Shown: positions 1-64,000 of the stretch, in pieces | How positions within the stretch are numbered: the first letter of the stretch is position 1 | Layout: the number at the start of each line of letters is the position of its first letter | Virus record (IMG/VR): IMGVR_UViG_3300008450_000018 | Coordinates: 1-64,000 of that record | Length of the DNA: 64,000 bases | From: a virus | Reading direction: 5' to 3' (one strand) | Translations under genes and position numbers: made by a program | Notes under the pieces: generated by a model | Databases searched by the model: none | The model's input: only the letters and a program-made list of their open reading frames with translations | What the model was told of the DNA's origin: nothing

Positions 1-1020
1 GCTTTTCTTTGGGGCCCCCCAGGCATTGGCAAGTCTGAGGTGATTGAAGGTATTGCTCGCGATTTGGGCGGTGCATATATTGACCTTCGTCTTGCACAGA
101 TGGAGCCCACTGACCTGCGCGGTATTCCGTATTTCAACAAAGAGTTGGGTAAGATGGATTGGGCACCTCCCATCGATTTGCCTGACGAAGAGTTTGCTAA
201 ACAGTACCCTTATGTGGTCCTGTTTATGGATGAAATGAACAGTGCCGCTCCTAGTATTCAGGCAGCTGCCTACCAGCTGATTCTTAATCGCCGAATCGGC
301 AAATACATTTTGCCTGACAATGTTGTCATGGTTGCCGCAGGTAACCGTGAAAGCGACAAGGGTGTTACCTTCCGCATGCCTGCTCCGTTGGCAAATCGTT
401 TCATGCACTTTGAAATGCGTGTCGATCATGGCTCTTGGGAGACTTGGGCAGTTAACAACAAAATCCACAAAGACGTGGTGGGTTACATTGGTTTTGCTAA
501 ACAAGACCTCTATGACTTTGATCCTCGTTCTAGCTCGCGTTCGTTCGCGACTCCACGTAGCTGGACCTTTGTCAGTGAAATTCTTGAAGATGAGGACACT
601 TCAGACGCTGAACTGATTGATTTGGTTGCAGGTGCAGTTGGCGAAGGTGTTGCAGTTAAGTTTATGGCTCACCGCAAAGTTGCAGGTCAATTGCCTAAGC
701 CTGCAGACATTTTGTCTGGCAAAGTCACTGAACTTAAAGTTAAAGAGATCAGTGCCATGTACTCGCTGACTATTGCTATGTGCTACGAGCTTCAGGATGT
801 TGCTAAGAAAGAAGGCGGTAAGCCTTCCGCAGAATGGCATAGTATGAGCGATAACTTCTTTAAGTTCATGATGGATAATTTTACCACTGAGCTTACTGTT
901 ATGGGTGCTCGTGTTGCGTTGACTACTTATAACCTGCCGTTTGTTCCTGGCAAGTTGAAGAACTTCGACGAATTCCATAAGCGTTTCGGCAAGTATATTG
1001 TGGCCGCAAGCCAGAAATAA
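1..1020 (+). CDS. MoxR-like AAA+ ATPase (5' end outside window)
   Basis: The reading frame is open from base 1, so the true start lies upstream; a GTG at 40 would remove the nucleotide-binding loop and is rejected. The visible protein starts with the Walker A loop GPPGIGKS (bases 13-36), followed by a Walker B strand ending FMDEMN (about 214-243) and a sensor-1 segment AAGNRES. This is the AAA+ core of the MoxR family, which usually works with a VWA-domain partner to remodel or insert cofactors into proteins. The next large gene (1431-2729) is such a partner, which supports the call. The substrate is unknown. Confidence in the family is high; a role in infection is inference. Confidence 0.88.
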   Translation, partial: AFLWGPPGIGKSEVIEGIARDLGGAYIDLRLAQMEPTDLRGIPYFNKELGKMDWAPPIDLPDEEFAKQYPYVVLFMDEMNSAAPSIQAAAYQLILNRRIGKYILPDNVVMVAAGNRESDKGVTFRMPAPLANRFMHFEMRVDHGSWETWAVNNKIHKDVVGYIGFAKQDLYDFDPRSSSRSFATPRSWTFVSEILEDEDTSDAELIDLVAGAVGEGVAVKFMAHRKVAGQLPKPADILSGKVTELKVKEISAMYSLTIAMCYELQDVAKKEGGKPSAEWHSMSDNFFKFMMDNFTTELTVMGARVALTTYNLPFVPGKLKNFDEFHKRFGKYIVAASQK

Positions 1021-1027
1021 AGTTAAA

Positions 1028-1066
1028 GGGAGGCAGGGCTTTACTCCTTTGACCGTAAGTCCTCCC
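1028..1066 (+). other. Intergenic inverted repeat
   Basis: GGGAGG at 1028-1033 can pair with CCTCCC at 1061-1066 across a 27-base loop that also holds CTCCTTT, so two alternative pairings of the AAAGGGAGG stretch are possible. It lies between the ATPase stop and the ATG at 1075, with no T-run after it, so it is not a typical terminator. The downstream gene has no evident Shine-Dalgarno sequence. Function unknown; may be chance. Confidence 0.3.
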
Positions 1067-1074
1067 GAATTATC

Positions 1075-1368
1075 ATGAAACTTTCCTTAGAAAAATTAGA
1101 TGGCAGACACAAAGGGCTCAATCGTTTAAAATATAGAGTATTGGTAAACGGTACCCAACCAATAAAATTTCAAGATTTCTGTCAAGTGCGACAATGGTGT
1201 TGGGATACATGGGGTCCGAGCTGTGAAAGAGAAATCTTTTTATCACTTGGACAGGATAATACAGGGTCTATAGATTGGGCATGGCATTACGATGAAAAGT
1301 TTAATTACTGCTACATTTACCTAGCAGGACCAAAGCAGTTGGAATTGTTTACATTAAAATGGTTATAA
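1075..1368 (+). CDS. Small conserved phage protein, LKW family
   Basis: A 97-residue protein that I do not recognise by function. Its C-terminal half (DWAWHYDEKF...YIYLAG...) ends in LFTLKWL. The same terminal signature occurs in the genes at 2716-3012 (LFALKWL) and 7176-7418 (YFNLKWG), and more weakly at 4215-4487. All are 80-98 residues, so they look like a paralogous small-protein family. It lies between the MoxR ATPase and the VWA gene on the same strand. Trp and Tyr are unusually frequent. The start is the first ATG after the ATPase stop, without a clear ribosome-binding site. Confidence 0.7.
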   Translation: MKLSLEKLDGRHKGLNRLKYRVLVNGTQPIKFQDFCQVRQWCWDTWGPSCEREIFLSLGQDNTGSIDWAWHYDEKFNYCYIYLAGPKQLELFTLKWL

Positions 1369-1377
1369 AAATTATTT

Positions 1378-1406
1378 TTGACAATAAATCCATTTTCAAT
1401 TATAAT
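1378..1406 (+). promoter_or_regulatory. Perfect sigma70-type promoter
   Basis: TTGACA at 1378-1383 and TATAAT at 1401-1406 are separated by exactly 17 bases: both boxes match the bacterial vegetative consensus at the optimal spacing. It lies in the short gap before the VWA gene (ATG 1431), and AAGGAG precedes that ATG. It would let unmodified host RNA polymerase transcribe this gene and those after it early in infection. Confidence 0.85.
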
Positions 1407-1430
1407 ATACACATAAACAAGGAGCACTAA

Positions 1431-2729
1431 ATGGCTACTACTTCTAGCGAAAAGAAAACAGAACATAAACTTGCAGGTCGTCTGACAGATAATACAGACC
1501 CTCGCTTGGACGCCACAGTGCGTGAAAAACTTGTTACGGCTCGAATTGGTCTACTTCTTCGTGCCCCATTTTTTGGCAATCTTGCAACTCGTTTGAAACT
1601 GGTTAATGCCGACGAGTGGCTGGGTACTGCGGCCACAGACGGTCGCAATTTCTATTACAATACTGAATTCGTAAACAAACTCAAGCCTAAAGAAGTTGAG
1701 TTTCTTTTCGGACATGAAGTGTTGCACAATGTTTACGATCACATCGGCCGTACTGGAGATTTCCGTGACCGCCGACTGTTTAACTGCGCCGCAGACTTTT
1801 GCGTAAACAGTGACCTTATCGAACAAAAGATTGGCGACAAGATTACTCCTTGCCTGTACGATCCAAAATACAAGGGTTGGAGTGCTGAAGAAGTCTACGA
1901 CGACCTTTACGACAAAGCAGAAAAAATCGACATCAGCGACCTTCTTCAGCAAGTGTTGGACGAACACATGGACGGAGATGAGCAGTCCGACGGAGATGGT
2001 GAAGGCAAAGACGGCGATAAAAAAGGCAAAGGTCGTCCTCGCTTGAGTGAAGAAGAAAAGCGACAGATCAAAGACGAAATTCGTGAAGCACTGTTGCAGG
2101 CTGCTCAGGCTGTGGGCACAGGAAACTTGCCAGGTGGTGTCAAGCGTCTTATTAAAGATCTCACTAAACCCGTTGTGAACTGGCGTGAACTGTTGCAACA
2201 ACAAATTCAAAGCACTGTAAAAGACGACTTTAGCTGGATGCGTCCAAACCGTCGTGGCTGGCATATGGATGCTGTTATGCCAGGCATGAAGCCAGGTACT
2301 CAAATTGATGTCTGTGTTGCCATTGACACTTCGGGTTCTATCAGCGAAAAAGATCTTAAAGACTTCTTAAGCGAAGTTAAAGGTATTATGGAGTCCTACG
2401 ACGAATATAAGATTCGTGTTATTACTTGGGATACCTCAGTATATAACCCTGAAGAATTTACCAGTGATAACATGTCAGATATTACCAGCTATACTCCCGG
2501 TGGCGGTGGCGGTACTGATCCACATTGTGTTTGGGAATGGCTTAAAGATAATGACATCGAACCTAAGAAGTTGATTATGTTTACTGACTTCTGCTTCTTC
2601 GGTTGGGATCCTGCAAGTGTGCAAGACTACTGTGATACAGTTTGGGTTATTAAAGGCAACCCCGATGCCGAACCCGAGTTTGGTGTTTGGGCTCATTACG
2701 AAGAGGCAAAGAAACATGCTCATGCATAA
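1431..2729 (+). CDS. DUF2201-type metallopeptidase-like/VWA protein
   Basis: A 432-residue partner of the MoxR ATPase. The N-terminal part carries a zinc-peptidase-like HEVLH motif (residues about 94-98) in the context FGHEVLHNVYDH. A charged, Asp/Gly/Lys-rich linker lies around residues 180-205. The C-terminal part is VWA-like, with the MIDAS-type DTSGS motif at about residue 299 after a hydrophobic strand. This order matches the DUF2201 family (putative metallopeptidase plus VWA-like domain) usually found beside MoxR ATPases. The start is fixed by AAGGAG eight bases before the ATG. It has its own perfect sigma70 promoter, so early expression is likely. Target proteins are unknown, and proteolytic activity is not certain from the motif alone. 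Confidence 0.85.
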   Translation: MATTSSEKKTEHKLAGRLTDNTDPRLDATVREKLVTARIGLLLRAPFFGNLATRLKLVNADEWLGTAATDGRNFYYNTEFVNKLKPKEVEFLFGHEVLHNVYDHIGRTGDFRDRRLFNCAADFCVNSDLIEQKIGDKITPCLYDPKYKGWSAEEVYDDLYDKAEKIDISDLLQQVLDEHMDGDEQSDGDGEGKDGDKKGKGRPRLSEEEKRQIKDEIREALLQAAQAVGTGNLPGGVKRLIKDLTKPVVNWRELLQQQIQSTVKDDFSWMRPNRRGWHMDAVMPGMKPGTQIDVCVAIDTSGSISEKDLKDFLSEVKGIMESYDEYKIRVITWDTSVYNPEEFTSDNMSDITSYTPGGGGGTDPHCVWEWLKDNDIEPKKLIMFTDFCFFGWDPASVQDYCDTVWVIKGNPDAEPEFGVWAHYEEAKKHAHA

Positions 2730-3012
2730 AGATGTAGATGTTACTACGGTTCCAAAAGAACTAGTCAATGATATTATGGATGTAATGGTCAGTGACTTGG
2801 CCAAAGAAATTGACTTTGACATCATAGCAGAGCAGTTATCTAAATGCGGTTGGTCTAAGGTAGATCTTCCACCGTTTGACAATCGATATAAATCTGTAGA
2901 TATTGTTGATTGGGCTTTTCATCATTGTCAAGGCAGTTTCGAACACTTTGGTGTACGTTTTATTTTTGAAGATAAAAGGGATGCTACTTTATTTGCGTTA
3001 AAATGGTTATAA
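2716..3012 (+). CDS. Small conserved phage protein, LKW family
   Basis: A 98-residue protein overlapping the end of the VWA gene by 14 bases. An open frame runs further upstream, but the ATG at 2716 is preceded by AGAGG at good spacing and gives a length equal to the paralogue at 1075-1368; a second ATG at 2722 is possible. The C-terminal half contains DWAFHH, then GSFEHFGVRFIFEDKRDA, and ends LFALKWL. Function unknown. The overlap suggests translational coupling to the VWA gene. Confidence 0.75.
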   Translation: MLMHKDVDVTTVPKELVNDIMDVMVSDLAKEIDFDIIAEQLSKCGWSKVDLPPFDNRYKSVDIVDWAFHHCQGSFEHFGVRFIFEDKRDATLFALKWL

Positions 3013-3056
3013 CATCTTACTAAGACTTAAATATTGTTAGTGTGTCGAAGGTATAT

Positions 3057-3353
3057 ATGAGTCACGAACAAGACAAGCTCAAGAACAGTAAACGTAGATT
3101 TGAAGATGACAACGCTGTAAAAAAACAGACTAAGATTGCTAAAGAGCATGGTGCTCCAGTCACAGAGCCACACCGATTGCATAAAAAACATGCCATGGAT
3201 TGTGGTAACCCAGAATGTTATCTTTGCGGCAATCCTCGAAAAACACATAAAGATAAATTAACAATTCAAGAGAAAAGATTCTATCAGGACACAGACAAAG
3301 TCACTGACAAGCATAGTAACGGAATTCATCCAAATGAAAAGAATGAAGGTTGA
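3057..3353 (+). CDS. Conserved small protein with CxxxxCxxC motif
   Basis: A 98-residue hydrophilic, Lys/Asp/His-rich protein. The centre reads MDCGNPECYLCGNPRK, a C-x4-C-x2-C cluster that may bind metal or a cofactor, followed by TIQEKRFYQ and DKHSNG. I know this type as a conserved unknown of T4-like marine phages, but no function is established. A GTG at 3042 is in frame; the ATG at 3057 is preferred because GAAGG lies just upstream. The end overlaps the next small gene. Confidence 0.75.
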   Translation: MSHEQDKLKNSKRRFEDDNAVKKQTKIAKEHGAPVTEPHRLHKKHAMDCGNPECYLCGNPRKTHKDKLTIQEKRFYQDTDKVTDKHSNGIHPNEKNEG

Positions 3354-3513
3354 TCTTAAAGACATTATGGACGAAGATGAGTTTTATAGCAAAAATCATC
3401 AAGTAACAGAAGACGACTTTTATAAAAAGTCAAACAAAAATCTAAACAATAAAAAATCAAACAAGAATCATCATTCTCGATATCGAGACGAAGACGATAA
3501 CGAGTTTCTATAA
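3334..3513 (+). CDS. Short acidic/basic unknown (59 aa)
   Basis: A 59-residue reading frame overlapping the previous gene by 20 bases. It begins MKRMKVDLKDIMDEDEFYSK (a second ATG at 3343 is also possible), continues with Asn/Lys-rich sequence and ends DEDDNEFL. It has an alternating acidic and basic composition with no recognisable domain. Its placement in an otherwise unexplained gap, the short overlap and the same strand as its neighbours support it as a real gene. Function unknown. Confidence 0.6.
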   Translation: MKRMKVDLKDIMDEDEFYSKNHQVTEDDFYKKSNKNLNNKKSNKNHHSRYRDEDDNEFL

Positions 3514-3533
3514 AACATCTCAGTGAGCATATT

Positions 3534-3764
3534 ATGAGCAAAAGAGTTGGACCTATTACCCTAGACAGCGATGCCGCTGATCGTATTACGGTGTTAAACT
3601 TGATGGAGTGCAGAACGTACCTCAAAAAAGAACTCAGTGATTGGAAAAAGAATCCTCGGTCAGAAACCAATCCTGACGGATATTGGTTGCATCCCGAAGA
3701 TGTAGCTGGTAACACTCGCTTGGTAGAAGCAATGAACACAGTTATCAAATACTTTGGCAAATGA
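3534..3764 (+). CDS. Conserved hypothetical phage protein (76 aa)
   Basis: A 76-residue soluble protein, MSKRVGPITLDSDAADRITV at the start, with a segment NPDGYWLHPEDVAGN and a helical C-terminus. No catalytic motif or membrane segment is visible. It overlaps the next gene by four bases (ATGA at 3761-3764), a sign of translational coupling. Function unknown; it may act together with the 156-residue protein encoded next. Confidence 0.7.
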   Translation: MSKRVGPITLDSDAADRITVLNLMECRTYLKKELSDWKKNPRSETNPDGYWLHPEDVAGNTRLVEAMNTVIKYFGK

Positions 3765-4231
3765 AAAAGATTTTCTACGAAAAAGTTGGACGCAGGTACA
3801 AACCTGTGTATGAATACGACCAGATGTTACTGGATGGTTTCCCAAAAGGTAATCATATTGTTATGTGTTACCCAGGTGGGCAGAGTCGTCGATATGATAT
3901 TGATCCCAACTATGCGGCTTTGATTGCTGCCGCACGTATTGCTGAAGATGCGATGAGTCAAGCTGTACGTCAGGCAAGCGAAATGCGGCCACAACGAACG
4001 CCATTGACACCAGGTCAATTGAAGGCTTGGAAAAAGTTAGCAAAAGAGTTTGGTGATGACTTGGCTACACTAAACATGGGTAGTGCCAGAGACATAGCAG
4101 AAGCAGGACTAAAGGCACTGCAAGAAGAAGCCGACAAATTGATGAAACATGCAAGTGTGCGAGCAGCCTACGAACAGTTTCAATTAGTATGTAAACTATG
4201 CGCGGATCAGACTGATGCTGAAGTACGGTGA
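3761..4231 (+). CDS. Conserved hypothetical phage protein (156 aa)
   Basis: A 156-residue protein coupled by ATGA overlap to the gene before it. The N-terminal half is beta-like (FYEKVGRRYKPVYEYD; MCYPGGQSRRYDIDP). The C-terminal two-thirds is predicted helical, rich in Ala, Glu and Lys, with heptad-like spacing around ALKALQEEADKLMKHA that suggests a coiled coil. No enzyme motif. Function unknown. Confidence 0.7.
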   Translation: MKKIFYEKVGRRYKPVYEYDQMLLDGFPKGNHIVMCYPGGQSRRYDIDPNYAALIAAARIAEDAMSQAVRQASEMRPQRTPLTPGQLKAWKKLAKEFGDDLATLNMGSARDIAEAGLKALQEEADKLMKHASVRAAYEQFQLVCKLCADQTDAEVR

Positions 4232-4487
4232 AATTAATCCTTTAAATGTATTTGGGCTGCGAAGGTTGGACCATTGTCCGCCGCATTTCGAAAAAGTGCA
4301 TTTCGATTTACGTACTAGTGAAAAACATATCACTGATTGGGTTTATGAGAATCTAATCGGAAGATTTTGGTTTGGTGATTTTTACGACGATAAAAATACT
4401 TTGTGTAAATGTGCTGCTTTTGAAACCAAAAGCGAAGCCAGTTATTTTATGCTGATGATAGACTCTTTTAACGTTTATCAACAATAA
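4215..4487 (+). CDS. Small phage protein, possible LKW-family relative
   Basis: A 90-residue protein overlapping the previous gene by 17 bases. It contains TDWVYENLIGRFWFGDFYDD and ends near FETKSEASYFMLMIDSF, which resembles the DW...G.F...FED..DA..F.LKW pattern of the proteins at 1075 and 2716, although the terminal LKW is lost. Two Cys sit in CKCAAF. Function unknown; the family link is weak and by eye. Confidence 0.65.
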   Translation: MLKYGEINPLNVFGLRRLDHCPPHFEKVHFDLRTSEKHITDWVYENLIGRFWFGDFYDDKNTLCKCAAFETKSEASYFMLMIDSFNVYQQ

Positions 4488-4516
4488 ACATATTCCCACT
4501 TAGATCTAAAAATTTT

Positions 4517-4558
4517 CTCCGATGATTTAACAGGTTAAATAACTGTATATCATCGGAG
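4517..4558 (+). promoter_or_regulatory. Hairpin sequestering the ribosome-binding site of the 4564 gene
   Basis: CTCCGATGAT at 4517-4526 is exactly complementary to ATCATCGGAG at 4549-4558. Inside the loop ACAG (4530-4533) can also pair with CTGT (4543-4546) around an AT-rich apex that contains TTAAATAA. The right arm includes the GGAG that serves as Shine-Dalgarno sequence for the ATG at 4564, so folding would hide it. There is no T-run, so this is a translational-control or RNA-stability element rather than a terminator. Confidence 0.6.
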
Positions 4559-4563
4559 TAGTA

Positions 4564-4770
4564 ATGAGCACTGAGTCTAAACAAGTTCAGGTTCCTTCTA
4601 AGGAACTTCTTACAATTTTATCTAGTATGCAATTGGCCAGCAGCCGTGGTGCATTTAGGCCTGAAGAATTTACAGAAATTGGATCCGCATATCAAGCATT
4701 ATATGCTTTTTTAGCTGATCTGAATGTTATTGCACCAGCGCCAGCTGCTACAGAAACCCCCAATCAATAA
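4564..4770 (+). CDS. Conserved small phage protein (68 aa)
   Basis: A 68-residue protein with a helical core (LLTILSSMQLASSRGAFRPE; YQALYAFLADL) and an Ala/Pro-rich tail. The SRGAF...E pattern is shared by small unknown proteins of T4-like marine phages, as far as I recall; no function is known. GGAG lies upstream but inside a stable inverted repeat (4517-4558), so translation may be controlled by RNA structure. The next gene starts 10 bases after its stop. Confidence 0.75.
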   Translation: MSTESKQVQVPSKELLTILSSMQLASSRGAFRPEEFTEIGSAYQALYAFLADLNVIAPAPAATETPNQ

Positions 4771-4779
4771 GGATTTATT

Positions 4780-5466
4780 ATGATTAAACATGTAGGTAAA
4801 CACAGCAACAAAAGATGTGTTATTTTATTTAAAACCGTACCAGGAGAAGAGCATATGTGTTTGGTCATATATCCTGATACATTACCCCGCCATATTCATG
4901 ACGATGTAATGACTGCGCTGGAAAGCGATTCTGGACAACAAGCCAAAGAGTTCAGTGATTATCTATTCAGATACACACTACAGGATGGCAATAACGCATT
5001 AGAAACTTTACACAAAGAAGGCATGATTAAAAAAGTGCCAACTAATCAAGTTATCGTTACACCAAATGCTAAAAGCACTGTAAGATTAGACGAACTTAAT
5101 TCGATTTTATCAAAGTTGTCACAAGGTGAAGAAGCTGTCAAAGCATTGGCCGACTTAGACAAAAACTCAGGCATGATAAACAAACGTCGAGTGCGCGAAG
5201 GTTTAGAACCTGGCGAAGTGCGAGCACCGCGCGAATCTCGCAGTACTCCTGCTCAGATTACAAACAACATAAGTATTAATGATGTGCTGTCAGACGAAGA
5301 CCTTGCCACGCAACGTCTAGCTCAAGCACAGAAACTGCAATCGGACGCCAAAGCATTATTAGCAGAAGCAGCTCGTTTGCAAGAAGAAGCATTAAAACTT
5401 AACGGGCCCGCAGCAAAAAATGGCACAGCAAAATCCAAAAAAACAGTCAAAGCCAAAGAAGCTTAA
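4780..5466 (+). CDS. Conserved T4-like marine phage protein (228 aa)
   Basis: A 228-residue protein beginning MIKHVGKHSNKRCVILFKTV, a start I recognise from conserved unknowns of cyanophage- and pelagiphage-type myoviruses. The N-terminal ~110 residues are a compact alpha/beta region (YPDTLPRHIHDDVM; ALETLHKEGMIKKVP). From about residue 165 it becomes a long Ala/Gln/Glu/Leu-rich coiled-coil-like helix and ends in a Lys/Ala tail. AAGGA precedes the ATG at good distance. The gene overlaps the next one by 47 bases in another frame. Function unknown; the helix suggests oligomer formation. Confidence 0.8.
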   Translation: MIKHVGKHSNKRCVILFKTVPGEEHMCLVIYPDTLPRHIHDDVMTALESDSGQQAKEFSDYLFRYTLQDGNNALETLHKEGMIKKVPTNQVIVTPNAKSTVRLDELNSILSKLSQGEEAVKALADLDKNSGMINKRRVREGLEPGEVRAPRESRSTPAQITNNISINDVLSDEDLATQRLAQAQKLQSDAKALLAEAARLQEEALKLNGPAAKNGTAKSKKTVKAKEA

Positions 5467-5758
5467 TTTAAATACAAAAACTGCTTGGAGAAATATACTA
5501 AAAGAAGTCGAGAAAAAAGAAGTACCTATACATGTTTTAGAAAAACTTATGGTACATCTTAAAGATGGCACCATGGTCACAGTGGATATTAAAAGACTGT
5601 TGGCCGAAGGTGCAGATCCTGACGAAATAGAAAAACATGTTTCCAGCAGACTAGATGAATTAGATCTGTATATAGACAATGTAGATTTTTTTGTAGACAT
5701 CGATCTAGTAGAAAAAACAGTACAACCAGAAACAGACAGGCTATTATCTAAACTATGA
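5420..5758 (+). CDS. Conserved hypothetical phage protein (112 aa)
   Basis: A 112-residue protein with a basic N-terminal tail (KKQSKPKK) and an acidic remainder, including LLAEGADPDEIEKHV and a C-terminal VEKTVQPETDRLLSKL. It starts inside the 3' end of the previous gene, with a 47-base overlap, and couples by ATGA to dihydrofolate reductase. It is conserved beside the preceding gene in related phages, as I recall. Its length equals that of T4 gp33, but I see no convincing similarity, so no function is assigned. Confidence 0.72.
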   Translation: MAQQNPKKQSKPKKLNLNTKTAWRNILKEVEKKEVPIHVLEKLMVHLKDGTMVTVDIKRLLAEGADPDEIEKHVSSRLDELDLYIDNVDFFVDIDLVEKTVQPETDRLLSKL

Positions 5759-6258
5759 TCAAGGCAATTTTTGCTGTAGATCACTGGGGAGGAATGGGGT
5801 TTAACGGATCATTGCCGTGGCCCCATCATCCCGAAGATTTACAATATTTCAAAGAACAAACCATGAGAGACATCGTCGTCATGGGAAGAAAAACTTGGGA
5901 CGATCCCAAGATGCCAAAACCGTTGCCTGGACGCATAAATTATGTGGCAACAAACAAACCTATTTTTGGTTACGGTATTACCACTATTCGTGGAGACTTG
6001 CAGGAAAATATTCGTAAAATTCAAAACGCATATCCAACAAAAACAGTTTGGATTATTGGCGGACCTGACATTTTGATGGAAACTCGAGATCTAGTAGATC
6101 AAGTTCATATCACCCATTTCAAAGGTCAATTTAAAACTGATCGACAAATCGATTTACGAAAATATTTAAGTTTATTCAGAGCTACCAGTGCTGCTACTAG
6201 TTTAGATAAAAAATGCAGTTGGATGACTTATAAAAACATTGACATATTTCGTCAATAA
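5755..6258 (+). CDS. frd: Dihydrofolate reductase
   Basis: The 167-residue enzyme reduces dihydrofolate to tetrahydrofolate with NADPH, regenerating the cofactor consumed by thymidylate synthase, which is encoded next. Diagnostic segments: GSLPWPHHPEDLQYFK (substrate pocket), VVMGRKTWD (NADPH site) and the second cofactor loop WIIGGPDIL, followed by VDQVHITHF. Length is normal for DHFR. It starts at an ATGA overlap with the preceding gene. The frd-td order is the T4 arrangement and serves phage dTMP supply during DNA replication. Confidence 0.96.
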   Translation: MIKAIFAVDHWGGMGFNGSLPWPHHPEDLQYFKEQTMRDIVVMGRKTWDDPKMPKPLPGRINYVATNKPIFGYGITTIRGDLQENIRKIQNAYPTKTVWIIGGPDILMETRDLVDQVHITHFKGQFKTDRQIDLRKYLSLFRATSAATSLDKKCSWMTYKNIDIFRQ

Positions 6259-6273
6259 AATTATACTTAATGC

Positions 6274-7179
6274 ATGGAACAACAATATTTAGATGCATTA
6301 AAATATGTGCTAGAAAATGGCACTAACAAATCCGATCGTACCGGCACTGGCACTATTAGCGTGTTTGGTATGCAACAACGCTACAACTTACAATATGGAT
6401 TTCCAGCTGTAACAACTAAGAAACTGGCATGGAAATCTGTGGTATCAGAATTGCTGTGGTTCATTGAAGGGTCAGGGGACGAAAACCGTTTGCGAGAGAT
6501 TCTACATGGTAGCAAACATACAGAAAAAACAACCATCTGGTCTGCCAATGCCACAGCACCTTATTGGACTAATAGATACAAAAAGTTTCCCCCACGGGGG
6601 CCGCAATACGACGGTGACTTAGGTCGTGTTTATGGTGTACAATGGCGACACTGGCGTACCAGCGAACGAACTTTAAATTCAGACAATAACGATCTAATTA
6701 ACGTCGAAGTTGATCAACTTACTGAATTAATTAAGGGAATAAAAGCAGACCCTCACGGACGAAGACATATATTATCAGCATGGAATCCAGGCGAATTAGA
6801 AGCCATGGCCTTGCCACCGTGCCACTGCTTTGCTCAGTTTTATATTGCCGATGGTAAGCTATCTTGCCAAATGTATCAAAGAAGTTGCGACATGTTTTTA
6901 GGTGTACCCTTTAATATCGCGAGTTACAGCCTGTTAACACATCTTGTAGCTCAAGTGTGCGGCCTAGAAGTAGGCGAGTTTGTTCATGTACTGGGAGATG
7001 CACACATCTACATGAATCATGTAGACCAGGTAAAAAAACAATTATCACGTGAACCTTTGCCTGCCCCAACTCTTTTGCTAAGTCCGGGCATAGACAAAAT
7101 CACTGACTTTACCATGGGTGATATTGTGCTACACAACTATCAAAGTCACGGTGCCATCAAGGCAGACATGGCCGTATGA
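6274..7179 (+). CDS. td: Thymidylate synthase (ThyA type)
   Basis: The 301-residue enzyme methylates dUMP to dTMP using methylene-tetrahydrofolate. Family hallmarks: SDRTGTGTISVFG near the N-terminus, FPAVTTKKL, the catalytic-Cys segment ALPPCHCFAQFYI, YQRSCDMFLGVPFNIASY, and HVLGDAHIYMNHV near the C-terminus. It is somewhat longer than the 264 residues of E. coli ThyA, with an insertion between about residues 85 and 110. No self-splicing intron is seen, unlike T4 td. It lies 15 bases after frd and overlaps the next small gene by ATGA. Confidence 0.97.
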   Translation: MEQQYLDALKYVLENGTNKSDRTGTGTISVFGMQQRYNLQYGFPAVTTKKLAWKSVVSELLWFIEGSGDENRLREILHGSKHTEKTTIWSANATAPYWTNRYKKFPPRGPQYDGDLGRVYGVQWRHWRTSERTLNSDNNDLINVEVDQLTELIKGIKADPHGRRHILSAWNPGELEAMALPPCHCFAQFYIADGKLSCQMYQRSCDMFLGVPFNIASYSLLTHLVAQVCGLEVGEFVHVLGDAHIYMNHVDQVKKQLSREPLPAPTLLLSPGIDKITDFTMGDIVLHNYQSHGAIKADMAV

Positions 7180-7418
7180 AGATCAAAGTACATGAATTTT
7201 TGATGAGTGACGTAGATGACTTTGCAATCTACGCCGCTGAACCTTTATATAATTGGGAAAAAAGCGAACAAGGTCAGTGGGTCATGAATAATGCTGTTGA
7301 CAAACCTTCATGGCATTCAGGTTGGGACCATGTCACTTTTCAAAATAAAGTAACTATAATTGCAGATTTGGAAGAAAAAGATCTAACATATTTTAATCTT
7401 AAATGGGGTGTTAAATGA
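7176..7418 (+). CDS. Small conserved phage protein, LKW family
   Basis: An 80-residue acidic, Trp-rich protein ending LTYFNLKWGVK, close to the LFALKWL/LFTLKWL ends of the small proteins at 2716 and 1075. It is coupled by four-base ATGA overlaps both to thymidylate synthase upstream and to the NDP-sugar epimerase downstream, so it is certainly translated in this operon if they are. Function unknown. Confidence 0.75.
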   Translation: MKIKVHEFLMSDVDDFAIYAAEPLYNWEKSEQGQWVMNNAVDKPSWHSGWDHVTFQNKVTIIADLEEKDLTYFNLKWGVK

Positions 7419-8389
7419 AATTCTTAGTAACAGGCGGTGCAGGCTTTATTGGGCACAATGTTGTCAGACAATTAGAGAGTCAGGGTCACGAATGTTTTAT
7501 TCTAGATAATTTAACTACATATGGGTTTGTACCTAAAGAAGAAATGGCGTATCTTTCAAAAGAAAGAACGAAAAGAATTCGAGCCAGCGTACATAGAGTA
7601 GATCTACGTGACGAAAAATATGTAAATGATTGGTTTCTAAATTTTTCAAATAACACCGATGCTATTATCCATCTTGCCAGTTTTCCCCGACAGAAAGTAG
7701 TAAGTCAAAATCCAGTCTGGGGCAGTGAAGTTATGAGCACTGCATTAGTTCGATTGTTGGAATTAACAAAGTCTTATAAAATACCTAAGTTTGTTTATAT
7801 CAGTAGCAGCATGGTCTATGGAGATTTTAACAATGACGTCACCGAAGACAGTGTATGTAATCCACAAGGGCAGTATGGTATAATGAAATACATGGGCGAA
7901 CAATTGGTCAAAGATTATAACCGTCGCGGTTGTTTTGATTATTCTATCATCAGACCTAGCGCAGTGTACGGCGAATGGGACGTAGAAGACAGGGTTGTTT
8001 CAAAATTCATGCTAAGTGCAATGAGAGACGAAACACTTAAAGTCAAAGGTGCCAGCGAAGTATTAGATTTTACTTATGTAGAAGACACTGCACAAGGCAT
8101 TGTTCGTGCAGCTACTATGAAACAAGCCAACAGTGAGATATTTAATATAACTCGTGCAGACACCAAACTATATACACTTTTAGATGCAGCCAATATTGCA
8201 ATTGAAATTGCCGGCAAAGGCAAAGTCGAAGTTCAAGGAAAAGATGCAGATTTTCCCAGTCGCGGGCGTTTAAGTATCGATAAGGCTGTTCGCTTACTAG
8301 GTTATAATCCAACTACCAGTGTTGAACAAGGATTTGAAAAATATCATAATTGGTTTAAGGCCAGTGAATTTTGGAAGTCAAAACTATAA
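7415..8389 (+). CDS. NAD-dependent NDP-sugar epimerase/dehydratase (extended SDR)
   Basis: A 324-residue short-chain dehydrogenase of the extended type. The N-terminal Rossmann loop is TGGAGFIGHNVV, followed by an Asp at the end of strand 2 (ILDNL), the SSS strand YISSSMVYG, the catalytic YGIMK (Y-x3-K) and the substrate-site RPSAVYGE. This is the family of UDP-glucose 4-epimerase and related NDP-sugar enzymes; the exact sugar cannot be read. It is coupled to the sugar aminotransferase that follows, so together they probably make an amino sugar nucleotide. Confidence 0.9.
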   Translation: MKFLVTGGAGFIGHNVVRQLESQGHECFILDNLTTYGFVPKEEMAYLSKERTKRIRASVHRVDLRDEKYVNDWFLNFSNNTDAIIHLASFPRQKVVSQNPVWGSEVMSTALVRLLELTKSYKIPKFVYISSSMVYGDFNNDVTEDSVCNPQGQYGIMKYMGEQLVKDYNRRGCFDYSIIRPSAVYGEWDVEDRVVSKFMLSAMRDETLKVKGASEVLDFTYVEDTAQGIVRAATMKQANSEIFNITRADTKLYTLLDAANIAIEIAGKGKVEVQGKDADFPSRGRLSIDKAVRLLGYNPTTSVEQGFEKYHNWFKASEFWKSKL

Positions 8390-9480
8390 TTCCGTTTTTT
8401 GGCGTAAAAAGACAATACGCTAATTTAAGAAAAGAAATACTAGATGCTGTGGATAAAGTTTACAGCACAGGACAAGTATTGGATGGACATTATACTAAAG
8501 AGTTTGAAAAGCAAATCGCAAAAAGATGCCATCGCCGATATGCTGTTGCTGTTAATAGTTGTAGTCAAGGTTTGATATTTGCTCAGCAAGTTTTATTTTT
8601 AGAGAATACAAAAATCCTCATCCCTACTATTAGCTTTGTATCTACTATTAACAGTGTATTGCTAAATGGCAATGAACCAGTATTGTGCGACACTGACGAT
8701 CAAGCATTGATAAATTTAGAAAGTTTAGATTATGCTATTAAGGGAGCAGGGGTACAGGGTATTATGTATGTTAATCTGTTTGGCAACACAGTTGACTGGA
8801 ACAGATTTAAAATGACTACTGATTTCTTTAATCAAGATTTAAAAATAATCGAAGATGCAGCTCAAAGTTTTGGAGCTAGCTATAAAGGAATGCCCAGTGG
8901 ATCGTTGGGAGATATCAGCGTATTAAGCTTTGACCCTACAAAAAATTTACCTAACTACGGCAGCGGTGGTATGGTACTAACAGATGATTTAGAAATATAC
9001 AATACTCTGAGAGACCTACGCGACAACGGCAAAACTAGTGGGCATGAAATTCCAGGCACTAATAGTAAAATGAACGAAGCAGACTGCGCTCAAATGCTGG
9101 TTAAACTTAATTATTTTGATTCTTGGCAACGTCGTCGTACACAGATTGCAGAATACTATAACGCTGAATTATGTAATCACGTTGACACGCCCAAGACTAC
9201 AGAGGGCACTGTTCATGCTTGGCACAAATATGTAATAAAACTAAATGACAGAAATGGACTAAAACATCATTTAGCAATTAATGGAATAGAAACTAAAATA
9301 CATTATGAATCTCCGTTATATGAACATCCAGTGGGCTATCCCTATATTAACTATGCAGCAGAGTTATACAGGGAAGCCAGTGCATTTTGCCAAGAGTGTT
9401 TGAGTTTGCCAATTTATCCAGAATTAACAGATTCAGAAGCTGAATCTATTGTCGATAACATTAAAAAGTTTTTTAACTAG
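8371..9480 (+). CDS. DegT/DnrJ/EryC1 sugar aminotransferase
   Basis: A 369-residue PLP-dependent aminotransferase of the NDP-ketosugar family. The family N-terminus IPFFGVKRQY, the STGQVLDG loop, EDAAQSFGASYKG (PLP-binding Asp and Gln) and the lysine segment SFDPTKNLPNYGSGGM (Schiff-base Lys) are all visible. The start is probably the TTG at 8371, with AAGG ten bases before it, giving a 19-base overlap with the epimerase; there is no in-frame ATG near the expected N-terminus. It should transaminate the keto-sugar produced by the neighbouring epimerase/dehydratase-type enzyme. It ends convergently, overlapping the last minus-strand operon gene by 8 bases. Confidence 0.92.
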   Translation: MEVKTIIPFFGVKRQYANLRKEILDAVDKVYSTGQVLDGHYTKEFEKQIAKRCHRRYAVAVNSCSQGLIFAQQVLFLENTKILIPTISFVSTINSVLLNGNEPVLCDTDDQALINLESLDYAIKGAGVQGIMYVNLFGNTVDWNRFKMTTDFFNQDLKIIEDAAQSFGASYKGMPSGSLGDISVLSFDPTKNLPNYGSGGMVLTDDLEIYNTLRDLRDNGKTSGHEIPGTNSKMNEADCAQMLVKLNYFDSWQRRRTQIAEYYNAELCNHVDTPKTTEGTVHAWHKYVIKLNDRNGLKHHLAINGIETKIHYESPLYEHPVGYPYINYAAELYREASAFCQECLSLPIYPELTDSEAESIVDNIKKFFN

Positions 9481-10726
9481 ATTTCCATTTATTCGCTAAT
9501 GCTTCAACAAAATCTTTAATAGTTGTTAAATTATTTTGTTGCATAAATTTAATTATTCTAATAGCATTATTACGATCTGCGCCAGCACTGGGTTTACGGG
9601 CGTTACTTAAGTCAGAGTCCAAACTCCTAATCGCATCATCTTTATAGTATGAGTATTGTAGATTGTATCGTAGTTGTTCAGCACGTTTACTTAATTGTGA
9701 GCTGTCTCTAGCTTGCAATAACTCCATCCAAGGTATTAAATATCCCCTGTGACGGCTTAGATACCCGCCAGTTTTTTCTTGTCCTGACAGCACAGAAACA
9801 TCGCCTTGCTTACGAGTGTTAAAGTTTCTCCAAGCCTCTTTGTCTGTATAAAAATAAGCAGGAATATTTCTACGTTTGGCAGTAATTAAAGCTTGTCGAG
9901 TCCACGCTTTAACTTCCGGGTCAGCCTCGAGATCGCAATACATATGCACAGCAGATACACCTTCGATGGATATCATAGGTTCTTTACTGAATACTCGATC
10001 TTCGGCTTCGTGTTCTCTATGATGAGGTAAAGATGGATTTCTGTTTTCCCAGTAATCTATGGGTTTAGAAATGTAATGATTGTTAAACCAGTTACCGTCT
10101 AGTACAAACAACGTGGCTTGCTGACCTATCGTCGAATGGTAGCCACCTCGACGGGTTCTAGTAGTGCTTAAGAAATAAGGATGTCCCTTAGGTGCATATT
10201 GTTGCTCTATACTACCTAATGTACTGCTTAATTGAAAGACTCCGGAAGTTAAAATAGATAATGCTGTTCTGTTACTAGTGTAATGAAATACTATACGACT
10301 TAGACTTTCATCTAGTTGACCTGGTTCCCAAGACATATTTTTAGAACCTTTAATAGCAGGTTTAAATCCGTGCCCTTTATAAAACTTTGTTAGTTTACTC
10401 TGACTTACTTGTCCTTTATCCCATGGATACAATGTCAGGGCAATACCATCTTCTTTTGCAAGACTCTGCAATTCTTTCATTGCACGACTGCCGACTCCTT
10501 GACGCAATGGATATGCTTGAAACCATTTAACTTCTACAGCATCGCGCTTAGACAAGCTAGGTACTAATTCGAATATTGCAAATTGTTGTTCGTCACCTTG
10601 TCCTCCCATGGGCATAACGTGGTTGTTTTGCCATACCTGTGGATACTTTGTATATACTTTTTCAATCCAATCTTTTGCTCGTGTTTGATCGGTATTAGAT
10701 AATTTGATAACTTCGTCAATACGCAT
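9473..10726 (-). CDS. GNAT acetyltransferase fused to ADP-ribosyltransferase-like domain
   Basis: A 417-residue two-domain protein. Residues about 40-130 look like a GNAT N-acetyltransferase: a strand VEVKWFQAYP is followed by the acetyl-CoA loop RQGVGSRAM and later FYKGHGFKP. From about residue 140 a second domain begins FHYTSNRTALSILTSGVF, continues YFLSTTRTRRGGY and then EAEDRVFS. The H-Y / S-T-T / E arrangement resembles ADP-ribosyltransferase-fold domains found in phages, but this is inference. The rest is helical. It is the last gene of the minus-strand operon and starts directly after the GT-like gene's stop. Confidence 0.65.
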   Translation of the reverse strand: MRIDEVIKLSNTDQTRAKDWIEKVYTKYPQVWQNNHVMPMGGQGDEQQFAIFELVPSLSKRDAVEVKWFQAYPLRQGVGSRAMKELQSLAKEDGIALTLYPWDKGQVSQSKLTKFYKGHGFKPAIKGSKNMSWEPGQLDESLSRIVFHYTSNRTALSILTSGVFQLSSTLGSIEQQYAPKGHPYFLSTTRTRRGGYHSTIGQQATLFVLDGNWFNNHYISKPIDYWENRNPSLPHHREHEAEDRVFSKEPMISIEGVSAVHMYCDLEADPEVKAWTRQALITAKRRNIPAYFYTDKEAWRNFNTRKQGDVSVLSGQEKTGGYLSRHRGYLIPWMELLQARDSSQLSKRAEQLRYNLQYSYYKDDAIRSLDSDLSNARKPSAGADRNNAIRIIKFMQQNNLTTIKDFVEALANKWKSS

Positions 10727-12388
10727 TCAGTATTTAGCGTCATAATACTGTCTTAGCCAAGCCCACTCATAACTGAGCATTAGTTTGTCATACTCGCCGT
10801 TTACGGTGTCGTAGTACTCTATGGCATCTTGGGCTCCAAGAATACTCCAGTTACCAAACTGACCATTGCCCACTGCCAGCCACTTCTTAAGTCTGAACTC
10901 AGTTTCAATATTAGGTTGTGTAATACTGAAATATTTTAACTTAACAACTTCTCGGAACGCTGTTCTCCAGGTAGTCCAAGCATCTTGGTCATAATGGGCG
11001 GTGCCACTTAAAATGGGCACTACTTCATGAGCTTTACTTAAAGTAAAATCTAATCCACTTTCTATTGTTTCTAGTACCAAACGTTTATTGTAAGCAATCA
11101 TTGCCTGATGTCCGTAGATCAATCCATTTACTGGATTCTTGGCATGAAAAATATAATGTTTGGGTTCCTGGAAGTAATCAGGTTGCCAAGACCAATCAAA
11201 ATTAACGTCAACTTCTAATTTAGCAAACACTGCAAAAAACCACGGTGTATCACTACGTTCGGCCGCGGCTTTGTATGCTGCCATACGACCATTTACATTT
11301 TGAACACGTTCGATTGTATTACTGAACTTTAGTGCAGGAAATCCAGAGTCTTCCTGGTCCAAAACTTTACACAAATGATTATACCAACGCTCTGCGTTTG
11401 GCTCACCATTACTGATATAGACTATGTCTAAACAGTCTTCTGTGTGTACAGATTCGCCCCTTTTCCCGACGTTTATGTAAGGATAATCGTAGATTTGTGT
11501 GCGTAAATGTGCTTTAATATCTCGTGGTACTACACATATACCGTTGCTTTCTATAAAACTCTCTACAGCCCTGTCTTTTTCAGTCCATAGGCAAATTTCA
11601 CTGTTAAGTAAGATACCGGGACTATTTAAAAATGCTGCATAAGGAAATTTGAAATCATAATTACGAACTTCGTCTACTAGATTGTCGTGGTCATAGTAAA
11701 CTTTCGGGCAGGCGTATCTATGTACTGTTTGATCTTGACAATAATCGATAACGTTAAACCAATCCAATAACTCCAAATCAACCATTTGTTTTTTAAATGA
11801 TTCTACATGGATGTAAAAAGTATCTCCGCGCTTTTGATTACCGCTAGGGAAACAATGAATCATTTCTTCTTGCCACTGAGCAGGATGCCAAGTAAAATCA
11901 AAATCTCGATAATCACAGACACTGCTAATCACCCACACATATTCTGTAGTGGCCAAATTTACTATACGTTTCAGTACGTTTAAATGGTCCGATACATATC
12001 TAGTAGATTTAATATCTGGATATTGTAGTTTAAGAGCAGCAAGATGTGCCTTACTCTCGGGATTCATAAAATCCATGTAGAATATATCAGTGGACGTTAC
12101 TCTTTTAATTTCAATATCATCACGCCAATGCCACTGATGTTCTTTGGTGCCTGTTGGAACTAAGTATGTGCCGCCATTTTTTTGCCATTGACTGGCCCAA
12201 ACATGTGTATGCTCTGCTTCGTAACTGATAGGCCGCCAATAAAAGTCAAAATCTCTATAGTTATTGTGCCCGTCTATGTACCAAAAATATGCTGTACGGC
12301 AAAGTGAATCAGCTTCTTCCAGACTAGATGCTGGTTGTTCAAAGTCAAACAAACCAGGCTTGGGTCCTTTGTAGAATACGTCAAACAT
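10727..12388 (-). CDS. GT-A-like glycosyltransferase with three related modules
   Basis: A 553-residue protein in which one motif recurs three times: YRDFDFYWRP near residue 41, YRDFDFTWHP near 158 and VNFDWSWQP near 391. The third module continues NPVNGLIYGHQAM and later WTTWRTAFREVVKL, closely matching the 28175 gene (NHINGLMYGNGG; FQAWRAGFREGVKM). Those segments are typical of a family of phage GT-A-like proteins, so glycosyl transfer is the likely activity. Donor and acceptor are unknown. It overlaps dCMP deaminase by 8 bases and is followed directly by the GNAT gene. Confidence 0.65.
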   Translation of the reverse strand: MFDVFYKGPKPGLFDFEQPASSLEEADSLCRTAYFWYIDGHNNYRDFDFYWRPISYEAEHTHVWASQWQKNGGTYLVPTGTKEHQWHWRDDIEIKRVTSTDIFYMDFMNPESKAHLAALKLQYPDIKSTRYVSDHLNVLKRIVNLATTEYVWVISSVCDYRDFDFTWHPAQWQEEMIHCFPSGNQKRGDTFYIHVESFKKQMVDLELLDWFNVIDYCQDQTVHRYACPKVYYDHDNLVDEVRNYDFKFPYAAFLNSPGILLNSEICLWTEKDRAVESFIESNGICVVPRDIKAHLRTQIYDYPYINVGKRGESVHTEDCLDIVYISNGEPNAERWYNHLCKVLDQEDSGFPALKFSNTIERVQNVNGRMAAYKAAAERSDTPWFFAVFAKLEVDVNFDWSWQPDYFQEPKHYIFHAKNPVNGLIYGHQAMIAYNKRLVLETIESGLDFTLSKAHEVVPILSGTAHYDQDAWTTWRTAFREVVKLKYFSITQPNIETEFRLKKWLAVGNGQFGNWSILGAQDAIEYYDTVNGEYDKLMLSYEWAWLRQYYDAKY

Positions 12389-12827
12389 CGATTTGTTCTA
12401 CTGAAACTTTACATTTGTTTAAAAATTCAACGCCAGAAGTATCACGATAAGCTTGACCAAAATAAACTTTTTTTATTCCGCTTTGATAAATCAGTTTAGA
12501 ACATTCTATGCACGGTGCATGAGTAATAAACATTGTTGCTCCATCCCCGCTTTCACTACTTCGTGCTAATTTGCTGATGGCGTTCGATTCTGCGTGGATC
12601 ACTTCGGGTTTTGTTTTTAATTCGTAGTCGCCTGTTTTATCCCAAACTTTGTTTTCACAGTTGTTATCCCATCCTGCAGGCATGCCGTTGTAGCCAATGC
12701 TGATAATTCTATCATCTTTAACTACAATTGCACCCACATGCAGTCGACGAGCATGGCTGAGTTCGGCAAATGTTTTTGCAGTCTGCATATATGCTTGTAT
12801 TAATTTTTGTTTCATTTTCTTAGCCAA
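12381..12827 (-). CDS. cd: dCMP deaminase
   Basis: A 148-residue zinc deaminase that converts dCMP to dUMP, the substrate of thymidylate synthase. The zinc site is complete: HAESN (His ligand and catalytic Glu) and PCIECSKLI (two Cys ligands). ARRLHVGAIVVKD and SIGYNGMPAGWDN are typical of the ComEB/T4 Cd family. It lies apart from frd and td, inside the decoration operon, between a sulfotransferase-like gene and a glycosyltransferase-like gene, with 16- and 8-base overlaps. This is the only clear nucleotide-metabolism gene on the minus strand. Confidence 0.94.
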   Translation of the reverse strand: MAKKMKQKLIQAYMQTAKTFAELSHARRLHVGAIVVKDDRIISIGYNGMPAGWDNNCENKVWDKTGDYELKTKPEVIHAESNAISKLARSSESGDGATMFITHAPCIECSKLIYQSGIKKVYFGQAYRDTSGVEFLNKCKVSVEQIDV

Positions 12828-13489
12828 CTTACTTCATCCCAATTATTACCTGTTGGATTAAATTTTGCCACTACTTGAGAATAAAGTTCGATATCTGCAG
12901 CCAAATAGTTTAGTACTTCTTGGTTAGGATTTTCTTCAAACATTTCTTTTATTTTTAATTCCAATGCTTTTTTCTTTTTACTTGATTCATTTGTGTTATT
13001 GACATTTCTAAACATGTGTATGTTATATTTTTTTAATAACATGTCTGTTAATTGAATCACTTGGTCAGGAGAAATAATGTCTATGGGTATCCAGTCAATT
13101 TGATTGCAGTATTTTCCTAAATTTTCTGAGATTGACACGGAATGAAAATCAAGTAACTTAGAATTTAACACTAACTGTTGTAAATTAGAATCTATATAAA
13201 ATTGATTTGCTAGACTGTTTTCATATAACCACTGTGTTATAGCCTTGTATCTTCTAGTCAATGGATCTGATATAAAAGAAAATACACACCCTTCCCAATT
13301 AATTTCATTAAATGTAGTCGGCGGCCATCGATGATTAACTTTAAAAATTTCTCTGAAAAAAGTAGATGCGTTTTTCAACGTAACTATGTACGTTAAAACA
13401 TCACAAGAGTACGTCTCTACGTAAGATCCAGCCCTGGGTTCAAAAGAATTGAACTTGTTTATATCGACAATATAAGGAGTTATGTCCAT
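12812..13489 (-). CDS. Sulfotransferase-like protein
   Basis: A 225-residue protein related to the interrupted gene at 14497-15114 over its whole length. TLKNASTFFREIF (about residue 37) resembles the 5'-phosphosulfate-binding K-x-[AG]-[CS]-T-S loop, and FSFISDPLTRRYKAI (about residue 70) resembles the 3'-phosphate-binding F-[VI]-R-D-P-x-x-R-x-x-S-x element of carbohydrate sulfotransferases, although the first Arg is replaced by Ser. The C-terminus is helical (EEN...DIELYSQVVAKF). The nearby APS kinase would supply its donor PAPS. The acceptor is unknown, and family membership is by motif only. Confidence 0.6.
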   Translation of the reverse strand: MDITPYIVDINKFNSFEPRAGSYVETYSCDVLTYIVTLKNASTFFREIFKVNHRWPPTTFNEINWEGCVFSFISDPLTRRYKAITQWLYENSLANQFYIDSNLQQLVLNSKLLDFHSVSISENLGKYCNQIDWIPIDIISPDQVIQLTDMLLKKYNIHMFRNVNNTNESSKKKKALELKIKEMFEENPNQEVLNYLAADIELYSQVVAKFNPTGNNWDEVSWLRK

Positions 13490-13490
13490 A

Positions 13491-13706
13491 TTAATCTATA
13501 GATATTTGTTTACCCCATTTAATCAAATTCCATACTCTTTCGTGTAGAAAGTATAACAGGGTATTAACAGTTATTTGCAATAACGCAATACTACCAGCAA
13601 TCGAAAAATCACCTGTAATAACGTATGATATTATAAACGTAGCTCCGCTACCAGTCAATCTCCAGCTAATCGTTTTAATAAAACTTCGCTGGATACTGTC
13701 TGTCAT
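13491..13706 (-). CDS. DUF2061 small membrane protein
   Basis: A 71-residue protein with two predicted transmembrane segments: ATFIISYVITGDFSIAGSIA and LLQITVNTLLYFLHERVW. The N-terminal SFIKTISWRLTGS and C-terminal HERVW...WG match DUF2061. This family is small, membrane-bound and often found near sulfate-activation genes. Here it is coupled by a four-base ATGA overlap to the APS kinase fusion. No biochemical function is established; the context points to sulfate or sulfated-product metabolism. Confidence 0.85.
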   Translation of the reverse strand: MTDSIQRSFIKTISWRLTGSGATFIISYVITGDFSIAGSIALLQITVNTLLYFLHERVWNLIKWGKQISID

Positions 13707-14497
13707 TTTAAACCTAGTTCTTTTCTAATTTTAGTAGCACTAATATCAGTAATCGACTCATCGAATGTTTCTTCGCCCGCTGAATATCCCACGCCACGAC
13801 CCCAACCTATATGCACAATATTTGGAACTACTTGTATGTCGTATTGCCCTTGGTATAGTGGATCTAAGTCTCGACGAATAAATGATTTTACTTTTTCTAC
13901 TTCAAAAGGGTTAGACCCTTGCCATCCCTGTACATCACGAACTTGAATCATAACTTGGCCTGTGCGCTGTAGCAGTCTTTCGAATAGTGCGCGGTGACCA
14001 TCATGCCATGGTTGCCAGCGACCCAACATCTGTACTGTTTCTTTTTTCCAATCAAAAGTAGGACGGCGACGATCATCGACGATATGCTCAGCAATAAAAT
14101 CTGCCCACTTGGCAGCGTTCTGTTCGGTAATCCGGAAATCATAAACTTCGGGCTCCACAAACATTTTATTAGTGTCGGCGTAACGACCTTCACGTATAGT
14201 GTCCATCCATACAGTCCAATCTGCTTTAAAATTGTTACGCATTTCGACTAAGGGTGCAACAAAGTCGCACAGTGCATAATCTGTATTACAAGTAGCAGAC
14301 AACTCGGACATACGCTTGCTTTGCCTAATACGCCCTGCTTCGCTGAAATCCCAATCATTGAATTGTTTACGTATTTCATCTGCGTTAAACCAAGTTACAG
14401 TTTTGCCATTTGCTTCTAGCAACTTTTTTAATTCTGTTGCCAAATAAGTTTTTCCTGCACCGGGCAGGCCCATTATTAAAATCTTTGATGCACTCAT
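13703..14497 (-). CDS. Adenylylsulfate kinase / nucleotidyltransferase fusion
   Basis: A 264-residue bifunctional protein. The N-terminal P-loop GLPGAGKTYLA, then NADEIRKQFNDWDFSEAGRI, marks an APS-kinase-like domain, which phosphorylates adenylylsulfate to PAPS. From about residue 150 a cytidylyltransferase-like domain follows with QPWHDGHRALFERLL (HxGH signature) and the C-terminal SATKIRKEL (ISxTxIR-type motif). Some family members may act on other substrates, so PAPS synthesis is likely but not proven. Neighbours fit a sulfation module: DUF2061 downstream and two sulfotransferase-like genes around it. It starts in a TAATG overlap with the upstream interrupted gene. Confidence 0.85.
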   Translation of the reverse strand: MSASKILIMGLPGAGKTYLATELKKLLEANGKTVTWFNADEIRKQFNDWDFSEAGRIRQSKRMSELSATCNTDYALCDFVAPLVEMRNNFKADWTVWMDTIREGRYADTNKMFVEPEVYDFRITEQNAAKWADFIAEHIVDDRRRPTFDWKKETVQMLGRWQPWHDGHRALFERLLQRTGQVMIQVRDVQGWQGSNPFEVEKVKSFIRRDLDPLYQGQYDIQVVPNIVHIGWGRGVGYSAGEETFDESITDISATKIRKELGLK

Positions 14498-15114
14498 TAT
14501 GTTTCCTTTCTTAAGTTTTCAAATAATTCTATATCTTTTCTAAAATAGTCTAAAATATGTGTGTTGTTTTTATTGTCTGTGAATCTTTGTTTTATTTCTC
14601 TTGTTAAAGATTGGCTATCAACCCCTGCTATATTTTTAAATCCTCAATCAAAATTTGTCCATCTAAGTATTTTTTGTGATTGAAGAAATTTGTCTGTGTT
14701 TTCTATAGTTTTATCATAATTGTCATAATCACAGATAATCCATTGAATTTTTGTAATCTTTTCACCTAACATTTCATGATAACTTGCGCTATGATTGTCG
14801 ATATACGGAAGATTTATAATATAATCTCGGAATTCTGCATTTACTCTGAATTCTGTGTGTAAATTGTTACGAATCAACCAATGAGCAATTCCTTTATGCC
14901 TACGTTCAATCGGATCGGCTAAGTGGCTAAAAATTAATTTATTTTCCCAATCTATATCTTTATATTCTATTGGCTCCCATTTCATACCATTTATAAAATT
15001 GTTATAAAATAAAGAAGAAACACATCGATAGTTCCGTAAATAAATTAAATGAGCAGTAGTGCAAGCTTGCCCCAAATTTGAATTTGTTACAACTATTTCA
15101 GCATTAAAGGTCAC
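14497..15114 (-). pseudogene. Sulfotransferase-like gene interrupted by in-frame TGA
   Basis: The first 156 codons encode a protein ending LRWTNFD at TGA 14644-14646. The same frame stays open for another 48 codons, through DIELFENLRKET, to a TAA overlapping the APS-kinase ATG. These codons align with the C-terminus of the intact paralogue at 12812-13489 (TDNKNNTHILDYFRKDIELF against EENPNQEVLNYLAADIELY). So the gene was once about 205 residues. Motifs YLRNYRCVSSLFY and FSHLADPIERRHKG match the donor-binding elements of sulfotransferases. A nonsense mutation, stop readthrough or a sequencing error would all fit; the truncated protein keeps both donor motifs and could still act. Confidence 0.75.
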
Positions 15115-16592
15115 GACAATACTTTTACTCCGTATAATTGTTCAAATCTGTCAGCGTCGACCCGGTCATTGACCATAGGTTCACCCCTAATGTTTAGACT
15201 AGTATTTAATAGCATAGGACAATCTGTGACAATAAACCATTTTTCTAAGAGTTCTCTGATTCCCGATCCGTCCTTGGGCACAGTCTGAACACGACTAGTT
15301 CCATCATGATGCACAATAGCAGGAAATAAGTCAGGACTACGGCAACAAGCGACTGACTGCATATAAGGACTATGATCGAAGCCAGGGGGCATATCAAAAT
15401 ACTCGCTAGCGTATTCTGCCAGAATAACTGGCGCAAAAGGTCTGAACTTTTGTCTACGTTTGATTTCATTTACTCTATCCTTAATATCATTTCCTCTGGG
15501 GTCAGCCAATAAACTACGATTGCCTAATGCTCGCGGGCCGAATTCTGCGCGGCCACTTGCCACACCAACAATACGATCACGCAAAAGAGTATCCAGGGCG
15601 TCATTAACAGGGTAAGAGCCAGGAATAAGATGACCCAGATAAGCATCATTCCAATTAATGCGGCCGCCATAAACAAGAGCAGCGGCACCAAGACTAGACC
15701 CTGCATCCCCGGGATTAGGCATAATCCAAATATTTTCAAAGTATCCTCCTACACAGCTATTAATACTACAGTTAAGAGCAACACCGCCCATGTATACCAG
15801 ATTAGAACTCCAGTTAAAATCTTTTGCTCTACGCATGATATTTAACACTAAATCTTGGGTCAGATCTTGTGCGCTGGCTGCAATGTCCATATCTCCTACG
15901 TAGGACAAATACTTTTGTTCTATGCCCGTATGAAGATTTTCTTTAAATTTAATTTCCCATTCATTGTGCAAAAATTTGGACTTAAATAAATCAGTGAACG
16001 CTGGCACACCATATGCTGCCATACCCATAAGAATATATTCTTCTTCATTGGGTTTAAGACCAACACGTTCTGTCATTGCACTGTAAAACAGTCCTATACT
16101 ATGCGGATATTTTTGACGCCATAATCTTTTATAAACGGCTTTTCCTTGAACGTATTCTGCTGCCCAAATGCTTATTGTATCCCATTCACCAATGGCATCG
16201 ATTACAACCACCGTGGCTTTGTCAAATGGGCTTGTCTGAAACCCTGCAGCCGCGTGGCATAGATGATGATTGTGCGTTGAAATCGGTCCTGGGAAATTAG
16301 AAAATTCTTTGCCTATTTGCCTATTAAGAATCTGTCGAACAGTTAATTTATTCCATTCAACACCTTGACCGCTGTACAGTTGTCTTAACTGTTTATTCCA
16401 TGGTCGTTCATAGTAAGCAACATGGTCAATTCTATAATTAATTATTTCTTTGATTATACCAGGACTTAAATTTGGATCGTTTTTAATTTTACTATAGCGT
16501 TCACTGTGACCCGCATATAATATATTTCCATGATAGTCAATGACACTTAATGCAGCATCATGGAATCCTGCAGATATTCCTAAAATATTCAT
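15111..16592 (-). CDS. NodU/CmcH-family O-carbamoyltransferase
   Basis: A 493-residue enzyme that transfers a carbamoyl group from carbamoyl phosphate, through carbamoyl-adenylate, to a hydroxyl group, usually of a sugar. The N-terminal ASKHA-like fold starts NILGISAGFHDAALSV; the metal site HHLCHAAAGF lies near residue 108; VVIDAIGEWDT follows. The C-terminal YrdC-like half has GVASGRAEFGPRALGNRS and LNTSLNIRGEP. All family hallmarks are present. Members such as NodU, CmcH and TobZ modify Nod factors, cephamycin and aminoglycosides. Here it sits between the radical SAM block and the sulfation genes, with four-base overlaps on both sides. Acceptor unknown. Confidence 0.93.
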   Translation of the reverse strand: MNILGISAGFHDAALSVIDYHGNILYAGHSERYSKIKNDPNLSPGIIKEIINYRIDHVAYYERPWNKQLRQLYSGQGVEWNKLTVRQILNRQIGKEFSNFPGPISTHNHHLCHAAAGFQTSPFDKATVVVIDAIGEWDTISIWAAEYVQGKAVYKRLWRQKYPHSIGLFYSAMTERVGLKPNEEEYILMGMAAYGVPAFTDLFKSKFLHNEWEIKFKENLHTGIEQKYLSYVGDMDIAASAQDLTQDLVLNIMRRAKDFNWSSNLVYMGGVALNCSINSCVGGYFENIWIMPNPGDAGSSLGAAALVYGGRINWNDAYLGHLIPGSYPVNDALDTLLRDRIVGVASGRAEFGPRALGNRSLLADPRGNDIKDRVNEIKRRQKFRPFAPVILAEYASEYFDMPPGFDHSPYMQSVACCRSPDLFPAIVHHDGTSRVQTVPKDGSGIRELLEKWFIVTDCPMLLNTSLNIRGEPMVNDRVDADRFEQLYGVKVLS

Positions 16593-16690
16593 TTATAGAT
16601 AAAAGGATCTTGCTTTCGCAATTCTTTGAGTTTGCGACGATAAGTGATTTCTAATTTAATTCTGTAGTATAAATTTTTAAGCCATTTCAT
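16589..16690 (-). CDS. 33-residue basic peptide gene
   Basis: A short ATG-started frame, MKWLKNLYYRIKLEITYRRK at the start and KELRKQDPFIYK at the end, with its stop in an ATGA overlap with the carbamoyltransferase start. It begins five bases after the previous stop, so it fills the only gap in this part of the operon. It is strongly basic, with aromatic residues and no Cys. I recall similar short proteins ending in DPFIYK in related phages, which supports a real gene. Function unknown; its size would suit a small regulator, an adaptor or, less likely, a modified peptide. Confidence 0.6.
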   Translation of the reverse strand: MKWLKNLYYRIKLEITYRRKLKELRKQDPFIYK

Positions 16691-16694
16691 GATA

Positions 16695-17795
16695 TTATTT
16701 ATTGAGTAAACTACTGCTGTAATCGTAACCAGGTTTTAATCTTTCGATTTGTTGATCATAGTAGTCTTTGTCCGACCAAGTATAAGAATAGACAGAGCGT
16801 AAAATGTTTCCCGACCCATCATCGCATTGAATTGAATATATGTCTAAATAACTCGATAGTATGGGCCAAACTTCGCTGTATTTGATCGTACCAAAACTTC
16901 TTTGTAAGTCAACTTGCCCCACTGAATGATATCCGAAATTATATTGATTATCTTCGGGATCGAATCCATTTCGTTCAAGCCATGATTTAAACCCAGACAT
17001 TTCTTTGGTGTACCAAGGGTGAGGCCCATTATAACATACGTCCTGTGCCCATTCGATATCAAACTCGCCGCTGTAGTAACGTAGATGTGTAATAGCATCA
17101 CAGGTTGTCTTGTCGACGTCAACTCCTTTTTCATCTCTATAAACTTCAAACAGTGTTTTGCCAATCTGTGTCCAATGTAAGTAGACTTCCCCGAATTTTC
17201 TATCATACCTTGATTCTTTAAAATTAGTTTTATATGTTGACGGAAATTCGTATCGCGAGGCATTTAGAAATGTAGTGATTTGACTAGGCCTAACCCACTC
17301 AGGCAATGTTGCTTGTTTACGTTGACTCAGCATTAAACTCTCTGCTTCGTGACATAGATTATTCAATTGTCTGATAGCGAATTTAGTTGTATAATCTGCT
17401 TGTTTATAATAATCACTGAGTCCCCACACAGTTCCTTGCAAAATTTCAAAATGGTTATGCAATTTGTTCATTAACTCTTGATTAGGATTTAATGTTTCAG
17501 GATTTCGTAGAGTAAAAGGGTAAAAGTTTTCTTCTATTTTATACTCGCCTTGGAAGAAATCATTTATTACATTCTTGACCCAGAATAGTTCTCTACAAAT
17601 ATATTCTAAATCTCTTTGACTGTCGGGAAATCCCAAGAAGCAAAAGTTTTTTTCCAGATATTTGTGTTGCTGTACAATTTCTTGTAATGCCGTAAACCAT
17701 CGCTGAGCCATTTCATGCTCGTAGACATTGATAATATAGTCTAATGTTTTTGTTTTATCTAACGGATTTCGTAGTGTTATTATTACTTTATTCAA
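16695..17795 (-). CDS. Unknown 366-aa protein of the radical SAM operon
   Basis: A 366-residue soluble protein that I do not recognise. It starts MNKVIITLRNPLDKTKTLDY and is rich in Trp, Tyr and charged residues. Notable segments are FCFLGFPDSQRDLEYICREL (about residue 51), GEVYLHWTQIGKTLFEVYRD (about 206) and SGEFDIEWAQDV (about 248). No P-loop, Rossmann loop, metal cluster or membrane segment is visible. It overlaps the radical SAM gene upstream by 8 bases and so is probably made together with it. It could be a substrate carrier, a structural partner or an enzyme of unknown type. Confidence 0.75.
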   Translation of the reverse strand: MNKVIITLRNPLDKTKTLDYIINVYEHEMAQRWFTALQEIVQQHKYLEKNFCFLGFPDSQRDLEYICRELFWVKNVINDFFQGEYKIEENFYPFTLRNPETLNPNQELMNKLHNHFEILQGTVWGLSDYYKQADYTTKFAIRQLNNLCHEAESLMLSQRKQATLPEWVRPSQITTFLNASRYEFPSTYKTNFKESRYDRKFGEVYLHWTQIGKTLFEVYRDEKGVDVDKTTCDAITHLRYYSGEFDIEWAQDVCYNGPHPWYTKEMSGFKSWLERNGFDPEDNQYNFGYHSVGQVDLQRSFGTIKYSEVWPILSSYLDIYSIQCDDGSGNILRSVYSYTWSDKDYYDQQIERLKPGYDYSSSLLNK

Positions 17796-19080
17796 TTGAA
17801 TTCCACCATTTTAATACTTCAGGTTTTGTTGAGAGTATATCACGCATAGTATAACTATCATTTCGAATTTGTTCAAGTCTTTCGATTCTTGCTTTTCCTT
17901 TACGCAAACCAATTTGATATTCGTTGGGCCATTGTTCCTTAAAGGTGGGTCTAGTTTTTAGTTGGACAAGTATATCCTTTAACGGATTATTACTAGTACC
18001 ACTTATGATTTCGTCTGCCCAAGGATGTAATAATTCCCGGGGAAGAGATAAAGGTGACATAACTATGTCTGGACTAAAACTAAAAATTACTTTCGCGAGA
18101 ATATCGACTTTTTCTTCTTCTGCAAGTCGCTGGATATTAGCAATTTCGAACATGCCGGGCAAAGTGAGCGTAAAGTCAATTCGCATTTGACGTCTGTGAC
18201 TAGCGATTTTAACTCCTTCACGGAAGTTTGCAAGCCAAGAATTGTAGTCAAGGCCTGTTCTAATGTATTCTCCAATTTTTCCTGTGCCGTCGATACTTGC
18301 ACAAATCTGCCAATCACGAAGCCCGCTGAGAATATCATTATAAAGATTGATACCTTTATAATTAATTCTTGATAAGTTTGTATTGTATCTAGCGTAAACA
18401 TTTGGGCCGTCTCCTAATTCTATTATTCTCTGCATGTATCTCCAATGTTGCTCATACATGAGAGGCTCGCCCCCTACCCAATATACTTCTTCGACTCGAT
18501 GCTCTTCGACGGCTTGACTAAACTCTGCCTCAATTTGTGTGTCTTGAAACTGTTCAATTTGTTTTTTGATTTCGGGCTGCATCCAATTATTTTTTGGATC
18601 CGCCCAATTGATCATGTTGTGTTGTCGTTGCTCACTTTCCCAAGCACTGCTTAACATGTCTCCACACATTCGACATTTAAAATTACAAAGATTACTAAAT
18701 CTGTAATCCCAGCTCACAGGCTTCATATCTGTTGAGCCGTCGTGGCAAGTTTTTTCCATTGCTTCATTGTACTTATGACCAAACAATTGATTAAAATAGC
18801 TACGGTAAACATTGGTGTTTAGCAATTTGTCGTTGCATACTTCACACTCTGGCAGAGTTTCGCCGGCCATCATTCGACGCCGAACAGATTTCATATGTTC
18901 ACTATTCCAATGTTCATCTAAATTAATTGGTATATATTTTCCAGTACCAGACTTAGTATCTATGTACTGTTGAAAACTTTGTGCTGGTTCGCGACTTGCA
19001 CAACACATTCTGCGTTCTGTTTGTGGACTCAGATATGTATGTGTCCACGGTGCAAGGCAAAGAGTAAGCGGTTTATTCAT
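17788..19080 (-). CDS. Radical SAM protein 7 (LPW-like class, N-terminal auxiliary cysteines)
   Basis: A 430-residue radical SAM protein, the last of seven in the operon. The cluster loop CNFKCRMC (about residue 130) should bind a [4Fe-4S] cluster and S-adenosylmethionine, followed by SSAW and the GGEP motif (VGGEPLMYEQHW). Before the core lies a cysteine region CLAPW...RMCC...CEVC that resembles a SPASM/twitch-type auxiliary cluster placed at the N-terminus. EYIRTGLDYNSW is shared with its six relatives. The reaction and substrate are unknown; twitch/SPASM enzymes act on sugars or peptides. It overlaps its neighbours by 8 bases on each side. Confidence 0.88.
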   Translation of the reverse strand: MNKPLTLCLAPWTHTYLSPQTERRMCCASREPAQSFQQYIDTKSGTGKYIPINLDEHWNSEHMKSVRRRMMAGETLPECEVCNDKLLNTNVYRSYFNQLFGHKYNEAMEKTCHDGSTDMKPVSWDYRFSNLCNFKCRMCGDMLSSAWESEQRQHNMINWADPKNNWMQPEIKKQIEQFQDTQIEAEFSQAVEEHRVEEVYWVGGEPLMYEQHWRYMQRIIELGDGPNVYARYNTNLSRINYKGINLYNDILSGLRDWQICASIDGTGKIGEYIRTGLDYNSWLANFREGVKIASHRRQMRIDFTLTLPGMFEIANIQRLAEEEKVDILAKVIFSFSPDIVMSPLSLPRELLHPWADEIISGTSNNPLKDILVQLKTRPTFKEQWPNEYQIGLRKGKARIERLEQIRNDSYTMRDILSTKPEVLKWWNSIE

Positions 19081-20278
19081 AGCCCATGGCCTTTGCTATT
19101 TCGGGATGTGTATCCATAAAATTTTGTTTTCGATAAGCATCTGTGCGCTTCATATTGTTTAAAAATATTTGCCCGTCGCTGCCTGCACCGTTTTCGATAA
19201 ATTTAATTACATTTTCAATTTCTTGGTGATGTTCCTCTGTGTTCCAAAAAGTTGTTTTAAGTTTATTCAAAACTAATTCTTTGGCTGCAGGAGTTAACTG
19301 TTGAATACTCATATGGTCTGGGCTGTGCAACATATTAAAATAAATGCTGTCAAAAGGTTTGGTGCTTGCCCAGGCCAGTAATTCATCTAAGTAATATACA
19401 TTTTGAATATTAATAGTGAAACAAAGTTGAGTAGTAATGTTAGGCGTGTCAACGTCACGGGCAAAATGAACTCCGTCGATTATTTCGTTGGCCTTATCCC
19501 AATCTGCCCCGTATCGTTCATATTCAAATCTTTCACCGACATTGTCGATGCTAAATGCAATATCTACACGACCAAAATTATTCCATAAAGCTGATTTTTG
19601 TATGCCTAACCCGTCGATAGTTGCATTGGTATTATAATGAATATCGATATGTTTACTATGGCCTGTTGCTACTGCATATCGTAGTAAATCCCAGTGTTCT
19701 TCGATTAACCAAGGCTCGCCCCCGGTAAATTCAAAATACTTAATATTGGGTAGTAACGATTTTAAATTCTCCCAAAAATTAGGACTCTCCTCTGGCCACT
19801 TACCTTGTTTAAGCCAAGTATATGCAACATGTTTTTTCTTATCATGTCCTTGCGGCAAATACTCTAATTCTTCTGCCGCCCACTTACTACTGCTCCAACT
19901 GCCGCATATCCTGCACTTTAAATTACAAATGTTGCCCAGCTTTAAATCAATGAACCATAATTGATCAGGAACATCGTTTTGCCAATCGACCAATGGGTAT
20001 AACTCTTTGAGTCTAACTTGACTGTGAATACGTTTACTAGTCCTGTTTGCGGCTTCCTCATCCCAGCATAATTTACAGGTATTTGGTTTTTCGCCGCGGC
20101 GGAATTGTCTACGTAAGTTTTGCATATACTCGCTAGTATATGCATCTTGTAATGTATGTCTTCTAAGATCAACACCAGTAATATCTTCTCTTGCAAGACA
20201 ACAAGGTCTTGCAGTACCCATGGGGCTAGTCTCGATACTAATCCATGGCAACATACAAATACTATTAGGTAAAGTCAT
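19073..20278 (-). CDS. Radical SAM protein 6 (LPW class)
   Basis: A 401-residue radical SAM protein. N-terminal cysteines: CMLPWISIE...ARPCCLARE, then CKLC near residue 79. Core loop CNLKCRIC near residue 116, then SSSKW, and TGGEPWLIEEHW. Later SIDNVGERFEYERYGADW carries the shared Y-x-R-x-G-x-D-W signature. The C-terminus is short, so there is probably no second classical C-terminal SPASM domain. ATG coupling (ATGA) to the upstream radical SAM gene and an 8-base overlap with the downstream one suggest equal, co-translated amounts. Substrate unknown. Confidence 0.88.
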   Translation of the reverse strand: MTLPNSICMLPWISIETSPMGTARPCCLAREDITGVDLRRHTLQDAYTSEYMQNLRRQFRRGEKPNTCKLCWDEEAANRTSKRIHSQVRLKELYPLVDWQNDVPDQLWFIDLKLGNICNLKCRICGSWSSSKWAAEELEYLPQGHDKKKHVAYTWLKQGKWPEESPNFWENLKSLLPNIKYFEFTGGEPWLIEEHWDLLRYAVATGHSKHIDIHYNTNATIDGLGIQKSALWNNFGRVDIAFSIDNVGERFEYERYGADWDKANEIIDGVHFARDVDTPNITTQLCFTINIQNVYYLDELLAWASTKPFDSIYFNMLHSPDHMSIQQLTPAAKELVLNKLKTTFWNTEEHHQEIENVIKFIENGAGSDGQIFLNNMKRTDAYRKQNFMDTHPEIAKAMGYE

Positions 20279-21612
20279 TTATTTTTTAACTCGCTTAATT
20301 CAGGAAATGTGTTCCAAAAGTTTTCTCCCCTGAGATTATCAATTAAATTAATTTCTTGTTTAAATTTACCCCAGTGCTGTGAGCCGTCGGTGGACATTAG
20401 GAAATTAATGGCACTCTTGAATCCAGTTGTTGCTCGTTTTAATGGATCTTGCGGTTCTAACCATTCAATATGTCTTTCGTATGCTGGTTTAATTACTCGC
20501 TCTTTAAATTCTTGCGGGAACAAATCAATCCTATACCATTCAGGACTTTGACAAATATTCACATTAAAATCTTTAGGCTTAATAAATCCCATATCAACCC
20601 ATTCTTTATGAAAATCTAAAACGTGCAATACATTCATAGCACTAATAGTAGATGCAATATAAAAATCTACGTGCGGTACTTCTTCCAACATACGTTCACG
20701 ATTGCGAACTGTTTGTTTCCAGTCTGTGCCTTTTCGCATTAGTTCTGCTCTGGCTCCGCTGGCATCTAAGCTGGCTCCTACTCCTACAGTTCTAAAATGT
20801 TTCCAGTATTCGAATACATGTTTATCTTTAAAAGCTAATTCACTAAAATTTGTATTGTATTGAATACAAACGTCTGTTCGTCCTGCTTCAATAAGTTTTT
20901 CTAATAGATAATAGTGTTCCTTCATAATCAAAGGTTCACCGCCTGCAAAATAAACTTGTTCCAAGTAGGGAATATGTTCTTCCATTTGTGCAATCATATA
21001 ATCTTCGTCGCCAGCAGCATATTCAATTCTGGCCAAATCTTTGCCGTTTACGTCAGGCACTCTATTGAATAATTTGACATGATCATTATACCAATTACTG
21101 CTAAAAACCGGGCCGCACGTTCTGCAACGAAAATTACACAAATTGCTAAACCTAACGTCCCAGTATCTGATTTTAAATTCTGGGTGTGTTCCGTCTGGCA
21201 GTGTTTTATCTACGTCTGCAATATTATGTCCGTAACTACGATTAGCATCATAACGCATACTAAAGAATCCGTTTTCTTCTTGTTCATAACATTTGGTACA
21301 TTGTTTAACTGGCTGATCTGCCATCATTAAACGTCTGATCTCTTTGTACCCTTCTTGGTTCCAAACTTCTTGCATTGAATTCTTTTTTAAATTTCCAATT
21401 GGATGAAAGTATTCTGCAAAGCAACAAGGATACACTCTGCCGTCTGGGTAAGCATGTTGGTGAACCCATGGTAACATACAAAAAGATTTACTGTTCGTTA
21501 ATCTGTTGATTTGAGTTTCTGTCAGCGTTGCAGGATCTGCAAATAATGGTTTCCTACTATTGTAATCGTAACCACGTTTATAAAATCTATCAGTTTTTTT
21601 ATCTTCGCTCAT
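20275..21612 (-). CDS. Radical SAM protein 5 (LPW class)
   Basis: A 445-residue radical SAM protein with the clearest N-terminal auxiliary domain of the group: CMLPWVHQHAYPDGRVYPCC, NLKKNSMQEVWNQEG and CTKC, in the order expected of a SPASM-like domain but before the core. Core loop CNFRCRTC near residue 156, SSNW after it, and AGGEPLIMKEHYY. ASLDASGARAELMRKGTDW holds the family signature in degenerate form. Both ends couple to neighbouring radical SAM genes by four-base ATGA overlaps. Reaction unknown. Confidence 0.9.
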   Translation of the reverse strand: MSEDKKTDRFYKRGYDYNSRKPLFADPATLTETQINRLTNSKSFCMLPWVHQHAYPDGRVYPCCFAEYFHPIGNLKKNSMQEVWNQEGYKEIRRLMMADQPVKQCTKCYEQEENGFFSMRYDANRSYGHNIADVDKTLPDGTHPEFKIRYWDVRFSNLCNFRCRTCGPVFSSNWYNDHVKLFNRVPDVNGKDLARIEYAAGDEDYMIAQMEEHIPYLEQVYFAGGEPLIMKEHYYLLEKLIEAGRTDVCIQYNTNFSELAFKDKHVFEYWKHFRTVGVGASLDASGARAELMRKGTDWKQTVRNRERMLEEVPHVDFYIASTISAMNVLHVLDFHKEWVDMGFIKPKDFNVNICQSPEWYRIDLFPQEFKERVIKPAYERHIEWLEPQDPLKRATTGFKSAINFLMSTDGSQHWGKFKQEINLIDNLRGENFWNTFPELSELKNK

Positions 21613-22958
21613 AGTGTATTATACCAATCTGCCAGAGAAGGAAATGTTTTACAGAAGTCTTTACCTCTGCGCTGATCGTACTGTGTGTAAAATTGTTTGA
21701 AATCACTGCGTAATTTAGACAGCTCAAATGCATCGCTGTGTGGAGTTTTTACAACATCCAAGTAATCTATTAATCTCTGTAAATGATTTATTTCATGCTC
21801 ATGTAAATAGTTATGTCCTTTATGGCGAACAAGAAAATTAACCAATTGATCTTTGTATTTTGATTTAATATCATCAGGCAACACCAATGGACTCTGAAAA
21901 CTAGGAAAACGTAAAATATTTAAAGTAAAATTAGGATAGTCTCGGCCGAATTCTTTCTTTAAGTCTATTAGAGTATCTAAGAAATCAGGCAATGTATCCA
22001 GGCATAATGCATTAATTGTACACATAATATGAAGCCCGCGAAACTTTTTACTGTTAACAAGCTTCATAATATTTTCTAACCACAGAGTATAATTTAAACC
22101 ATCTCGTATATATTCTGCTTGAATGTGATCACTTTCGTTGCTAGTATATAAGTCTATTTCTAAACCATCCACGCTGTCAATTAATCTATCGATATCAACT
22201 TGATAACCTAAATTACTGTTAATAGCTAAACGTGTTTGGCTTTTACCTTTATTAGTTTTAAACCAATCGATTAGTTTCCAAGTTTCTCCACTCATCAAAG
22301 GTTCTCCGCCCGTAATACGTAATTCCTTTAATGTGCGATGTAAGTCTGATTCCCACCATTTATGAAATGCTTCAACATAGGGATTAACTTCGCCAAATTT
22401 ATATAGTTGACTATGATCATGAGTATGAGTAAAATGATTCCTGCCGTCACTAACCAATCCTGTATAAGGCCCGTTACGTTTGATGTCATTGACCCATGTA
22501 CTGCTAAAAGCAGGATTGCAATAACTACAAGCAAACTGACAAGTTCTGTCGAAAGCAATTTCAAGAGTTTGAAGATTGAAATCTTCTCTTGCTGGGGTTC
22601 TGTATGCATATGCCAAATCTTCATCATTGTAAATTACAGTTTTGTATACTCGATCGCTTATTGCATCTCGACCCATGTCTTCGATCTTCCAGCAGTACTC
22701 GCAACCTGACGGTCTTTCGCCCTTCTGCATCTGCTCTCGTTCCATTTTCTTTTTTTGAGTATTGTGCAATGCCCTAGGATTTCGTTCAACATCGTCAATG
22801 TCTACTTTGTGCGGCAAGGGATGGTGGCAACTAGTAGTCATTCCGCTACCTAACCATATAGTAGCATTATACCATTTAGCTCCGCAAAAAGAATTTGATT
22901 TAATGTCGATTACTCTGCGTTTGTAATCTAAGTCTGTTTCATTGTTTATTCTTGGCAT
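21609..22958 (-). CDS. Radical SAM protein 4 (AKW class)
   Basis: A 449-residue radical SAM protein of the second subclass. The N-terminus reads CGAKWYNATIWLGSG...SCHHPLPHK, then CEYCWKIED: the LPW and PCC of the other class are replaced by AKW and CHHP, so its auxiliary cluster, if present, has different ligands. Core loop CQFACSYC near residue 135, SSTW, TGGEPLMSGETW, and EYIRDGLNYTLW. It is closely similar in layout to the 25095 gene (LHNTQKKK / LHNTPYKK; C-terminal RRGKDF / RRGTNF), suggesting a duplication. Reaction unknown. Confidence 0.88.
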   Translation of the reverse strand: MPRINNETDLDYKRRVIDIKSNSFCGAKWYNATIWLGSGMTTSCHHPLPHKVDIDDVERNPRALHNTQKKKMEREQMQKGERPSGCEYCWKIEDMGRDAISDRVYKTVIYNDEDLAYAYRTPAREDFNLQTLEIAFDRTCQFACSYCNPAFSSTWVNDIKRNGPYTGLVSDGRNHFTHTHDHSQLYKFGEVNPYVEAFHKWWESDLHRTLKELRITGGEPLMSGETWKLIDWFKTNKGKSQTRLAINSNLGYQVDIDRLIDSVDGLEIDLYTSNESDHIQAEYIRDGLNYTLWLENIMKLVNSKKFRGLHIMCTINALCLDTLPDFLDTLIDLKKEFGRDYPNFTLNILRFPSFQSPLVLPDDIKSKYKDQLVNFLVRHKGHNYLHEHEINHLQRLIDYLDVVKTPHSDAFELSKLRSDFKQFYTQYDQRRGKDFCKTFPSLADWYNTL

Positions 22959-23979
22959 AGTTGTTAAATTTAGTTGTGAACTCGTCTATTAAATTTTTAT
23001 CCTCACCCGGTGGTTGTGTGGATATCATTACATTCCTATTGTGTCTACAAATATCTTCGGCTTCATTTAAAAATTCTTCTAAATTAGAATTGCAAAGAAA
23101 TTCTACCACATCCACTATTCGATCCAGTCGTTTATCGTTGTCGTCTATTAGATCAAACGATTCATCTATTAGATGACCAAACGTTTTAAATCCCTGATTG
23201 TGTAAATCTCTATAGAATCCATAGTTTGCCACTGCTACAAATGGGTGCCCAATTTTAAGTGGCTTGTAAATTTTTTCTGTTCTAAAGCTATAAGGCAAAT
23301 AAAAATTTGTTTCAGTGACAACACTGAAATAAGAATCTTCAAAAATATTTGCAAATATTTGTCCGTCGGGCCAGTCGTTTAATTTATATTTTCCGTTTAT
23401 TACATTATCACTGTTGACTTGAAATTGGTAGTCTTTGGGCAAAAATTTATTGTCGTAGAGAGCAGACCATAAACTTCGGACTAACAAATCTTTTTTATTT
23501 AATTTTTCTATTAGTAATGAACGATGCGATCTTTCTATTCCATTTAAAAAATTAAACAAAAATGTCTTATTCCTTTTTAAAAAAATTCGATCAATTATCT
23601 TCGAATCTCTTTTTTCGAGCTCGGTTGTTGTACGTCCTAAAATATACCTAAATATGTCTACGGTTACATGTGCTATACCCGGGGGCAAATCTCCCGACGA
23701 CATTATAAACGGTAGACGCACAAAATCATTCCATCCTATTGCCTTTAATGTATCTAACACTGTATTGGTACCTTCGTGTAGCATACTTAGTATAAACAAA
23801 TTTTTGCTGTCCAAGGAAATAATATTTTTTTTAATAATATCCCCCGTTAATAAAACAATACCATTGTTTGAAATTAAACTTTCTACGGTATCGTGCTCCA
23901 TTATTTCAAAGTAATCGGGGTACCAATTAAAGAATTCTAAATCGTCGTTTTTTAACGAGTTAATTTTAATCTTTTGCAT
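22939..23979 (-). CDS. Exostosin/GT-like glycosyltransferase
   Basis: A 346-residue protein inserted between radical SAM genes. The C-terminal third has SYFSVVTETNF and then FRTEKIYKPLKIGHPFVAVA (about residue 231), with GFKTFGHLIDESFD. The E-K-x-x-K-P-x-x-x-G-x-P pattern is typical of exostosin-like and fucosyltransferase-like GT-B sugar-donor sites. The N-terminal half is poorly conserved and may bind the acceptor. It overlaps both radical SAM neighbours (20 and 14 bases). Glycosyl transfer is likely; donor and acceptor are unknown. Confidence 0.65.
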   Translation of the reverse strand: MQKIKINSLKNDDLEFFNWYPDYFEIMEHDTVESLISNNGIVLLTGDIIKKNIISLDSKNLFILSMLHEGTNTVLDTLKAIGWNDFVRLPFIMSSGDLPPGIAHVTVDIFRYILGRTTTELEKRDSKIIDRIFLKRNKTFLFNFLNGIERSHRSLLIEKLNKKDLLVRSLWSALYDNKFLPKDYQFQVNSDNVINGKYKLNDWPDGQIFANIFEDSYFSVVTETNFYLPYSFRTEKIYKPLKIGHPFVAVANYGFYRDLHNQGFKTFGHLIDESFDLIDDNDKRLDRIVDVVEFLCNSNLEEFLNEAEDICRHNRNVMISTQPPGEDKNLIDEFTTKFNNYAKNKQ

Positions 23980-25111
23980 TTAAAAGATCCTTAACTTTGT
24001 CAGGAAGAGTAATGTTTTTTCTATCTTCCCATTGTTTTAAAAAGTGTAAAAATTCTGAAAATAAAGTTTTATTAAATTTGGTTGAAGACAATATACTTAA
24101 AACAACATCAACATTCTTTATATTTTTATTATCTAACAAAGTTAATAACACAGTTTCTGCTTGTTTTTTAATCTTATCCGGAGTTGCTTCAATGCTTTGA
24201 ATTCTGGGATTTTGACCATATGACAATACCCAATGAAATTTATCTTTATATTTTTCTATTCTGGGCAGTATTACAGTAGATGAGAAGTTTTCAATATCGC
24301 AGAGAGTTAAATTAGTCATCAGACTTGATATATTAATTTTGATATTTTCTTCGCTGCGTTCTAATAGATAGTCCAAATTCTTCAAAAATAAATCATAATC
24401 AAGACCATATCTAACAAATTCTGATATTTCATCACAAGAATCTAAACTGGCGTTTATTACAATGTATTTGAATTTATGTCTATTAGATAGTAGTTTATCT
24501 ATTGCTTTTTTATCGACCATTAAATTTGAAGTTACATCTAAAATTCCTTTATGGTCTATCGTATCTAAGATATTAAAAAAATTTTTATTTATTAATGGTT
24601 CACCACCTATTATTCTCAAAGTTTCAAATTTCACAGTGTTTAACAATTCTAAATTTTCATCTATTAATTGCTTATTTTTAATATCTACACTGTAGACATG
24701 TCGATCTGTAAACAATTGATATTTTTGATTTTGTATATCTTTTTCCCATTGACTGCTAAACTTTGGATTACAATACATGCATTGCATATTGCAAGCATTG
24801 CCAACATTAATTTCAATTACCTTAGGCGATTTATTATTTTTATATTCATTAAATGTCGATATATCAAATTTTTTTAAGAATTGAATTCTGAGACTGGTGC
24901 CGTTTGTTTTTTCAGAATTCCAACAATAAGAACAACTTGGATCTTTTACATTGTTTAATAAATTTTGTTTTTGATGATCAATGATTTCATTGTAATCGTT
25001 GACAAATTTTTCTGGCTTTGCTTTACAGCAACCATATACATAGTTATAACTAGTATTGATGATTAGCTCATCCCATTTAGCCGGACAAAAAGTGTCAGGT
25101 AGTTGTTGCAT
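23966..25111 (-). CDS. Radical SAM protein 3 (AKW class)
   Basis: A 381-residue radical SAM protein. N-terminal CPAKWDELI...YGCCKAKP and CSYCWNSEK. Core loop CNMQCMYC near residue 104, followed by SSQW, and IGGEPLINKNFF. ASLDSCDEISEFVRYGLDYD has the operon's shared signature. The sequence is more AT-rich and Lys/Asn-rich than its neighbours, like the adjoining GT-like gene, so these two may have a different history. Overlaps: 17 bases with the gene upstream, 14 with the gene downstream. Reaction unknown. Confidence 0.87.
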   Translation of the reverse strand: MQQLPDTFCPAKWDELIINTSYNYVYGCCKAKPEKFVNDYNEIIDHQKQNLLNNVKDPSCSYCWNSEKTNGTSLRIQFLKKFDISTFNEYKNNKSPKVIEINVGNACNMQCMYCNPKFSSQWEKDIQNQKYQLFTDRHVYSVDIKNKQLIDENLELLNTVKFETLRIIGGEPLINKNFFNILDTIDHKGILDVTSNLMVDKKAIDKLLSNRHKFKYIVINASLDSCDEISEFVRYGLDYDLFLKNLDYLLERSEENIKINISSLMTNLTLCDIENFSSTVILPRIEKYKDKFHWVLSYGQNPRIQSIEATPDKIKKQAETVLLTLLDNKNIKNVDVVLSILSSTKFNKTLFSEFLHFLKQWEDRKNITLPDKVKDLLNAKD

Positions 25112-26486
25112 AATATTTGCATTCCTTCCAAAAATCTACCATTTCTGGAAATGCCAAAATAAAGTTAGTTCCCCTGCGTCGATCATGTTCATTAAAAAAC
25201 TTATAAAAATTTGCTTTTTGCATTTTAACATAATCAGGATCCAACTTGCTACCTTCTCTCATCCAATCTATCACTCTTTGTAACCGCTGGACTTCATAGT
25301 CTTTGAATCCGTGAAATGGAGTTTCGGGCTGTTCCATTTTTGTAATCATAAAGCTCCACGATGTCTCTAGCTGATCGACATAGCTTTCAGGTAATAGTTG
25401 TAAACTTTGCCATTCTGGTTTACGTAGAATTGGAGTATCAAACCAGACACGCTGATATGTTTTGCTGTGTATTTGCCTAAGTCCCAGTATGCAACCTAAT
25501 AGATTTTGAAGTCCCATTACATTTAAATTATTCATAGTAATTATAAATGTTAGACTACTACGATTCGGAACTTCATATAAAAATCTGTTAACGTTATCCC
25601 AAAATCTTTCAAAATTTAATCCATGTCTGATATATTCAGCCTGCATAAAAGTAGCATCTATACTAACATACTGCATGAAATGCTCGATTTTTTTATTCTC
25701 ATTGTCGCACAGTCTTTTTACATAATCCAGATACTTGTCAAATAATGCAGGCTCAACACTGAAATTAGAAGTTACGTTTAAATGTAGCTTGGGACTAGGA
25801 TTTTCTAATACGTAATCAAAAACACGATACGTATTTTTATCCATTAGTGGTTCTCCACCAGTCATCCTAAAATGTTCTAGTTCAGGATATAATTTTGGCC
25901 ACCAAGACCAAAAGGCATCGACATAAGAATTATCTTCTCTTGCAGGGATAACTTTTCTATCTCCCGTAAAATGACTGGGATCATTGTGCGGAGGATTAGT
26001 AGGAAAAGCTCCGCTACGTTCTACGTCACTGGCCCAACTGCTAGAGTATTGGGGACTACAATAACTACAAGCCAGATTGCAAGCATTATTAAAATTAACT
26101 TCTACATAGGAAGGAAGTACATCTTCATCCCCAGTAGAATTAGCTATTGTTTCAAAATCTTTTGCAGCCCATGGTTCCCCACTACGATAATGTCGATCGC
26201 TTAAATTGCCCAAATCTTCTTGTGTCCAACAATAACTACATTCTTGTGGGCGCTCATTATGGAGCATAATCTTACGCTGCTCTTTTTTGTAAGGTGTATT
26301 ATGTAATGCGCTGGGATTATTTTTTACTAGCGTTGAGTCAATTTTATGTAAAGGTGGATGATAACAACTGTTATTGAGACCCGTAGGCAAATGCAAGCTT
26401 ACTTGTTTCCACTTTGCTAAACAAAGAGCAGGACCTAATTTAGATTTTGCTTCTTCAGCCGAGTTTAAAAAAACACTTTTAGACAT
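25095..26486 (-). CDS. Radical SAM protein 2 (AKW class)
   Basis: A 463-residue radical SAM protein. N-terminal CLAKWKQVSLHLPTG...SCYHPPLHKID, LHNTPYKKEQRK and CSYCWTQEDLG. Core loop CNLACSYC near residue 134, SSSW, TGGEPLMDKNTY, and EYIRHGLNFERFW. It is the closest relative of the 21609 gene: same length class, same CxHP motif and same C-terminal FYKFFNEHDRRRGTNFILAF-type segment. Reaction unknown. Overlaps of 8 and 17 bases with neighbours. Confidence 0.88.
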   Translation of the reverse strand: MSKSVFLNSAEEAKSKLGPALCLAKWKQVSLHLPTGLNNSCYHPPLHKIDSTLVKNNPSALHNTPYKKEQRKIMLHNERPQECSYCWTQEDLGNLSDRHYRSGEPWAAKDFETIANSTGDEDVLPSYVEVNFNNACNLACSYCSPQYSSSWASDVERSGAFPTNPPHNDPSHFTGDRKVIPAREDNSYVDAFWSWWPKLYPELEHFRMTGGEPLMDKNTYRVFDYVLENPSPKLHLNVTSNFSVEPALFDKYLDYVKRLCDNENKKIEHFMQYVSIDATFMQAEYIRHGLNFERFWDNVNRFLYEVPNRSSLTFIITMNNLNVMGLQNLLGCILGLRQIHSKTYQRVWFDTPILRKPEWQSLQLLPESYVDQLETSWSFMITKMEQPETPFHGFKDYEVQRLQRVIDWMREGSKLDPDYVKMQKANFYKFFNEHDRRRGTNFILAFPEMVDFWKECKYYATTT

Positions 26487-27537
26487 TTAATAATAACTTC
26501 TTTGAAAATTTGTGAAAGGGTAAAGAATCAAATAAATTTTCTTTTCTAATTTTATCTAGAAATAAAACATGTGAAATCGTATGGATTATCAATGTTTTAT
26601 TGTAATTATTTTGTATTCTTGATTCTATTGCGTCGTACATTGATTGTGTAATATAAGGCCTAATACCAGCCAAACACTCAATAGCTAACGTTTGTAATTC
26701 ATCTGGGATTGCATTTAAGTTTAAAAAGTCTGGACCATTTAATAAATTTAATTCAATTTGATAATCTTTAAAGTATGAAAGTAACTTTGGTAAATGCCAA
26801 AAATTCAATATACTAACAGTGGGAGAAATTTTTATACGTAAATTTGTAAGTTGTAACGATGCTAAAAGTTGTAGATTTTTGTTAACATCTTCCCAAGATG
26901 CACCAGATCTGATATATTCAAATTCTTTTTCTATTGCATCTATACTGCATGTTACATTGATTGATTTGAATTCTTTCCAAATATCAGTAATTGACGCATC
27001 TTTATATTTTAGGGTTGTCAAATTTGTATTATACATTAATGCTATATTTTTTGCTTGACCAGATTCTATATATTTTTTTAAAATTGCCCAATGATCCCCA
27101 TTTATAAATGGCTCTCCTCCAGTAAAATATGCATGTCGGACCGATGGAACCGTTATTATATCATAATAATCGTCCAAACTTTGATGTGTGATCGGTAATC
27201 CGAGCTCAGCAGCCCATTGGCTACTCGCATCTGCATTACAAGACCTGCATTTTAAATTACATAGGTTGGTATTTCTTATATCTAAGAACTGTAGTTCATT
27301 ATTATCTATTGCATTTTTATTAAAAAAAGTTCTATAACTTGGTATCTTTTCCTGCTCTGCATCGATACATGTTTTGCATTCTTGAGGTGGTACACCAGTT
27401 TGTAGATCTTCAAACAAGTTACGATTACCAATCTCTGTCATTGGTTTTCTATAGTTTGAATCTATTAGACAACACGGAGAAACTCCGTTTGAAAAAATTG
27501 TCAGACTATTTTTATATGCTGCACATTTCCAAGTCAT
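26479..27537 (-). CDS. Radical SAM protein 1 (short, LPW-like class)
   Basis: A 352-residue radical SAM protein, the first of the seven and the shortest. The N-terminus CAAYKNSLTIFSNGVSPCC keeps the G...PCC of the LPW class but has AAY in place of LPW; CKTC follows near residue 60. Core loop CNLKCRSC near residue 91, SSQW, TGGEPFINGDHW and EYIRSGASWEDV. It is coupled by ATGA to the SGNH hydrolase upstream and by 8 bases to the next radical SAM gene. Reaction unknown. Confidence 0.87.
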   Translation of the reverse strand: MTWKCAAYKNSLTIFSNGVSPCCLIDSNYRKPMTEIGNRNLFEDLQTGVPPQECKTCIDAEQEKIPSYRTFFNKNAIDNNELQFLDIRNTNLCNLKCRSCNADASSQWAAELGLPITHQSLDDYYDIITVPSVRHAYFTGGEPFINGDHWAILKKYIESGQAKNIALMYNTNLTTLKYKDASITDIWKEFKSINVTCSIDAIEKEFEYIRSGASWEDVNKNLQLLASLQLTNLRIKISPTVSILNFWHLPKLLSYFKDYQIELNLLNGPDFLNLNAIPDELQTLAIECLAGIRPYITQSMYDAIESRIQNNYNKTLIIHTISHVLFLDKIRKENLFDSLPFHKFSKKLLLNV

Positions 27538-28181
27538 AGTTGTTGTATCAAAATTAAAGCAAACTTTTGCTGTTCGTTAGCAGTGGGATGCCGAGTGGGT
27601 GTCATGATATCGTTAAATGAAACTGATAATTTTGTGTTGAACTCATGCCCAAACACAGAAAAATCGTAGTATTTTATGTGTTGCGAATCCATCCACAATC
27701 TAAACAAATTTATCAACATGCCTGCTGTATTAGTTTGATCAATGAAGTTGTTTTCTATCATGATCTTGTGTAACTTTGGCAGTGTTGATAGATGTTGTTG
27801 ATTGTGTTTGTCTGTGATAAATTTTACATTGTTTTTGTGTTCTACAAATACATCTGGATCGCTGTGATCACCTAGCAAAACGTAACTGGGGAGGATTTGC
27901 AACATAGAATCTTGTGTGTAAAAGCCTGCTCGGGCTGGATTGGTCCACCTTACAATTACTGTGTCAATATCCTGTTGATGGTGGGAAAGATAATGATACC
28001 CGACCTCCACTGTTCTCTGTACAGAGCTTCCAGGTTCAGCCAAGTTTAAATAGTCTAGTTCTAGGTGATCAGCCACATAGTGACCAAATGCATGTTCTGT
28101 GTTTTTTGGGTCTTTAAACACGCTTGCAGTGCCTATGCCGTGACAAAAACTATCTCCAAGAACCAGTAACTTTTTTACCAC
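27534..28181 (-). CDS. SGNH/GDSL-type hydrolase
   Basis: A 215-residue protein with the block I motif LGDSFCHGIG (nucleophile Ser), a Gly block (EPGSS), an Asn block (VRWTNP) and a C-terminal His in TRHPTANEQQKFA. This is the SGNH layout of esterases and carbohydrate de-/O-acetylases. The usual catalytic Asp before His (D-x-x-H) is not evident, so activity is less certain. Length is normal for a single-domain member. No signal peptide is seen, so it should act in the cytoplasm. It couples to the GT-like gene upstream and to the first radical SAM gene downstream. Confidence 0.78.
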   Translation of the reverse strand: MVKKLLVLGDSFCHGIGTASVFKDPKNTEHAFGHYVADHLELDYLNLAEPGSSVQRTVEVGYHYLSHHQQDIDTVIVRWTNPARAGFYTQDSMLQILPSYVLLGDHSDPDVFVEHKNNVKFITDKHNQQHLSTLPKLHKIMIENNFIDQTNTAGMLINLFRLWMDSQHIKYYDFSVFGHEFNTKLSVSFNDIMTPTRHPTANEQQKFALILIQQL

Positions 28182-29101
28182 CCTTCAACTCGTCGAATAA
28201 CATCTAACTCAGTTATTGTTGTTCCTATATTACGATGCACTGCTTTATAATGATGCTTGAAAAATGCGCTTTGATCTGCTGTCATATCAACAATAGGTAG
28301 CCCTAGTCGTGTACGTAACGTTTGACCGATATTCTCACAAGCAGGCTCTGCATCTTTACTAAAGCTGTTCCATAAATATGCAAGATGATCAAAATCTTGT
28401 ACTTGTTTATAATCCCACTCTCTTAACATAGTCATGTACGTACCTAGGCGAGCACCGTATATGGCCCACCATCCATTTTCCACGTCTCGGCCGACACTTT
28501 GCCAAATACATAAATGATCATAGTTTCGAGCATGAACTTTTTGTTCAAACTCTTGCAGGCTGGGTTTCTTTCCTCGATCTAAACACATCTTAACACCTTC
28601 GCGGAATCCTGCTCGCCATGCTTGAAAAGGTGTTGCATTGGGAAATGTAGTACTATAGCAATCATGCATGGGAATATACTTAGGGTCAAAACAAAACTCT
28701 ATCACGGTTTCGTCTCTGCCGTCAGTGGCTTCATGTGTTCGCATATTGTTAACGAACTCTTTGGTCCAGCAACTTATTCCGCCGTTGCCGTACATTAACC
28801 CATTGATATGATTGCGAGCCTTCCATCTAAACACACAATCTTGATTATTGTCGTCTAATTTAAGTTGGAGATTAAAAAACTCAGCGTCAGGTATATTGTC
28901 TCCGTCTATTAGCACGAACCTATCAGTATCGCTGGCCGCGGCGGCTGCTTTATGTGCAGCATCACTGCCTTTAACTCCATCCACACGTTTAGCCCACGGA
29001 ATTAAATTTTGAATCTTAATCCAAAATTCTTCTTTTTTTGGTTCGTCGTAGGTTAAAAATATACAATCGAGATCTGCAATATCAACGATTTTTGTAGTCA
29101 T
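28175..29101 (-). CDS. GT-A-like glycosyltransferase family protein
   Basis: About 308 residues from the ATG at 29101 (318 if the ATG at 29131 is used; neither has a strong Shine-Dalgarno). It begins with a strand DCIFLTYDEP, then WAKRVDGVKG, and has FVLIDGDNIPD, a D-G-D of the kind that binds metal and nucleotide-sugar in GT-A enzymes. NHINGLMYGNGG and FQAWRAGFREGVKM are shared with the third module of the 10727 gene. Donor and acceptor unknown. It lies between a small unknown gene and the SGNH hydrolase. Confidence 0.7.
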   Translation of the reverse strand: MTTKIVDIADLDCIFLTYDEPKKEEFWIKIQNLIPWAKRVDGVKGSDAAHKAAAAASDTDRFVLIDGDNIPDAEFFNLQLKLDDNNQDCVFRWKARNHINGLMYGNGGISCWTKEFVNNMRTHEATDGRDETVIEFCFDPKYIPMHDCYSTTFPNATPFQAWRAGFREGVKMCLDRGKKPSLQEFEQKVHARNYDHLCIWQSVGRDVENGWWAIYGARLGTYMTMLREWDYKQVQDFDHLAYLWNSFSKDAEPACENIGQTLRTRLGLPIVDMTADQSAFFKHHYKAVHRNIGTTITELDVIRRVEGW

Positions 29102-29507
29102 AGTGTTCTGTGTCTTTAAAAGTTTCGCCATCTTCCAAAATTATGCCAGATAAATTTTTTACTGTTTTAAAACCAGTCTGACTTTTTTCAAGTTGAGGAG
29201 TTTGATTTAAGTTATCTTTTTTGATCGAAACTTTATCGTTTTGTATTCGATACTTGTAGCATTCCATATACACGGATTTATAAGTATTCTCATCTACTAC
29301 AATATAATCACCAGAAAGGCCGTACATTTCTGCATCTTTTACTGTAGGGGATGTAGCCGTGATGTTTCCACTTTCATCGTAGTATATTCGATATTCGTAT
29401 TCAATTAGTGCAGGTTTATCTATTAGCCCTAACTCGTCTAATTGTCGAATTATTTCTTCTAAGGTAGTATCTTCATTGACTGTTATGGTAGGTTCGTTCG
29501 TACTCAT
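29082..29507 (-). CDS. Unknown 141-aa protein
   Basis: A 141-residue acidic protein. The first 40 residues (TVNEDTTLEEIIRQLDELGL) look helical; the rest (YEYRIYYDESGNITATSPT; YIVVDENTYKSVYMECYKYR) looks like beta hairpins. No recognised domain. It overlaps the GT8-like gene upstream by 35 bases and the GT-A-like gene downstream by 20 bases, which argues for coupled translation and a shared function. Function unknown. Confidence 0.7.
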   Translation of the reverse strand: MSTNEPTITVNEDTTLEEIIRQLDELGLIDKPALIEYEYRIYYDESGNITATSPTVKDAEMYGLSGDYIVVDENTYKSVYMECYKYRIQNDKVSIKKDNLNQTPQLEKSQTGFKTVKNLSGIILEDGETFKDTEHYDYKNR

Positions 29508-30324
29508 TTAATAATTCCTCTGTTACATATGATTTATCATAATAATGCACTGGGTTGTATTGATTTAGATTGTGAATTTTAATCATGTGGTTATCTCGGT
29601 CATGCATTACTATGTCTTGCCAAGACTGATCGGTATTACCCCAACCATTGATACCAGGTTTCAAATGTATAAAATTAATGAAATCCATGGTAGGTATAGT
29701 GCATAGTTCTACTCCTATCGTCTTTGCTGTTACTGCATACAGTGCATCGGTGCTGGGTATATCTTCTCGACAATTTTTTAATATATTCTCTTTGAGATAA
29801 TCCCAATTTCTTAAAATTCTTTGTGCTGTTAAAAAGAAATCACTGGCTGTTTTACTATATCTAAAATACATCAAACCATTATATATGTCCGGAAGATCAT
29901 TATCATCAAAAAATTTTCTATAAAGTCTTGATGTAGATAATTCTTGTCTATAAGTTCTGCAGCCAGTGCTCAATACAACATCTCGCAGTCTAAAAGCATT
30001 CCACCAATGGTCAATATTCCGTGTAAATAATAAGTCACTTTCTAATTTAATAGTTTCTTTAAAAGGACTCAGTGAAAAAACTTGATATTCATTGGATAGC
30101 TTCCATGTACTACCTGTGTCGTTTTCGTCATAGGGAAGTTCGATAATGTGATCAAAAACTTTTGTGTGTTTATCTGTGATTTGATCGATAGTATTTTTAT
30201 CACAGATCACTGCATACTTAGCACCCGGGTGTAGGCTTTTTACATTCATTGCTTGGCAATACGCAAGTCTAAGATAATCTATCTTATCTGTATTCTGTGC
30301 AAATGTAAGAAAACCTTTACTCAT
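29473..30324 (-). CDS. GT8-like glycosyltransferase
   Basis: A 283-residue protein starting MSKGFLTFAQNTDKIDYLRL. SPFKETIKLESDLLFTRN (about residue 86) holds an E-S-D in the position of the metal-binding D-x-D, and DIYNGLMYFRYS lies further on, as in GT8/nucleotide-diphospho-sugar transferases. It is related to the next gene upstream (30317), which has SPYDETILIDTDYLML at the same place. The two are probably duplicates with different donors or acceptors. No membrane segment, so it is cytoplasmic. Overlaps 8 and 35 bases with neighbours. Confidence 0.7.
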   Translation of the reverse strand: MSKGFLTFAQNTDKIDYLRLAYCQAMNVKSLHPGAKYAVICDKNTIDQITDKHTKVFDHIIELPYDENDTGSTWKLSNEYQVFSLSPFKETIKLESDLLFTRNIDHWWNAFRLRDVVLSTGCRTYRQELSTSRLYRKFFDDNDLPDIYNGLMYFRYSKTASDFFLTAQRILRNWDYLKENILKNCREDIPSTDALYAVTAKTIGVELCTIPTMDFINFIHLKPGINGWGNTDQSWQDIVMHDRDNHMIKIHNLNQYNPVHYYDKSYVTEELLNEYERTYHNSQ

Positions 30325-31138
30325 TACAAACAGCCTTTACAAAGCTATCAAATTGTTCTGACAATAGATAGTTCTTATCCATGATATGCAAATTTTGTCT
30401 GCTGATTACATCTGCCCGGTGTTTGTACTTAACAGTTAAAAATTTATTTTTGAGATCGATAGACTCAATGTTGTCTTCTATGGTCAACATTAGCCAAGGT
30501 ATACTTTGCTCAGGAGTCAGTGTATGGCCATTTAAAATGATATTGGCCATACTGAATGCAAAATCGTTTCTATAATTTGTTTCTCTAACAGCAAACAAAC
30601 TTCTATAATATCCATAGTTTCGTTGTATACGGCCCACTAAATCGAAAAACATTTTAGCTCTTGTAGTTTTTCGAAATAGTACTACAGTAGCCCAAACCAT
30701 TGGCAAACTCGCAGGCCCCATTTCATCTGTGTTAAGTCCCAGTGGGGTCTGCATGTTATACATTAATCTATAGTCAAAGGGTTGGTCGAGTAACTTTATC
30801 AAGCTATTGTTGAGCATCAAATAATCAGTGTCTATTAAAATGGTTTCATCATATGGACTTAAATCGAATGCTCGATACCTATCAAAATTTTTCCATTCAT
30901 ATAATTGCTGATCTTTGGAAAATCTGACGTTGCCAGTTTTACTATCAACTCGAATTATTTGATCATAATCAAATTTTAATTCGGCATCTATGTCTGTGAC
31001 TATCGTTACAGGAAGGTTTGTATTTTTTTTGATTAATTTACTTGTTTGGTCTGCTATATCGGTATATTTGACTTTTCGACTGTTAAAAGCAAATACCAAC
31101 ACACCTTTAGATTTTTCTAATTCGCTTGAGTTCTTCAT
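30317..31138 (-). CDS. GT8-like glycosyltransferase
   Basis: A 273-residue paralogue of the 29473 gene. GVLVFAFNSRKVKYTDIA starts the Rossmann-like part, LPVTIVTDID follows, and ILIDTDYLML (about residue 105) gives a clear D-T-D motif. WATVVLFRKTTRAKMFFD corresponds to the acceptor-side region. The ATG at 31138 has no clear Shine-Dalgarno and gives an N-terminus about 10 residues longer than its paralogue's. It overlaps the first gene of the operon by 32 bases. Sugar specificity unknown. Confidence 0.7.
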   Translation of the reverse strand: MKNSSELEKSKGVLVFAFNSRKVKYTDIADQTSKLIKKNTNLPVTIVTDIDAELKFDYDQIIRVDSKTGNVRFSKDQQLYEWKNFDRYRAFDLSPYDETILIDTDYLMLNNSLIKLLDQPFDYRLMYNMQTPLGLNTDEMGPASLPMVWATVVLFRKTTRAKMFFDLVGRIQRNYGYYRSLFAVRETNYRNDFAFSMANIILNGHTLTPEQSIPWLMLTIEDNIESIDLKNKFLTVKYKHRADVISRQNLHIMDKNYLLSEQFDSFVKAVCNE

Positions 31139-31433
31139 GTTGTTGGTGCCACTCGTTCATTGCTGAATGATAGTGTTGTTGTGCTTTAATTAAAAATTCT
31201 TGTTTATCTATTTCTATAGGATTTTGATAAACATCCTCAAGATAAAATCTGTCAATGGGCCAACTTGCAGCAAATGCCAATAGTTCTGGAGTTATTTTGA
31301 ACAATCCGTTTTCATAAGGCATGTGTAAGTCTGTTAAAATACGTTCCCTTAGCAATCGTTTGTTAATTTGATAATCTGTAGCCAATTTTATCTGATTGAC
31401 TATTTCTTCGACAGTGCTGTTCATATTGGACAT
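31107..31433 (-). CDS. Conserved small protein, first gene of the 22 kb operon
   Basis: A 108-residue mainly helical protein (VEEIVNQIKLATDYQINKRL; PELLAFAASWP; HYHSAMNEWHQQHEELKRIRKI at the end). I recall similar unknowns in related phages, but no function. Its ATG at 31433 (or 31424) lies only about 13 bases after the predicted transcription start and has no Shine-Dalgarno, so it may be translated from a near-leaderless message. It overlaps the following glycosyltransferase gene by 32 bases. Confidence 0.75.
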   Translation of the reverse strand: MSNMNSTVEEIVNQIKLATDYQINKRLLRERILTDLHMPYENGLFKITPELLAFAASWPIDRFYLEDVYQNPIEIDKQEFLIKAQQHYHSAMNEWHQQHEELKRIRKI

Positions 31434-31438
31434 AAAAT

Positions 31439-31471
31439 GATAGGTATATACTATTATAATATATACCTATC
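31439..31471. repeat. 12-bp perfect palindrome over the operon promoter -10
   Basis: GATAGGTATATA at 31439-31450 is repeated inverted as TATATACCTATC at 31460-31471, with nine bases between. The -10 box of the minus-strand promoter (31453-31458) lies in that spacer. It could be a repressor operator. Read on the minus strand it could also fold as a hairpin followed by ATTTTATG, a weak terminator for messages from the tail genes upstream. Confidence 0.7.
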
Positions 31472-31482
31472 TCATATGTCAA
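31453..31482 (-). promoter_or_regulatory. Sigma70-type promoter of the minus-strand decoration operon
   Basis: On the minus strand TTGACA (31482-31477) and TATAAT (31458-31453) are separated by 18 bases, so both boxes match the vegetative consensus. The predicted start is near 31446, just before the ATG at 31433. It is the only strong promoter I found for the overlapping genes down to 9473. It predicts expression by host RNA polymerase early in infection, in contrast to the late-type promoters of the tail genes next door. Confidence 0.78.
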
Positions 31483-31498
31483 TCTTAAAATTTAAGAT
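31482..31498. repeat. Second palindrome at the -35 box
   Basis: ATCTTAAA (31482-31489), one central base, then TTTAAGAT (31491-31498): a perfect 8-bp inverted repeat with a one-base centre, directly upstream of and touching the -35 box and covering the stop codon of the tail gene. The tiny centre suits DNA binding by a dimer rather than an RNA hairpin. It is AT-rich, so chance is possible. Confidence 0.45.
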
Positions 31499-32430
31499 AT
31501 GGTAACTGTTCCCCAAGTATTTGTTAAGTTAGTTGTTTCTGGAAATTGAACTGTACAAATCATACCTAAACTAACATTTATCGAATCTGCGGGCTGAGTT
31601 GACCCTGTAGTAGCAGAAAATGCGTTAACTGTGATAGTAATAGTGTTTCCGTTTGCACTATATGAACCGGTAGTTCCATTAGTGGAATAGTTAACACTTA
31701 AAAAATCGCCTGTATAGTAGCTTGTACTAGTAACTTTGAATTTTTCAGTTGGGGTAGTAGTCAAACCGGTATAATATCCGCCGGTAGTAGTATCTGTGTT
31801 TAAAGTTCCACCTGAGCCTGCTCGGGCGCCGTAGGTTATGGCATTCAAACGTTTAGAAGAAAAATTAGTTTGAGCCAAAGTTTGTATACTAGTACCACGG
31901 GAAGTTCCTCCAGTATTAGTGAAACTATTATACGCTAGGGTTATATATCCGCCAGAATTGAAAAAATATCGTGTTGCATCTACACCACTACTGAAAGTAA
32001 TTGTAAAGGTAATAATTCCAGTAACAGACGTGCCGGCTGAAGTATTCATAGTTGTAGCTTTTGAACTCGACGTTGTAGTTCCAACCGTTGCCGCACTAAG
32101 TCTGTTAGTGGCCGCAGTCGAAACAGCTGACGTTAGTGTGGATAAAAACGCTATCGATGTGCCAGCAGTGGGCGCACTTATACCAGATCCGCTACCACTT
32201 TGATGAACCCTTGCAGAATTTAATGTATTAACTAAACTTGCCCAGTTGGTTGCCGCTACAGTTCCCCCCACAGACACATTGCCCACTGCGGTTTGACCAT
32301 ATCCATAACTTCCTAGCCCAGTAGACCAAACTGGATTAAGTTGGGTTCCGCCTCCTTGTGTGCCGGCAGACCCGCCCACTATATTGTTAAAATCGCTTGC
32401 TTCAATTAATCCACCGGATGCGTATGTCAT
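31492..32430 (-). CDS. Ser/Thr/Gly-rich tail structural protein
   Basis: A 312-residue protein dominated by Ser, Thr, Gly and Asn, starting MTYASGGLIEASDFNNIVGG and with GLGSYGYGQTAVGNVSVGG, a pattern I know from virion proteins of marine T4-like phages. There is essentially no Cys and little charge, typical of tail-fibre or adhesin-like beta structure. The repeated S/T stretches (VGTTTSSSKATTMNTSAGTS) would be good O-glycosylation sites. It is the last gene of the tail block and lies 58 bases from the start of the glycosyltransferase operon, across the promoter. Confidence 0.65.
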   Translation of the reverse strand: MTYASGGLIEASDFNNIVGGSAGTQGGGTQLNPVWSTGLGSYGYGQTAVGNVSVGGTVAATNWASLVNTLNSARVHQSGSGSGISAPTAGTSIAFLSTLTSAVSTAATNRLSAATVGTTTSSSKATTMNTSAGTSVTGIITFTITFSSGVDATRYFFNSGGYITLAYNSFTNTGGTSRGTSIQTLAQTNFSSKRLNAITYGARAGSGGTLNTDTTTGGYYTGLTTTPTEKFKVTSTSYYTGDFLSVNYSTNGTTGSYSANGNTITITVNAFSATTGSTQPADSINVSLGMICTVQFPETTNLTNTWGTVTIS

Positions 32431-32442
32431 ATTTTGTTCCGT

Positions 32443-34095
32443 TTAACTATTTAATGTTACGATGGCGTATATAGTTCCTTCACCGTCGTCTAACTTATTT
32501 TCTAGTGCTCTACCAATTACATTGAACGGAGTAACTTCGGTTTTACTAGCAGCACGAGCCATTCCCCGACCAGCGCTGACTAATCTGTCCCCTTTACGTA
32601 TCTCGCCAATTACTTTAACAGGAACTCGACCACTGACTGCAATGGGAGGATGAGTCTCATTAGATCCAGCCTGACTGTTCATTAGATACGCTGCCCTTGT
32701 ACTTACTACTCCGAATACTTCTTCACTGAGTTCTTCATTGGCTAATGTAACTTCTTTTTCGCCGCCCATGGTCAATACTGTACCAGGCTGATAATACGCA
32801 TCTGCCTCAAATCGTTCTGCCAAGTCAGCGTACAGTGCATTAATTGCAACACCGTTAAAGAATGCTCCATTCACATTACCTTGTGCAAATATTGCCCCAG
32901 TTAAACTCATTCCGCCTGATACACGAACAGCACCTGTTACGTTACTTGTAGCATTTTCGCCGCCGGTCACCAACAGATATGCAGCCGTTGATACATTTCC
33001 AGTAGCTTGGACACGCCCGCTGGCAACCACATTCCCAGAAGTTATAACACTGTTTGATGTAAACAGATTTCCGGTTAGACCAATGCCGCCTGTAACCCTA
33101 ATAGCTCCAGTAACATTACTGGTGGCGTTATCTCCTTGAGTTGTTTGTATATAACCTGAAGTGACAAATGCGCCGGTTGTGCTTAAGTTTGCAATATTGG
33201 TTACACCAGTTTGACCATTTACTGTTAATACTGGGGAAAGGGTACCTAAAACATTAGCTACAACTTGTAAGTTTCCGCCATTTGTATTGTTTATAAGTTG
33301 AGTTGTGTTACCTGTTATAGAAACTGTAAAATTATTGCCCGACCCAACAGTTAAACCGCTGTTATTGTTTATATTAATTGTATTAGCAAATGTAGTAGCA
33401 ATATCTGTTCTAGCATAACTACTAGCAGGCTGACTACCTAAATTATTAGAATTAGTTGCATTTCCTACGAATGCAATGTTTCCAACTACGGTGGTAGATG
33501 CTAAATTAAATCCTGGTTTAATTGTGGTAAATCCAGTGGGGCTATCTGCAGGAGTATATTCTTGATCTCTACTAATAATGCCAATTAACGTTGTTCCAAC
33601 AAATACATTAACTGCTACGTGATCTGCTACTAACGGATTGCTGTCTGCGATTTGTCCTACACTGACACCAGACTGACCGACGTTACTGGTAAATGCAGGC
33701 CCAATTAAAACCCAGCTTGAACCATTATAAATATTCAGCTGCTGGGCAGTTGTATCCCACCATGCATTTCCTGTTTTAGATCCAGTAGGTTGTGTATTAC
33801 TGGAAGTCATCGTTCCCATTGTTCGCCAAGTAGACCCTGTATAAACTTTTAAGTTTCCAGCAAGATCCCACCATAACTGACCTGTCAACGGATTAGGAAT
33901 AGCTGAACTATCACCTCCACTGGTAGACAAACTGGCAAAATTTTCCAGCATGTGTACTAAGTCTGAGTTCAAAAATGTTCCGTAACCTGCATAGTTTTTA
34001 CCTATCAAGGCTAAACTGGTACTGGTTTGATTAACTGTACCATCTTGAATTGTAGTTAAAAGTGTACCGTTACTTAAAGTTATTGTATAGGCCAT
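32443..34095 (-). CDS. Tail fibre-like protein with repeats and conserved C-terminal domain
   Basis: A 550-residue fibre protein. The middle has two degenerate repeats, NATSNVTGAIRVTGGIGLTG and NATSNVTGAVRVSGGMSLTG, in a Gly/Thr/Asn-rich beta region. The C-terminal ~130 residues begin LYADLAERFEADAYYQPGTV and include VFGVVSTRAAYLMN, a domain common at the end of marine phage fibres. The N-terminus (SNGTLLTTIQDGTVNQTSTS) probably attaches to the baseplate. A late promoter (34124-34117) precedes its ATG. Receptor binding is inferred. Confidence 0.78.
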   Translation of the reverse strand: MAYTITLSNGTLLTTIQDGTVNQTSTSLALIGKNYAGYGTFLNSDLVHMLENFASLSTSGGDSSAIPNPLTGQLWWDLAGNLKVYTGSTWRTMGTMTSSNTQPTGSKTGNAWWDTTAQQLNIYNGSSWVLIGPAFTSNVGQSGVSVGQIADSNPLVADHVAVNVFVGTTLIGIISRDQEYTPADSPTGFTTIKPGFNLASTTVVGNIAFVGNATNSNNLGSQPASSYARTDIATTFANTININNNSGLTVGSGNNFTVSITGNTTQLINNTNGGNLQVVANVLGTLSPVLTVNGQTGVTNIANLSTTGAFVTSGYIQTTQGDNATSNVTGAIRVTGGIGLTGNLFTSNSVITSGNVVASGRVQATGNVSTAAYLLVTGGENATSNVTGAVRVSGGMSLTGAIFAQGNVNGAFFNGVAINALYADLAERFEADAYYQPGTVLTMGGEKEVTLANEELSEEVFGVVSTRAAYLMNSQAGSNETHPPIAVSGRVPVKVIGEIRKGDRLVSAGRGMARAASKTEVTPFNVIGRALENKLDDGEGTIYAIVTLNS

Positions 34096-34116
34096 CGTTC
34101 ATGTATCCATTTAATA

Positions 34117-34124
34117 TATTTATA
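34117..34124 (-). promoter_or_regulatory. Late promoter (TATAAATA)
   Basis: On the minus strand the octamer is TATAAATA, an exact match to the T4 late-promoter consensus recognised by gp55-loaded RNA polymerase. It lies 21 bases before the ATG of the tail fibre gene (34095). A gp55 homologue is encoded at 59056-59946. Confidence 0.75.
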
Positions 34125-34135
34125 TTTCTTTTTAA

Positions 34136-34729
34136 TTACAAATTCGTACTTAAATTAGTTAAAGTTTGAATTCGAATAGTATAATCGATTTGAATAAGTC
34201 TATTAAGTGCTTTTTGCACAGGGTGGAAAATTACGTGAGTCAGCAATTTTCCACTTTCGCTGATTAACCCTAGCTCATCAAATACATAAGTTCCAGACAT
34301 TGTTGCACTGTTGTCAAATGCTTGTTGCCCAGCTGGTTCTGTGTAATCTAATAGACAACTTACAAAAATATCAGTATAGATCAAACCTGGAGTATGTCTT
34401 ACTTCGATATAATTTCTAGCTGGATCTGTGTTTAATGCACTGGTATTATCAACTATTTTGCTGTAAGTTTGATTATACAAACTAGCATTCTGCCCAAAAG
34501 TGTTAGTAGGCAAGTACGTAATAACACCTGTGCTATCTACTGCGGTAGCGCCGTTTCCGAAAGCCATGCTTTGTATGTAACCAATACCTTTATTTGCAAT
34601 ACTTTGTGCCAACGCTTCACTCATATTTTCGTAATGAATAGCATTGGGTTTATCAATGATTATTTCTCCGGACGCAGGATCCCAAATTTTAATATGGCCT
34701 TGTATCATTGTATTTGTTTTATCTAGCAT
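34136..34729 (-). CDS. Tail/baseplate structural protein (197 aa)
   Basis: A 197-residue protein. Near the N-terminus it has GHIKIWDPASGEIIIDKPNA, then SMAFGNGATAVDSTG and a beta-rich body (YIEVRHTPGLIYTDIFVSC; YVFDELGLI). The start motif recurs in the 50-residue frame upstream (FVKITDPESGEVIVETGN). It lies between the very large protein and the tail fibre, so it is probably a virion component, perhaps a fibre connector. An internal ATG at 34708 is a possible alternative start. Not assigned to a T4 gene. Confidence 0.7.
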   Translation of the reverse strand: MLDKTNTMIQGHIKIWDPASGEIIIDKPNAIHYENMSEALAQSIANKGIGYIQSMAFGNGATAVDSTGVITYLPTNTFGQNASLYNQTYSKIVDNTSALNTDPARNYIEVRHTPGLIYTDIFVSCLLDYTEPAGQQAFDNSATMSGTYVFDELGLISESGKLLTHVIFHPVQKALNRLIQIDYTIRIQTLTNLSTNL

Positions 34730-34739
34730 AAGTGATCCA

Positions 34740-34892
34740 TTAATTTCCAGTTTCTACTATTACTTCACCAGACTCTGGATCTGTAATTTTTACAAAACCA
34801 CGTACATAAATTCCCGTAGACTCGTTTGGTTTTTCTGGAACAGGTTTTTCAAGTTTTTGTTCCAAATCAGTGTTTGTATGGTTATTTATCAT
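34740..34892 (-). CDS. 50-residue structural-like protein
   Basis: A short minus-strand frame filling the 200-base gap between two tail genes. It begins MINNHTNTDLEQKLEKPVPE and ends GFVKITDPESGEVIVETGN. The last segment parallels HIKIWDPASGEIIIDKPN in the next gene, suggesting two linked pieces of one attachment motif. A late-promoter-like AATAAATA lies 25 bases upstream. Probably a real small virion or assembly protein; function unknown. Confidence 0.6.
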   Translation of the reverse strand: MINNHTNTDLEQKLEKPVPEKPNESTGIYVRGFVKITDPESGEVIVETGN

Positions 34893-34916
34893 GGTATTCT
34901 ATGTGCTTGTTGTTAA

Positions 34917-34924
34917 TATTTATT
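34917..34924 (-). promoter_or_regulatory. Late-promoter-like octamer (AATAAATA)
   Basis: AATAAATA on the minus strand, one base from the T4 late consensus and typical of marine T4-like late promoters. It lies in the gap after the stop of the giant gene and 24 bases before the ATG at 34892. Confidence 0.5.
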
Positions 34925-34931
34925 TGTATCT

Positions 34932-37900
34932 TTACCCTTGCAATCCTTGTTTTAAGAAACTTACCTGTAAAGTATTAGCATTAAATAGTCCCTGTCCGTT
35001 GGAAGCTGTGGTATTTCCCAGGACTCCATTGGCATTTGCTTGGGCAGAATTACCTAAATTGTACCAAATATTAGTTTGGGCAAAAGCAACATTGGATTCA
35101 AAAGTATAATACGTAGTAAACCGTTCATCTGTCAGATTCACCAAAGAATTATTACTAATATAAGCAGAAGTATTGCTAATTACGTTACTGATAGTTCCTA
35201 CTATATTTCCGCCATTGTCGTATAAATCATTGCCAACATTCAATTCGGCCAAGAATATAGTACCATTTCCAGTAATAATATTGCTGCTGGTATTTGCTGT
35301 AATATTTCCTGTATATCGAACGGTAACATTAGATATATTTGCAGCTACAAAATACGGTGTATTATTCGCAGAAATATATGCCCATTCGACGGGATTTCCT
35401 TCTGGTACATCTGGATTTCTCTTTGTAACTGCTAATATCGCAACTGTATCACTTACCACATTGTCGATAGTGCCTATCAATTGTTGGCGAGTAAAAGTAG
35501 AACTTGTACTAGAATTTCCTAGAGTCGACTCTACTGCATTTTCGTCCTTTACACCTGCAAATATTTGTGTTCCCGGAGTTAATGTGGTAAATGTGGTGCC
35601 CACACCTTCTAATGTGCTGCTGTAAACATTTACATTAATTGTTCCAGGACCTTGGGATCTGGCGTACCATACACTATCCCCCGAATTAGGTATAATTTGA
35701 TTTTGACTTCCATCTAGTACTATGTTGCCAACAAAATGATTTTTAGCGCCAGTTCCGCCAGTTCCTCTACGAATTCTTCCTAATATATTAGTTGTGTTAT
35801 CCTTAGAGTAATAGGTAATTCTTTCACCATTAATATACACAACTCCAGGTTGGCCCCCGTTAGAAGACGGAGTAGCTAATTTACTGGCATCTACTACTTG
35901 AATTGTAGTGTCTGTCAAACTTAAATTTGCAGCCAATGTAGTGGTACTTGCGCCATCCTCTCTAAGATATGTAAAGTTATCATTCATATCTTTAAAGATT
36001 CTATAAGACATCATTGGCCAAGCATTTCCGCTGGGAGAAATGCTTAGTTTCATTATGGCCGTAGCAATAATTGGCGACGTGTTTGCGCCAGTGATAACCA
36101 CCTGTGGCGTAGTATCATACCCCCCACCATTATTGACAACTTGGAATGATGTTGCAGATCCGTTTGAATTTAATATTACTTGTGCTTGCCCTTGTGTAAA
36201 ATATCCGCCGCCTACTATAGTTACACCAATGTCAGCAGGAGAATATCCACTGCCTGGGTCAATAATTTGTATATAATCAAGTTGAATTCCGCTACCTGTT
36301 GACCAGTTAGTATAATAGCTAACAGTGGGATCTGTTGCTATGGTACTAATCGTCATATCCAGTGTGTCATATACTCTTCCGGGCACCATTTCTTCAGGAG
36401 CATGGCTTGCATATGGTCCTACATTATAAATGGTCAAGTTGGCTGTAGAAAATACATTTCCTGTTGTGGTCGGGGTAACCACATACCATACTTTATCGTT
36501 GTAAGAAATTAAATCGCCTTTGTCATAATATCTATTGGCTTTCCACTCAGTGAAGTAACTATAAACAAAAGGTCCCCCGTCAACAATGATGTCTTCGGGT
36601 TTTGTTCCTAAAGTAATATCATTGAAAGTACTGGTTATTTTAGCATCTAAAATGGCATCACTTAAAATAGGAATTCCGTTTTCGTCAAATTCCAATGGAT
36701 CAAATAGAGTGGCGTCGAATCCGTCGGCAGCACTGATTCCCTCCAATGGGGGTTCAGGACCCGATCCGCCAAATCCTCCGTTGTCACTGAACGTTGGGCC
36801 TTGTACTTTTACCCCGGGATAGTCGATGCCCGATTGTAACAATGACAAATCTTTTCCAGGTTGTCCTAATTCAGGTTGATAATATGCTTGAATTCTGTCA
36901 TTTGCATTATTAATATTATCAATAGGATAAACTGTTAAGTTGACAAGAACATTCGAATTGAATGTTGTGGGTGAAGTAAACGTTTGATTTACAATGTAAG
37001 CAACCCCGTTGTAATCAATGATAGTTCCTTGAGTAAACGTAGTATCTGGTTTCCAATCTACAATTGTAGTAGAATATGTATATCTATCATAAACTAGAGT
37101 AGTTTTAATGTTTCTGACTAATCCGTTGACTAAATTAGCGCGAGCTATCGCGCCTGAACCATTGCCACCTGTTATAGTGATAACCGGGGTAGTAACATAA
37201 TCACTTCCAGGATATAATAATACTATTTTTGTTAGAACTCCGTCAGTGATCAAAGCTCTTGCTACTGCATCATTGCCGTTTCTACTACCTGTAATAGTTA
37301 TTATTGGGGGCAAGGTATAGCCAGAGCCGCCATCTATAATATCTATAGAAGCAATACTATAAGCATAATTAGATAACCAGTTGGCATATTCAGGTTGCTG
37401 TAAAAATCTTGCATCTTGAATAAATTCGCCGCTAGGACTTCTTGTAGTTTTTAATACACTATCGTAAGTTGGTGGAACATCAAAATCAGACACATAACTG
37501 TTATAATTGTCGTACCCTAGATAATCTACTACATATTCTCGGAGTGTAGTTTTATAAGGTTTAACTTCTTCTATGTATTGTTTATAGAATTCTTGATTTT
37601 CTTTGATGTAGATTGCAGGTTGGTTTAGTCCTTGTATCTTTTGTAATACATTAATGAAGCTGGTCTTAAATAACCAATCTACATACTTTTGTTCATCTAG
37701 TATATAGTTAATGAATACAAAAAACAGATTTAAGAATTTAGAATCAAGTTGATCAATAAAAATATCATCTCTAAGAGTTTGTAGAATTTGTCTAGTTTCT
37801 ATTCCAGGATTTTGATCAAATCTTATAGTATCAAAATTATCTGCATCAAACCCGAGACCGAATTCTTCTAGTGCGTAAAGATTTTTCTTAAGTTCAATGG

Positions 37901-40900
37901 TGCCATCTTGAATTCCGACAGTGATCACTGTATTAGGGAATACTTGAATCATGAACCATTTGCCTTGACCATTGTTGTTAATTTTAACCAGATCCTGCGA
38001 TCGCAAAGTTAAATCATTCAATTGAGCACTAGTTTCGATAGTATATGTCGGTTTTACTGTTCTATCAAACCCCCGAGCATACCAATCTTTATATTGCCAG
38101 TATTCACTGGTTGCATAACTCTGTACTCTATTTAAATTCCATTCATTTTGTACTTGATAATAGGTATAGTCGTCAATATTAAATGTTGCACCGGTTGTAA
38201 TAGTTTGATTTACAGTATATGTGATGCTGTTATATCTGACGATTGTATTTGTTAAATACCGAGTATTTGGTTGCCACTCGTCGATCACTCCGTCTTTAAT
38301 ATAGATAGTCCATAAATTATCTACAGAACTGTCATTCTGTACTAATACCTTGTAGCCCATCGGAAGGATTGCGATATTTATGTAGCTTAATTCTTCAAGA
38401 TTAGTTACGACTAAATCATACGCACCAGAATTAGGCACAGGTTCAGGTTCGCCTTCACTTAGTCTGGTTAAATCATATCCTTGACTAATAACATTTAAAT
38501 CGAATATAGAATTAACATAAAGAACCATTTCTCGAATAGCTTCGTTTCTATCGATAAACATGCTTTGTCGAGGTCTGATATCAATTCCGTATCTATTTTG
38601 CACTGCAAGAGTTGGGTCTGGCACAGGATTACCAAATCTGTCAATTCCGCTGGCACTGTCTAATAGCTTATTGTATATGTTCTCTGGAATGTCAGCCGAT
38701 TTATTATTGGTATCTGACAGCAGTGCATATTCATTATGGATAATGTTACTGTTTAATAGTGTTGCATAATCTAAATGAAATATAATATCTCTACCCACTG
38801 CTTCGTTGACCATATTATAAAAAGCAATCGAATCGTCTCTTACTGCGGCAAAGTATTTCACTCCACTGTTCTTAGGAGATGCAATATAACTTGCAACAGT
38901 TGTGGTAGGAATAGTTCTTCCAAATTGATTGGCAGAAACGGTTGTTTTATTTTTTACCCAGAAATAGTATTTTACTGTGGCAAAATTTGTAGCAGGATCT
39001 ATGTAGGTTAATGTTACATATGCACCATTTCCACTGTATTTGGGTTCTCCGTCACCGCCGTTTGCAACATACTGACTAGGAGGATATAAACTTTCTACCC
39101 ATTCGTAGACGTCAATACTGCTGCTAGGGAATACTCGCCCCCAGTTTGTGGTTCTATATTTAATACTACCTTGCTCATAATCAATATACCTGACAGTGCT
39201 TAAATCCCACCACAATTGTCCTACTTGTTGATCAGTCCAATAAAGATTATTATTAACGCTTACATCGTCGGCACTAGCATTATTATAGATAGCAGGATCA
39301 TAATCAATTTTATAAGTAAGTTCCTGTTCAGCCAGTCCAAGAATTTTACCTTTTGCTGGATCGATATAATCTAAGTTATATTGAACTGTTTGTGTTAATG
39401 CATTATAGGTATATGCTTTAATAATACCATTAATATCAACCTTAGGTTCTTGACTTCTGAGTACGTCCCATCCTAATAGATTTGTCGGATTAGCAAACTT
39501 ATAAACTCTTCCACCATTGAATGCTAATTGTTTATTATTCTTAGATCCAACAATTAATTCGTATTTGCTAATAGATATGGCACTACCAAATCCATCATTT
39601 GTTTTTAATCCATCATTTGTAGTTGTAGGAGTTAGCTGTTGTATGAAAGTAAATATACCAGGAGTTTCTATGGTTGATAAGTTATTTGGCAAGTATGAAT
39701 AAATCCAGACTGCGCCGCTATCGTCTACTGGTTCGCTGAAGATTGTCAATTCCCCGTCAAACGTTGTAGGATTTGGTGTATATATTTTAGAGTTATCAAA
39801 AACAGTAGATTGTAGTGTTGCTGCAATATCGCTGGCCACCACTAGTATATCACTGTTGTTGTTTATTTTAACAAGTTTTCCAAAGTAGTCGTATGATTTA
39901 GTTGAATTATTGTAGATAATATCCACTTCTGGAAAAATATCTAGTCCTAAATCTGTAATTGCTGTGCCTACGCCAGGTAACACATTTAATTTATTAAATG
40001 TAACTTCTGAGTCACTAACCAATTTCAATTTATTATTTTCGATACTTGCAGTGACACCAGGAATCTTAGGACCAATGGGTTCACCGAGTGCATTTACATT
40101 ATTGATAGCATTAACTACACTTGACAATGAGGTGTCAGTGAATTGTACGGCATAGTTATTAATTCTAATAGAATCTCCGCTATTTACAGTAGCGTTAGCT
40201 TTAGTTCCTACTATTTCACCGTATACTTTTCCTTGATTCAGGAATCGATATACGGCCCCGTTATATAAATTAACTTCGGACTGATAAGGAGCTCCTATAT
40301 AAAGACTACAACTATTTGTGCATATATCCAAACTATAACCAAATTGTTGATCCGTGAATGGTTGTGCTGGCACTGTCGTTTGTATCGGATGGAATACATT
40401 GGTTTCTATAGTTAATATTTTACTTTGCCCAGGTGGATTGTAAAATGTTATTAGATTTAGCGTACTATTACTGACATACCAATCTACTCCAACAAATTTT
40501 TCTATATTGTCGACGTACACTCTTGTGTATTGTGTGACTGTGGCTACTGCATTAAAAGTAACAGTAAGATTATCTTGTACAATAAAATTATTAATCGATC
40601 TATTCCACAAATGCACTGCGCCGGAATCTGTATATGTTGTAATATTACCACCGATATTAGCAGTTACATCTTCCAATGGTGCACCAATCATAATCTGTGA
40701 TCCGTCAACTGTTGCACTCAAACTATAACCAAATTGACTACCCGCATTACCTGCTATTGTTCCTACTAAATTATATCCTGGTCTTTGTGAAATAACTATA
40801 GTTCCTGCAGGTGGAGGCAATGTGAATGAAATCGTTGAAGAGCTTAAAGTATAATCTCTATAAGGAACATATGTGGCCGAAGATCCCTGAACATAAATGG

Positions 40901-43900
40901 TTTCTGCACTCACTGGGACATACGGTAGAGTAAATGAACTAACTGATCCGTTCGGAGTTAATGTTACCACTTCTTGTTCAGGCACGGTATTATCGTACCC
41001 ATATATGTAAACAATGTCATCATCTGGCGCGCCAATATATAACCAGTTATCATCTGCGCTAATAGCAATACTAGTTCCAAAACTTCCTACGTTAGCACTA
41101 ATCGGCGATAATATTTGTGTGTCAGATAATGTTCCGACATTTTCTCTATTATATACAAAAACATAACCAATACCGTTACTACTCTCCGGAGCTCCAGTTA
41201 TTACTTTGGTGTTTCCGCTTTCGATAACAGAACCCATCTTAACTGTGGCATTTGCACTAGAAGTAAGAGTCACATCCTCTACTAATACTCCATTAAAATT
41301 AATAACGTAGTTAGTAATAGCACCAACATTGCCATTATATCCGGGTTGTCCAATCACTGCAAAATTATCATCAGTTGCAAGATTTACCGCGGCACCAAAT
41401 TGGAAATTATTTTCCAAAGTTCCTTTTTGTAATGCTGTGGTCAATCTCCACGGATCTGTCTTGTTGTAAACGGCCCAGTCTCCTGCAGAGTTATAGGAAT
41501 TTACCCATACTTTATTGTTAACACTCCATCCAAGTCTAGGAGTCAAATTTGTGATCCCAAGAGGACTATCAACTTTCATGCTGATCAATTTATATAATTG
41601 ACCAGTCTGATTAAACGTACTAAATCCACGAAGATCTCCGGTAAATTCAACTATAAAACTAGTTAATCCGGTAACATTTTGTACTTTATAAAATCCAGTA
41701 AATTTGTCTACTCCGGTTAATAAAATAGTATCATTTTTTACCAACCCGTGAGATTTATTTGTGTTTATTTTAACCTTTGTATTCAGGTCATTACTTAAAC
41801 TTATAACACTGCACTCAGAGTCTGACACTCTGTATACGTTCCAATTTTGTTGATAATCTTTTGCTATCCAAATTGTTGATCCGGCAGTTATATTAGATAT
41901 GTCTGCATTTAATGTAGAAACGTTGGTTAAATCAAATAACGTAAAGTCAATATCATCAATGCTAACATAACCCGCAGTTCGAATATCATCGCTATAATCG
42001 CTGTCAACGGTTCTGTTTATTAAAAAAGGCGATGACCACGGAACTGAACTGGTTTTATACAATCCCTGATTGTCAGTGTACAGAGAACTAAACAACACAG
42101 AATTATTAGATCGAACTTCTAAGCTAGTTGGGTTACTCAATAAATATTTTTCCTCAAGCACCAGTTCTAAAAATTGGTTAGTTCCAGTGCTACCATAAGA
42201 ACCAACTCTAAACGCCCAGTCTTCACTGACTGTTACATCGCTGGGACGTCCGCTAAAGCTAACTTTACCCAACGCATTAATTGCATTTAATGTTCCTTTT
42301 TCTTTAATGAACCCTTGATAAAATTTAACTTGACTGGTATCATCTAGTCCCAAATCATTTAAATAACTTCTATCTCTGTAACCAATTAATCCCAATGCGT
42401 ATCGATCAAATTCGCTTTCTAAGTTAACTTTATCAACATTATAAAATGTCTCGCCTATTCCTGCGTTACGTGCAAAATTATTCAAAAGACCTGTTTTAAT
42501 TTTATTTCTATCGACTGGCAACCAATCACTGAATTTGAATTCAGTTGTGCCCGGTAAATTTTTACTGGCTGTGTAATAAAAGCTCTTATACTCGACCAAG
42601 TCTCCTTGTAAATAATCTTTATTCGGTCTCCAAGCAGCAACACCTGGTTGATTATAAACGAATCCCAGTGCAGATAATGTCCCGGTCCACTCACCCGTCT
42701 TAGAACCTATAAGTTTTAACCGATATTGACGTTGCCCCATTATGGGATCGTAAATAATATCATTAAACTGTGTTCTATTATCAAAAATTAAAACATGTTC
42801 ATATTGTACTAAATTAAGATCTACATATCCTATTAGGTCTGTGGTGCTAGTCAAAGATAAAACAAATGTATTGTTATCCCGGGCTACGGTATAGTTGTCT
42901 GTATTCAAAACTTTATAATTTTGATTTAATACTTTTGTGCCATAAAATGAATTATTGATTCCGTCAACTACGGCAGTAGTATTAAATAATTTTAAATTAT
43001 TAGAAGCAGGACTTAGAACAATAACACTGTTAATTGTCCACCCCTGTTGCGTCCAAAATAAAAATTCTTTAGTGCTTAATTGCCAATTTTTAATTTGAGC
43101 CAACGTTTCGTCATAGTAATCAAATTTAAATCCTTGTAATTGAAGGTATCGTTCATATCCACTGATAAAGTTTGCAACTTGTTGTAGTGTAGTTAATTCG
43201 GTGCCGTAAGGGATATTAATTTTAAAATTTGTAAACTCAGTGTAGTAATTTACAGTTCGCTTTTCTGACTTAACTAATTGATACTCTCCAGTCTGGGCAG
43301 GTGGCACAATTGTAAAATACGGTCTCTCATTGTCGTAGCCTGAGATAGTAAAACCATTTCCAGTTTTTTCTATTATTACTGCACTATATCTAGAATTAAA
43401 CACTGGAGTAGATTTATGTAGCGTTAGATTATAGTTGTCATCGGGGACAATAATAGTTTCGTTGGTGCTATTTGGACTATTTTGTTCAGCTAATATCTTT
43501 AAATAATTTTTGCCGCTGAACCCTGCCATTCTATAAGACAATTGAATAGAATAGTCCCTAACAAAATTTAACAATGGAGTTTTGTCTGTTGCTCCACGAG
43601 TTACTTGATAATCACTGATCCAGTTCAAATATCCTGAAGCTCTAGATATATCTCCTGACAAGTTTACATATCCATTGACATCAATGTCTTCTTGTGTAAT
43701 TCTATTATTTGTGCCCGTTATTAAATATTGATCTAAATCGACATTATATCTATATTTGCTTGTTGTAATACCGTAAGCAAAATATTTTCCAGGATTAATT
43801 ATTGCAGAGGTGTATTGCACTGCAAAAGGATACTCACTACTATTTCTCCAAGCAGTTTCAACTGGGCTGAACTGACCCATATTCCAATTATCATTGAACT

Positions 43901-46900
43901 GTGTGGAATCATACTTATTGGTTAAAAGACCAATAGGCGGCAGTAATTGTCCGTTTTCATTTACTGGAATAAAGTTACTTAATCCAGGTCTTGCAAATTT
44001 AGTGTCAATGCCTACCCTGCTACCAGCTGCAATGTAACCAGCTTCTAAATCGTCCCATAAAATTTTATTACCAGAAGTATACGGAGCAGGACCATATGTA
44101 GATCTCCACCAGTCTGGTTCTTCACTGAATCCCAGCATTTCCCATGGTGCAGTATTAGGTCTCTGAGTATCATAAAAATACTGAAAACATGCACGCCATG
44201 AACCAGGCAGTGCTTGACCATTGACTACATCTAATGCAGTGCTATAATTATAACTAAAAGCTGCATCATTTTGATATGTAGTATTCTCTACATAATTCAA
44301 ATTATTAACGCTAGCCCATTGCAAATAAAAACGAGATAATAAATTATTATACTGAGATATAGTATAGCCAGAGTCTCTGAATTTACCAGGAATCGAATCG
44401 TAAGGGGACACTAGTTTATCACTGTATTGAACTTTAATGTTATTGTAAATTCGTTTTTCTAATTCTAAAACAATATTATCTCTGAAATCGCCAAAACTAG
44501 GTGTTAAGCTGCCGTCGTGCCCCCTTATCATAACTTGGGGATTTGTATATGTTATGTCAGTATAAATTGCTGGTGTAAATTTTGGATATAATCCTAATTT
44601 CGAAGGCGTTTCGGGAACCCAATTACCATCCGTGTCTTGATACTCAACAATTGTAAGAATGTTGCCAACTGCTAATGTTATATTGTTTTTTATACTGACC
44701 CCAGGGCCTGTTACTAAAAATTCATAATCACGTCCGTATAATAATTGACTACCGTTCAAATAAATTAAAATAGACCGATTACTTAATGTTTCATTTGAAA
44801 AAATGGTTGTAAGTTCATAATTACGTTGTTGCGGATTAAAGATATTGTAAGTTATTACATTTTTGTTATCTCCATATGGCACCATATCACTGTAGTACCA
44901 CGGAAAAGTCTTATCCTTAACTGAATTTATTTGTTTAATAATATAGTCCACTGCGCCAACAGGATCACTTGGATTGATCTGACTGCTGTTGCTTGCAATG
45001 TTTATAAACTTATTTTTAAATCTTATATATTCTTGCTGAGCATTAATTAATCCAGATGCAAAATTATATTTTTCGTCGCTCAAGAACATAGAAGCAAAGC
45101 TAACAGGTGCGCTCTGCTGTAACATAGTACCAGACTGATTTTCGATATATAAATCTCTTAGATTGCTTACTCCTGGATAATTTCCAATAAAATATAAACT
45201 ATTTTTACTCAATGAACCTATATGATTTCGTAATTCTCCTAACGTTGGAGTCCCTAAAATTCTATTTTGTGCATTTAAATTTAAATTATCAGGGATCTGA
45301 TAAAATCCAAGACTGCTGATATTTTTACTATAAACAAGAATATCTACTCTGTCATTGATTTGTAATTTAGCTTTCTTTATTACAATTAAAATTCCGTCTG
45401 GCACATTATACGCAAAATAATCATTGATTGATATTTCTTTAAAATTAACGTATATTAATATATTAGGTTTAACTGTTGCTACTTCTGGAATAATATCAAT
45501 TTTGAATGAATTGTCTACCCCATCATAGGTAAACGGTATATCTTGCATTTGCCTGGTAGTAGTATTAACATTGGTCCATACATTAAGTTTTGTAATACTA
45601 CCATCTGTATTATTTTTATATAGTAATCCTGAATCTATTTTTTTAGTATAAACAACTTTGTCTATACCATAACTAAATGATTCAACATCAAAATTATTGT
45701 CAAACTGTATATCACCTATATTATTAAAATTTTTATAACTTAAAGGAAAACCTAAGATAGGATCAGCTGTTCCAGTGCCTGTCTTATAGCTAAAAATTTT
45801 AGTACCATTAAATTGTGTAGCAGAATTGATTACTGGATATTTTACACTATCAGAAAAACTAACGCCTTCATTGTCGAAAACATCAAATAAGGGAGGCTGA
45901 TTTATACCAGTCTTACTTTGTCCTTCGATCCAAATTTTATCCAAAAAGTAAAAACTTTTACCGTTGTTAACCACTCCATTAAAAACACTAACAGTATTAA
46001 AATCTGATATGTCGTCAACAGGTATTAAATGTATTACTTCATTGGCCAACGGATCTCCCGACACATTTTCAAATGTTACTTGCCAGATTTTATCTCTAAC
46101 TCCAGCATCGTTGTCAGCAGAAAAAATTACACGCATTCCTTGAACCAAACTGATACCGTCAACGAAAATAGAAGTTTTACCTTCAACTGACAAAAATGCA
46201 TTTGTGTATACTGTGTCAAATATATCAACAGGTGACTTGGCTGTTTTTCCAAAATTAATTAATTGCAAGTCTGCATCAAATTCTATAATAGGGCGTTTTG
46301 CTCGTTGATTTGAGTCGAAAACTTGCGGAGTATTGTTATATAAACTGGTTAATTCAATTATATCTTTATGAAACCAACGATTTCTTCGAGTCCATGGATT
46401 AAGGTCTCTACTGGCTCTGCTAATAATAATGTAATCAGGATCAGACAAACTAGTATTAGTGTCTATATTTGTACTTCCGTAATACGCTCTTCCGATTATG
46501 TAAGGATAAATCGGAGTTCCATCACTGGCTTGTGTTGTAAAATATGCATATGTGCCATTGGGAAATTCTGGTGTTACACAAAAACGTCCATTGTATTGAT
46601 CTAGCGTACCGCTGTCTTGTACATAAGAGTAGTCTTCGATAAATGCTCCTGCCAGAAATTCGAATGTAATAGTTACCCCAGCTGATAGTGTAACACTGCT
46701 ACTAAGTTGTATCTGACTTGCAGTACCTAAAAATGGTGGCAGTCCTACTGCTGTTTTTAATCCGTTATTAATTATCCACACACTGCCAGATTCTAACCCG
46801 GCAGAATTAACCGTTATTCTCATACCAGGATTTAATCCATTGGTACTAGACACAGTAATTAAATTGCTATTAACAACATCAGCAGTAACGGTAACAGTTT

Positions 46901-48953
46901 GTGCTACCGGTCTAAACAGTCCATCGTTAGATGATTCGTATGAACTTATCATACGAATAATAGAACTACTTGAATTTAACGGATTTGAATACCCAAACGG
47001 TCCGTAAATAGGATATCCGTCTGCTGCAAATCCTATAAGTTTACTATGATTTGTTGCAGGATCTAAATATCCATTAGTAAATCCTGATACATTTCCCCAT
47101 GCGTTTGCTGTAATAAATTTAGAATTTGTATAAACATAACGACCGTTTTCTAATGGATACCCGCCGTAACTATCTTGGCCGTTGATTAATACTTGTGTAG
47201 TGTCGTAATTCCACTTGCTACCATCTAGCCCAGGAACCGAAGCTCCATTGCTTACACCGTTAATAAGAATTCCCGGCAAAGTTATACCAATTACATCTGC
47301 AGAATATGTTAAATTATCATGTTCTCCCGGATCGTTTAATCCAGGTCTATAAGGATATTTTAATTTAAGATCTTGAGCGACGATATAATTTGTATTAATA
47401 GTATTAGGAAAAACTCCAATTTTTACATTTACACCATCAGGAAAATCTGTGGTAGTTATAGTAAGTTGATCTTGTGCTAAATTAAGATTAGCTGTTGCAT
47501 ACAGCACAAAATTATTGTTTGGATTATAATCTGATTTTGCCTGTGCTTGATTAATTACTAAATCTGACACTGGAATTAATCGTATTCTAGTTCCTACCCC
47601 ATCAATATAATATTCTTTATTTTGATAAGATGCAGGTATAACGCTGGTGTCAAAATTAATTTTTAATCCGTTAGTAAAAACAACACCGTTGGGACTAACA
47701 TAATTTGTTTTACCGATTATTTCTTCATCAACATTGATAACATTACTGGTCGGATCTACTATTCGAATAATACCAACTTGATTTGCATCTGACCCATCTT
47801 GATAATATAGTGTGTTTAGTGGTGCAGTGATTACAGGTATCTGTTCTAGATTATCCTCAGAATTTGTATACCATTCGGTGTTACCGTAACTAATACCTGA
47901 CAGTATCAAAACTTTGTTATTAGTGGGTATTGGCAAATAGTAAACTAAATTAATGATATAATCTGCGCCGACTGGAGTCAAAACAATTGTCCAAATTCCG
48001 TATCTTTCATTTTCAGGCACTGTAACAGAATTAGAAGTCCAATCAGGATCTACATTATAATTTGGAAAAATTATGTACTTTCCATTTAAATTTGCTACTT
48101 GGCCATCAATACCTTTGTAATTGTTTTTAATATCTGACAACAATTTACCTTGCAAATTAGCGTAACTTATTGTGCTTACTAAATCAACTGTTTGCACTAT
48201 TGGCATAGTGATAAAGAAATCTTGGGCTATTGGAGGTGGAACAAAAAATGTCACAGTGCCCACATCTGTTCCATTATTTTCAACGCCCAGTACTTGTCTA
48301 GAACTTAGGTTAGTTTGCGGGCTAAGTCCGCTTAAGCCAGGATTTGTTTGAATCCAGAAAGGTTTACCAGGCTGATTAACATTGAATGTATAGTTTCCGC
48401 CGCGTGCTAATACAATGTCAGGATTTGATGCAGTATTGTACCCGCTTATATTATAAACTTGAAGACCGTTTTCAGCATATACATTAAATGTGCGTGTTAA
48501 GTCTGCTTCACCTGCAAATACATTAACTGATTCTGGGCCGTTGGGTAGCCAATAGTATTGACTAAAATTAATAAATGCATCAGCATTAATTCTTGGATTA
48601 TAACTATAAAAATCGCTTTCCCATAGATTGTCTTGATTGCTGATGTTGCCGCCATAAAAATCTATCTTTTGTAAAACTTCAGGATATGTAGTATGAAAAT
48701 CCACTTCTCCAGTTGCTTTATTTTTTACAACTATACTAGGCTCTAATTGGTAATCTGCACGAAGTGCATCAGACTCTTTAATATAGGTATTAATTCCACT
48801 GAATCCTGGCGCAAATTTTCTTCCAACATAACCATTAATAGGAACCAAATTTGGCTCTGTCATTAGCTGATCCAATGTAGCGTTTAGAAATCGTTTATTA
48901 GAGTCAGACTGGAATACTGCTGGAAGAAAATTTATTGTTTTAGTAATTGGCAT
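34932..48953 (-). CDS. Giant 4673-aa baseplate/tail protein
   Basis: One uninterrupted frame of 14 kb, 22% of the window. It follows gp6, the position of T4 gene 7 (baseplate wedge), but is about 4.5 times longer than T4 gp7. The N-terminus (TKTINFLPAVFQSDSNKRFL) resembles large structural proteins of marine T4-like phages. A YHYH-like stretch, GFAADGYPIYGPFGY, lies near residue 640. Five FG-GAP-like units (FG.S...S.D...Y.GAP) run from about 2515 to 3155. Two or more GGxGYxxxPxIxITG repeats lie near 3870-4260. Role: probably a wedge scaffold with fibre or adhesin functions; inferred from position and composition. The start has only a weak AGAAG before ATG. Confidence 0.75.
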   Translation of the reverse strand: MPITKTINFLPAVFQSDSNKRFLNATLDQLMTEPNLVPINGYVGRKFAPGFSGINTYIKESDALRADYQLEPSIVVKNKATGEVDFHTTYPEVLQKIDFYGGNISNQDNLWESDFYSYNPRINADAFINFSQYYWLPNGPESVNVFAGEADLTRTFNVYAENGLQVYNISGYNTASNPDIVLARGGNYTFNVNQPGKPFWIQTNPGLSGLSPQTNLSSRQVLGVENNGTDVGTVTFFVPPPIAQDFFITMPIVQTVDLVSTISYANLQGKLLSDIKNNYKGIDGQVANLNGKYIIFPNYNVDPDWTSNSVTVPENERYGIWTIVLTPVGADYIINLVYYLPIPTNNKVLILSGISYGNTEWYTNSEDNLEQIPVITAPLNTLYYQDGSDANQVGIIRIVDPTSNVINVDEEIIGKTNYVSPNGVVFTNGLKINFDTSVIPASYQNKEYYIDGVGTRIRLIPVSDLVINQAQAKSDYNPNNNFVLYATANLNLAQDQLTITTTDFPDGVNVKIGVFPNTINTNYIVAQDLKLKYPYRPGLNDPGEHDNLTYSADVIGITLPGILINGVSNGASVPGLDGSKWNYDTTQVLINGQDSYGGYPLENGRYVYTNSKFITANAWGNVSGFTNGYLDPATNHSKLIGFAADGYPIYGPFGYSNPLNSSSSIIRMISSYESSNDGLFRPVAQTVTVTADVVNSNLITVSSTNGLNPGMRITVNSAGLESGSVWIINNGLKTAVGLPPFLGTASQIQLSSSVTLSAGVTITFEFLAGAFIEDYSYVQDSGTLDQYNGRFCVTPEFPNGTYAYFTTQASDGTPIYPYIIGRAYYGSTNIDTNTSLSDPDYIIISRASRDLNPWTRRNRWFHKDIIELTSLYNNTPQVFDSNQRAKRPIIEFDADLQLINFGKTAKSPVDIFDTVYTNAFLSVEGKTSIFVDGISLVQGMRVIFSADNDAGVRDKIWQVTFENVSGDPLANEVIHLIPVDDISDFNTVSVFNGVVNNGKSFYFLDKIWIEGQSKTGINQPPLFDVFDNEGVSFSDSVKYPVINSATQFNGTKIFSYKTGTGTADPILGFPLSYKNFNNIGDIQFDNNFDVESFSYGIDKVVYTKKIDSGLLYKNNTDGSITKLNVWTNVNTTTRQMQDIPFTYDGVDNSFKIDIIPEVATVKPNILIYVNFKEISINDYFAYNVPDGILIVIKKAKLQINDRVDILVYSKNISSLGFYQIPDNLNLNAQNRILGTPTLGELRNHIGSLSKNSLYFIGNYPGVSNLRDLYIENQSGTMLQQSAPVSFASMFLSDEKYNFASGLINAQQEYIRFKNKFINIASNSSQINPSDPVGAVDYIIKQINSVKDKTFPWYYSDMVPYGDNKNVITYNIFNPQQRNYELTTIFSNETLSNRSILIYLNGSQLLYGRDYEFLVTGPGVSIKNNITLAVGNILTIVEYQDTDGNWVPETPSKLGLYPKFTPAIYTDITYTNPQVMIRGHDGSLTPSFGDFRDNIVLELEKRIYNNIKVQYSDKLVSPYDSIPGKFRDSGYTISQYNNLLSRFYLQWASVNNLNYVENTTYQNDAAFSYNYSTALDVVNGQALPGSWRACFQYFYDTQRPNTAPWEMLGFSEEPDWWRSTYGPAPYTSGNKILWDDLEAGYIAAGSRVGIDTKFARPGLSNFIPVNENGQLLPPIGLLTNKYDSTQFNDNWNMGQFSPVETAWRNSSEYPFAVQYTSAIINPGKYFAYGITTSKYRYNVDLDQYLITGTNNRITQEDIDVNGYVNLSGDISRASGYLNWISDYQVTRGATDKTPLLNFVRDYSIQLSYRMAGFSGKNYLKILAEQNSPNSTNETIIVPDDNYNLTLHKSTPVFNSRYSAVIIEKTGNGFTISGYDNERPYFTIVPPAQTGEYQLVKSEKRTVNYYTEFTNFKINIPYGTELTTLQQVANFISGYERYLQLQGFKFDYYDETLAQIKNWQLSTKEFLFWTQQGWTINSVIVLSPASNNLKLFNTTAVVDGINNSFYGTKVLNQNYKVLNTDNYTVARDNNTFVLSLTSTTDLIGYVDLNLVQYEHVLIFDNRTQFNDIIYDPIMGQRQYRLKLIGSKTGEWTGTLSALGFVYNQPGVAAWRPNKDYLQGDLVEYKSFYYTASKNLPGTTEFKFSDWLPVDRNKIKTGLLNNFARNAGIGETFYNVDKVNLESEFDRYALGLIGYRDRSYLNDLGLDDTSQVKFYQGFIKEKGTLNAINALGKVSFSGRPSDVTVSEDWAFRVGSYGSTGTNQFLELVLEEKYLLSNPTSLEVRSNNSVLFSSLYTDNQGLYKTSSVPWSSPFLINRTVDSDYSDDIRTAGYVSIDDIDFTLFDLTNVSTLNADISNITAGSTIWIAKDYQQNWNVYRVSDSECSVISLSNDLNTKVKINTNKSHGLVKNDTILLTGVDKFTGFYKVQNVTGLTSFIVEFTGDLRGFSTFNQTGQLYKLISMKVDSPLGITNLTPRLGWSVNNKVWVNSYNSAGDWAVYNKTDPWRLTTALQKGTLENNFQFGAAVNLATDDNFAVIGQPGYNGNVGAITNYVINFNGVLVEDVTLTSSANATVKMGSVIESGNTKVITGAPESSNGIGYVFVYNRENVGTLSDTQILSPISANVGSFGTSIAISADDNWLYIGAPDDDIVYIYGYDNTVPEQEVVTLTPNGSVSSFTLPYVPVSAETIYVQGSSATYVPYRDYTLSSSTISFTLPPPAGTIVISQRPGYNLVGTIAGNAGSQFGYSLSATVDGSQIMIGAPLEDVTANIGGNITTYTDSGAVHLWNRSINNFIVQDNLTVTFNAVATVTQYTRVYVDNIEKFVGVDWYVSNSTLNLITFYNPPGQSKILTIETNVFHPIQTTVPAQPFTDQQFGYSLDICTNSCSLYIGAPYQSEVNLYNGAVYRFLNQGKVYGEIVGTKANATVNSGDSIRINNYAVQFTDTSLSSVVNAINNVNALGEPIGPKIPGVTASIENNKLKLVSDSEVTFNKLNVLPGVGTAITDLGLDIFPEVDIIYNNSTKSYDYFGKLVKINNNSDILVVASDIAATLQSTVFDNSKIYTPNPTTFDGELTIFSEPVDDSGAVWIYSYLPNNLSTIETPGIFTFIQQLTPTTTNDGLKTNDGFGSAISISKYELIVGSKNNKQLAFNGGRVYKFANPTNLLGWDVLRSQEPKVDINGIIKAYTYNALTQTVQYNLDYIDPAKGKILGLAEQELTYKIDYDPAIYNNASADDVSVNNNLYWTDQQVGQLWWDLSTVRYIDYEQGSIKYRTTNWGRVFPSSSIDVYEWVESLYPPSQYVANGGDGEPKYSGNGAYVTLTYIDPATNFATVKYYFWVKNKTTVSANQFGRTIPTTTVASYIASPKNSGVKYFAAVRDDSIAFYNMVNEAVGRDIIFHLDYATLLNSNIIHNEYALLSDTNNKSADIPENIYNKLLDSASGIDRFGNPVPDPTLAVQNRYGIDIRPRQSMFIDRNEAIREMVLYVNSIFDLNVISQGYDLTRLSEGEPEPVPNSGAYDLVVTNLEELSYINIAILPMGYKVLVQNDSSVDNLWTIYIKDGVIDEWQPNTRYLTNTIVRYNSITYTVNQTITTGATFNIDDYTYYQVQNEWNLNRVQSYATSEYWQYKDWYARGFDRTVKPTYTIETSAQLNDLTLRSQDLVKINNNGQGKWFMIQVFPNTVITVGIQDGTIELKKNLYALEEFGLGFDADNFDTIRFDQNPGIETRQILQTLRDDIFIDQLDSKFLNLFFVFINYILDEQKYVDWLFKTSFINVLQKIQGLNQPAIYIKENQEFYKQYIEEVKPYKTTLREYVVDYLGYDNYNSYVSDFDVPPTYDSVLKTTRSPSGEFIQDARFLQQPEYANWLSNYAYSIASIDIIDGGSGYTLPPIITITGSRNGNDAVARALITDGVLTKIVLLYPGSDYVTTPVITITGGNGSGAIARANLVNGLVRNIKTTLVYDRYTYSTTIVDWKPDTTFTQGTIIDYNGVAYIVNQTFTSPTTFNSNVLVNLTVYPIDNINNANDRIQAYYQPELGQPGKDLSLLQSGIDYPGVKVQGPTFSDNGGFGGSGPEPPLEGISAADGFDATLFDPLEFDENGIPILSDAILDAKITSTFNDITLGTKPEDIIVDGGPFVYSYFTEWKANRYYDKGDLISYNDKVWYVVTPTTTGNVFSTANLTIYNVGPYASHAPEEMVPGRVYDTLDMTISTIATDPTVSYYTNWSTGSGIQLDYIQIIDPGSGYSPADIGVTIVGGGYFTQGQAQVILNSNGSATSFQVVNNGGGYDTTPQVVITGANTSPIIATAIMKLSISPSGNAWPMMSYRIFKDMNDNFTYLREDGASTTTLAANLSLTDTTIQVVDASKLATPSSNGGQPGVVYINGERITYYSKDNTTNILGRIRRGTGGTGAKNHFVGNIVLDGSQNQIIPNSGDSVWYARSQGPGTINVNVYSSTLEGVGTTFTTLTPGTQIFAGVKDENAVESTLGNSSTSSTFTRQQLIGTIDNVVSDTVAILAVTKRNPDVPEGNPVEWAYISANNTPYFVAANISNVTVRYTGNITANTSSNIITGNGTIFLAELNVGNDLYDNGGNIVGTISNVISNTSAYISNNSLVNLTDERFTTYYTFESNVAFAQTNIWYNLGNSAQANANGVLGNTTASNGQGLFNANTLQVSFLKQGLQG
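39490..41408 (-). repeat. FG-GAP-like protein repeats inside the giant gene
   Basis: At protein level five units of similar pattern follow one another: FGAAVNLATDDNFAVIGQPG, FGTSIAISADDNWLYIGAPD, FGYSLSATVDGSQIMIGAPL, FGYSLDICTNSCSLYIGAPY and FGSAISISKYELIVGSKN. Such units build integrin-alpha-like beta-propellers in adhesins. Spacing is irregular (about 108-250 residues), with other domains between some units. DNA sequences have diverged, so this is an old duplication. Confidence 0.65.
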
Positions 48954-48964
48954 CTTCTAATCTA

Positions 48965-51900
48965 TTAATTAATTATAGTATTTACCGTTAAATTTTGTAT
49001 GTTTAATTGTGCTGCGGTAATGGCGCTGATAATTTCAATATTTTCTACTGTTGCACAACTTATTAAAATTTCATTAGGTTCACTGTTAATCTGCTGCAAT
49101 GATCCATACGTTTGACTAGTGCTATTAGGTACAATAATAATGCTGCTAATATTAGGAGCCAGACCTTGCTGAATAAACGTCGATAGTTCAGTGAAATAAA
49201 ATGTTTCACCAAAATCCCAATTTCCTACAGCAAAAAATGCATTAATATATGCAAGAACTTGACTTCGAATTTCGCTGTCAGATAAATTAATATTCGAATT
49301 TTTTATAATCTTGAATGTAGCTTGAAGCTCGGGTCTGGCTTTGCTGCCAAATAACGGCTTAAAAACTGCGGCATTATAAATGATAGCGTCACTGACTGAT
49401 TTATAATTTTCTAGATTCCCAAATGCTAGTTTCAGACTTTCTCCTGTTTCTTTTTCAGGTTCTTGAACTTTTCCGGTAGTATCTAATATCCATGATCTGT
49501 ATTCTGTTTCATATTCTTTGGTTAATACATACATATCTATTAGATTACTTGGACTTGGATCTATTCTTCTACTTCCTGGAGCATTGTGTTTATATTGAAA
49601 ATATAAAGGCAAGCGGCCAACTCTTGCAATATAATCGTTGCTTTCAGTTAATGATCGTGCATTAAGATTGATAGTTAAAACATAAAAAATTTCTTCTTCA
49701 TATGCATAAAAAATTTGCCCTTCGGTATAGTTATTAATATTTGGAATAATATCAAATTGATTTCCAACTATTACCACAGACGATGAAAGAATGGGAGTAA
49801 ATGTTACAAAACTATTATATCCGTAAGTTTTTTTAAAGAAAACAAACTTAGTAGGGGGATCATTATTCACATCAGGTTGTACTATGGTGTTAAAAATGTC
49901 TGGATCGTCAGGCACACCGTCGTTATTAATATCGCTATATGTAACTAATACTTTGCTAGCGTTTACATAACCATCAGATTCTGCAATTTGATCGTATATG
50001 TACCATAAAACGTTTTCGGTTAACGGCTGTCCTGTATCTGGATCTCCGTTAACTTTTAGAACATTTACGCTATCATTGACTGTAAAGCCAGTTATAGGAT
50101 CAAAAATCTTTACTTTATTGTCAAAATAGAATTTTGTTTCTTGTATGCTTTCAAAAATATAACTTAATCCTCTAATTTGCACAGTGTAAATAGAATTCGA
50201 AACAGTAAAGCTTAATAGCCAGCTTGCATCTAAATTCTGGCCGCTGGTAGAACCTTGATAAATTTGACTAAAGGGATCTGTCAGATTTAAATCTTGGGCA
50301 CTAACAGTTTGCCAAGTTTGAGTATTTTGATCATAGCGAATTCCAAATTCACTGTAGTTACTGATTAATCCTATCAGCTTAGATATAAATTCTGTTGTAA
50401 ACGTATTACTAAATGTAGGTATCACGGTGATAGCTTGGGCGTTCGACGGTAAATTTAAACTTAACTTAACAGGGCCTTCTCCGTTGCTTAAATTACCCTG
50501 ATTGCCATTGCCTATTAAGCTAGTAATAGAAACATATAGTAAAGGTTGTCCGTTTTGTGGCACTTGTCCATTAGCGGGCAAAGGCACTATTTCATTACCA
50601 GAATTAAAATAATTACCAGCACCCGGACTGAATACTATAATACAACCTTCTGTTAAATATCTATTATTACCCACAACCCCTGATCCTATAGCAACTTTAT
50701 TTCCAGAAATCGGAAAATCTAGAAAATAACCAGTGCTACTGCCAGACCCTGCAGTACTTCGATTCCAATACAAACTGGTCAGCGAAAATCTGTTAAAATA
50801 TTCATAATAAAAATGTTGCAAGGTTTTACTACGTATGTCTGGCAGGATTTGATTTTCAATGATTCTATTAATATCTGCAGTTGTACTGAAAGTGAAACTA
50901 AAACTAGAATCAGCATCTTCTTTATAAAGAATTCCATCTTCTGAAAAAATATTGGTACTGCTATATCTACCGCTGGTGTCGAATATATCCAAATATCTAC
51001 TAATTCCGCTACTAGTTCTATTAACTGATTTGACTTTACTGATTGTACTATAGTTTGCATAAGGAAAAGTATTATAATCTTCTCCGGTAATCATACGATT
51101 TTGTGTATAATACAGTTGCGGTGCTTTAGTTTTAATTTCAGTGATACTTTCCCTGGGGACAGCATTAGCAACTGTGTATTTTAAACTAGCCACAATTGTC
51201 AATGTTTCTAATCTACCAGCACGACTGACATATGGTATAGTTAAACGAATGTTAGTCATTTCGTCTGGGGTAATCTTATAACTTAGTCCAGTGCTAGTTC
51301 TAAAATATGTCACAAAACTTCCCACAGGGATGGCAGAAAAAGTGCCGTCACCGAATACTAGATCAATTTGATCTCCTGCTCTTGTATTAACCTGATAGCT
51401 TTTTTGTGCTGCATTATTGTTATAGATAATGTTAACCCCGTTAACACTGGGAATTTGATTCCACAATTGTCCGACGTTGCCCAAGCTACCAATTTCATAT
51501 AGCCAAACATCCGAATTATTAATATTATCAAAGTTAATACTAGCTAAATTATTAGGTAAACTTTCAGGAAATCTAAAAGTCTGCGTTTGTAAATTTCCTT
51601 GTTTAAAATAAAAGAAAAATCCTGTATTATTGCTAGCATTGCCTAAATTGTCATTTTTATAAATTACATTAAGAGGTCTGCCTGGTGCAGGTGCTGCTTC
51701 ATATATATAACTTTCATCTACACTGGTGCCGCTGACAACTTCAAAATTTAAGGAAGCATTTTCAATTTGCGTGTTGTATCCAAAAACTGGCAGTGTGCCC
51801 GAGGGCAAATTTATATTATATTCTGCATTTAATACCCCAGCAATAGTATTACTGTTGGCAGGTTTACCTACTTGCTGATTGGTCGGTAAAGCTGCATTAA

Positions 51901-52378
51901 TTATTGTGATAAACTGTTCATACCAATTAACATTTCCGTTGTCGTTCCAGTTTACAATAAGATTAGTAAGATCAATCCCGTTGCTGTCTTGTAATCTTTC
52001 AGTGGTTTGTACACTGTCGAATTTTATAAAACCATTGGCCGTTTGATTACGTTTAGGCACATAGCTAATTAGTTTAGCTAGTTTTAAAACACTGTCTCTA
52101 CGTTCTGCTGTATCAATAAAATTTTCACGAGCGTTTAAATCTGTACGAAATGCAAGACTCTGTCCTAAAAATGCAATAAGGTCAATTAATGCAACATATT
52201 CGCTGGATTCGATAAAATCGTTAAAATTTTCTGGATAGTATATGCGTAGATAATCCAGCATTGTTTTACGCAAAGTTTGAAAATCATAACTTTGAAAATC
52301 TGCGTTTCTGAAAGTTTCGTAAAGAATAGTCCAGTCTTGATTGACTAAAAGACTACTTTGTCTAGTTGTAAGTGCCAT
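48965..52378 (-). CDS. 6: Baseplate wedge protein gp6-like
   Basis: A 1137-residue protein following the gp25 gene, as in many T4-like phages where 25 and 6 are adjacent. The N-terminus (YETFRNADFQSYDFQTLRKT; SSEYVALIDLIAFLGQSLAF; DLNARENFIDTAERRDSVLK) is the conserved gp6/baseplate-J wedge region. The C-terminal half contains FKPLFGSKARPELQATFKI and the J-like end FAVGNWDFGETFYFTELSTF. It is longer than the ~660-residue T4 gp6. In the virion gp6 dimers join wedges into the ring around the hub. GAGGACAGG and a late promoter precede its ATG. Confidence 0.88.
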   Translation of the reverse strand: MALTTRQSSLLVNQDWTILYETFRNADFQSYDFQTLRKTMLDYLRIYYPENFNDFIESSEYVALIDLIAFLGQSLAFRTDLNARENFIDTAERRDSVLKLAKLISYVPKRNQTANGFIKFDSVQTTERLQDSNGIDLTNLIVNWNDNGNVNWYEQFITIINAALPTNQQVGKPANSNTIAGVLNAEYNINLPSGTLPVFGYNTQIENASLNFEVVSGTSVDESYIYEAAPAPGRPLNVIYKNDNLGNASNNTGFFFYFKQGNLQTQTFRFPESLPNNLASINFDNINNSDVWLYEIGSLGNVGQLWNQIPSVNGVNIIYNNNAAQKSYQVNTRAGDQIDLVFGDGTFSAIPVGSFVTYFRTSTGLSYKITPDEMTNIRLTIPYVSRAGRLETLTIVASLKYTVANAVPRESITEIKTKAPQLYYTQNRMITGEDYNTFPYANYSTISKVKSVNRTSSGISRYLDIFDTSGRYSSTNIFSEDGILYKEDADSSFSFTFSTTADINRIIENQILPDIRSKTLQHFYYEYFNRFSLTSLYWNRSTAGSGSSTGYFLDFPISGNKVAIGSGVVGNNRYLTEGCIIVFSPGAGNYFNSGNEIVPLPANGQVPQNGQPLLYVSITSLIGNGNQGNLSNGEGPVKLSLNLPSNAQAITVIPTFSNTFTTEFISKLIGLISNYSEFGIRYDQNTQTWQTVSAQDLNLTDPFSQIYQGSTSGQNLDASWLLSFTVSNSIYTVQIRGLSYIFESIQETKFYFDNKVKIFDPITGFTVNDSVNVLKVNGDPDTGQPLTENVLWYIYDQIAESDGYVNASKVLVTYSDINNDGVPDDPDIFNTIVQPDVNNDPPTKFVFFKKTYGYNSFVTFTPILSSSVVIVGNQFDIIPNINNYTEGQIFYAYEEEIFYVLTINLNARSLTESNDYIARVGRLPLYFQYKHNAPGSRRIDPSPSNLIDMYVLTKEYETEYRSWILDTTGKVQEPEKETGESLKLAFGNLENYKSVSDAIIYNAAVFKPLFGSKARPELQATFKIIKNSNINLSDSEIRSQVLAYINAFFAVGNWDFGETFYFTELSTFIQQGLAPNISSIIIVPNSTSQTYGSLQQINSEPNEILISCATVENIEIISAITAAQLNIQNLTVNTIIN

Positions 52379-52396
52379 GCCTGTCCTCGTTTTATG

Positions 52397-52404
52397 TATT
52401 TATT
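52397..52404 (-). promoter_or_regulatory. Late-promoter-like octamer (AATAAATA)
   Basis: AATAAATA on the minus strand in the 45-base gap between the gp25 stop and the gp6 ATG (52378), followed by the ribosome-binding site GAGGA. It would give gp6 and the giant gene their own late transcript. Confidence 0.6.
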
Positions 52405-52423
52405 GAGAACAAAATATGGTATT

Positions 52424-52801
52424 TTAAAGCATTGAATTATTCTGAATCATTTGCTGATCAAATTGCACAGCCAATTTAGCAGTCTGATTTGTTTGGATAT
52501 AAATCAGATCTAATTCTATTTGTAATCCTCTCTCATACTGAGTTACAATTACATTCTGGGCTGCAATCCTCGGATCGTTTGCAACAATACGTTTTATGTC
52601 CTGTATTATTGTAGTTTTGCTTTCTTCGTTCAACGGTTCGAATATCATATCCCATATGATAGTGCCGAACTCGGGATTCATTAACTTTTCGCCTTTGCGA
52701 ATGTTAAAATGATTTTGTAGATCTCGTTTTACTAATTCAAAATCGGTTAGTCGAAATCTTTTGTTACTTTCTAATGTGCTGAATCCGTTATATAGTGCCA
52801 T
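52424..52801 (-). CDS. 25: Baseplate wedge protein gp25-like
   Basis: A 125-residue protein of the gp25/GpW family. RLTDFELVKRDLQNHFNIRK and EKLMNPEFGTIIWDMIFEPL contain the conserved E-P-x-F-G-x-x-[IL]-x-[DE] core of the sheath-initiator family. Length is normal (T4 gp25 is 132 residues). It starts sheath assembly at the baseplate. It lies between gp5 and gp6 with short gaps; no strong Shine-Dalgarno is visible before its ATG. Confidence 0.93.
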   Translation of the reverse strand: MALYNGFSTLESNKRFRLTDFELVKRDLQNHFNIRKGEKLMNPEFGTIIWDMIFEPLNEESKTTIIQDIKRIVANDPRIAAQNVIVTQYERGLQIELDLIYIQTNQTAKLAVQFDQQMIQNNSML

Positions 52802-52809
52802 AGCTATAT

Positions 52810-54969
52810 TTACCCTATACTAGTTATATTAGAGCTTTCAACACTAGCTTTTATAATAGGAACCTGTGTTTGACTATACTTTCCGCGATTATAAAAGGTT
52901 GTAGCAGAAGTGCCATTGGCATCAGTGGTAGACTGACCTGTTTTGTACCAATTAGTTGCAGCTTCTGGTCCGACTAAATGTGCAGCACTAACTATTCCTG
53001 CAATATCTTCTGCTGAACTATCTGCTGTAATAATACCATTTTTTTGTAATCTTGCATAATTATTTTTGGTATAGTTATACATTGCTTTTTCTTGAATGGT
53101 TCCATTTTCTCTGAATGCGTCTGAACTCGATATACCATCTTTTCCAGTCCAATTATTAGGATTACTTAATGCTTCTGCGGTCTGCGGAGTCCCAGCTTTA
53201 ACATAACCCAAATCTTGTAAATCTTTTGATCCCAACAGATACTTGCCTTGATATCCATTTGCATTTTGTGTTTGGTATGACCCTTCACTTTCACTGTACC
53301 CGATCTGTGCCATAAGAGCCCTGACTTGATTCTTATCCAAATTTCCCATGCTATCAATGGGTTCGGGCTGAGCAATAAAAATTCCAGCCGAAGCTGCTCC
53401 TGTTAAGTTTTCTCTATCTGCTTGAGCAGGACCCACAACTGTGATATCAGCAGGAGGATTTATAGGATCTCCCAATACATCTTTTGGTAAAGTAGACACT
53501 GTTTGTGCTTGATTTTGAAAAATTGCTGTTGCGTCACCTCTGATATATGGTTCGTGAGTCGGTACTTTATAATTTGTAGAAATTAAAGAATTTTGTTGGG
53601 CGAACCAAATACCTGGACTAACAACTTTAGCGTCAGGCAATTGATATAAATTAATTCTACTAGGAGGATTTATTTCTGCTCCGCCACCACCACCGCCATT
53701 TAATGCTATAGCAGCACCGTTGACTGCAATAGAGCCACCTGCTCGTATACCCATAGATTGTTGAGCAACCAAAGACAGCCCCGATCCGCTTCTTAACTGT
53801 GCTTGTTTACCGTACAAATTTAATGCAGTTTCTGCACTGGCTTGAACTAATTGTCCTGCCATTTTAACACTGCCCACTGCTTGCATGTTAATATTACGAC
53901 CTGCAAAGAAGCTAATATTGTTATCACTGTGCATCATAATATTGCCCTGAGTTCGCAATGCAAAATCTTTTGCACCATATACTAGAATGTCGCCTTCTTT
54001 AGTAAGTTCTATCCATGCAGTGCCGTTGGAATTTGCAACATATATAAAGCCTTCTGTGTCATTTAACATTATTTGATGACCCATGGCTGTTTTTAGTCTG
54101 ACTAAATTATCTTTACCGAATAAATCGCCGTCATCCATGACAAAACTATGGCCGCCCACTCTTGTTGTAACAACATACGTCGCAGGATTAAATTCTCCTG
54201 ACACTAATTTTTGTGCGATATTAGGATCTGTAGCAGGATCTTGACTACCAAATGGGCGGCCTGGTGTACTGAATCCGAATACTGAACTGACTGGGTCTCT
54301 TTGACTGCTACTACTAATGGCTCCCCGAACATTGTCGCTGTCTAATCCTTGCACAATTAATCTGATTGTTTGTGGAATGTGCAGTGGTTTTTTTAGATTA
54401 GGAAGAAAACCGGCTTTACCGTATACATCTGCGCTTTCCACTGTTTCTGCCACAGGATAAAACTTTCCTGGCAACAAGTAAGGCCCTACTCCTGATTCAG
54501 AAATACTTTCTGGTGAAATATAACTAAGTTCCACCGACCCAATTGCTGGAGTCATATTTCTTGTAATCGAAGAATTTACGCACGCAAACCAATACCCCTC
54601 TTGGCTTCCTGGAACAAAACAACACAAGACTTCCGTGCCGATATCCGGCGGGCTCATATAAAATCCATAACTCTGAGTCGAATCTGAAAACTTATTTTGA
54701 TTTGCCTTAGGTTGTGTGTATTCCCCTAATCTACTAGACGTGCTGCCCATAAAAGGGCTGGCATATGATACTAGTTTCCACGATGACGGAAGATCAGGAT
54801 TTGCGCCGCCGAACTGTGGTATAAAGACTTGCAGTCTTCCTGACCTAGTATTAGTGTCAATGGCTTTTACTTTTCCAATATATATTCCGCTGGGTTGCGG
54901 AATATCCATTTTTGTAGTGTCGATGAACGTGGGGTGTTTTGTACCCAAATATGGTTGATTGTATGACAT
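52810..54969 (-). CDS. 5: Baseplate hub/spike protein gp5-like with C-terminal hydrolase-like domain
   Basis: A 719-residue central spike protein. The N-terminal OB-fold region has SGIYIGKVKAID and RSGRLQVFIPQFGG. Residues about 300-430 form the VgrG-like triple beta-helix (LNDTEGFIYVANSNGTAWIE; MHSDNNISFFAGRNINMQAV). After a Gly-rich turn, residues about 543-700 form a separate domain with LMAQIGYSESEGSYQ, GYQGKYLLGS and a helical end, which looks like a peptidoglycan hydrolase with a Glu catalyst. In T4 gp5 the lysozyme sits between OB fold and helix, so here it has moved to the end. It punctures and digests the envelope during injection. Confidence 0.85.
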   Translation of the reverse strand: MSYNQPYLGTKHPTFIDTTKMDIPQPSGIYIGKVKAIDTNTRSGRLQVFIPQFGGANPDLPSSWKLVSYASPFMGSTSSRLGEYTQPKANQNKFSDSTQSYGFYMSPPDIGTEVLCCFVPGSQEGYWFACVNSSITRNMTPAIGSVELSYISPESISESGVGPYLLPGKFYPVAETVESADVYGKAGFLPNLKKPLHIPQTIRLIVQGLDSDNVRGAISSSSQRDPVSSVFGFSTPGRPFGSQDPATDPNIAQKLVSGEFNPATYVVTTRVGGHSFVMDDGDLFGKDNLVRLKTAMGHQIMLNDTEGFIYVANSNGTAWIELTKEGDILVYGAKDFALRTQGNIMMHSDNNISFFAGRNINMQAVGSVKMAGQLVQASAETALNLYGKQAQLRSGSGLSLVAQQSMGIRAGGSIAVNGAAIALNGGGGGGAEINPPSRINLYQLPDAKVVSPGIWFAQQNSLISTNYKVPTHEPYIRGDATAIFQNQAQTVSTLPKDVLGDPINPPADITVVGPAQADRENLTGAASAGIFIAQPEPIDSMGNLDKNQVRALMAQIGYSESEGSYQTQNANGYQGKYLLGSKDLQDLGYVKAGTPQTAEALSNPNNWTGKDGISSSDAFRENGTIQEKAMYNYTKNNYARLQKNGIITADSSAEDIAGIVSAAHLVGPEAATNWYKTGQSTTDANGTSATTFYNRGKYSQTQVPIIKASVESSNITSIG

Positions 54970-54972
54970 AAT

Positions 54973-57747
54973 TTAAATGAAATTAGTAAAGTCGCCGAAT
55001 TCTAAATCGCTCAAACTTGCAAATGCTTCGGTTACATCAATATCCGTCACTCCAACATCCAAATCAAAATTGCCAATTGAGTCGAAACCAGACGCATAGT
55101 CCAGTGCTCCCGCGTATTTAAAATCTCCAATGGAATCAAAACTAGTATTGTAGTCTACTCCCAATGCACCTTGACTTTTAAATATATCAGTAATTCCAGT
55201 TGTTATTTTATCTACTGCAATATTTACACCTCGGCCAACAACGTTATTAATTAAAGATCCTGCTACCTGCGCCCCAATAGCTTGAAGGAAACTTCCACCT
55301 TGTCCATTTGCTAGTGCCGCGGCGCCTTGTACTGCAAGATTTACCGCTGCTGAAGAATTAGTAGCTGGAAGCAAAGAAGAAATATTAGTTCTTGGACCTG
55401 CAAATCTGATTGCTGTATTCACTGTTGGAGTTAACGCATTTGACAATGCAGTTTCTGTTCTTTGTGTAACGGAAGAAGGTACCACTGGCTTTCCTTCTTG
55501 ATCATATAATAGTTTTGCCAACGTCAATGATTGTTCAAATTTTCCATTAGAAAAAGAATTGTCAACGGTAATTATTTTATAAACTCCGCTAAATTCGCTG
55601 TATCTATATCTACTAGATGCTACATCTGCTATACCTGTGGTTTCGTCATAGTCCACTGGACTTTGAAAATTTACAAATACATATAGCTCTCCGCCGTCCA
55701 TGTATAAACTACTGCCTGAACTGTTATTTAAAAATTGACCTGATGGAGTATCCAATCCTTGTCCCATGAATAAATCATCTTGTTTAATAAATTGCGGATC
55801 CCCTACAATTTTTAAATTTAATGTTATCATGTCACCTTTGGCCCCTAGCATCAAAGATCTCTGTAGATCTCCTGCGTCTGCAGATGCCTGTGGCAGTCCA
55901 CCAGCTCTCATAGTCGTTGCGACATTGTCACTGACTAGTCCTATAGAAATTGGCGCAACATTCTCTTGTGGTCTTTCTTCAGTGTTGGGATTAGGGTAAG
56001 CATTAGCATCGGGTCTAATAGGAGTTCCTGTTTGCGATTGTGTACTTTTTGTACGATTTGTGGTCATCTCTACTAGATATAAAGTGTTAAAATCTATTTG
56101 TAAATCGAGTACGTCTTTATTTTTTCCCGTAAAAATATAATCATATTTTTTTACAAATCCAGGCACACGGCCTTTGGGATAAAATGGATGTTTAGCAGAT
56201 AAGTTATATGGCTTTACATAAAATATAATGTCCATGCTATATCTGTTTTGTGTTGGATCATAATCTCTAATAAGGATACTAGGAATGATTCTAAACCATT
56301 TTAGCCACGTGATGGTATTAGGGTTTCCGCCTGACTGAATACTTTCCCGTTGTTGTTTTGTTATTGATGGATCTTTCAATTGATCGCTGATATATTCACT
56401 GTTTCTAACTGCCCAATCGATCATTCTGTCAATAGTGGTGCCCGCAGGAATATTTACGGTTGCTCCGTCGAATCGAAGCCCGCCTTTAGCAGCTCCTGAT
56501 GCTGCTTGAATTTGTGATCTTTGTGCGGCAGTCGACGTTCCGCTGGCTGGAGCTCCAGCTGCATTAACAGGACCTGTATATAATTTACGGTTGCCTATTT
56601 TTTCATCAAACACAACCCTAACAGTGTTGACTATAGATATTTGTTTTTGTACTTTTAATGAACTAAAATAACTATTGATAGCGGCGCAGAATCCAGTTAT
56701 TCCAAAACTTGAATATTCATTGTTTAATTGACTGGTCAAATCGCTTATTCGGGCCCGGGTGTCAGCCGCAATGCTGGCATCAATTGGATCGCCAGACGCT
56801 GCAAATTGTCTAGATTCTTCATTAAGGTTTGTAATTTGTCTTTCGATATCAGATCTTCGAAATAGATTTACATAAAATTTACCGTCTTCAGCTGATACTT
56901 CAGCCGGACCACCAAATATTTGACTGACTGTAGTGGCTGTAACTGTTGTGCTAACAGGTAAGCTTACATTTATTTGATTAAATGCCTGATGATTAAATGG
57001 CACTGCATCAATTTGATATTCTGTGCCTTTTGATGTTAATCTAGACTTGATATTAGTTATTCTAATAGGAATAAATTTTGAATGTTCTTTGAGTGGCCCG
57101 GGCGAGCCCCCGTCGACACTGCCAAAAAAATCAATTTGTAACATGTAAGGCATATGGATGTAACTACCTGTCCCGGGATTAACCCTACTAGCAGCCTCTA
57201 ACATTCTATTAATTAGTGTAAACCCCAATGGCTCGATAATTGTAAAACTACATTCAATTAAGTTACTGTTTCTATTTCTGGAAGTAGTATTAACTATGGT
57301 TTTTACTTTTAAGTTTTCGAAATAAAAATCTTCTTCAAATGCAGGGTCTCGTCTGAAAGTTTCCCCGTATCTTCCTGCACTACTGATTAAAACATTTTGC
57401 GGTACATACTTTTTTTGTAATGAACTATCTCTGCTGATCAAATTATTATAGTTTTGTATTCCCATTAAATGCAGGCTTAGACAATAAGTGTAAGAATCAT
57501 ATTCTAACAATGGGTTATCAACTACACCTTGTCTGGCATTAGAGCCTATAAAAGCAGTGGTGTCAAATATTGCACGACCTTCTGCGTCACGTATTTGTGC
57601 CAACTCAGCTTCATTAGCTGCATCTATTGCCTCATCACCCACAGCTGGAATTAGATCTATCGCAGGAGTGGCAATATTTTGTCTCTCAGCTAACGAAATA
57701 GCAACAGCTGATGCGTTGATAGTATTTGACTCTAAGGGATTACTCAT
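54973..57747 (-). CDS. Baseplate hub-associated structural protein (924 aa)
   Basis: A 924-residue virion protein between gp53 and gp5. The N-terminal part has LEYDSYTYCLSLHLMGIQNY and NRNSNLIECSFTIIEPLGFT; there is a coiled-coil-like stretch near residues 305-345 (DIERQITNLNEESRQF). The C-terminal 150 residues are Ala/Gly/Ser-rich and end in repeats of the type YNTSFDSIGDFKYAG / YASGFDSIGNFDLDV. I know homologues as structural proteins of marine T4-like phages. It may fulfil the gp27 hub role, but I cannot show this. Its stop is four bases before the gp5 start. Confidence 0.7.
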   Translation of the reverse strand: MSNPLESNTINASAVAISLAERQNIATPAIDLIPAVGDEAIDAANEAELAQIRDAEGRAIFDTTAFIGSNARQGVVDNPLLEYDSYTYCLSLHLMGIQNYNNLISRDSSLQKKYVPQNVLISSAGRYGETFRRDPAFEEDFYFENLKVKTIVNTTSRNRNSNLIECSFTIIEPLGFTLINRMLEAASRVNPGTGSYIHMPYMLQIDFFGSVDGGSPGPLKEHSKFIPIRITNIKSRLTSKGTEYQIDAVPFNHQAFNQINVSLPVSTTVTATTVSQIFGGPAEVSAEDGKFYVNLFRRSDIERQITNLNEESRQFAASGDPIDASIAADTRARISDLTSQLNNEYSSFGITGFCAAINSYFSSLKVQKQISIVNTVRVVFDEKIGNRKLYTGPVNAAGAPASGTSTAAQRSQIQAASGAAKGGLRFDGATVNIPAGTTIDRMIDWAVRNSEYISDQLKDPSITKQQRESIQSGGNPNTITWLKWFRIIPSILIRDYDPTQNRYSMDIIFYVKPYNLSAKHPFYPKGRVPGFVKKYDYIFTGKNKDVLDLQIDFNTLYLVEMTTNRTKSTQSQTGTPIRPDANAYPNPNTEERPQENVAPISIGLVSDNVATTMRAGGLPQASADAGDLQRSLMLGAKGDMITLNLKIVGDPQFIKQDDLFMGQGLDTPSGQFLNNSSGSSLYMDGGELYVFVNFQSPVDYDETTGIADVASSRYRYSEFSGVYKIITVDNSFSNGKFEQSLTLAKLLYDQEGKPVVPSSVTQRTETALSNALTPTVNTAIRFAGPRTNISSLLPATNSSAAVNLAVQGAAALANGQGGSFLQAIGAQVAGSLINNVVGRGVNIAVDKITTGITDIFKSQGALGVDYNTSFDSIGDFKYAGALDYASGFDSIGNFDLDVGVTDIDVTEAFASLSDLEFGDFTNFI

Positions 57748-57751
57748 CTTA

Positions 57752-58054
57752 TTATCCGATGGCTCCAGTTATTGCAGCTTTCTTAGGCAAAAAAATTCTA
57801 TTGCCTATTTTCATATCAAAAATAGGATCTTTAATAGTGTTAGGATTACGCAGTGCAAACACCCACCAGAGACCAGTATCTTCGTACAAATCGTATGCCA
57901 ATAAATCAGGTCTATATTGATAAGTTTTGTTTATAGCAAAAAGTACATCATCAGGATTCTTAGGTATTACTGGAAAATTGGCAAGATCTAAAAAGTCTCC
58001 ATAAAAAGGTGTTTTAGAATATAAACTATTTTGAGCATATTGAATTTCGGCCAT
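57752..58054 (-). CDS. 53: Baseplate wedge protein gp53-like
   Basis: A 100-residue protein. YQYRPDLLAYDLYEDTGLWW, ALRNPNTIKDPIFDMKIGN and RIFLPKK match the gp53/LysM-like baseplate wedge family, in which the D-P-x-x-D-x-x-x-G element precedes a final strand. It is shorter than T4 gp53 (196 residues), as in other marine relatives. It starts in a TAATG overlap with the upstream tail-tube gene, with GGAGG 11 bases before the ATG, and ends four bases before the next gene. Confidence 0.78.
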   Translation of the reverse strand: MAEIQYAQNSLYSKTPFYGDFLDLANFPVIPKNPDDVLFAINKTYQYRPDLLAYDLYEDTGLWWVFALRNPNTIKDPIFDMKIGNRIFLPKKAAITGAIG

Positions 58055-58944
58055 TATAGGAAACCTCCGATAGGTGAATTGCCATTCTGTATCAGCGCAC
58101 CTCGCGAGAATCTGTCTAGTGTAAAGTTTCTAGCAATATTTTGTCTGCTGTATAAAGGTTGTAAGGTAATGTTCACTGTGCTGCTTGTTGGCAGTCGGAC
58201 TGGGCCACCAAAGTTGACATTTGTTGGCAATTGCAATCCTGCACTACTCAATGAGGCACCCACTGGTATAGATACATAATCAACTTCTCCTGGCATAGTA
58301 TGACTGAATGATGTTACAACGCAGGGAACATGGGGAAGATATGCTGCTCCAAACCCATCTAAGAATACCAGTGGAGGAGGGCTGCCTGCATTTTGATCTG
58401 CTCCAAAAAACATTTTTGTCACAGTTCTAAAAAATTGTATTACTGCCATCAAATACTGACCTTCTTTAATATTTTGAACTGTAAATTCTCCATTTATATT
58501 AATGGAAGAAACTTCACTGCCTTCGTAGAAATAACTAGAATAATTACTGTGAGTTAATGGAGTAGAACCATATTTTGCATTATGCGTTATAGTAATAGAC
58601 GGCGTATACGGAAATATAACTCCACTGGTTTCTCGCAATGGTCCAAGAATACTATTATCTATTCTATTATAAAATAAGTCAGCAGTTGGCCTTGCCATAC
58701 TAATTCGCACTCGCCAATCATATTGAGGGTCAATTGTTGATCCATCTGTACCATTAAAATTAACATTAAATACACTGCCGGCTATATCTGTCAGTAAACC
58801 ATTAGCACCTGGGGCAAGTCCAGAATTTGCTAGCCTCGATCCGCTTGAAGACGCCGAGCCTGTAGAACCCGTTACGGAGGCTGGGCTGAAAAATGCGCTT
58901 TGGGCAGAACTATCCCCTGCAAAAGTAGAAGTATTATATGACAT
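58054..58944 (-). CDS. Tail-tube cap/junction protein (gp48/gp54-like)
   Basis: A 296-residue protein with a Ser/Ala/Gly-rich N-terminal tail and a tube-like beta fold: DWRVRISMARPTADLFYN, GVIFPYTPSITITHNAKYG, SINGEFTVQNIKEGQYL-type strand and VPCVVTSFSHTMPGEVDYVS near the end. Tube-domain proteins gp48 and gp54 connect hub and tail tube in T4. Its place at the head of the baseplate block fits, but I cannot say which of the two it replaces. A GATAAATA late promoter lies just upstream. Confidence 0.65.
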   Translation of the reverse strand: MSYNTSTFAGDSSAQSAFFSPASVTGSTGSASSSGSRLANSGLAPGANGLLTDIAGSVFNVNFNGTDGSTIDPQYDWRVRISMARPTADLFYNRIDNSILGPLRETSGVIFPYTPSITITHNAKYGSTPLTHSNYSSYFYEGSEVSSININGEFTVQNIKEGQYLMAVIQFFRTVTKMFFGADQNAGSPPPLVFLDGFGAAYLPHVPCVVTSFSHTMPGEVDYVSIPVGASLSSAGLQLPTNVNFGGPVRLPTSSTVNITLQPLYSRQNIARNFTLDRFSRGALIQNGNSPIGGFL

Positions 58945-58961
58945 TTGATACCCGTTTTAGA

Positions 58962-58969
58962 TATTTATC
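58962..58969 (-). promoter_or_regulatory. Late promoter (GATAAATA) of the baseplate block
   Basis: GATAAATA on the minus strand, one base from the T4 late consensus, lies 17 bases before the ATG at 58944. It would start the transcript for the tube cap, gp53, hub protein, gp5 and gp25. It sits in the divergent gap shared with the gp55 gene. Confidence 0.65.
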
Positions 58970-59012
58970 GAACCAAAAATAGTAGCTTATTATTGGCATT
59001 GACATCACAACT

Positions 59013-59018
59013 TATAAT
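59013..59018 (+). promoter_or_regulatory. Possible -10 box for the gp55 gene
   Basis: TATAAT at 59013-59018, 38 bases before the ATG at 59056. The sequence 17 bases upstream is TTATTG, a poor -35 match; the nearby TTGACA (58999-59004) is only 8 bases away and cannot serve. A promoter here is plausible but weak, or activator-dependent. Confidence 0.35.
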
Positions 59019-59055
59019 ATGTTAGTATGTACCAACCGCAGATTTAAAGGATAAA

Positions 59056-59946
59056 ATGAAATCAAATTACTTAAACAATAAAGATATTCTTAAAGAGATA
59101 CACAAAAGCAAGAATTCGTATTGCACATTCAGTGACCCAGAAGTTGCAGACTATGACATGATTCTGCCAGATGTTAAAAAAATTAATAAAAAAAATATAC
59201 TAGATGCTCGCAAATTAAGGGCAGAAAGATTAAGCAAATTAGCGCATGAAGCTGCCGTAGCGGCCACTGGGGAAAAGCAAAAAGCTGACCAATTTGAAAT
59301 CAAATACACTAAAATTCCACAGACTGATGTAGTCTTTCGAATTATGACATGGGAGCATATACCATTAGACGATGTCAAGACTAAAAAAGCCAAAGACGCG
59401 GCCAAAGAACTGTTTGAAGACGAAGATGAAACTGCTCATACCGAGTATGACGAAGATGATCCCAAACATAACAAATACGTTAAAGTCAATTTTCCGCCTT
59501 TCTTTCATTATAAAGTAGACGAAGAAGGCAACCCTATTCTGGTAGGCAAAAGTCATTGGTCGGGCGGATTAGACACTGGATCTTTTAATAGAGAACATGG
59601 TGCAATGACTAATAAACTAGCTCATATGTTTATGAAACTGTGTGAACGTTATGCAACCAGAAGTAATTGGAGAGGGTACACTTATAACGACGAAATGCGT
59701 AGTCAAGCCTTATTACAACTCAGTCAAATTGGATTGCAATTCGACGAATCGAAATCGCAGAATCCTTTTGCTTATTATACTGCTGCTATCACTAATAGCT
59801 TCACTCGAGTGCTGAACATCGAAAAACGCAATCAAAACTTACGTGACGACATTTTAGAAATGAACAATCTTAATCCAAGCTACACTCGCCAAGGCCAGGG
59901 TGGGTCGTGGGGCGGTGCAGGGGGCGGCGTAGATGGTAACGACTAG
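59056..59946 (+). CDS. 55: Late-transcription sigma factor gp55-like
   Basis: A 296-residue protein whose C-terminal third holds a sigma region-2-like helix set: RGYTYNDEMRSQALLQLSQI, FDESKSQNPFAYYTAAITNS and FTRVLNIEKRNQNLRDDILE. In T4, gp55 directs host RNA polymerase to TATAAATA late promoters, matching the octamers before the tail genes here. It is longer than T4 gp55 (185 residues): the first ~150 residues are extra, highly charged and partly acidic (FEDEDETAHTEYDEDDPKHN). AAAGGA precedes the ATG. Divergent from the baseplate block it should switch on. Confidence 0.85.
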   Translation: MKSNYLNNKDILKEIHKSKNSYCTFSDPEVADYDMILPDVKKINKKNILDARKLRAERLSKLAHEAAVAATGEKQKADQFEIKYTKIPQTDVVFRIMTWEHIPLDDVKTKKAKDAAKELFEDEDETAHTEYDEDDPKHNKYVKVNFPPFFHYKVDEEGNPILVGKSHWSGGLDTGSFNREHGAMTNKLAHMFMKLCERYATRSNWRGYTYNDEMRSQALLQLSQIGLQFDESKSQNPFAYYTAAITNSFTRVLNIEKRNQNLRDDILEMNNLNPSYTRQGQGGSWGGAGGGVDGND

Positions 59947-60601
59947 GATTAAATTTGATCCAACTAGTTCTGATATAATTCTCATAACCTACCCCCCGGG
60001 GGGTTTTGGGAATTTTGTATATCATCTATTAACTGAATTTACGGATCAAACAGTTAAACCCAATAATAGCTCATTTGCGTTTAGCGGCACCGGGAACAGT
60101 CACGGTACTAAAAAATATACTGTAACGTATTCTCACAATCCCTCAAAATACCATCCGTACATAGACTCAGACGTAGCCACAGAGGGTAAAACAATTTTGG
60201 TACTGGTAGACAACAAATGGTACGATAACGATTACTCTCGCTTACGTGAGGTTTTTCCAAATGCAAAAATTGTAAGGATGTGCTTTGAGCCACGCATGTA
60301 TCCTATTGTGTTTGCTCTAGTTACTGCTAAAACAAAAGGCATACAGGCTAATATATACGTGCCGCCAAATTACAAAGGCGAAGGCAAATTTACTCCGTTA
60401 CATTTGCCCAATGTTGTGAATGCATCCATCGAAGACTTTATCTTGGATCCGTTTGAAACGTTTTATAAGATAGCCACAGAGTTGGGATTAACTGTTATTA
60501 ATACTGATCAACTTCATGGCGTTGTTGCAGAATGGCGCAAGGTCCACAAACCATACTTTGAAGATCTATACAAAGAATTCCAGAAGGAGCATTTGCTATA
60601 G
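59933..60601 (+). CDS. P-loop/sulfotransferase-like protein of unknown function (222 aa)
   Basis: A 222-residue protein overlapping gp55 by 14 bases. ILITYPPGGFGNFVYHLL near the N-terminus resembles the YPKSGNT donor loop of sulfotransferases or a degenerate P-loop. FPNAKIVRMCFEPRMYP resembles the strand before the R-D-P element, but Arg-Asp is missing. The 61647 gene has the same two motifs (YPSGSFGHF; FPNANCIKICY), so they are paralogues flanking gp47. Enzyme activity is uncertain. Confidence 0.6.
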   Translation: MVTTRIKFDPTSSDIILITYPPGGFGNFVYHLLTEFTDQTVKPNNSSFAFSGTGNSHGTKKYTVTYSHNPSKYHPYIDSDVATEGKTILVLVDNKWYDNDYSRLREVFPNAKIVRMCFEPRMYPIVFALVTAKTKGIQANIYVPPNYKGEGKFTPLHLPNVVNASIEDFILDPFETFYKIATELGLTVINTDQLHGVVAEWRKVHKPYFEDLYKEFQKEHLL

Positions 60602-60633
60602 ACATGCCCTCTACAATAGTGTAAACTATATCC

Positions 60634-61650
60634 ATGAGTAACCTATTTAAGAAAGCCGCAGTATTCACCGACATCCACTTTGGTCTAAAGTCAAATAGTC
60701 AATTGCACAACGAGGACTGTTTGAACTTTATCAAGTGGGCTACCGCTAAAGCACGAGAAGAAGGTTGTGAAACCGCTATGTTTCTCGGAGACTGGCACAA
60801 TAATCGAGCCAGTCTTAATATTGTCACGCTTAATTATAGCCTTAGAGCATTGGAACATTTAAATGATAATTTTGAACGTGTTTATTTTATTCCTGGTAAT
60901 CATGATTTGTATTATCGGGATAAACGTGATATTCAATCGGTTGAATGGGCTCGTCACCTCCCGAACGTTCAAATTGTTAACGATTGGTTTACTAGCGGCA
61001 ATGTGGTTATTGCTCCTTGGCTTGTCGGAGACGACCACAAACGAATTGCCCGACTTACGGGAAAATACATGTTTGGACACTTCGAACTGCCCCACTTCTA
61101 TATGAACGCCATGGTGCAGATGCCCGATCACGGCGAAATTAAAAATGAACATTTTGGAAATTTTGATCAAGTATTCACTGGGCACTTTCATAAAAGACAG
61201 CAACGTCAAAATATTACATATATCGGAAATTGTTTCCCTCACAACTATGCCGATGCTGGCGATGACGATCGTGGACTAACTATTTTAGAATGGGGGAAAG
61301 AACCCGAATATCATGCATGGCCCAATCAGCCTAGATATCGTGTGCTAGGATTAGGTGCTATTTTAAATAACGCAGACTCGGTGTTAGGACAAGGTATGCA
61401 TGTTCGTGTTAATATTGACATCGATATTAGCTACGAAGAAGCAACCTTTATCAAAGAAACTTTTATGGAGTCTCATAAACTGCGAGAAATTACATTAATC
61501 CCACAAAAAAATGCAGACTTAAATGAATTTGCAATACAGGGCAATGTTAATTTCGAAAGTGTAGATCAAATTGTTACCAATCAACTTACTGCTATTGCCA
61601 GTGAGCATTATGACAATAAGATATTGCTGGACATTTATAGAAATTTATGA
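60634..61650 (+). CDS. 47: Recombination nuclease subunit gp47 (SbcD/Mre11-like)
   Basis: A 338-residue metallophosphoesterase, the nuclease partner of gp46. Conserved metal-site motifs appear in order: TDIHFG (near residue 12), GDWHNN (near 52), PGNHDLYY (near 87), GHFELPHF (near 148) and TGHFHKR (near 185). Length equals T4 gp47 (339). The complex processes DNA ends for recombination-dependent replication and degrades host DNA. It couples by ATGA to the next gene. No Shine-Dalgarno is evident before its ATG. Confidence 0.95.
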   Translation: MSNLFKKAAVFTDIHFGLKSNSQLHNEDCLNFIKWATAKAREEGCETAMFLGDWHNNRASLNIVTLNYSLRALEHLNDNFERVYFIPGNHDLYYRDKRDIQSVEWARHLPNVQIVNDWFTSGNVVIAPWLVGDDHKRIARLTGKYMFGHFELPHFYMNAMVQMPDHGEIKNEHFGNFDQVFTGHFHKRQQRQNITYIGNCFPHNYADAGDDDRGLTILEWGKEPEYHAWPNQPRYRVLGLGAILNNADSVLGQGMHVRVNIDIDISYEEATFIKETFMESHKLREITLIPQKNADLNEFAIQGNVNFESVDQIVTNQLTAIASEHYDNKILLDIYRNL

Positions 61651-62546
61651 ACTTTGACAAATTATACACTATCCAATATCCTTCGGGAAGTTTTGGGCAT
61701 TTTACTCATCTAATATTGTCTACTTACGGCGAAAATTTTACTAAACAAAAGGTCGAATTAAAATTTAAAAATAAAATGAATAGCGGCAGTAGTCATTTTA
61801 TTTCTTCGCAAATTCAAAAATATTACGATGTGGATCGATATAAAGAGTATGCTGCAACAGCATTAACCGACGATTATATCGCATTGACTAAAAACGGAAA
61901 CTACACAACTGTAATTATCGATTCTGGTATTGCTGATGACTCGGATACTTTTAAACAATTCTTTCCGAATGCAAACTGTATAAAAATATGTTATACTGAT
62001 TATAGCTGGCCGTTCAGTGCTAAATCTTTCTACACCAGATGTATGAGCGAAGTTCTATTAGAAGAAACTAAAATTGACGATTTCATTAACCCCGATAAGG
62101 ATAAATGGATATCGGCCGAGCCGTGGGAAAAAAGAGAAAAATATTTTCTATTTCTCCGAGATCATGAATTTAGACAGATGTGGAATCTTTCTAGTTCTCC
62201 GTTAACTGTTGATGTAAATGCATACCTTAGCTACGAGACTTTATATAATTCATTATCTAATATTGTCAAATTAAGTAATTTTCACGAATTATATGATAAA
62301 TTTTATAAAAATAATTCAATTCATATCGATTGGTATCTACGATGTCGAGAAATTTTATCAGCTATTCAAAATAATCAATGCATCGATCTAACTGATATTT
62401 CCGATGATTTGTTCAGTCAAGCAACCATCAATTACTATATACAAATTTTGTATAACTTCGAAATTCCAGCATGGGATTACCGAGATTGGTTTTCTTCGAC
62501 TGATCAAATATTTTCAATGCTCGACTTACATAATATTTCACATTAA
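61647..62546 (+). CDS. P-loop/sulfotransferase-like protein between gp47 and gp46 (299 aa)
   Basis: A 299-residue paralogue of the 59933 gene. IQYPSGSFGHFTHLILSTYG is the N-terminal loop motif and FPNANCIKICYTDYSWPF the central one. The C-terminal half is helical and rich in aromatics (DWYLRCREILSAIQNN; IPAWDYRDWFSS). It couples by ATGA to gp47 and by TAATG to gp46, so it is translated with the recombination nuclease. Function unknown; it may be a cargo gene rather than part of the nuclease. Confidence 0.6.
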   Translation: MNFDKLYTIQYPSGSFGHFTHLILSTYGENFTKQKVELKFKNKMNSGSSHFISSQIQKYYDVDRYKEYAATALTDDYIALTKNGNYTTVIIDSGIADDSDTFKQFFPNANCIKICYTDYSWPFSAKSFYTRCMSEVLLEETKIDDFINPDKDKWISAEPWEKREKYFLFLRDHEFRQMWNLSSSPLTVDVNAYLSYETLYNSLSNIVKLSNFHELYDKFYKNNSIHIDWYLRCREILSAIQNNQCIDLTDISDDLFSQATINYYIQILYNFEIPAWDYRDWFSSTDQIFSMLDLHNISH

Positions 62547-64000
62547 TGTTTAAAATAAAATCCTTATCCGTTAAAAACTTCATGAGCGTGGGCAATGCCA
62601 CCCAAGGTATTGATTTTGATCGCAACGATTTAACTCTTGTGTTAGGCGAAAACTTAGACCTAGGCGGTGATGACAGCGGTGCTCGAAATGGCACTGGTAA
62701 AACCACTATCATTAACGCATTGAGCTACAGTCTATTTGGTCAAGCGTTAACTAATATTAAAAAAGACAATTTGATTAATAAAACTAACAGCAAACACATG
62801 TTAGTTACCATCGATTTCGAATCCGAAGGTCGCCGCTATAGAATTGAGCGGGGACGTAAGCCAAATGTATTAAAGTTCTACGTGGACGACGAAGAACTAG
62901 AAACCAAAGACGATAACAGTCAGGGCGACAGTCGAGAAACACAATTAGAAATCGAACGACTGTTAAACATGAGCCACGACATGTTTAAGCACATTGTTGC
63001 TCTAAATACATATACAGAACCATTTTTAAGTTTAAAAGCCAACGATCAACGAACTATCATTGAACAATTGCTGGGCATCACTGTGCTGTCAGAAAAAGCC
63101 GAAGCACTTAAAGAGCAAAACAAATCCACTAAAGAAGCAATTCAACAGGAAGAATTTCGAATTAAAGCTGTTGGTGATGCAAACAAACGAATTCAAGATC
63201 AGATTGATGCGCTGATTCGTCGACAAACATTGTGGACTAATAAGCACAAAGATGACATTGCATCATTGCAAGCAGCATATGATCAACTCGCAGAATTAGA
63301 CATAGAGTCCGAGCTAGATGCTCATAAAAAGCTAGCCGAATATAATACAAAAAGTAAACAAATAGCCGATCTTACAACACTGGTTAAACGCTGCGAACAA
63401 GACGAAACCAGGGAAACCAAGGAAATAGAAAAGCTTAAAAAAGAAATTGTAGCTTTAAAAAATCACACTTGTCATAGCTGTGGTCAATCATTTCATGATG
63501 ACAAACAAGTAATTGTTTTGGAAGAAAAACAAAAAACACTGCAAGAAACTGCGTTACAAGCATTGTCTACTAATACACAATTGCTAGAAAATCAAGAAGC
63601 TCTTGGACTACTAGGTGATCTGGGACAAAAACCAGTGACATTTTACAAAGATGAAAGCGATGCTTTCGAACATCGTAGCAGCATGGCATCTGTTCTTACG
63701 CAATTAAATTCTAAGCAGTTAGAACAAGACCCGTACACAGATCAAATTAATGATATGAAGGAAACGGCTGTTGAAGAAATAAATTATGATTTTATGAATT
63801 CGTTGGTGAGAATTAAAGATCACCAGGATTTTTTACTTAAGTTATTAACCAATAAAGATAGTTTTATTCGTAAAAAGATCATAGATCAGAATCTAAGTTA
63901 CTTAAATGCAAGATTGGGATTTTATTTAGATAAAATTGGACTACCTCACACTGTCAAGTTCAATAACGACTTAAGTATTAGTATTGAAGAGCTGGGCAGA
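62546..64000 (+). CDS. 46: Recombination nuclease subunit gp46 (SbcC/Rad50-like), 3' end outside window
   Basis: The ATPase partner of gp47; 485 codons are visible and the frame is open at the right edge. It begins MFKIKSLSVKNFMSVGNATQ. The nucleotide loop is GARNGTGKTTIINALSYSLF, with the Asp/Gly-rich insertion before it that is usual in T4-like gp46. SLKANDQRTIIEQLLGI follows. Coiled coil starts near residue 190, and the zinc hook CHSCGQ lies near residue 310, from where the second coiled-coil arm runs back. The Walker B half lies beyond the window. Start in a TAATG overlap. Confidence 0.95.
   Translation, partial: MFKIKSLSVKNFMSVGNATQGIDFDRNDLTLVLGENLDLGGDDSGARNGTGKTTIINALSYSLFGQALTNIKKDNLINKTNSKHMLVTIDFESEGRRYRIERGRKPNVLKFYVDDEELETKDDNSQGDSRETQLEIERLLNMSHDMFKHIVALNTYTEPFLSLKANDQRTIIEQLLGITVLSEKAEALKEQNKSTKEAIQQEEFRIKAVGDANKRIQDQIDALIRRQTLWTNKHKDDIASLQAAYDQLAELDIESELDAHKKLAEYNTKSKQIADLTTLVKRCEQDETRETKEIEKLKKEIVALKNHTCHSCGQSFHDDKQVIVLEEKQKTLQETALQALSTNTQLLENQEALGLLGDLGQKPVTFYKDESDAFEHRSSMASVLTQLNSKQLEQDPYTDQINDMKETAVEEINYDFMNSLVRIKDHQDFLLKLLTNKDSFIRKKIIDQNLSYLNARLGFYLDKIGLPHTVKFNNDLSISIEELGR

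Follow-up and report, generated by a model that had tools for sequence, protein, structure and literature searches.

A phage fusion of APS-kinase-like and NadM-like domains is a candidate compact PAPS synthetase beside putative sulfotransferase genes

Animal PAPS synthetases (PAPSS1/2) are proteins of about 620 aa in which an APS kinase is followed by an ATP sulfurylase of the HxGH type. The phage protein described here shares this domain order, an APS-kinase-like domain and then an HxGH-type nucleotidyltransferase (NT), but it has 264 aa instead of about 620. Its NT domain (~117 aa) has NadM as its nearest relative and fits no Sat model. A VIA comparison aligned 251 residues of the fusion model, spread over both domains of 1x6v, with an rmsd of 20.9, so the domain arrangement differs between the two proteins. 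Viral cysC genes have been reported in viromes (for example PMC9611531). The passages on cysC in that paper treat it as a lone sulfate-assimilation kinase and mention no NT domain, and the main text does not contain the word sulfotransferase. Judging by titles, we found no description of this compact PAPS synthetase in the open-licence PMC literature, and nothing to the point there on PAPS synthetase in bacteriophages, DUF2061 together with APS kinase, sulfotransferases of phages, SAR86 sulfotransferase or ATP sulfurylase, Pelagibacter, or a novel sulfurylase family. The new element is most likely an NT domain that acts as an ATP sulfurylase: it would work like Sat without being a member of Sat.

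The window, a stretch of 64,000 nucleotides, comes from a virus record (G000) of 81,631 bases. The record has genes for baseplate and virion proteins, for thymidylate synthase and for dihydrofolate reductase. Given the virion and baseplate genes, the source is a phage. The genes of the locus lie on the minus strand within 2.3 kb (Table 1). A preliminary description had read them as a sulfation module of four genes; the fusion and the DUF2061 gene proved genuine, whereas the two transferase calls are weak. We rejected a chance grouping: the fusion and its neighbours stand in the same order in loci L002–L007, and the series fusion, DUF2061, sulfotransferase is repeated in L190 and L320.

Table 1. 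Features of the locus and their positions in the window.
Feature	Positions	Strand	Basis
Whole kinase/NT fusion, 264 aa	13703-14497	-	ORF
N-terminal APS-kinase-like domain, residues 1-144 of the fusion	14066..14497	-	PF01583, AF2 model, VIA
C-terminal NadM-like NT domain, a proposed ATP sulfurylase; residues 148-264, stop included	13703..14056	-	Conserved stretches, PDB profile search
DUF2061 small membrane protein, 71 aa	13491..13706	-	PF09834
Putative sulfotransferase A, 225 aa	12812..13489	-	Best-scoring ORF of the window with a viral Sulfotransfer_2 profile; L190 counterpart
Putative sulfotransferase B, 156 aa, in-frame TGA relative to L002	14644..15114	-	Likeness to A

We compared the kinase domain with known families. 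PF01583 (APS_kinase) scored 42.9 bits on the fusion, over the Pfam gathering cut-off of 21.1, whereas the apsK equivalog TIGR00455 scored 33.6 bits against a curated cut-off of 138.7. The AF2 model of the fusion had a pLDDT of 88.5. The best VIA match of residues 1–144 was an APS kinase (Z 18.6, rmsd 2.1, 142 aligned residues); the first 30 rows, with Z from 18.6 to 15.7, were all APS kinases or larger enzymes holding such a domain, and the next family was gluconate kinase (Z 14.9). In the model, the kinase part is an APS-kinase fold. It is like CysC in its PF01583 score and its fold, and unlike CysC in missing the apsK equivalog cut-off.

The NT domain was harder to place. PF01467 gave 14.7 bits, under the Pfam cut-off of 21, and the best NCBIfam matches were NMN adenylyltransferases, all far under their cut-offs (NadM TIGR01527, 24.3 bits against a curated 181.2). 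By profile, NadM chains were the top PDB matches (E 2.8e-8); the VIA list for the fusion model barely tested this domain. Four stretches, GRxQPxHxGH, RD, GR[GD]VGY and ISATxxR, were invariant or nearly so in 25 aligned NT domains. Likeness to NadM lies in GRxQPxHxGH and the NPF stretches. However, the NT domain is shorter, has RD where NadM has GS, carries GR[GD]VGY before ISATxxR and reached no curated NadM cut-off. The Sat proteins compared carry QTRN or HTRN, GRDHAG and ISGT stretches, and GR[GD]VGY resembles GRDHAG by eye; in a profile comparison of NT with Sat, only the ISxT stretch aligned (21 columns, probability 23%). By these tests, the NT domain is a shortened NadM-like domain outside the Sat and NadM families. 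The APS kinase-like/nucleotidyltransferase fusion named in the preliminary description is thus borne out, with PF01583 over its cut-off and a genuine, if sub-threshold, NT domain. Its statement that an ATP sulfurylase is absent also held: the ten window proteins scanned gave no match, and for the fusion the Sat-type family PF01747 was not among the best 25 of 29 families (E≤1).

We consider it rather probable that the fusion acts as a compact PAPS synthetase. In the ATP sulfurylase step, the NT domain would convert ATP and sulfate to APS; the N-terminal kinase would then turn APS into PAPS, and the sulfotransferases encoded beside the fusion would use PAPS to sulfate an acceptor during infection, to a presumed benefit of the phage. 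DUF2061 would be an accessory membrane protein. A wider reading, which we favour with slightly less confidence, is that the NT domain represents a third kind of ATP sulfurylase, one that is neither CysDN nor Sat and has a NadM-like fold in shortened form. Paired or fused with APS kinase, it would form a minimal PAPS synthetase, which would supply all SAR86 sulfation and would be found in hundreds of aquatic phages with exchangeable sulfotransferases. Judged from sequence comparisons, a role in sulfation is supported, with most of the support coming from relatives and less from the window.

The fusion is widespread and conserved. A pattern scan of 2.9 million viral contigs found at least 518 relatives, the best 80 of which were 73–94% identical to the fusion. 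Its dN/dS was 0.03–0.05 in six of eight comparisons, with dS saturated in the other two; the fusion is under purifying selection. Among genomes representing 84,980 species of bacteria and archaea, a profile scan detected 344 relatives. Of these, 80 were kept; they came mostly from SAR11, where the domains are fused, and SAR86, where they are two overlapping ORFs, with a few from SAR116, Rhizobium and others. The relatives in SAR11 and SAR86 are chromosomal genes. Three loci labelled Euryarchaeota or Bacteroidetes (L104, L089, L090) carry SAR11-like or phage-like genes and are probably binning errors. In GenBank, five phages, of Stenotrophomonas, Xanthomonas and Clavibacter, encode homologues that are 36–40% identical across 97% or more of the length. 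In these phages (L083–L087) the gene has other surroundings, which in some of them include an adjacent NADAR gene and a MazG-like gene close by. Stenotrophomonas phage Bhz60 has its NADAR-domain gene directly before the homologue, and no sulfotransferase is annotated nearby.

We wondered which other sulfate-activation genes accompany the pair in cells. Among 99 SAR86-family genomes, 87 had the kinase/NT pair and 94 had Sulfotransfer_3 over cut-off. CysD was over cut-off in none (one weak match), and Sat was found in none. Eleven of the 12 genomes without a pair match still had Sulfotransfer_3, their completeness not being given. We also searched a closed SAR86 chromosome (CP097973.1, 1,325,892 bp) by tblastn at E≤1, with E. 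coli Cys proteins and others as queries. The chromosome had the pair, two Sulfotransfer_3 matches and a CysQ match (38.6% over 233 aa, E 3e-40). CysC, CysD and Sat gave no match at this threshold, CysH and CysI only short fragments (E>0.1) and CysN only partial matches of 29–30%, as expected from translational GTPases. This chromosome thus has sulfotransferases and a PAP-recycling enzyme while CysC, CysD and Sat are unmatched, so that, apart from the pair, no known route to APS or PAPS is left. From these gene contents, the pair seems to be the sole candidate PAPS source in SAR86. NadD was over cut-off in none of the 99 genomes either. Two SAR86 loci (L218, 1486–2604; L216, 1489–2595) encode a CinA-like domain, recognized by eye, joined to a nucleotidyltransferase that carries the stretch ISST; such proteins are possible NaMN adenylyltransferases where NadD is not detected.

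An alphaproteobacterial genome, G151, places the pair in a sulfate-assimilation context. A single minus-strand run encodes CobA (276.9 bits, cut-off 198), CysI (707.8, 457), CysH (251.9, 154), DUF2061, kinase and NT, so that the pair sits where ATP sulfurylase and APS kinase are expected. G151 also carries CysQ. A Sat homologue (E 1e-74) lies elsewhere in the same genome, in what by eye is a glycan gene cluster. Across 50 genomes with relatives, Sat was present in four and CysD in one, Rhizobium BK376; in the SAR11 genomes among them, Sulfotransfer_3 was mostly weak or absent. None of the viral or genomic loci kept from the relatives scans had CysH or CysI near the pair. By eye, the Sat homologues of SAR11-like genomes in L171, L172, L173 and L254 lie among glycan-type or unrelated genes, not sulfur genes, and in L173 a small APS-kinase-like ORF directly precedes Sat.

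Linkage to sulfotransferases was also seen from the other side. In Rhizobium sp. BK376, a single 555-aa ORF combines PF03567 (2.9e-7), PF01583 (1.2e-14) and PF01467 (1.7e-4). Our search found 326 viral Sulfotransfer_2-like proteins, of which 80 were kept. A kinase lay within 3 kb in 21 of these 80 loci (16 with NT, 5 without NT; one, L288, is the query's own contig); the only background for this count is the 518 pattern-found relatives in 2.9 million contigs, a lower bound. After clustering, linkage was found in 8 of 42 clusters at 90% identity and 4 of 28 at 50%. In L302, the fusion's stop overlaps the sulfotransferase start, and L320 has the order fusion, DUF2061, sulfotransferase. Seen from the fusion, 6 of 81 viral loci had a Sulfotransfer_2 profile match. 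Three viral neighbours (L016, L012, L038) are sulfotransferase-like by eye only and were therefore left uncounted: in Pfam, L012 had no match, L016 none of relevance and L038 one at E 0.091, and PDB sequence searches with L016 and L038 returned no sulfotransferase. In L293, L295, L321, L322 and L339, a kinase without NT directly precedes the Sulfotransfer_2-like gene, a natural test of whether NT is dispensable.

Within the window, sulfotransferase profiles had been proposed as a check on ORFs A and B. Neither matched PF03567, PF13469, PF00685 or any other Pfam family at E≤1, and PHROG and NCBIfam gave no match. A profile built from the 80 viral Sulfotransfer_2-like proteins ranked A first (9.9 bits, E 0.002 among window ORFs) and B third (3.9 bits, E 0.13). 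The claim of two sulfotransferase-like proteins thus has these weak scores in its favour and no library match, and is unproven for the window. A PDB search with a profile of A returned no sulfotransferase, an hhalign profile comparison for A gave a probability of 4% (E 0.01), and the AF2 model of A (pLDDT 52.6) was unusable for fold. By tblastn, A had no match in GenBank phages, and scanning viral contigs with the single sequence gave no relative; a profile scan found seven. L190 encodes a distant homologue of A (32–35%) in the same place, after the fusion and DUF2061, and a scan with that protein found only itself. The counterparts of A in L002–L007 are 43–47% identical beside a fusion that is 92–94% identical, so the gene is either exchanged or fast evolving. 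B is a paralogue of A, 32% identical to it over 127 aa. The L002 homologue of B has 206 aa; the window copy, shortened by the in-frame TGA, is probably broken. That A is a sulfotransferase we hold to be fairly likely.

The 71-aa DUF2061 membrane protein was confirmed (PF09834, 78 bits, cut-off 23.1). Among 81 viral loci, 38 had DUF2061 no more than 600 bp from the fusion; among 80 genomic loci, only 3 did. The preliminary description had made DUF2061 a frequent companion of sulfate activation. We surveyed 17 DUF2061 loci from 13 of 76 alphaproteobacterial genomes. Of the 15 inspected, only L191 and L198 were sulfate-linked by eye, L198 with DUF2061 fused to a CysN-like protein. Thus, DUF2061 is not specific to sulfation.

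Some findings count against a compact PAPS synthetase: the nearest named relatives of NT are NMN adenylyltransferases, 11 SAR86-family genomes have Sulfotransfer_3 and no detected pair, and G151 has a Sat homologue. The same goes for the profile comparison of NT with Sat, for Sat in four of 50 genomes and CysD in Rhizobium BK376, for the mostly weak or absent Sulfotransfer_3 in SAR11, for the kept loci without CysH or CysI near the pair, and for the weak scores of the window's own sulfotransferases. The preliminary description held that the kinase is an APS kinase, that NT has no obvious place in sulfation and may activate another group, and that APS must come from the host. The five viral loci with a kinase alone directly before a sulfotransferase gene fit this alternative, and so do Sat in G151 and in four of 50 genomes and the NadM-like character of NT. 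However, SAR86 keeps both proteins as a pair without Sat or CysD, and G151 keeps kinase and NT behind CysH and CysI. A host origin of APS is probably wrong, with the pair as the only candidate PAPS source in SAR86; given the SAR86 pair and the G151 run, so probably is an NT domain without a place in sulfation. We consider this alternative unlikely as a whole.

It is quite improbable that the protein serves NAD salvage as NadR does, with the kinase converting nicotinamide riboside to NMN and NT adding AMP. The kinase is closest to APS kinases and then to gluconate kinase, the genes are linked to sulfotransferases and to CysH/CysI, and the CinA-like/nucleotidyltransferase protein of the closed SAR86 genome could serve NAD; on the other side stand the closeness of NT to NadM, the NADAR-domain gene before the Bhz60 homologue and the lack of NadD over cut-off in the SAR86 family, which makes a missing adenylyltransferase conceivable. 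The pair might also activate another anion. During the synthesis of methyl phosphoramidate capsules, a CDP-linked group is the substrate phosphorylated by a CysC-like kinase. Together with a nucleotidyltransferase, such a kinase can serve a donor other than sulfate, and glycan-type genes for an aminotransferase and a carbamoyltransferase are near in the window. The CysH/CysI gene run in G151, CysQ in SAR86 and G151, and the Sulfotransfer_2/3 partners make this highly improbable.

If the fusion is indeed a compact PAPS synthetase, it belongs to an overlooked enzyme class in sulfate activation, and SAR86, a common group of bacteria in the ocean, would depend on the pair for sulfation. Annotation as 'cysC' or 'NMN adenylyltransferase' would miss the enzyme, and sulfation in SAR86, other streamlined marine bacteria and their phages would thus have been invisible so far. 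It would also offer a small enzyme to try for making PAPS, and what these phages sulfate would be a directly testable question.

The window holds further genes of note. The glycan-type aminotransferase and carbamoyltransferase genes lie close to the locus. Positions 17788–22958 encode four radical SAM proteins in neighbouring overlapping genes, with NF033640 (N_Twi_rSAM) over cut-off, apparently a modification pathway; these genes lie near a NodU-like carbamoyltransferase gene (15111–16592) and are kept at least partly in L002–L007. Farther along, positions 34932–48953 form a single ORF of 4673 aa.

Follow-up and report, generated by a model that had tools for sequence, protein, structure and literature searches.

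T4-like phages carry variable genes between conserved ones, and the locus described here resembles their accessory slots in that one and the same junction is empty in some relatives and occupied by unrelated genes in others. It differs from them in that this pattern is established here for a single junction, that of a carbamoyltransferase gene with a kinase gene, and in uncultured contigs. A second point of comparison is offered by the genes and pseudogenes with in-frame stops that have been described in prokaryotes and phages (Belinky et al., 2021; PMC7918605). As in those cases, the gene studied here has a single, apparently recent stop in an open frame, homology on both sides of it and an intact ortholog. 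The difference is that the argument for readthrough in that study is a dN/dS below 1 around the stop, whereas here the ratio is near 1 and the changes are few. The likeness of the gene product to sulfotransferases (Pfam Sulfotransfer families), finally, is one of motifs only.

The locus lies in a stretch of 64,000 nucleotides (hereafter the window), which belongs to a virus record of 81,631 bases in IMG/VR. PHROGs matches of the window genes include a baseplate hub, a late-transcription sigma factor and an SbcD-like nuclease subunit, and these point to an environmental phage with T4-type genes as the source of the sequence.

Results

The interrupted gene (15114-14497, minus strand) is placed between a NodU/Nol-like carbamoyltransferase gene upstream (15111..16592, minus strand; profile matches and junction comparison), whose 3' end forms one edge of the variable slot, and a kinase gene downstream (13703..14497, minus strand), for which profile matches indicate an APS-kinase-like domain followed by a cytidylyltransferase-like C-terminal part (phrog_10255 kinase). 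Its GTG start overlaps the carbamoyltransferase stop as GTGA. Translation of 15114-14499 on the minus strand gives a 5' part of 156 residues (14644..15114), a TGA at 14646-14644, and then 48 more open codons up to a TAA at 14499-14497, the last of these forming a 3' remnant (14497..14643) whose stop overlaps the kinase ATG at 14497 as TAATG. The in-frame stop, the open frame behind it and the overlap with the next gene had all been pointed out in an earlier, sequence-only reading of this DNA, and all three are borne out. The same is true of the proposed likeness between the remnant and the C-terminus of an intact paralogue of 225 aa (12812..13489, minus strand), which follows the kinase gene after a gap. 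In a Smith-Waterman alignment the two tails score 60, against 23.9 +/- 4.6 for shuffles, with 0 of 5000 shuffles reaching 60, and the chance that 48 codons stay open in random sequence of the same composition is about 0.02; the homology of the tail is therefore more than chance would give. A restart inside the tail was rejected, since a scan of its 48 codons found no in-frame ATG, GTG or TTG.

When the protein, a DNA pattern, the paralogue and the family alignment were used as queries, IMG/VR yielded one close relative and, in addition, a homologue at 32%; none that was close was found in annotated phages or, with the alignment, in GTDB genomes. The close relative, G001 (IMGVR_UViG_3300011113_000476), is represented by three pieces (L001, L002 and L012). 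In L001 the gene encodes one continuous protein of 206 aa without an internal stop, and the codon that is TGA in the window is TGG (tryptophan), so that the homologous site, to which the earlier reading had looked for a decision, carries a sense codon. That reading had also allowed for 156 residues being the normal length in relatives; what is found, in favour of that reading, is the 206-aa protein of the relative and a C-terminal region in all its family members. The two copies are 95.5% identical in amino acids over the head (compared with L002) and 94% over the tail. The stop takes away a conserved part of the protein, as Y190, D194 and L197 (L001 protein numbering), all in the tail, are invariant across eight family members. 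In the head, Q96 is invariant in eight family members, the relative included, and is R in the window copy. Based on the intact tryptophan codon of L001 and on the retention of these three tail residues in the family, we take the full-length form to be ancestral and the stop to be derived. The distant homologue (L093, 1901-3621; 32%) is found in another phage contig, where it immediately follows the same kinase and has kept its full C-terminus.

The window and G001 were also compared gene by gene, as two sequences only. The dS is 0.03 in the interrupted gene and 0.45-1.1 in its neighbours, from which it follows that the two gene copies share a very recent ancestor, younger than that of their flanks, and we read this low dS as a recent exchange of the gene. 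The GC content of the gene is also low (0.286 versus 0.367 for the window). Its dN/dS is about 0.87, as compared with 0.03-0.14 for most neighbours, a value based on no more than about 16 changes in one pair of close sequences, and dN/dS is known to be inflated towards 1 when the sequences compared are very close, functional genes included (PMC7918605). About 13 of the 16 changes are nonsynonymous; for seven neighbours together the figure is 406 of 1120 (Fisher p = 0.0003). The count for the interrupted gene fits neutrality, although with one close relative the counts are small and most sites are without polarisation on a tree. No other gene of the compared region is interrupted, the remaining listed stops either preceding a start codon or falling in antisense frames.

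The junction itself varies among contigs. In L013-L016 the carbamoyltransferase gene runs straight into the kinase gene and the interrupted gene is missing, and the slot is empty also in L019, L020, L021, L023, L024, L025 and L069; L015/L016 and L019/L020 come from different samples and are possibly the same phage, so that independent empty slots are fewer than contigs. Elsewhere the slot holds a protein gene of 222 or 220 aa (L017 and L089), of 178 aa (L074, L078 and L085) or of 116 aa (L062), and none of the four slot proteins tested had a Pfam match. Judging from these junctions, the interrupted gene is an optional cassette in a variable slot. Across L017, L062, L074, L078, L085 and L089, at least four unrelated genes were seen in this slot (window 15111-14497), and the slot genes mostly start at, or overlap, the upstream stop codon.

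A Shine-Dalgarno-like AAGAAAGGA is present just 5' of the kinase ATG, inside the remnant tail. With this element of its own, the kinase would be translated independently of the interrupted gene, and in relatives that do not have the interrupted gene it follows the carbamoyltransferase directly. The earlier suggestion that readthrough keeps the gene coupled to the APS kinase is thus unneeded.

The protein family of the interrupted gene was named sulfotransferase-like in the earlier reading. Two stretches in the family alignment, K/R-x-x-S-S close to the N-terminus and DPxxRR, do look to us like the pair of nucleotide-binding motifs of sulfotransferases, and the adjoining APS-kinase-like gene makes such a reading tempting. 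Unlike sulfotransferases, however, the family has no sulfotransferase match in Pfam, PHROGs or NCBIfam and no match among PDB sequences, so that beyond the motifs the name is not confirmed. Predicted structure models had a pLDDT of 45, too poor for a fold search.

Discussion

Our results make it probable that this is a recently exchanged accessory gene that is now decaying, as a young pseudogene or a truncated allele, through a nonsense change. In our model, a gene of low GC content, belonging to a small protein family of phages, would have been exchanged recently into the carbamoyltransferase-kinase junction and, not being under strong selection in the window lineage, would have acquired the nonsense change there. 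Translation would then end at residue 156 of some 205, and the product would lack the conserved C-terminal region, while the 3' remnant would still be recognisable because the event is recent. The in-frame TGA, the unbroken gene of G001, the homologous tail, the presence or absence of the gene among contigs and its low dS are observations; we infer a loss of function of the interrupted gene, and an exchange by recombination between phages. The sequence-only reading had offered three ways to see the stop, as recent, as read through or as an error. The first of these gains from the intact closest relative and from a family that keeps the C-terminal region; for the second, no supporting sign was found.

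The third, an error of sequencing, consensus or assembly in a metagenomic contig whose real phage gene is intact, is the main rival, and we consider it unlikely. The record is indeed an uncultured viral contig of IMG/VR, and the change is one of a few differences lying close together (14644 and 14643, then 14616-14612), a pattern that local assembly of mixed strains could give. On the other hand, the stop involves differences at two neighbouring bases, which is not what one chance base error would look like, the reading frame is without a frameshift in the rest of the gene, and no second compared gene shares the defect. Moreover, the whole gene, beyond the site of the stop, looks unconstrained.

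A still less likely explanation is that the product of 156 residues is functional in its truncated form. The close identity of the head to that of the relative and its unbroken frame would fit with this, as would the fact that the relative's protein already ends about 20 residues short of its paralogues. Nevertheless, the family-invariant residues lie in the part that is lost, and the head itself has accumulated 7 nonsynonymous versus 2 synonymous changes.

That readthrough of the TGA, by near-cognate tryptophan insertion or by a host suppressor, is frequent enough to be useful and gives a modifying enzyme in two forms, one short and one long, is very improbable: the open frame, the well-preserved tail and the in-frame stops with signs of selection reported in prokaryotic genes (PMC7918605) speak for it, but the stop is not conserved, the sister sequence having a sense codon, the 150 nt from the stop have no unusual fold (z = -0.23 versus shuffles) and the changes in the tail are near neutral. 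A structured readthrough signal was rejected on this z value together with the lack of a match to any RNA family or known RNA element near the stop. An alternative genetic code or a suppressor tRNA was rejected as well; the record yielded no tRNA, 15 of 41 genes end in TGA as an ordinary terminator, and the other compared genes are uninterrupted. Low-level natural readthrough of the TGA would be compatible with the sequence, and nothing suggests that it is used.

Taken alone, a decaying gene of this kind matters little, since phage genes that can be dispensed with are expected to yield nonsense alleles. Of mild use is the setting: at this junction accessory genes are gained, exchanged and lost among uncultured phages, with the window copy seemingly caught between gain and loss.

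Other parts of the window differ from G001 as well. The intact paralogue (12812-13489) is AT-rich too (GC 0.305) and is only 45% identical to its G001 counterpart, with neighbours at 82-94%, which suggests that allele replacement may have taken place at this position too. The sugar-epimerase-like gene at 7415-8389 is 66% identical to its G001 counterpart and is flanked by better conserved genes, possibly another sign of mosaic exchange. Further along, window 17788-26486 holds several adjacent radical-SAM-like genes that resemble one another and have cysteine motifs; one gene of this run has a Pfam Radical_SAM match, and the others were read as translations only.
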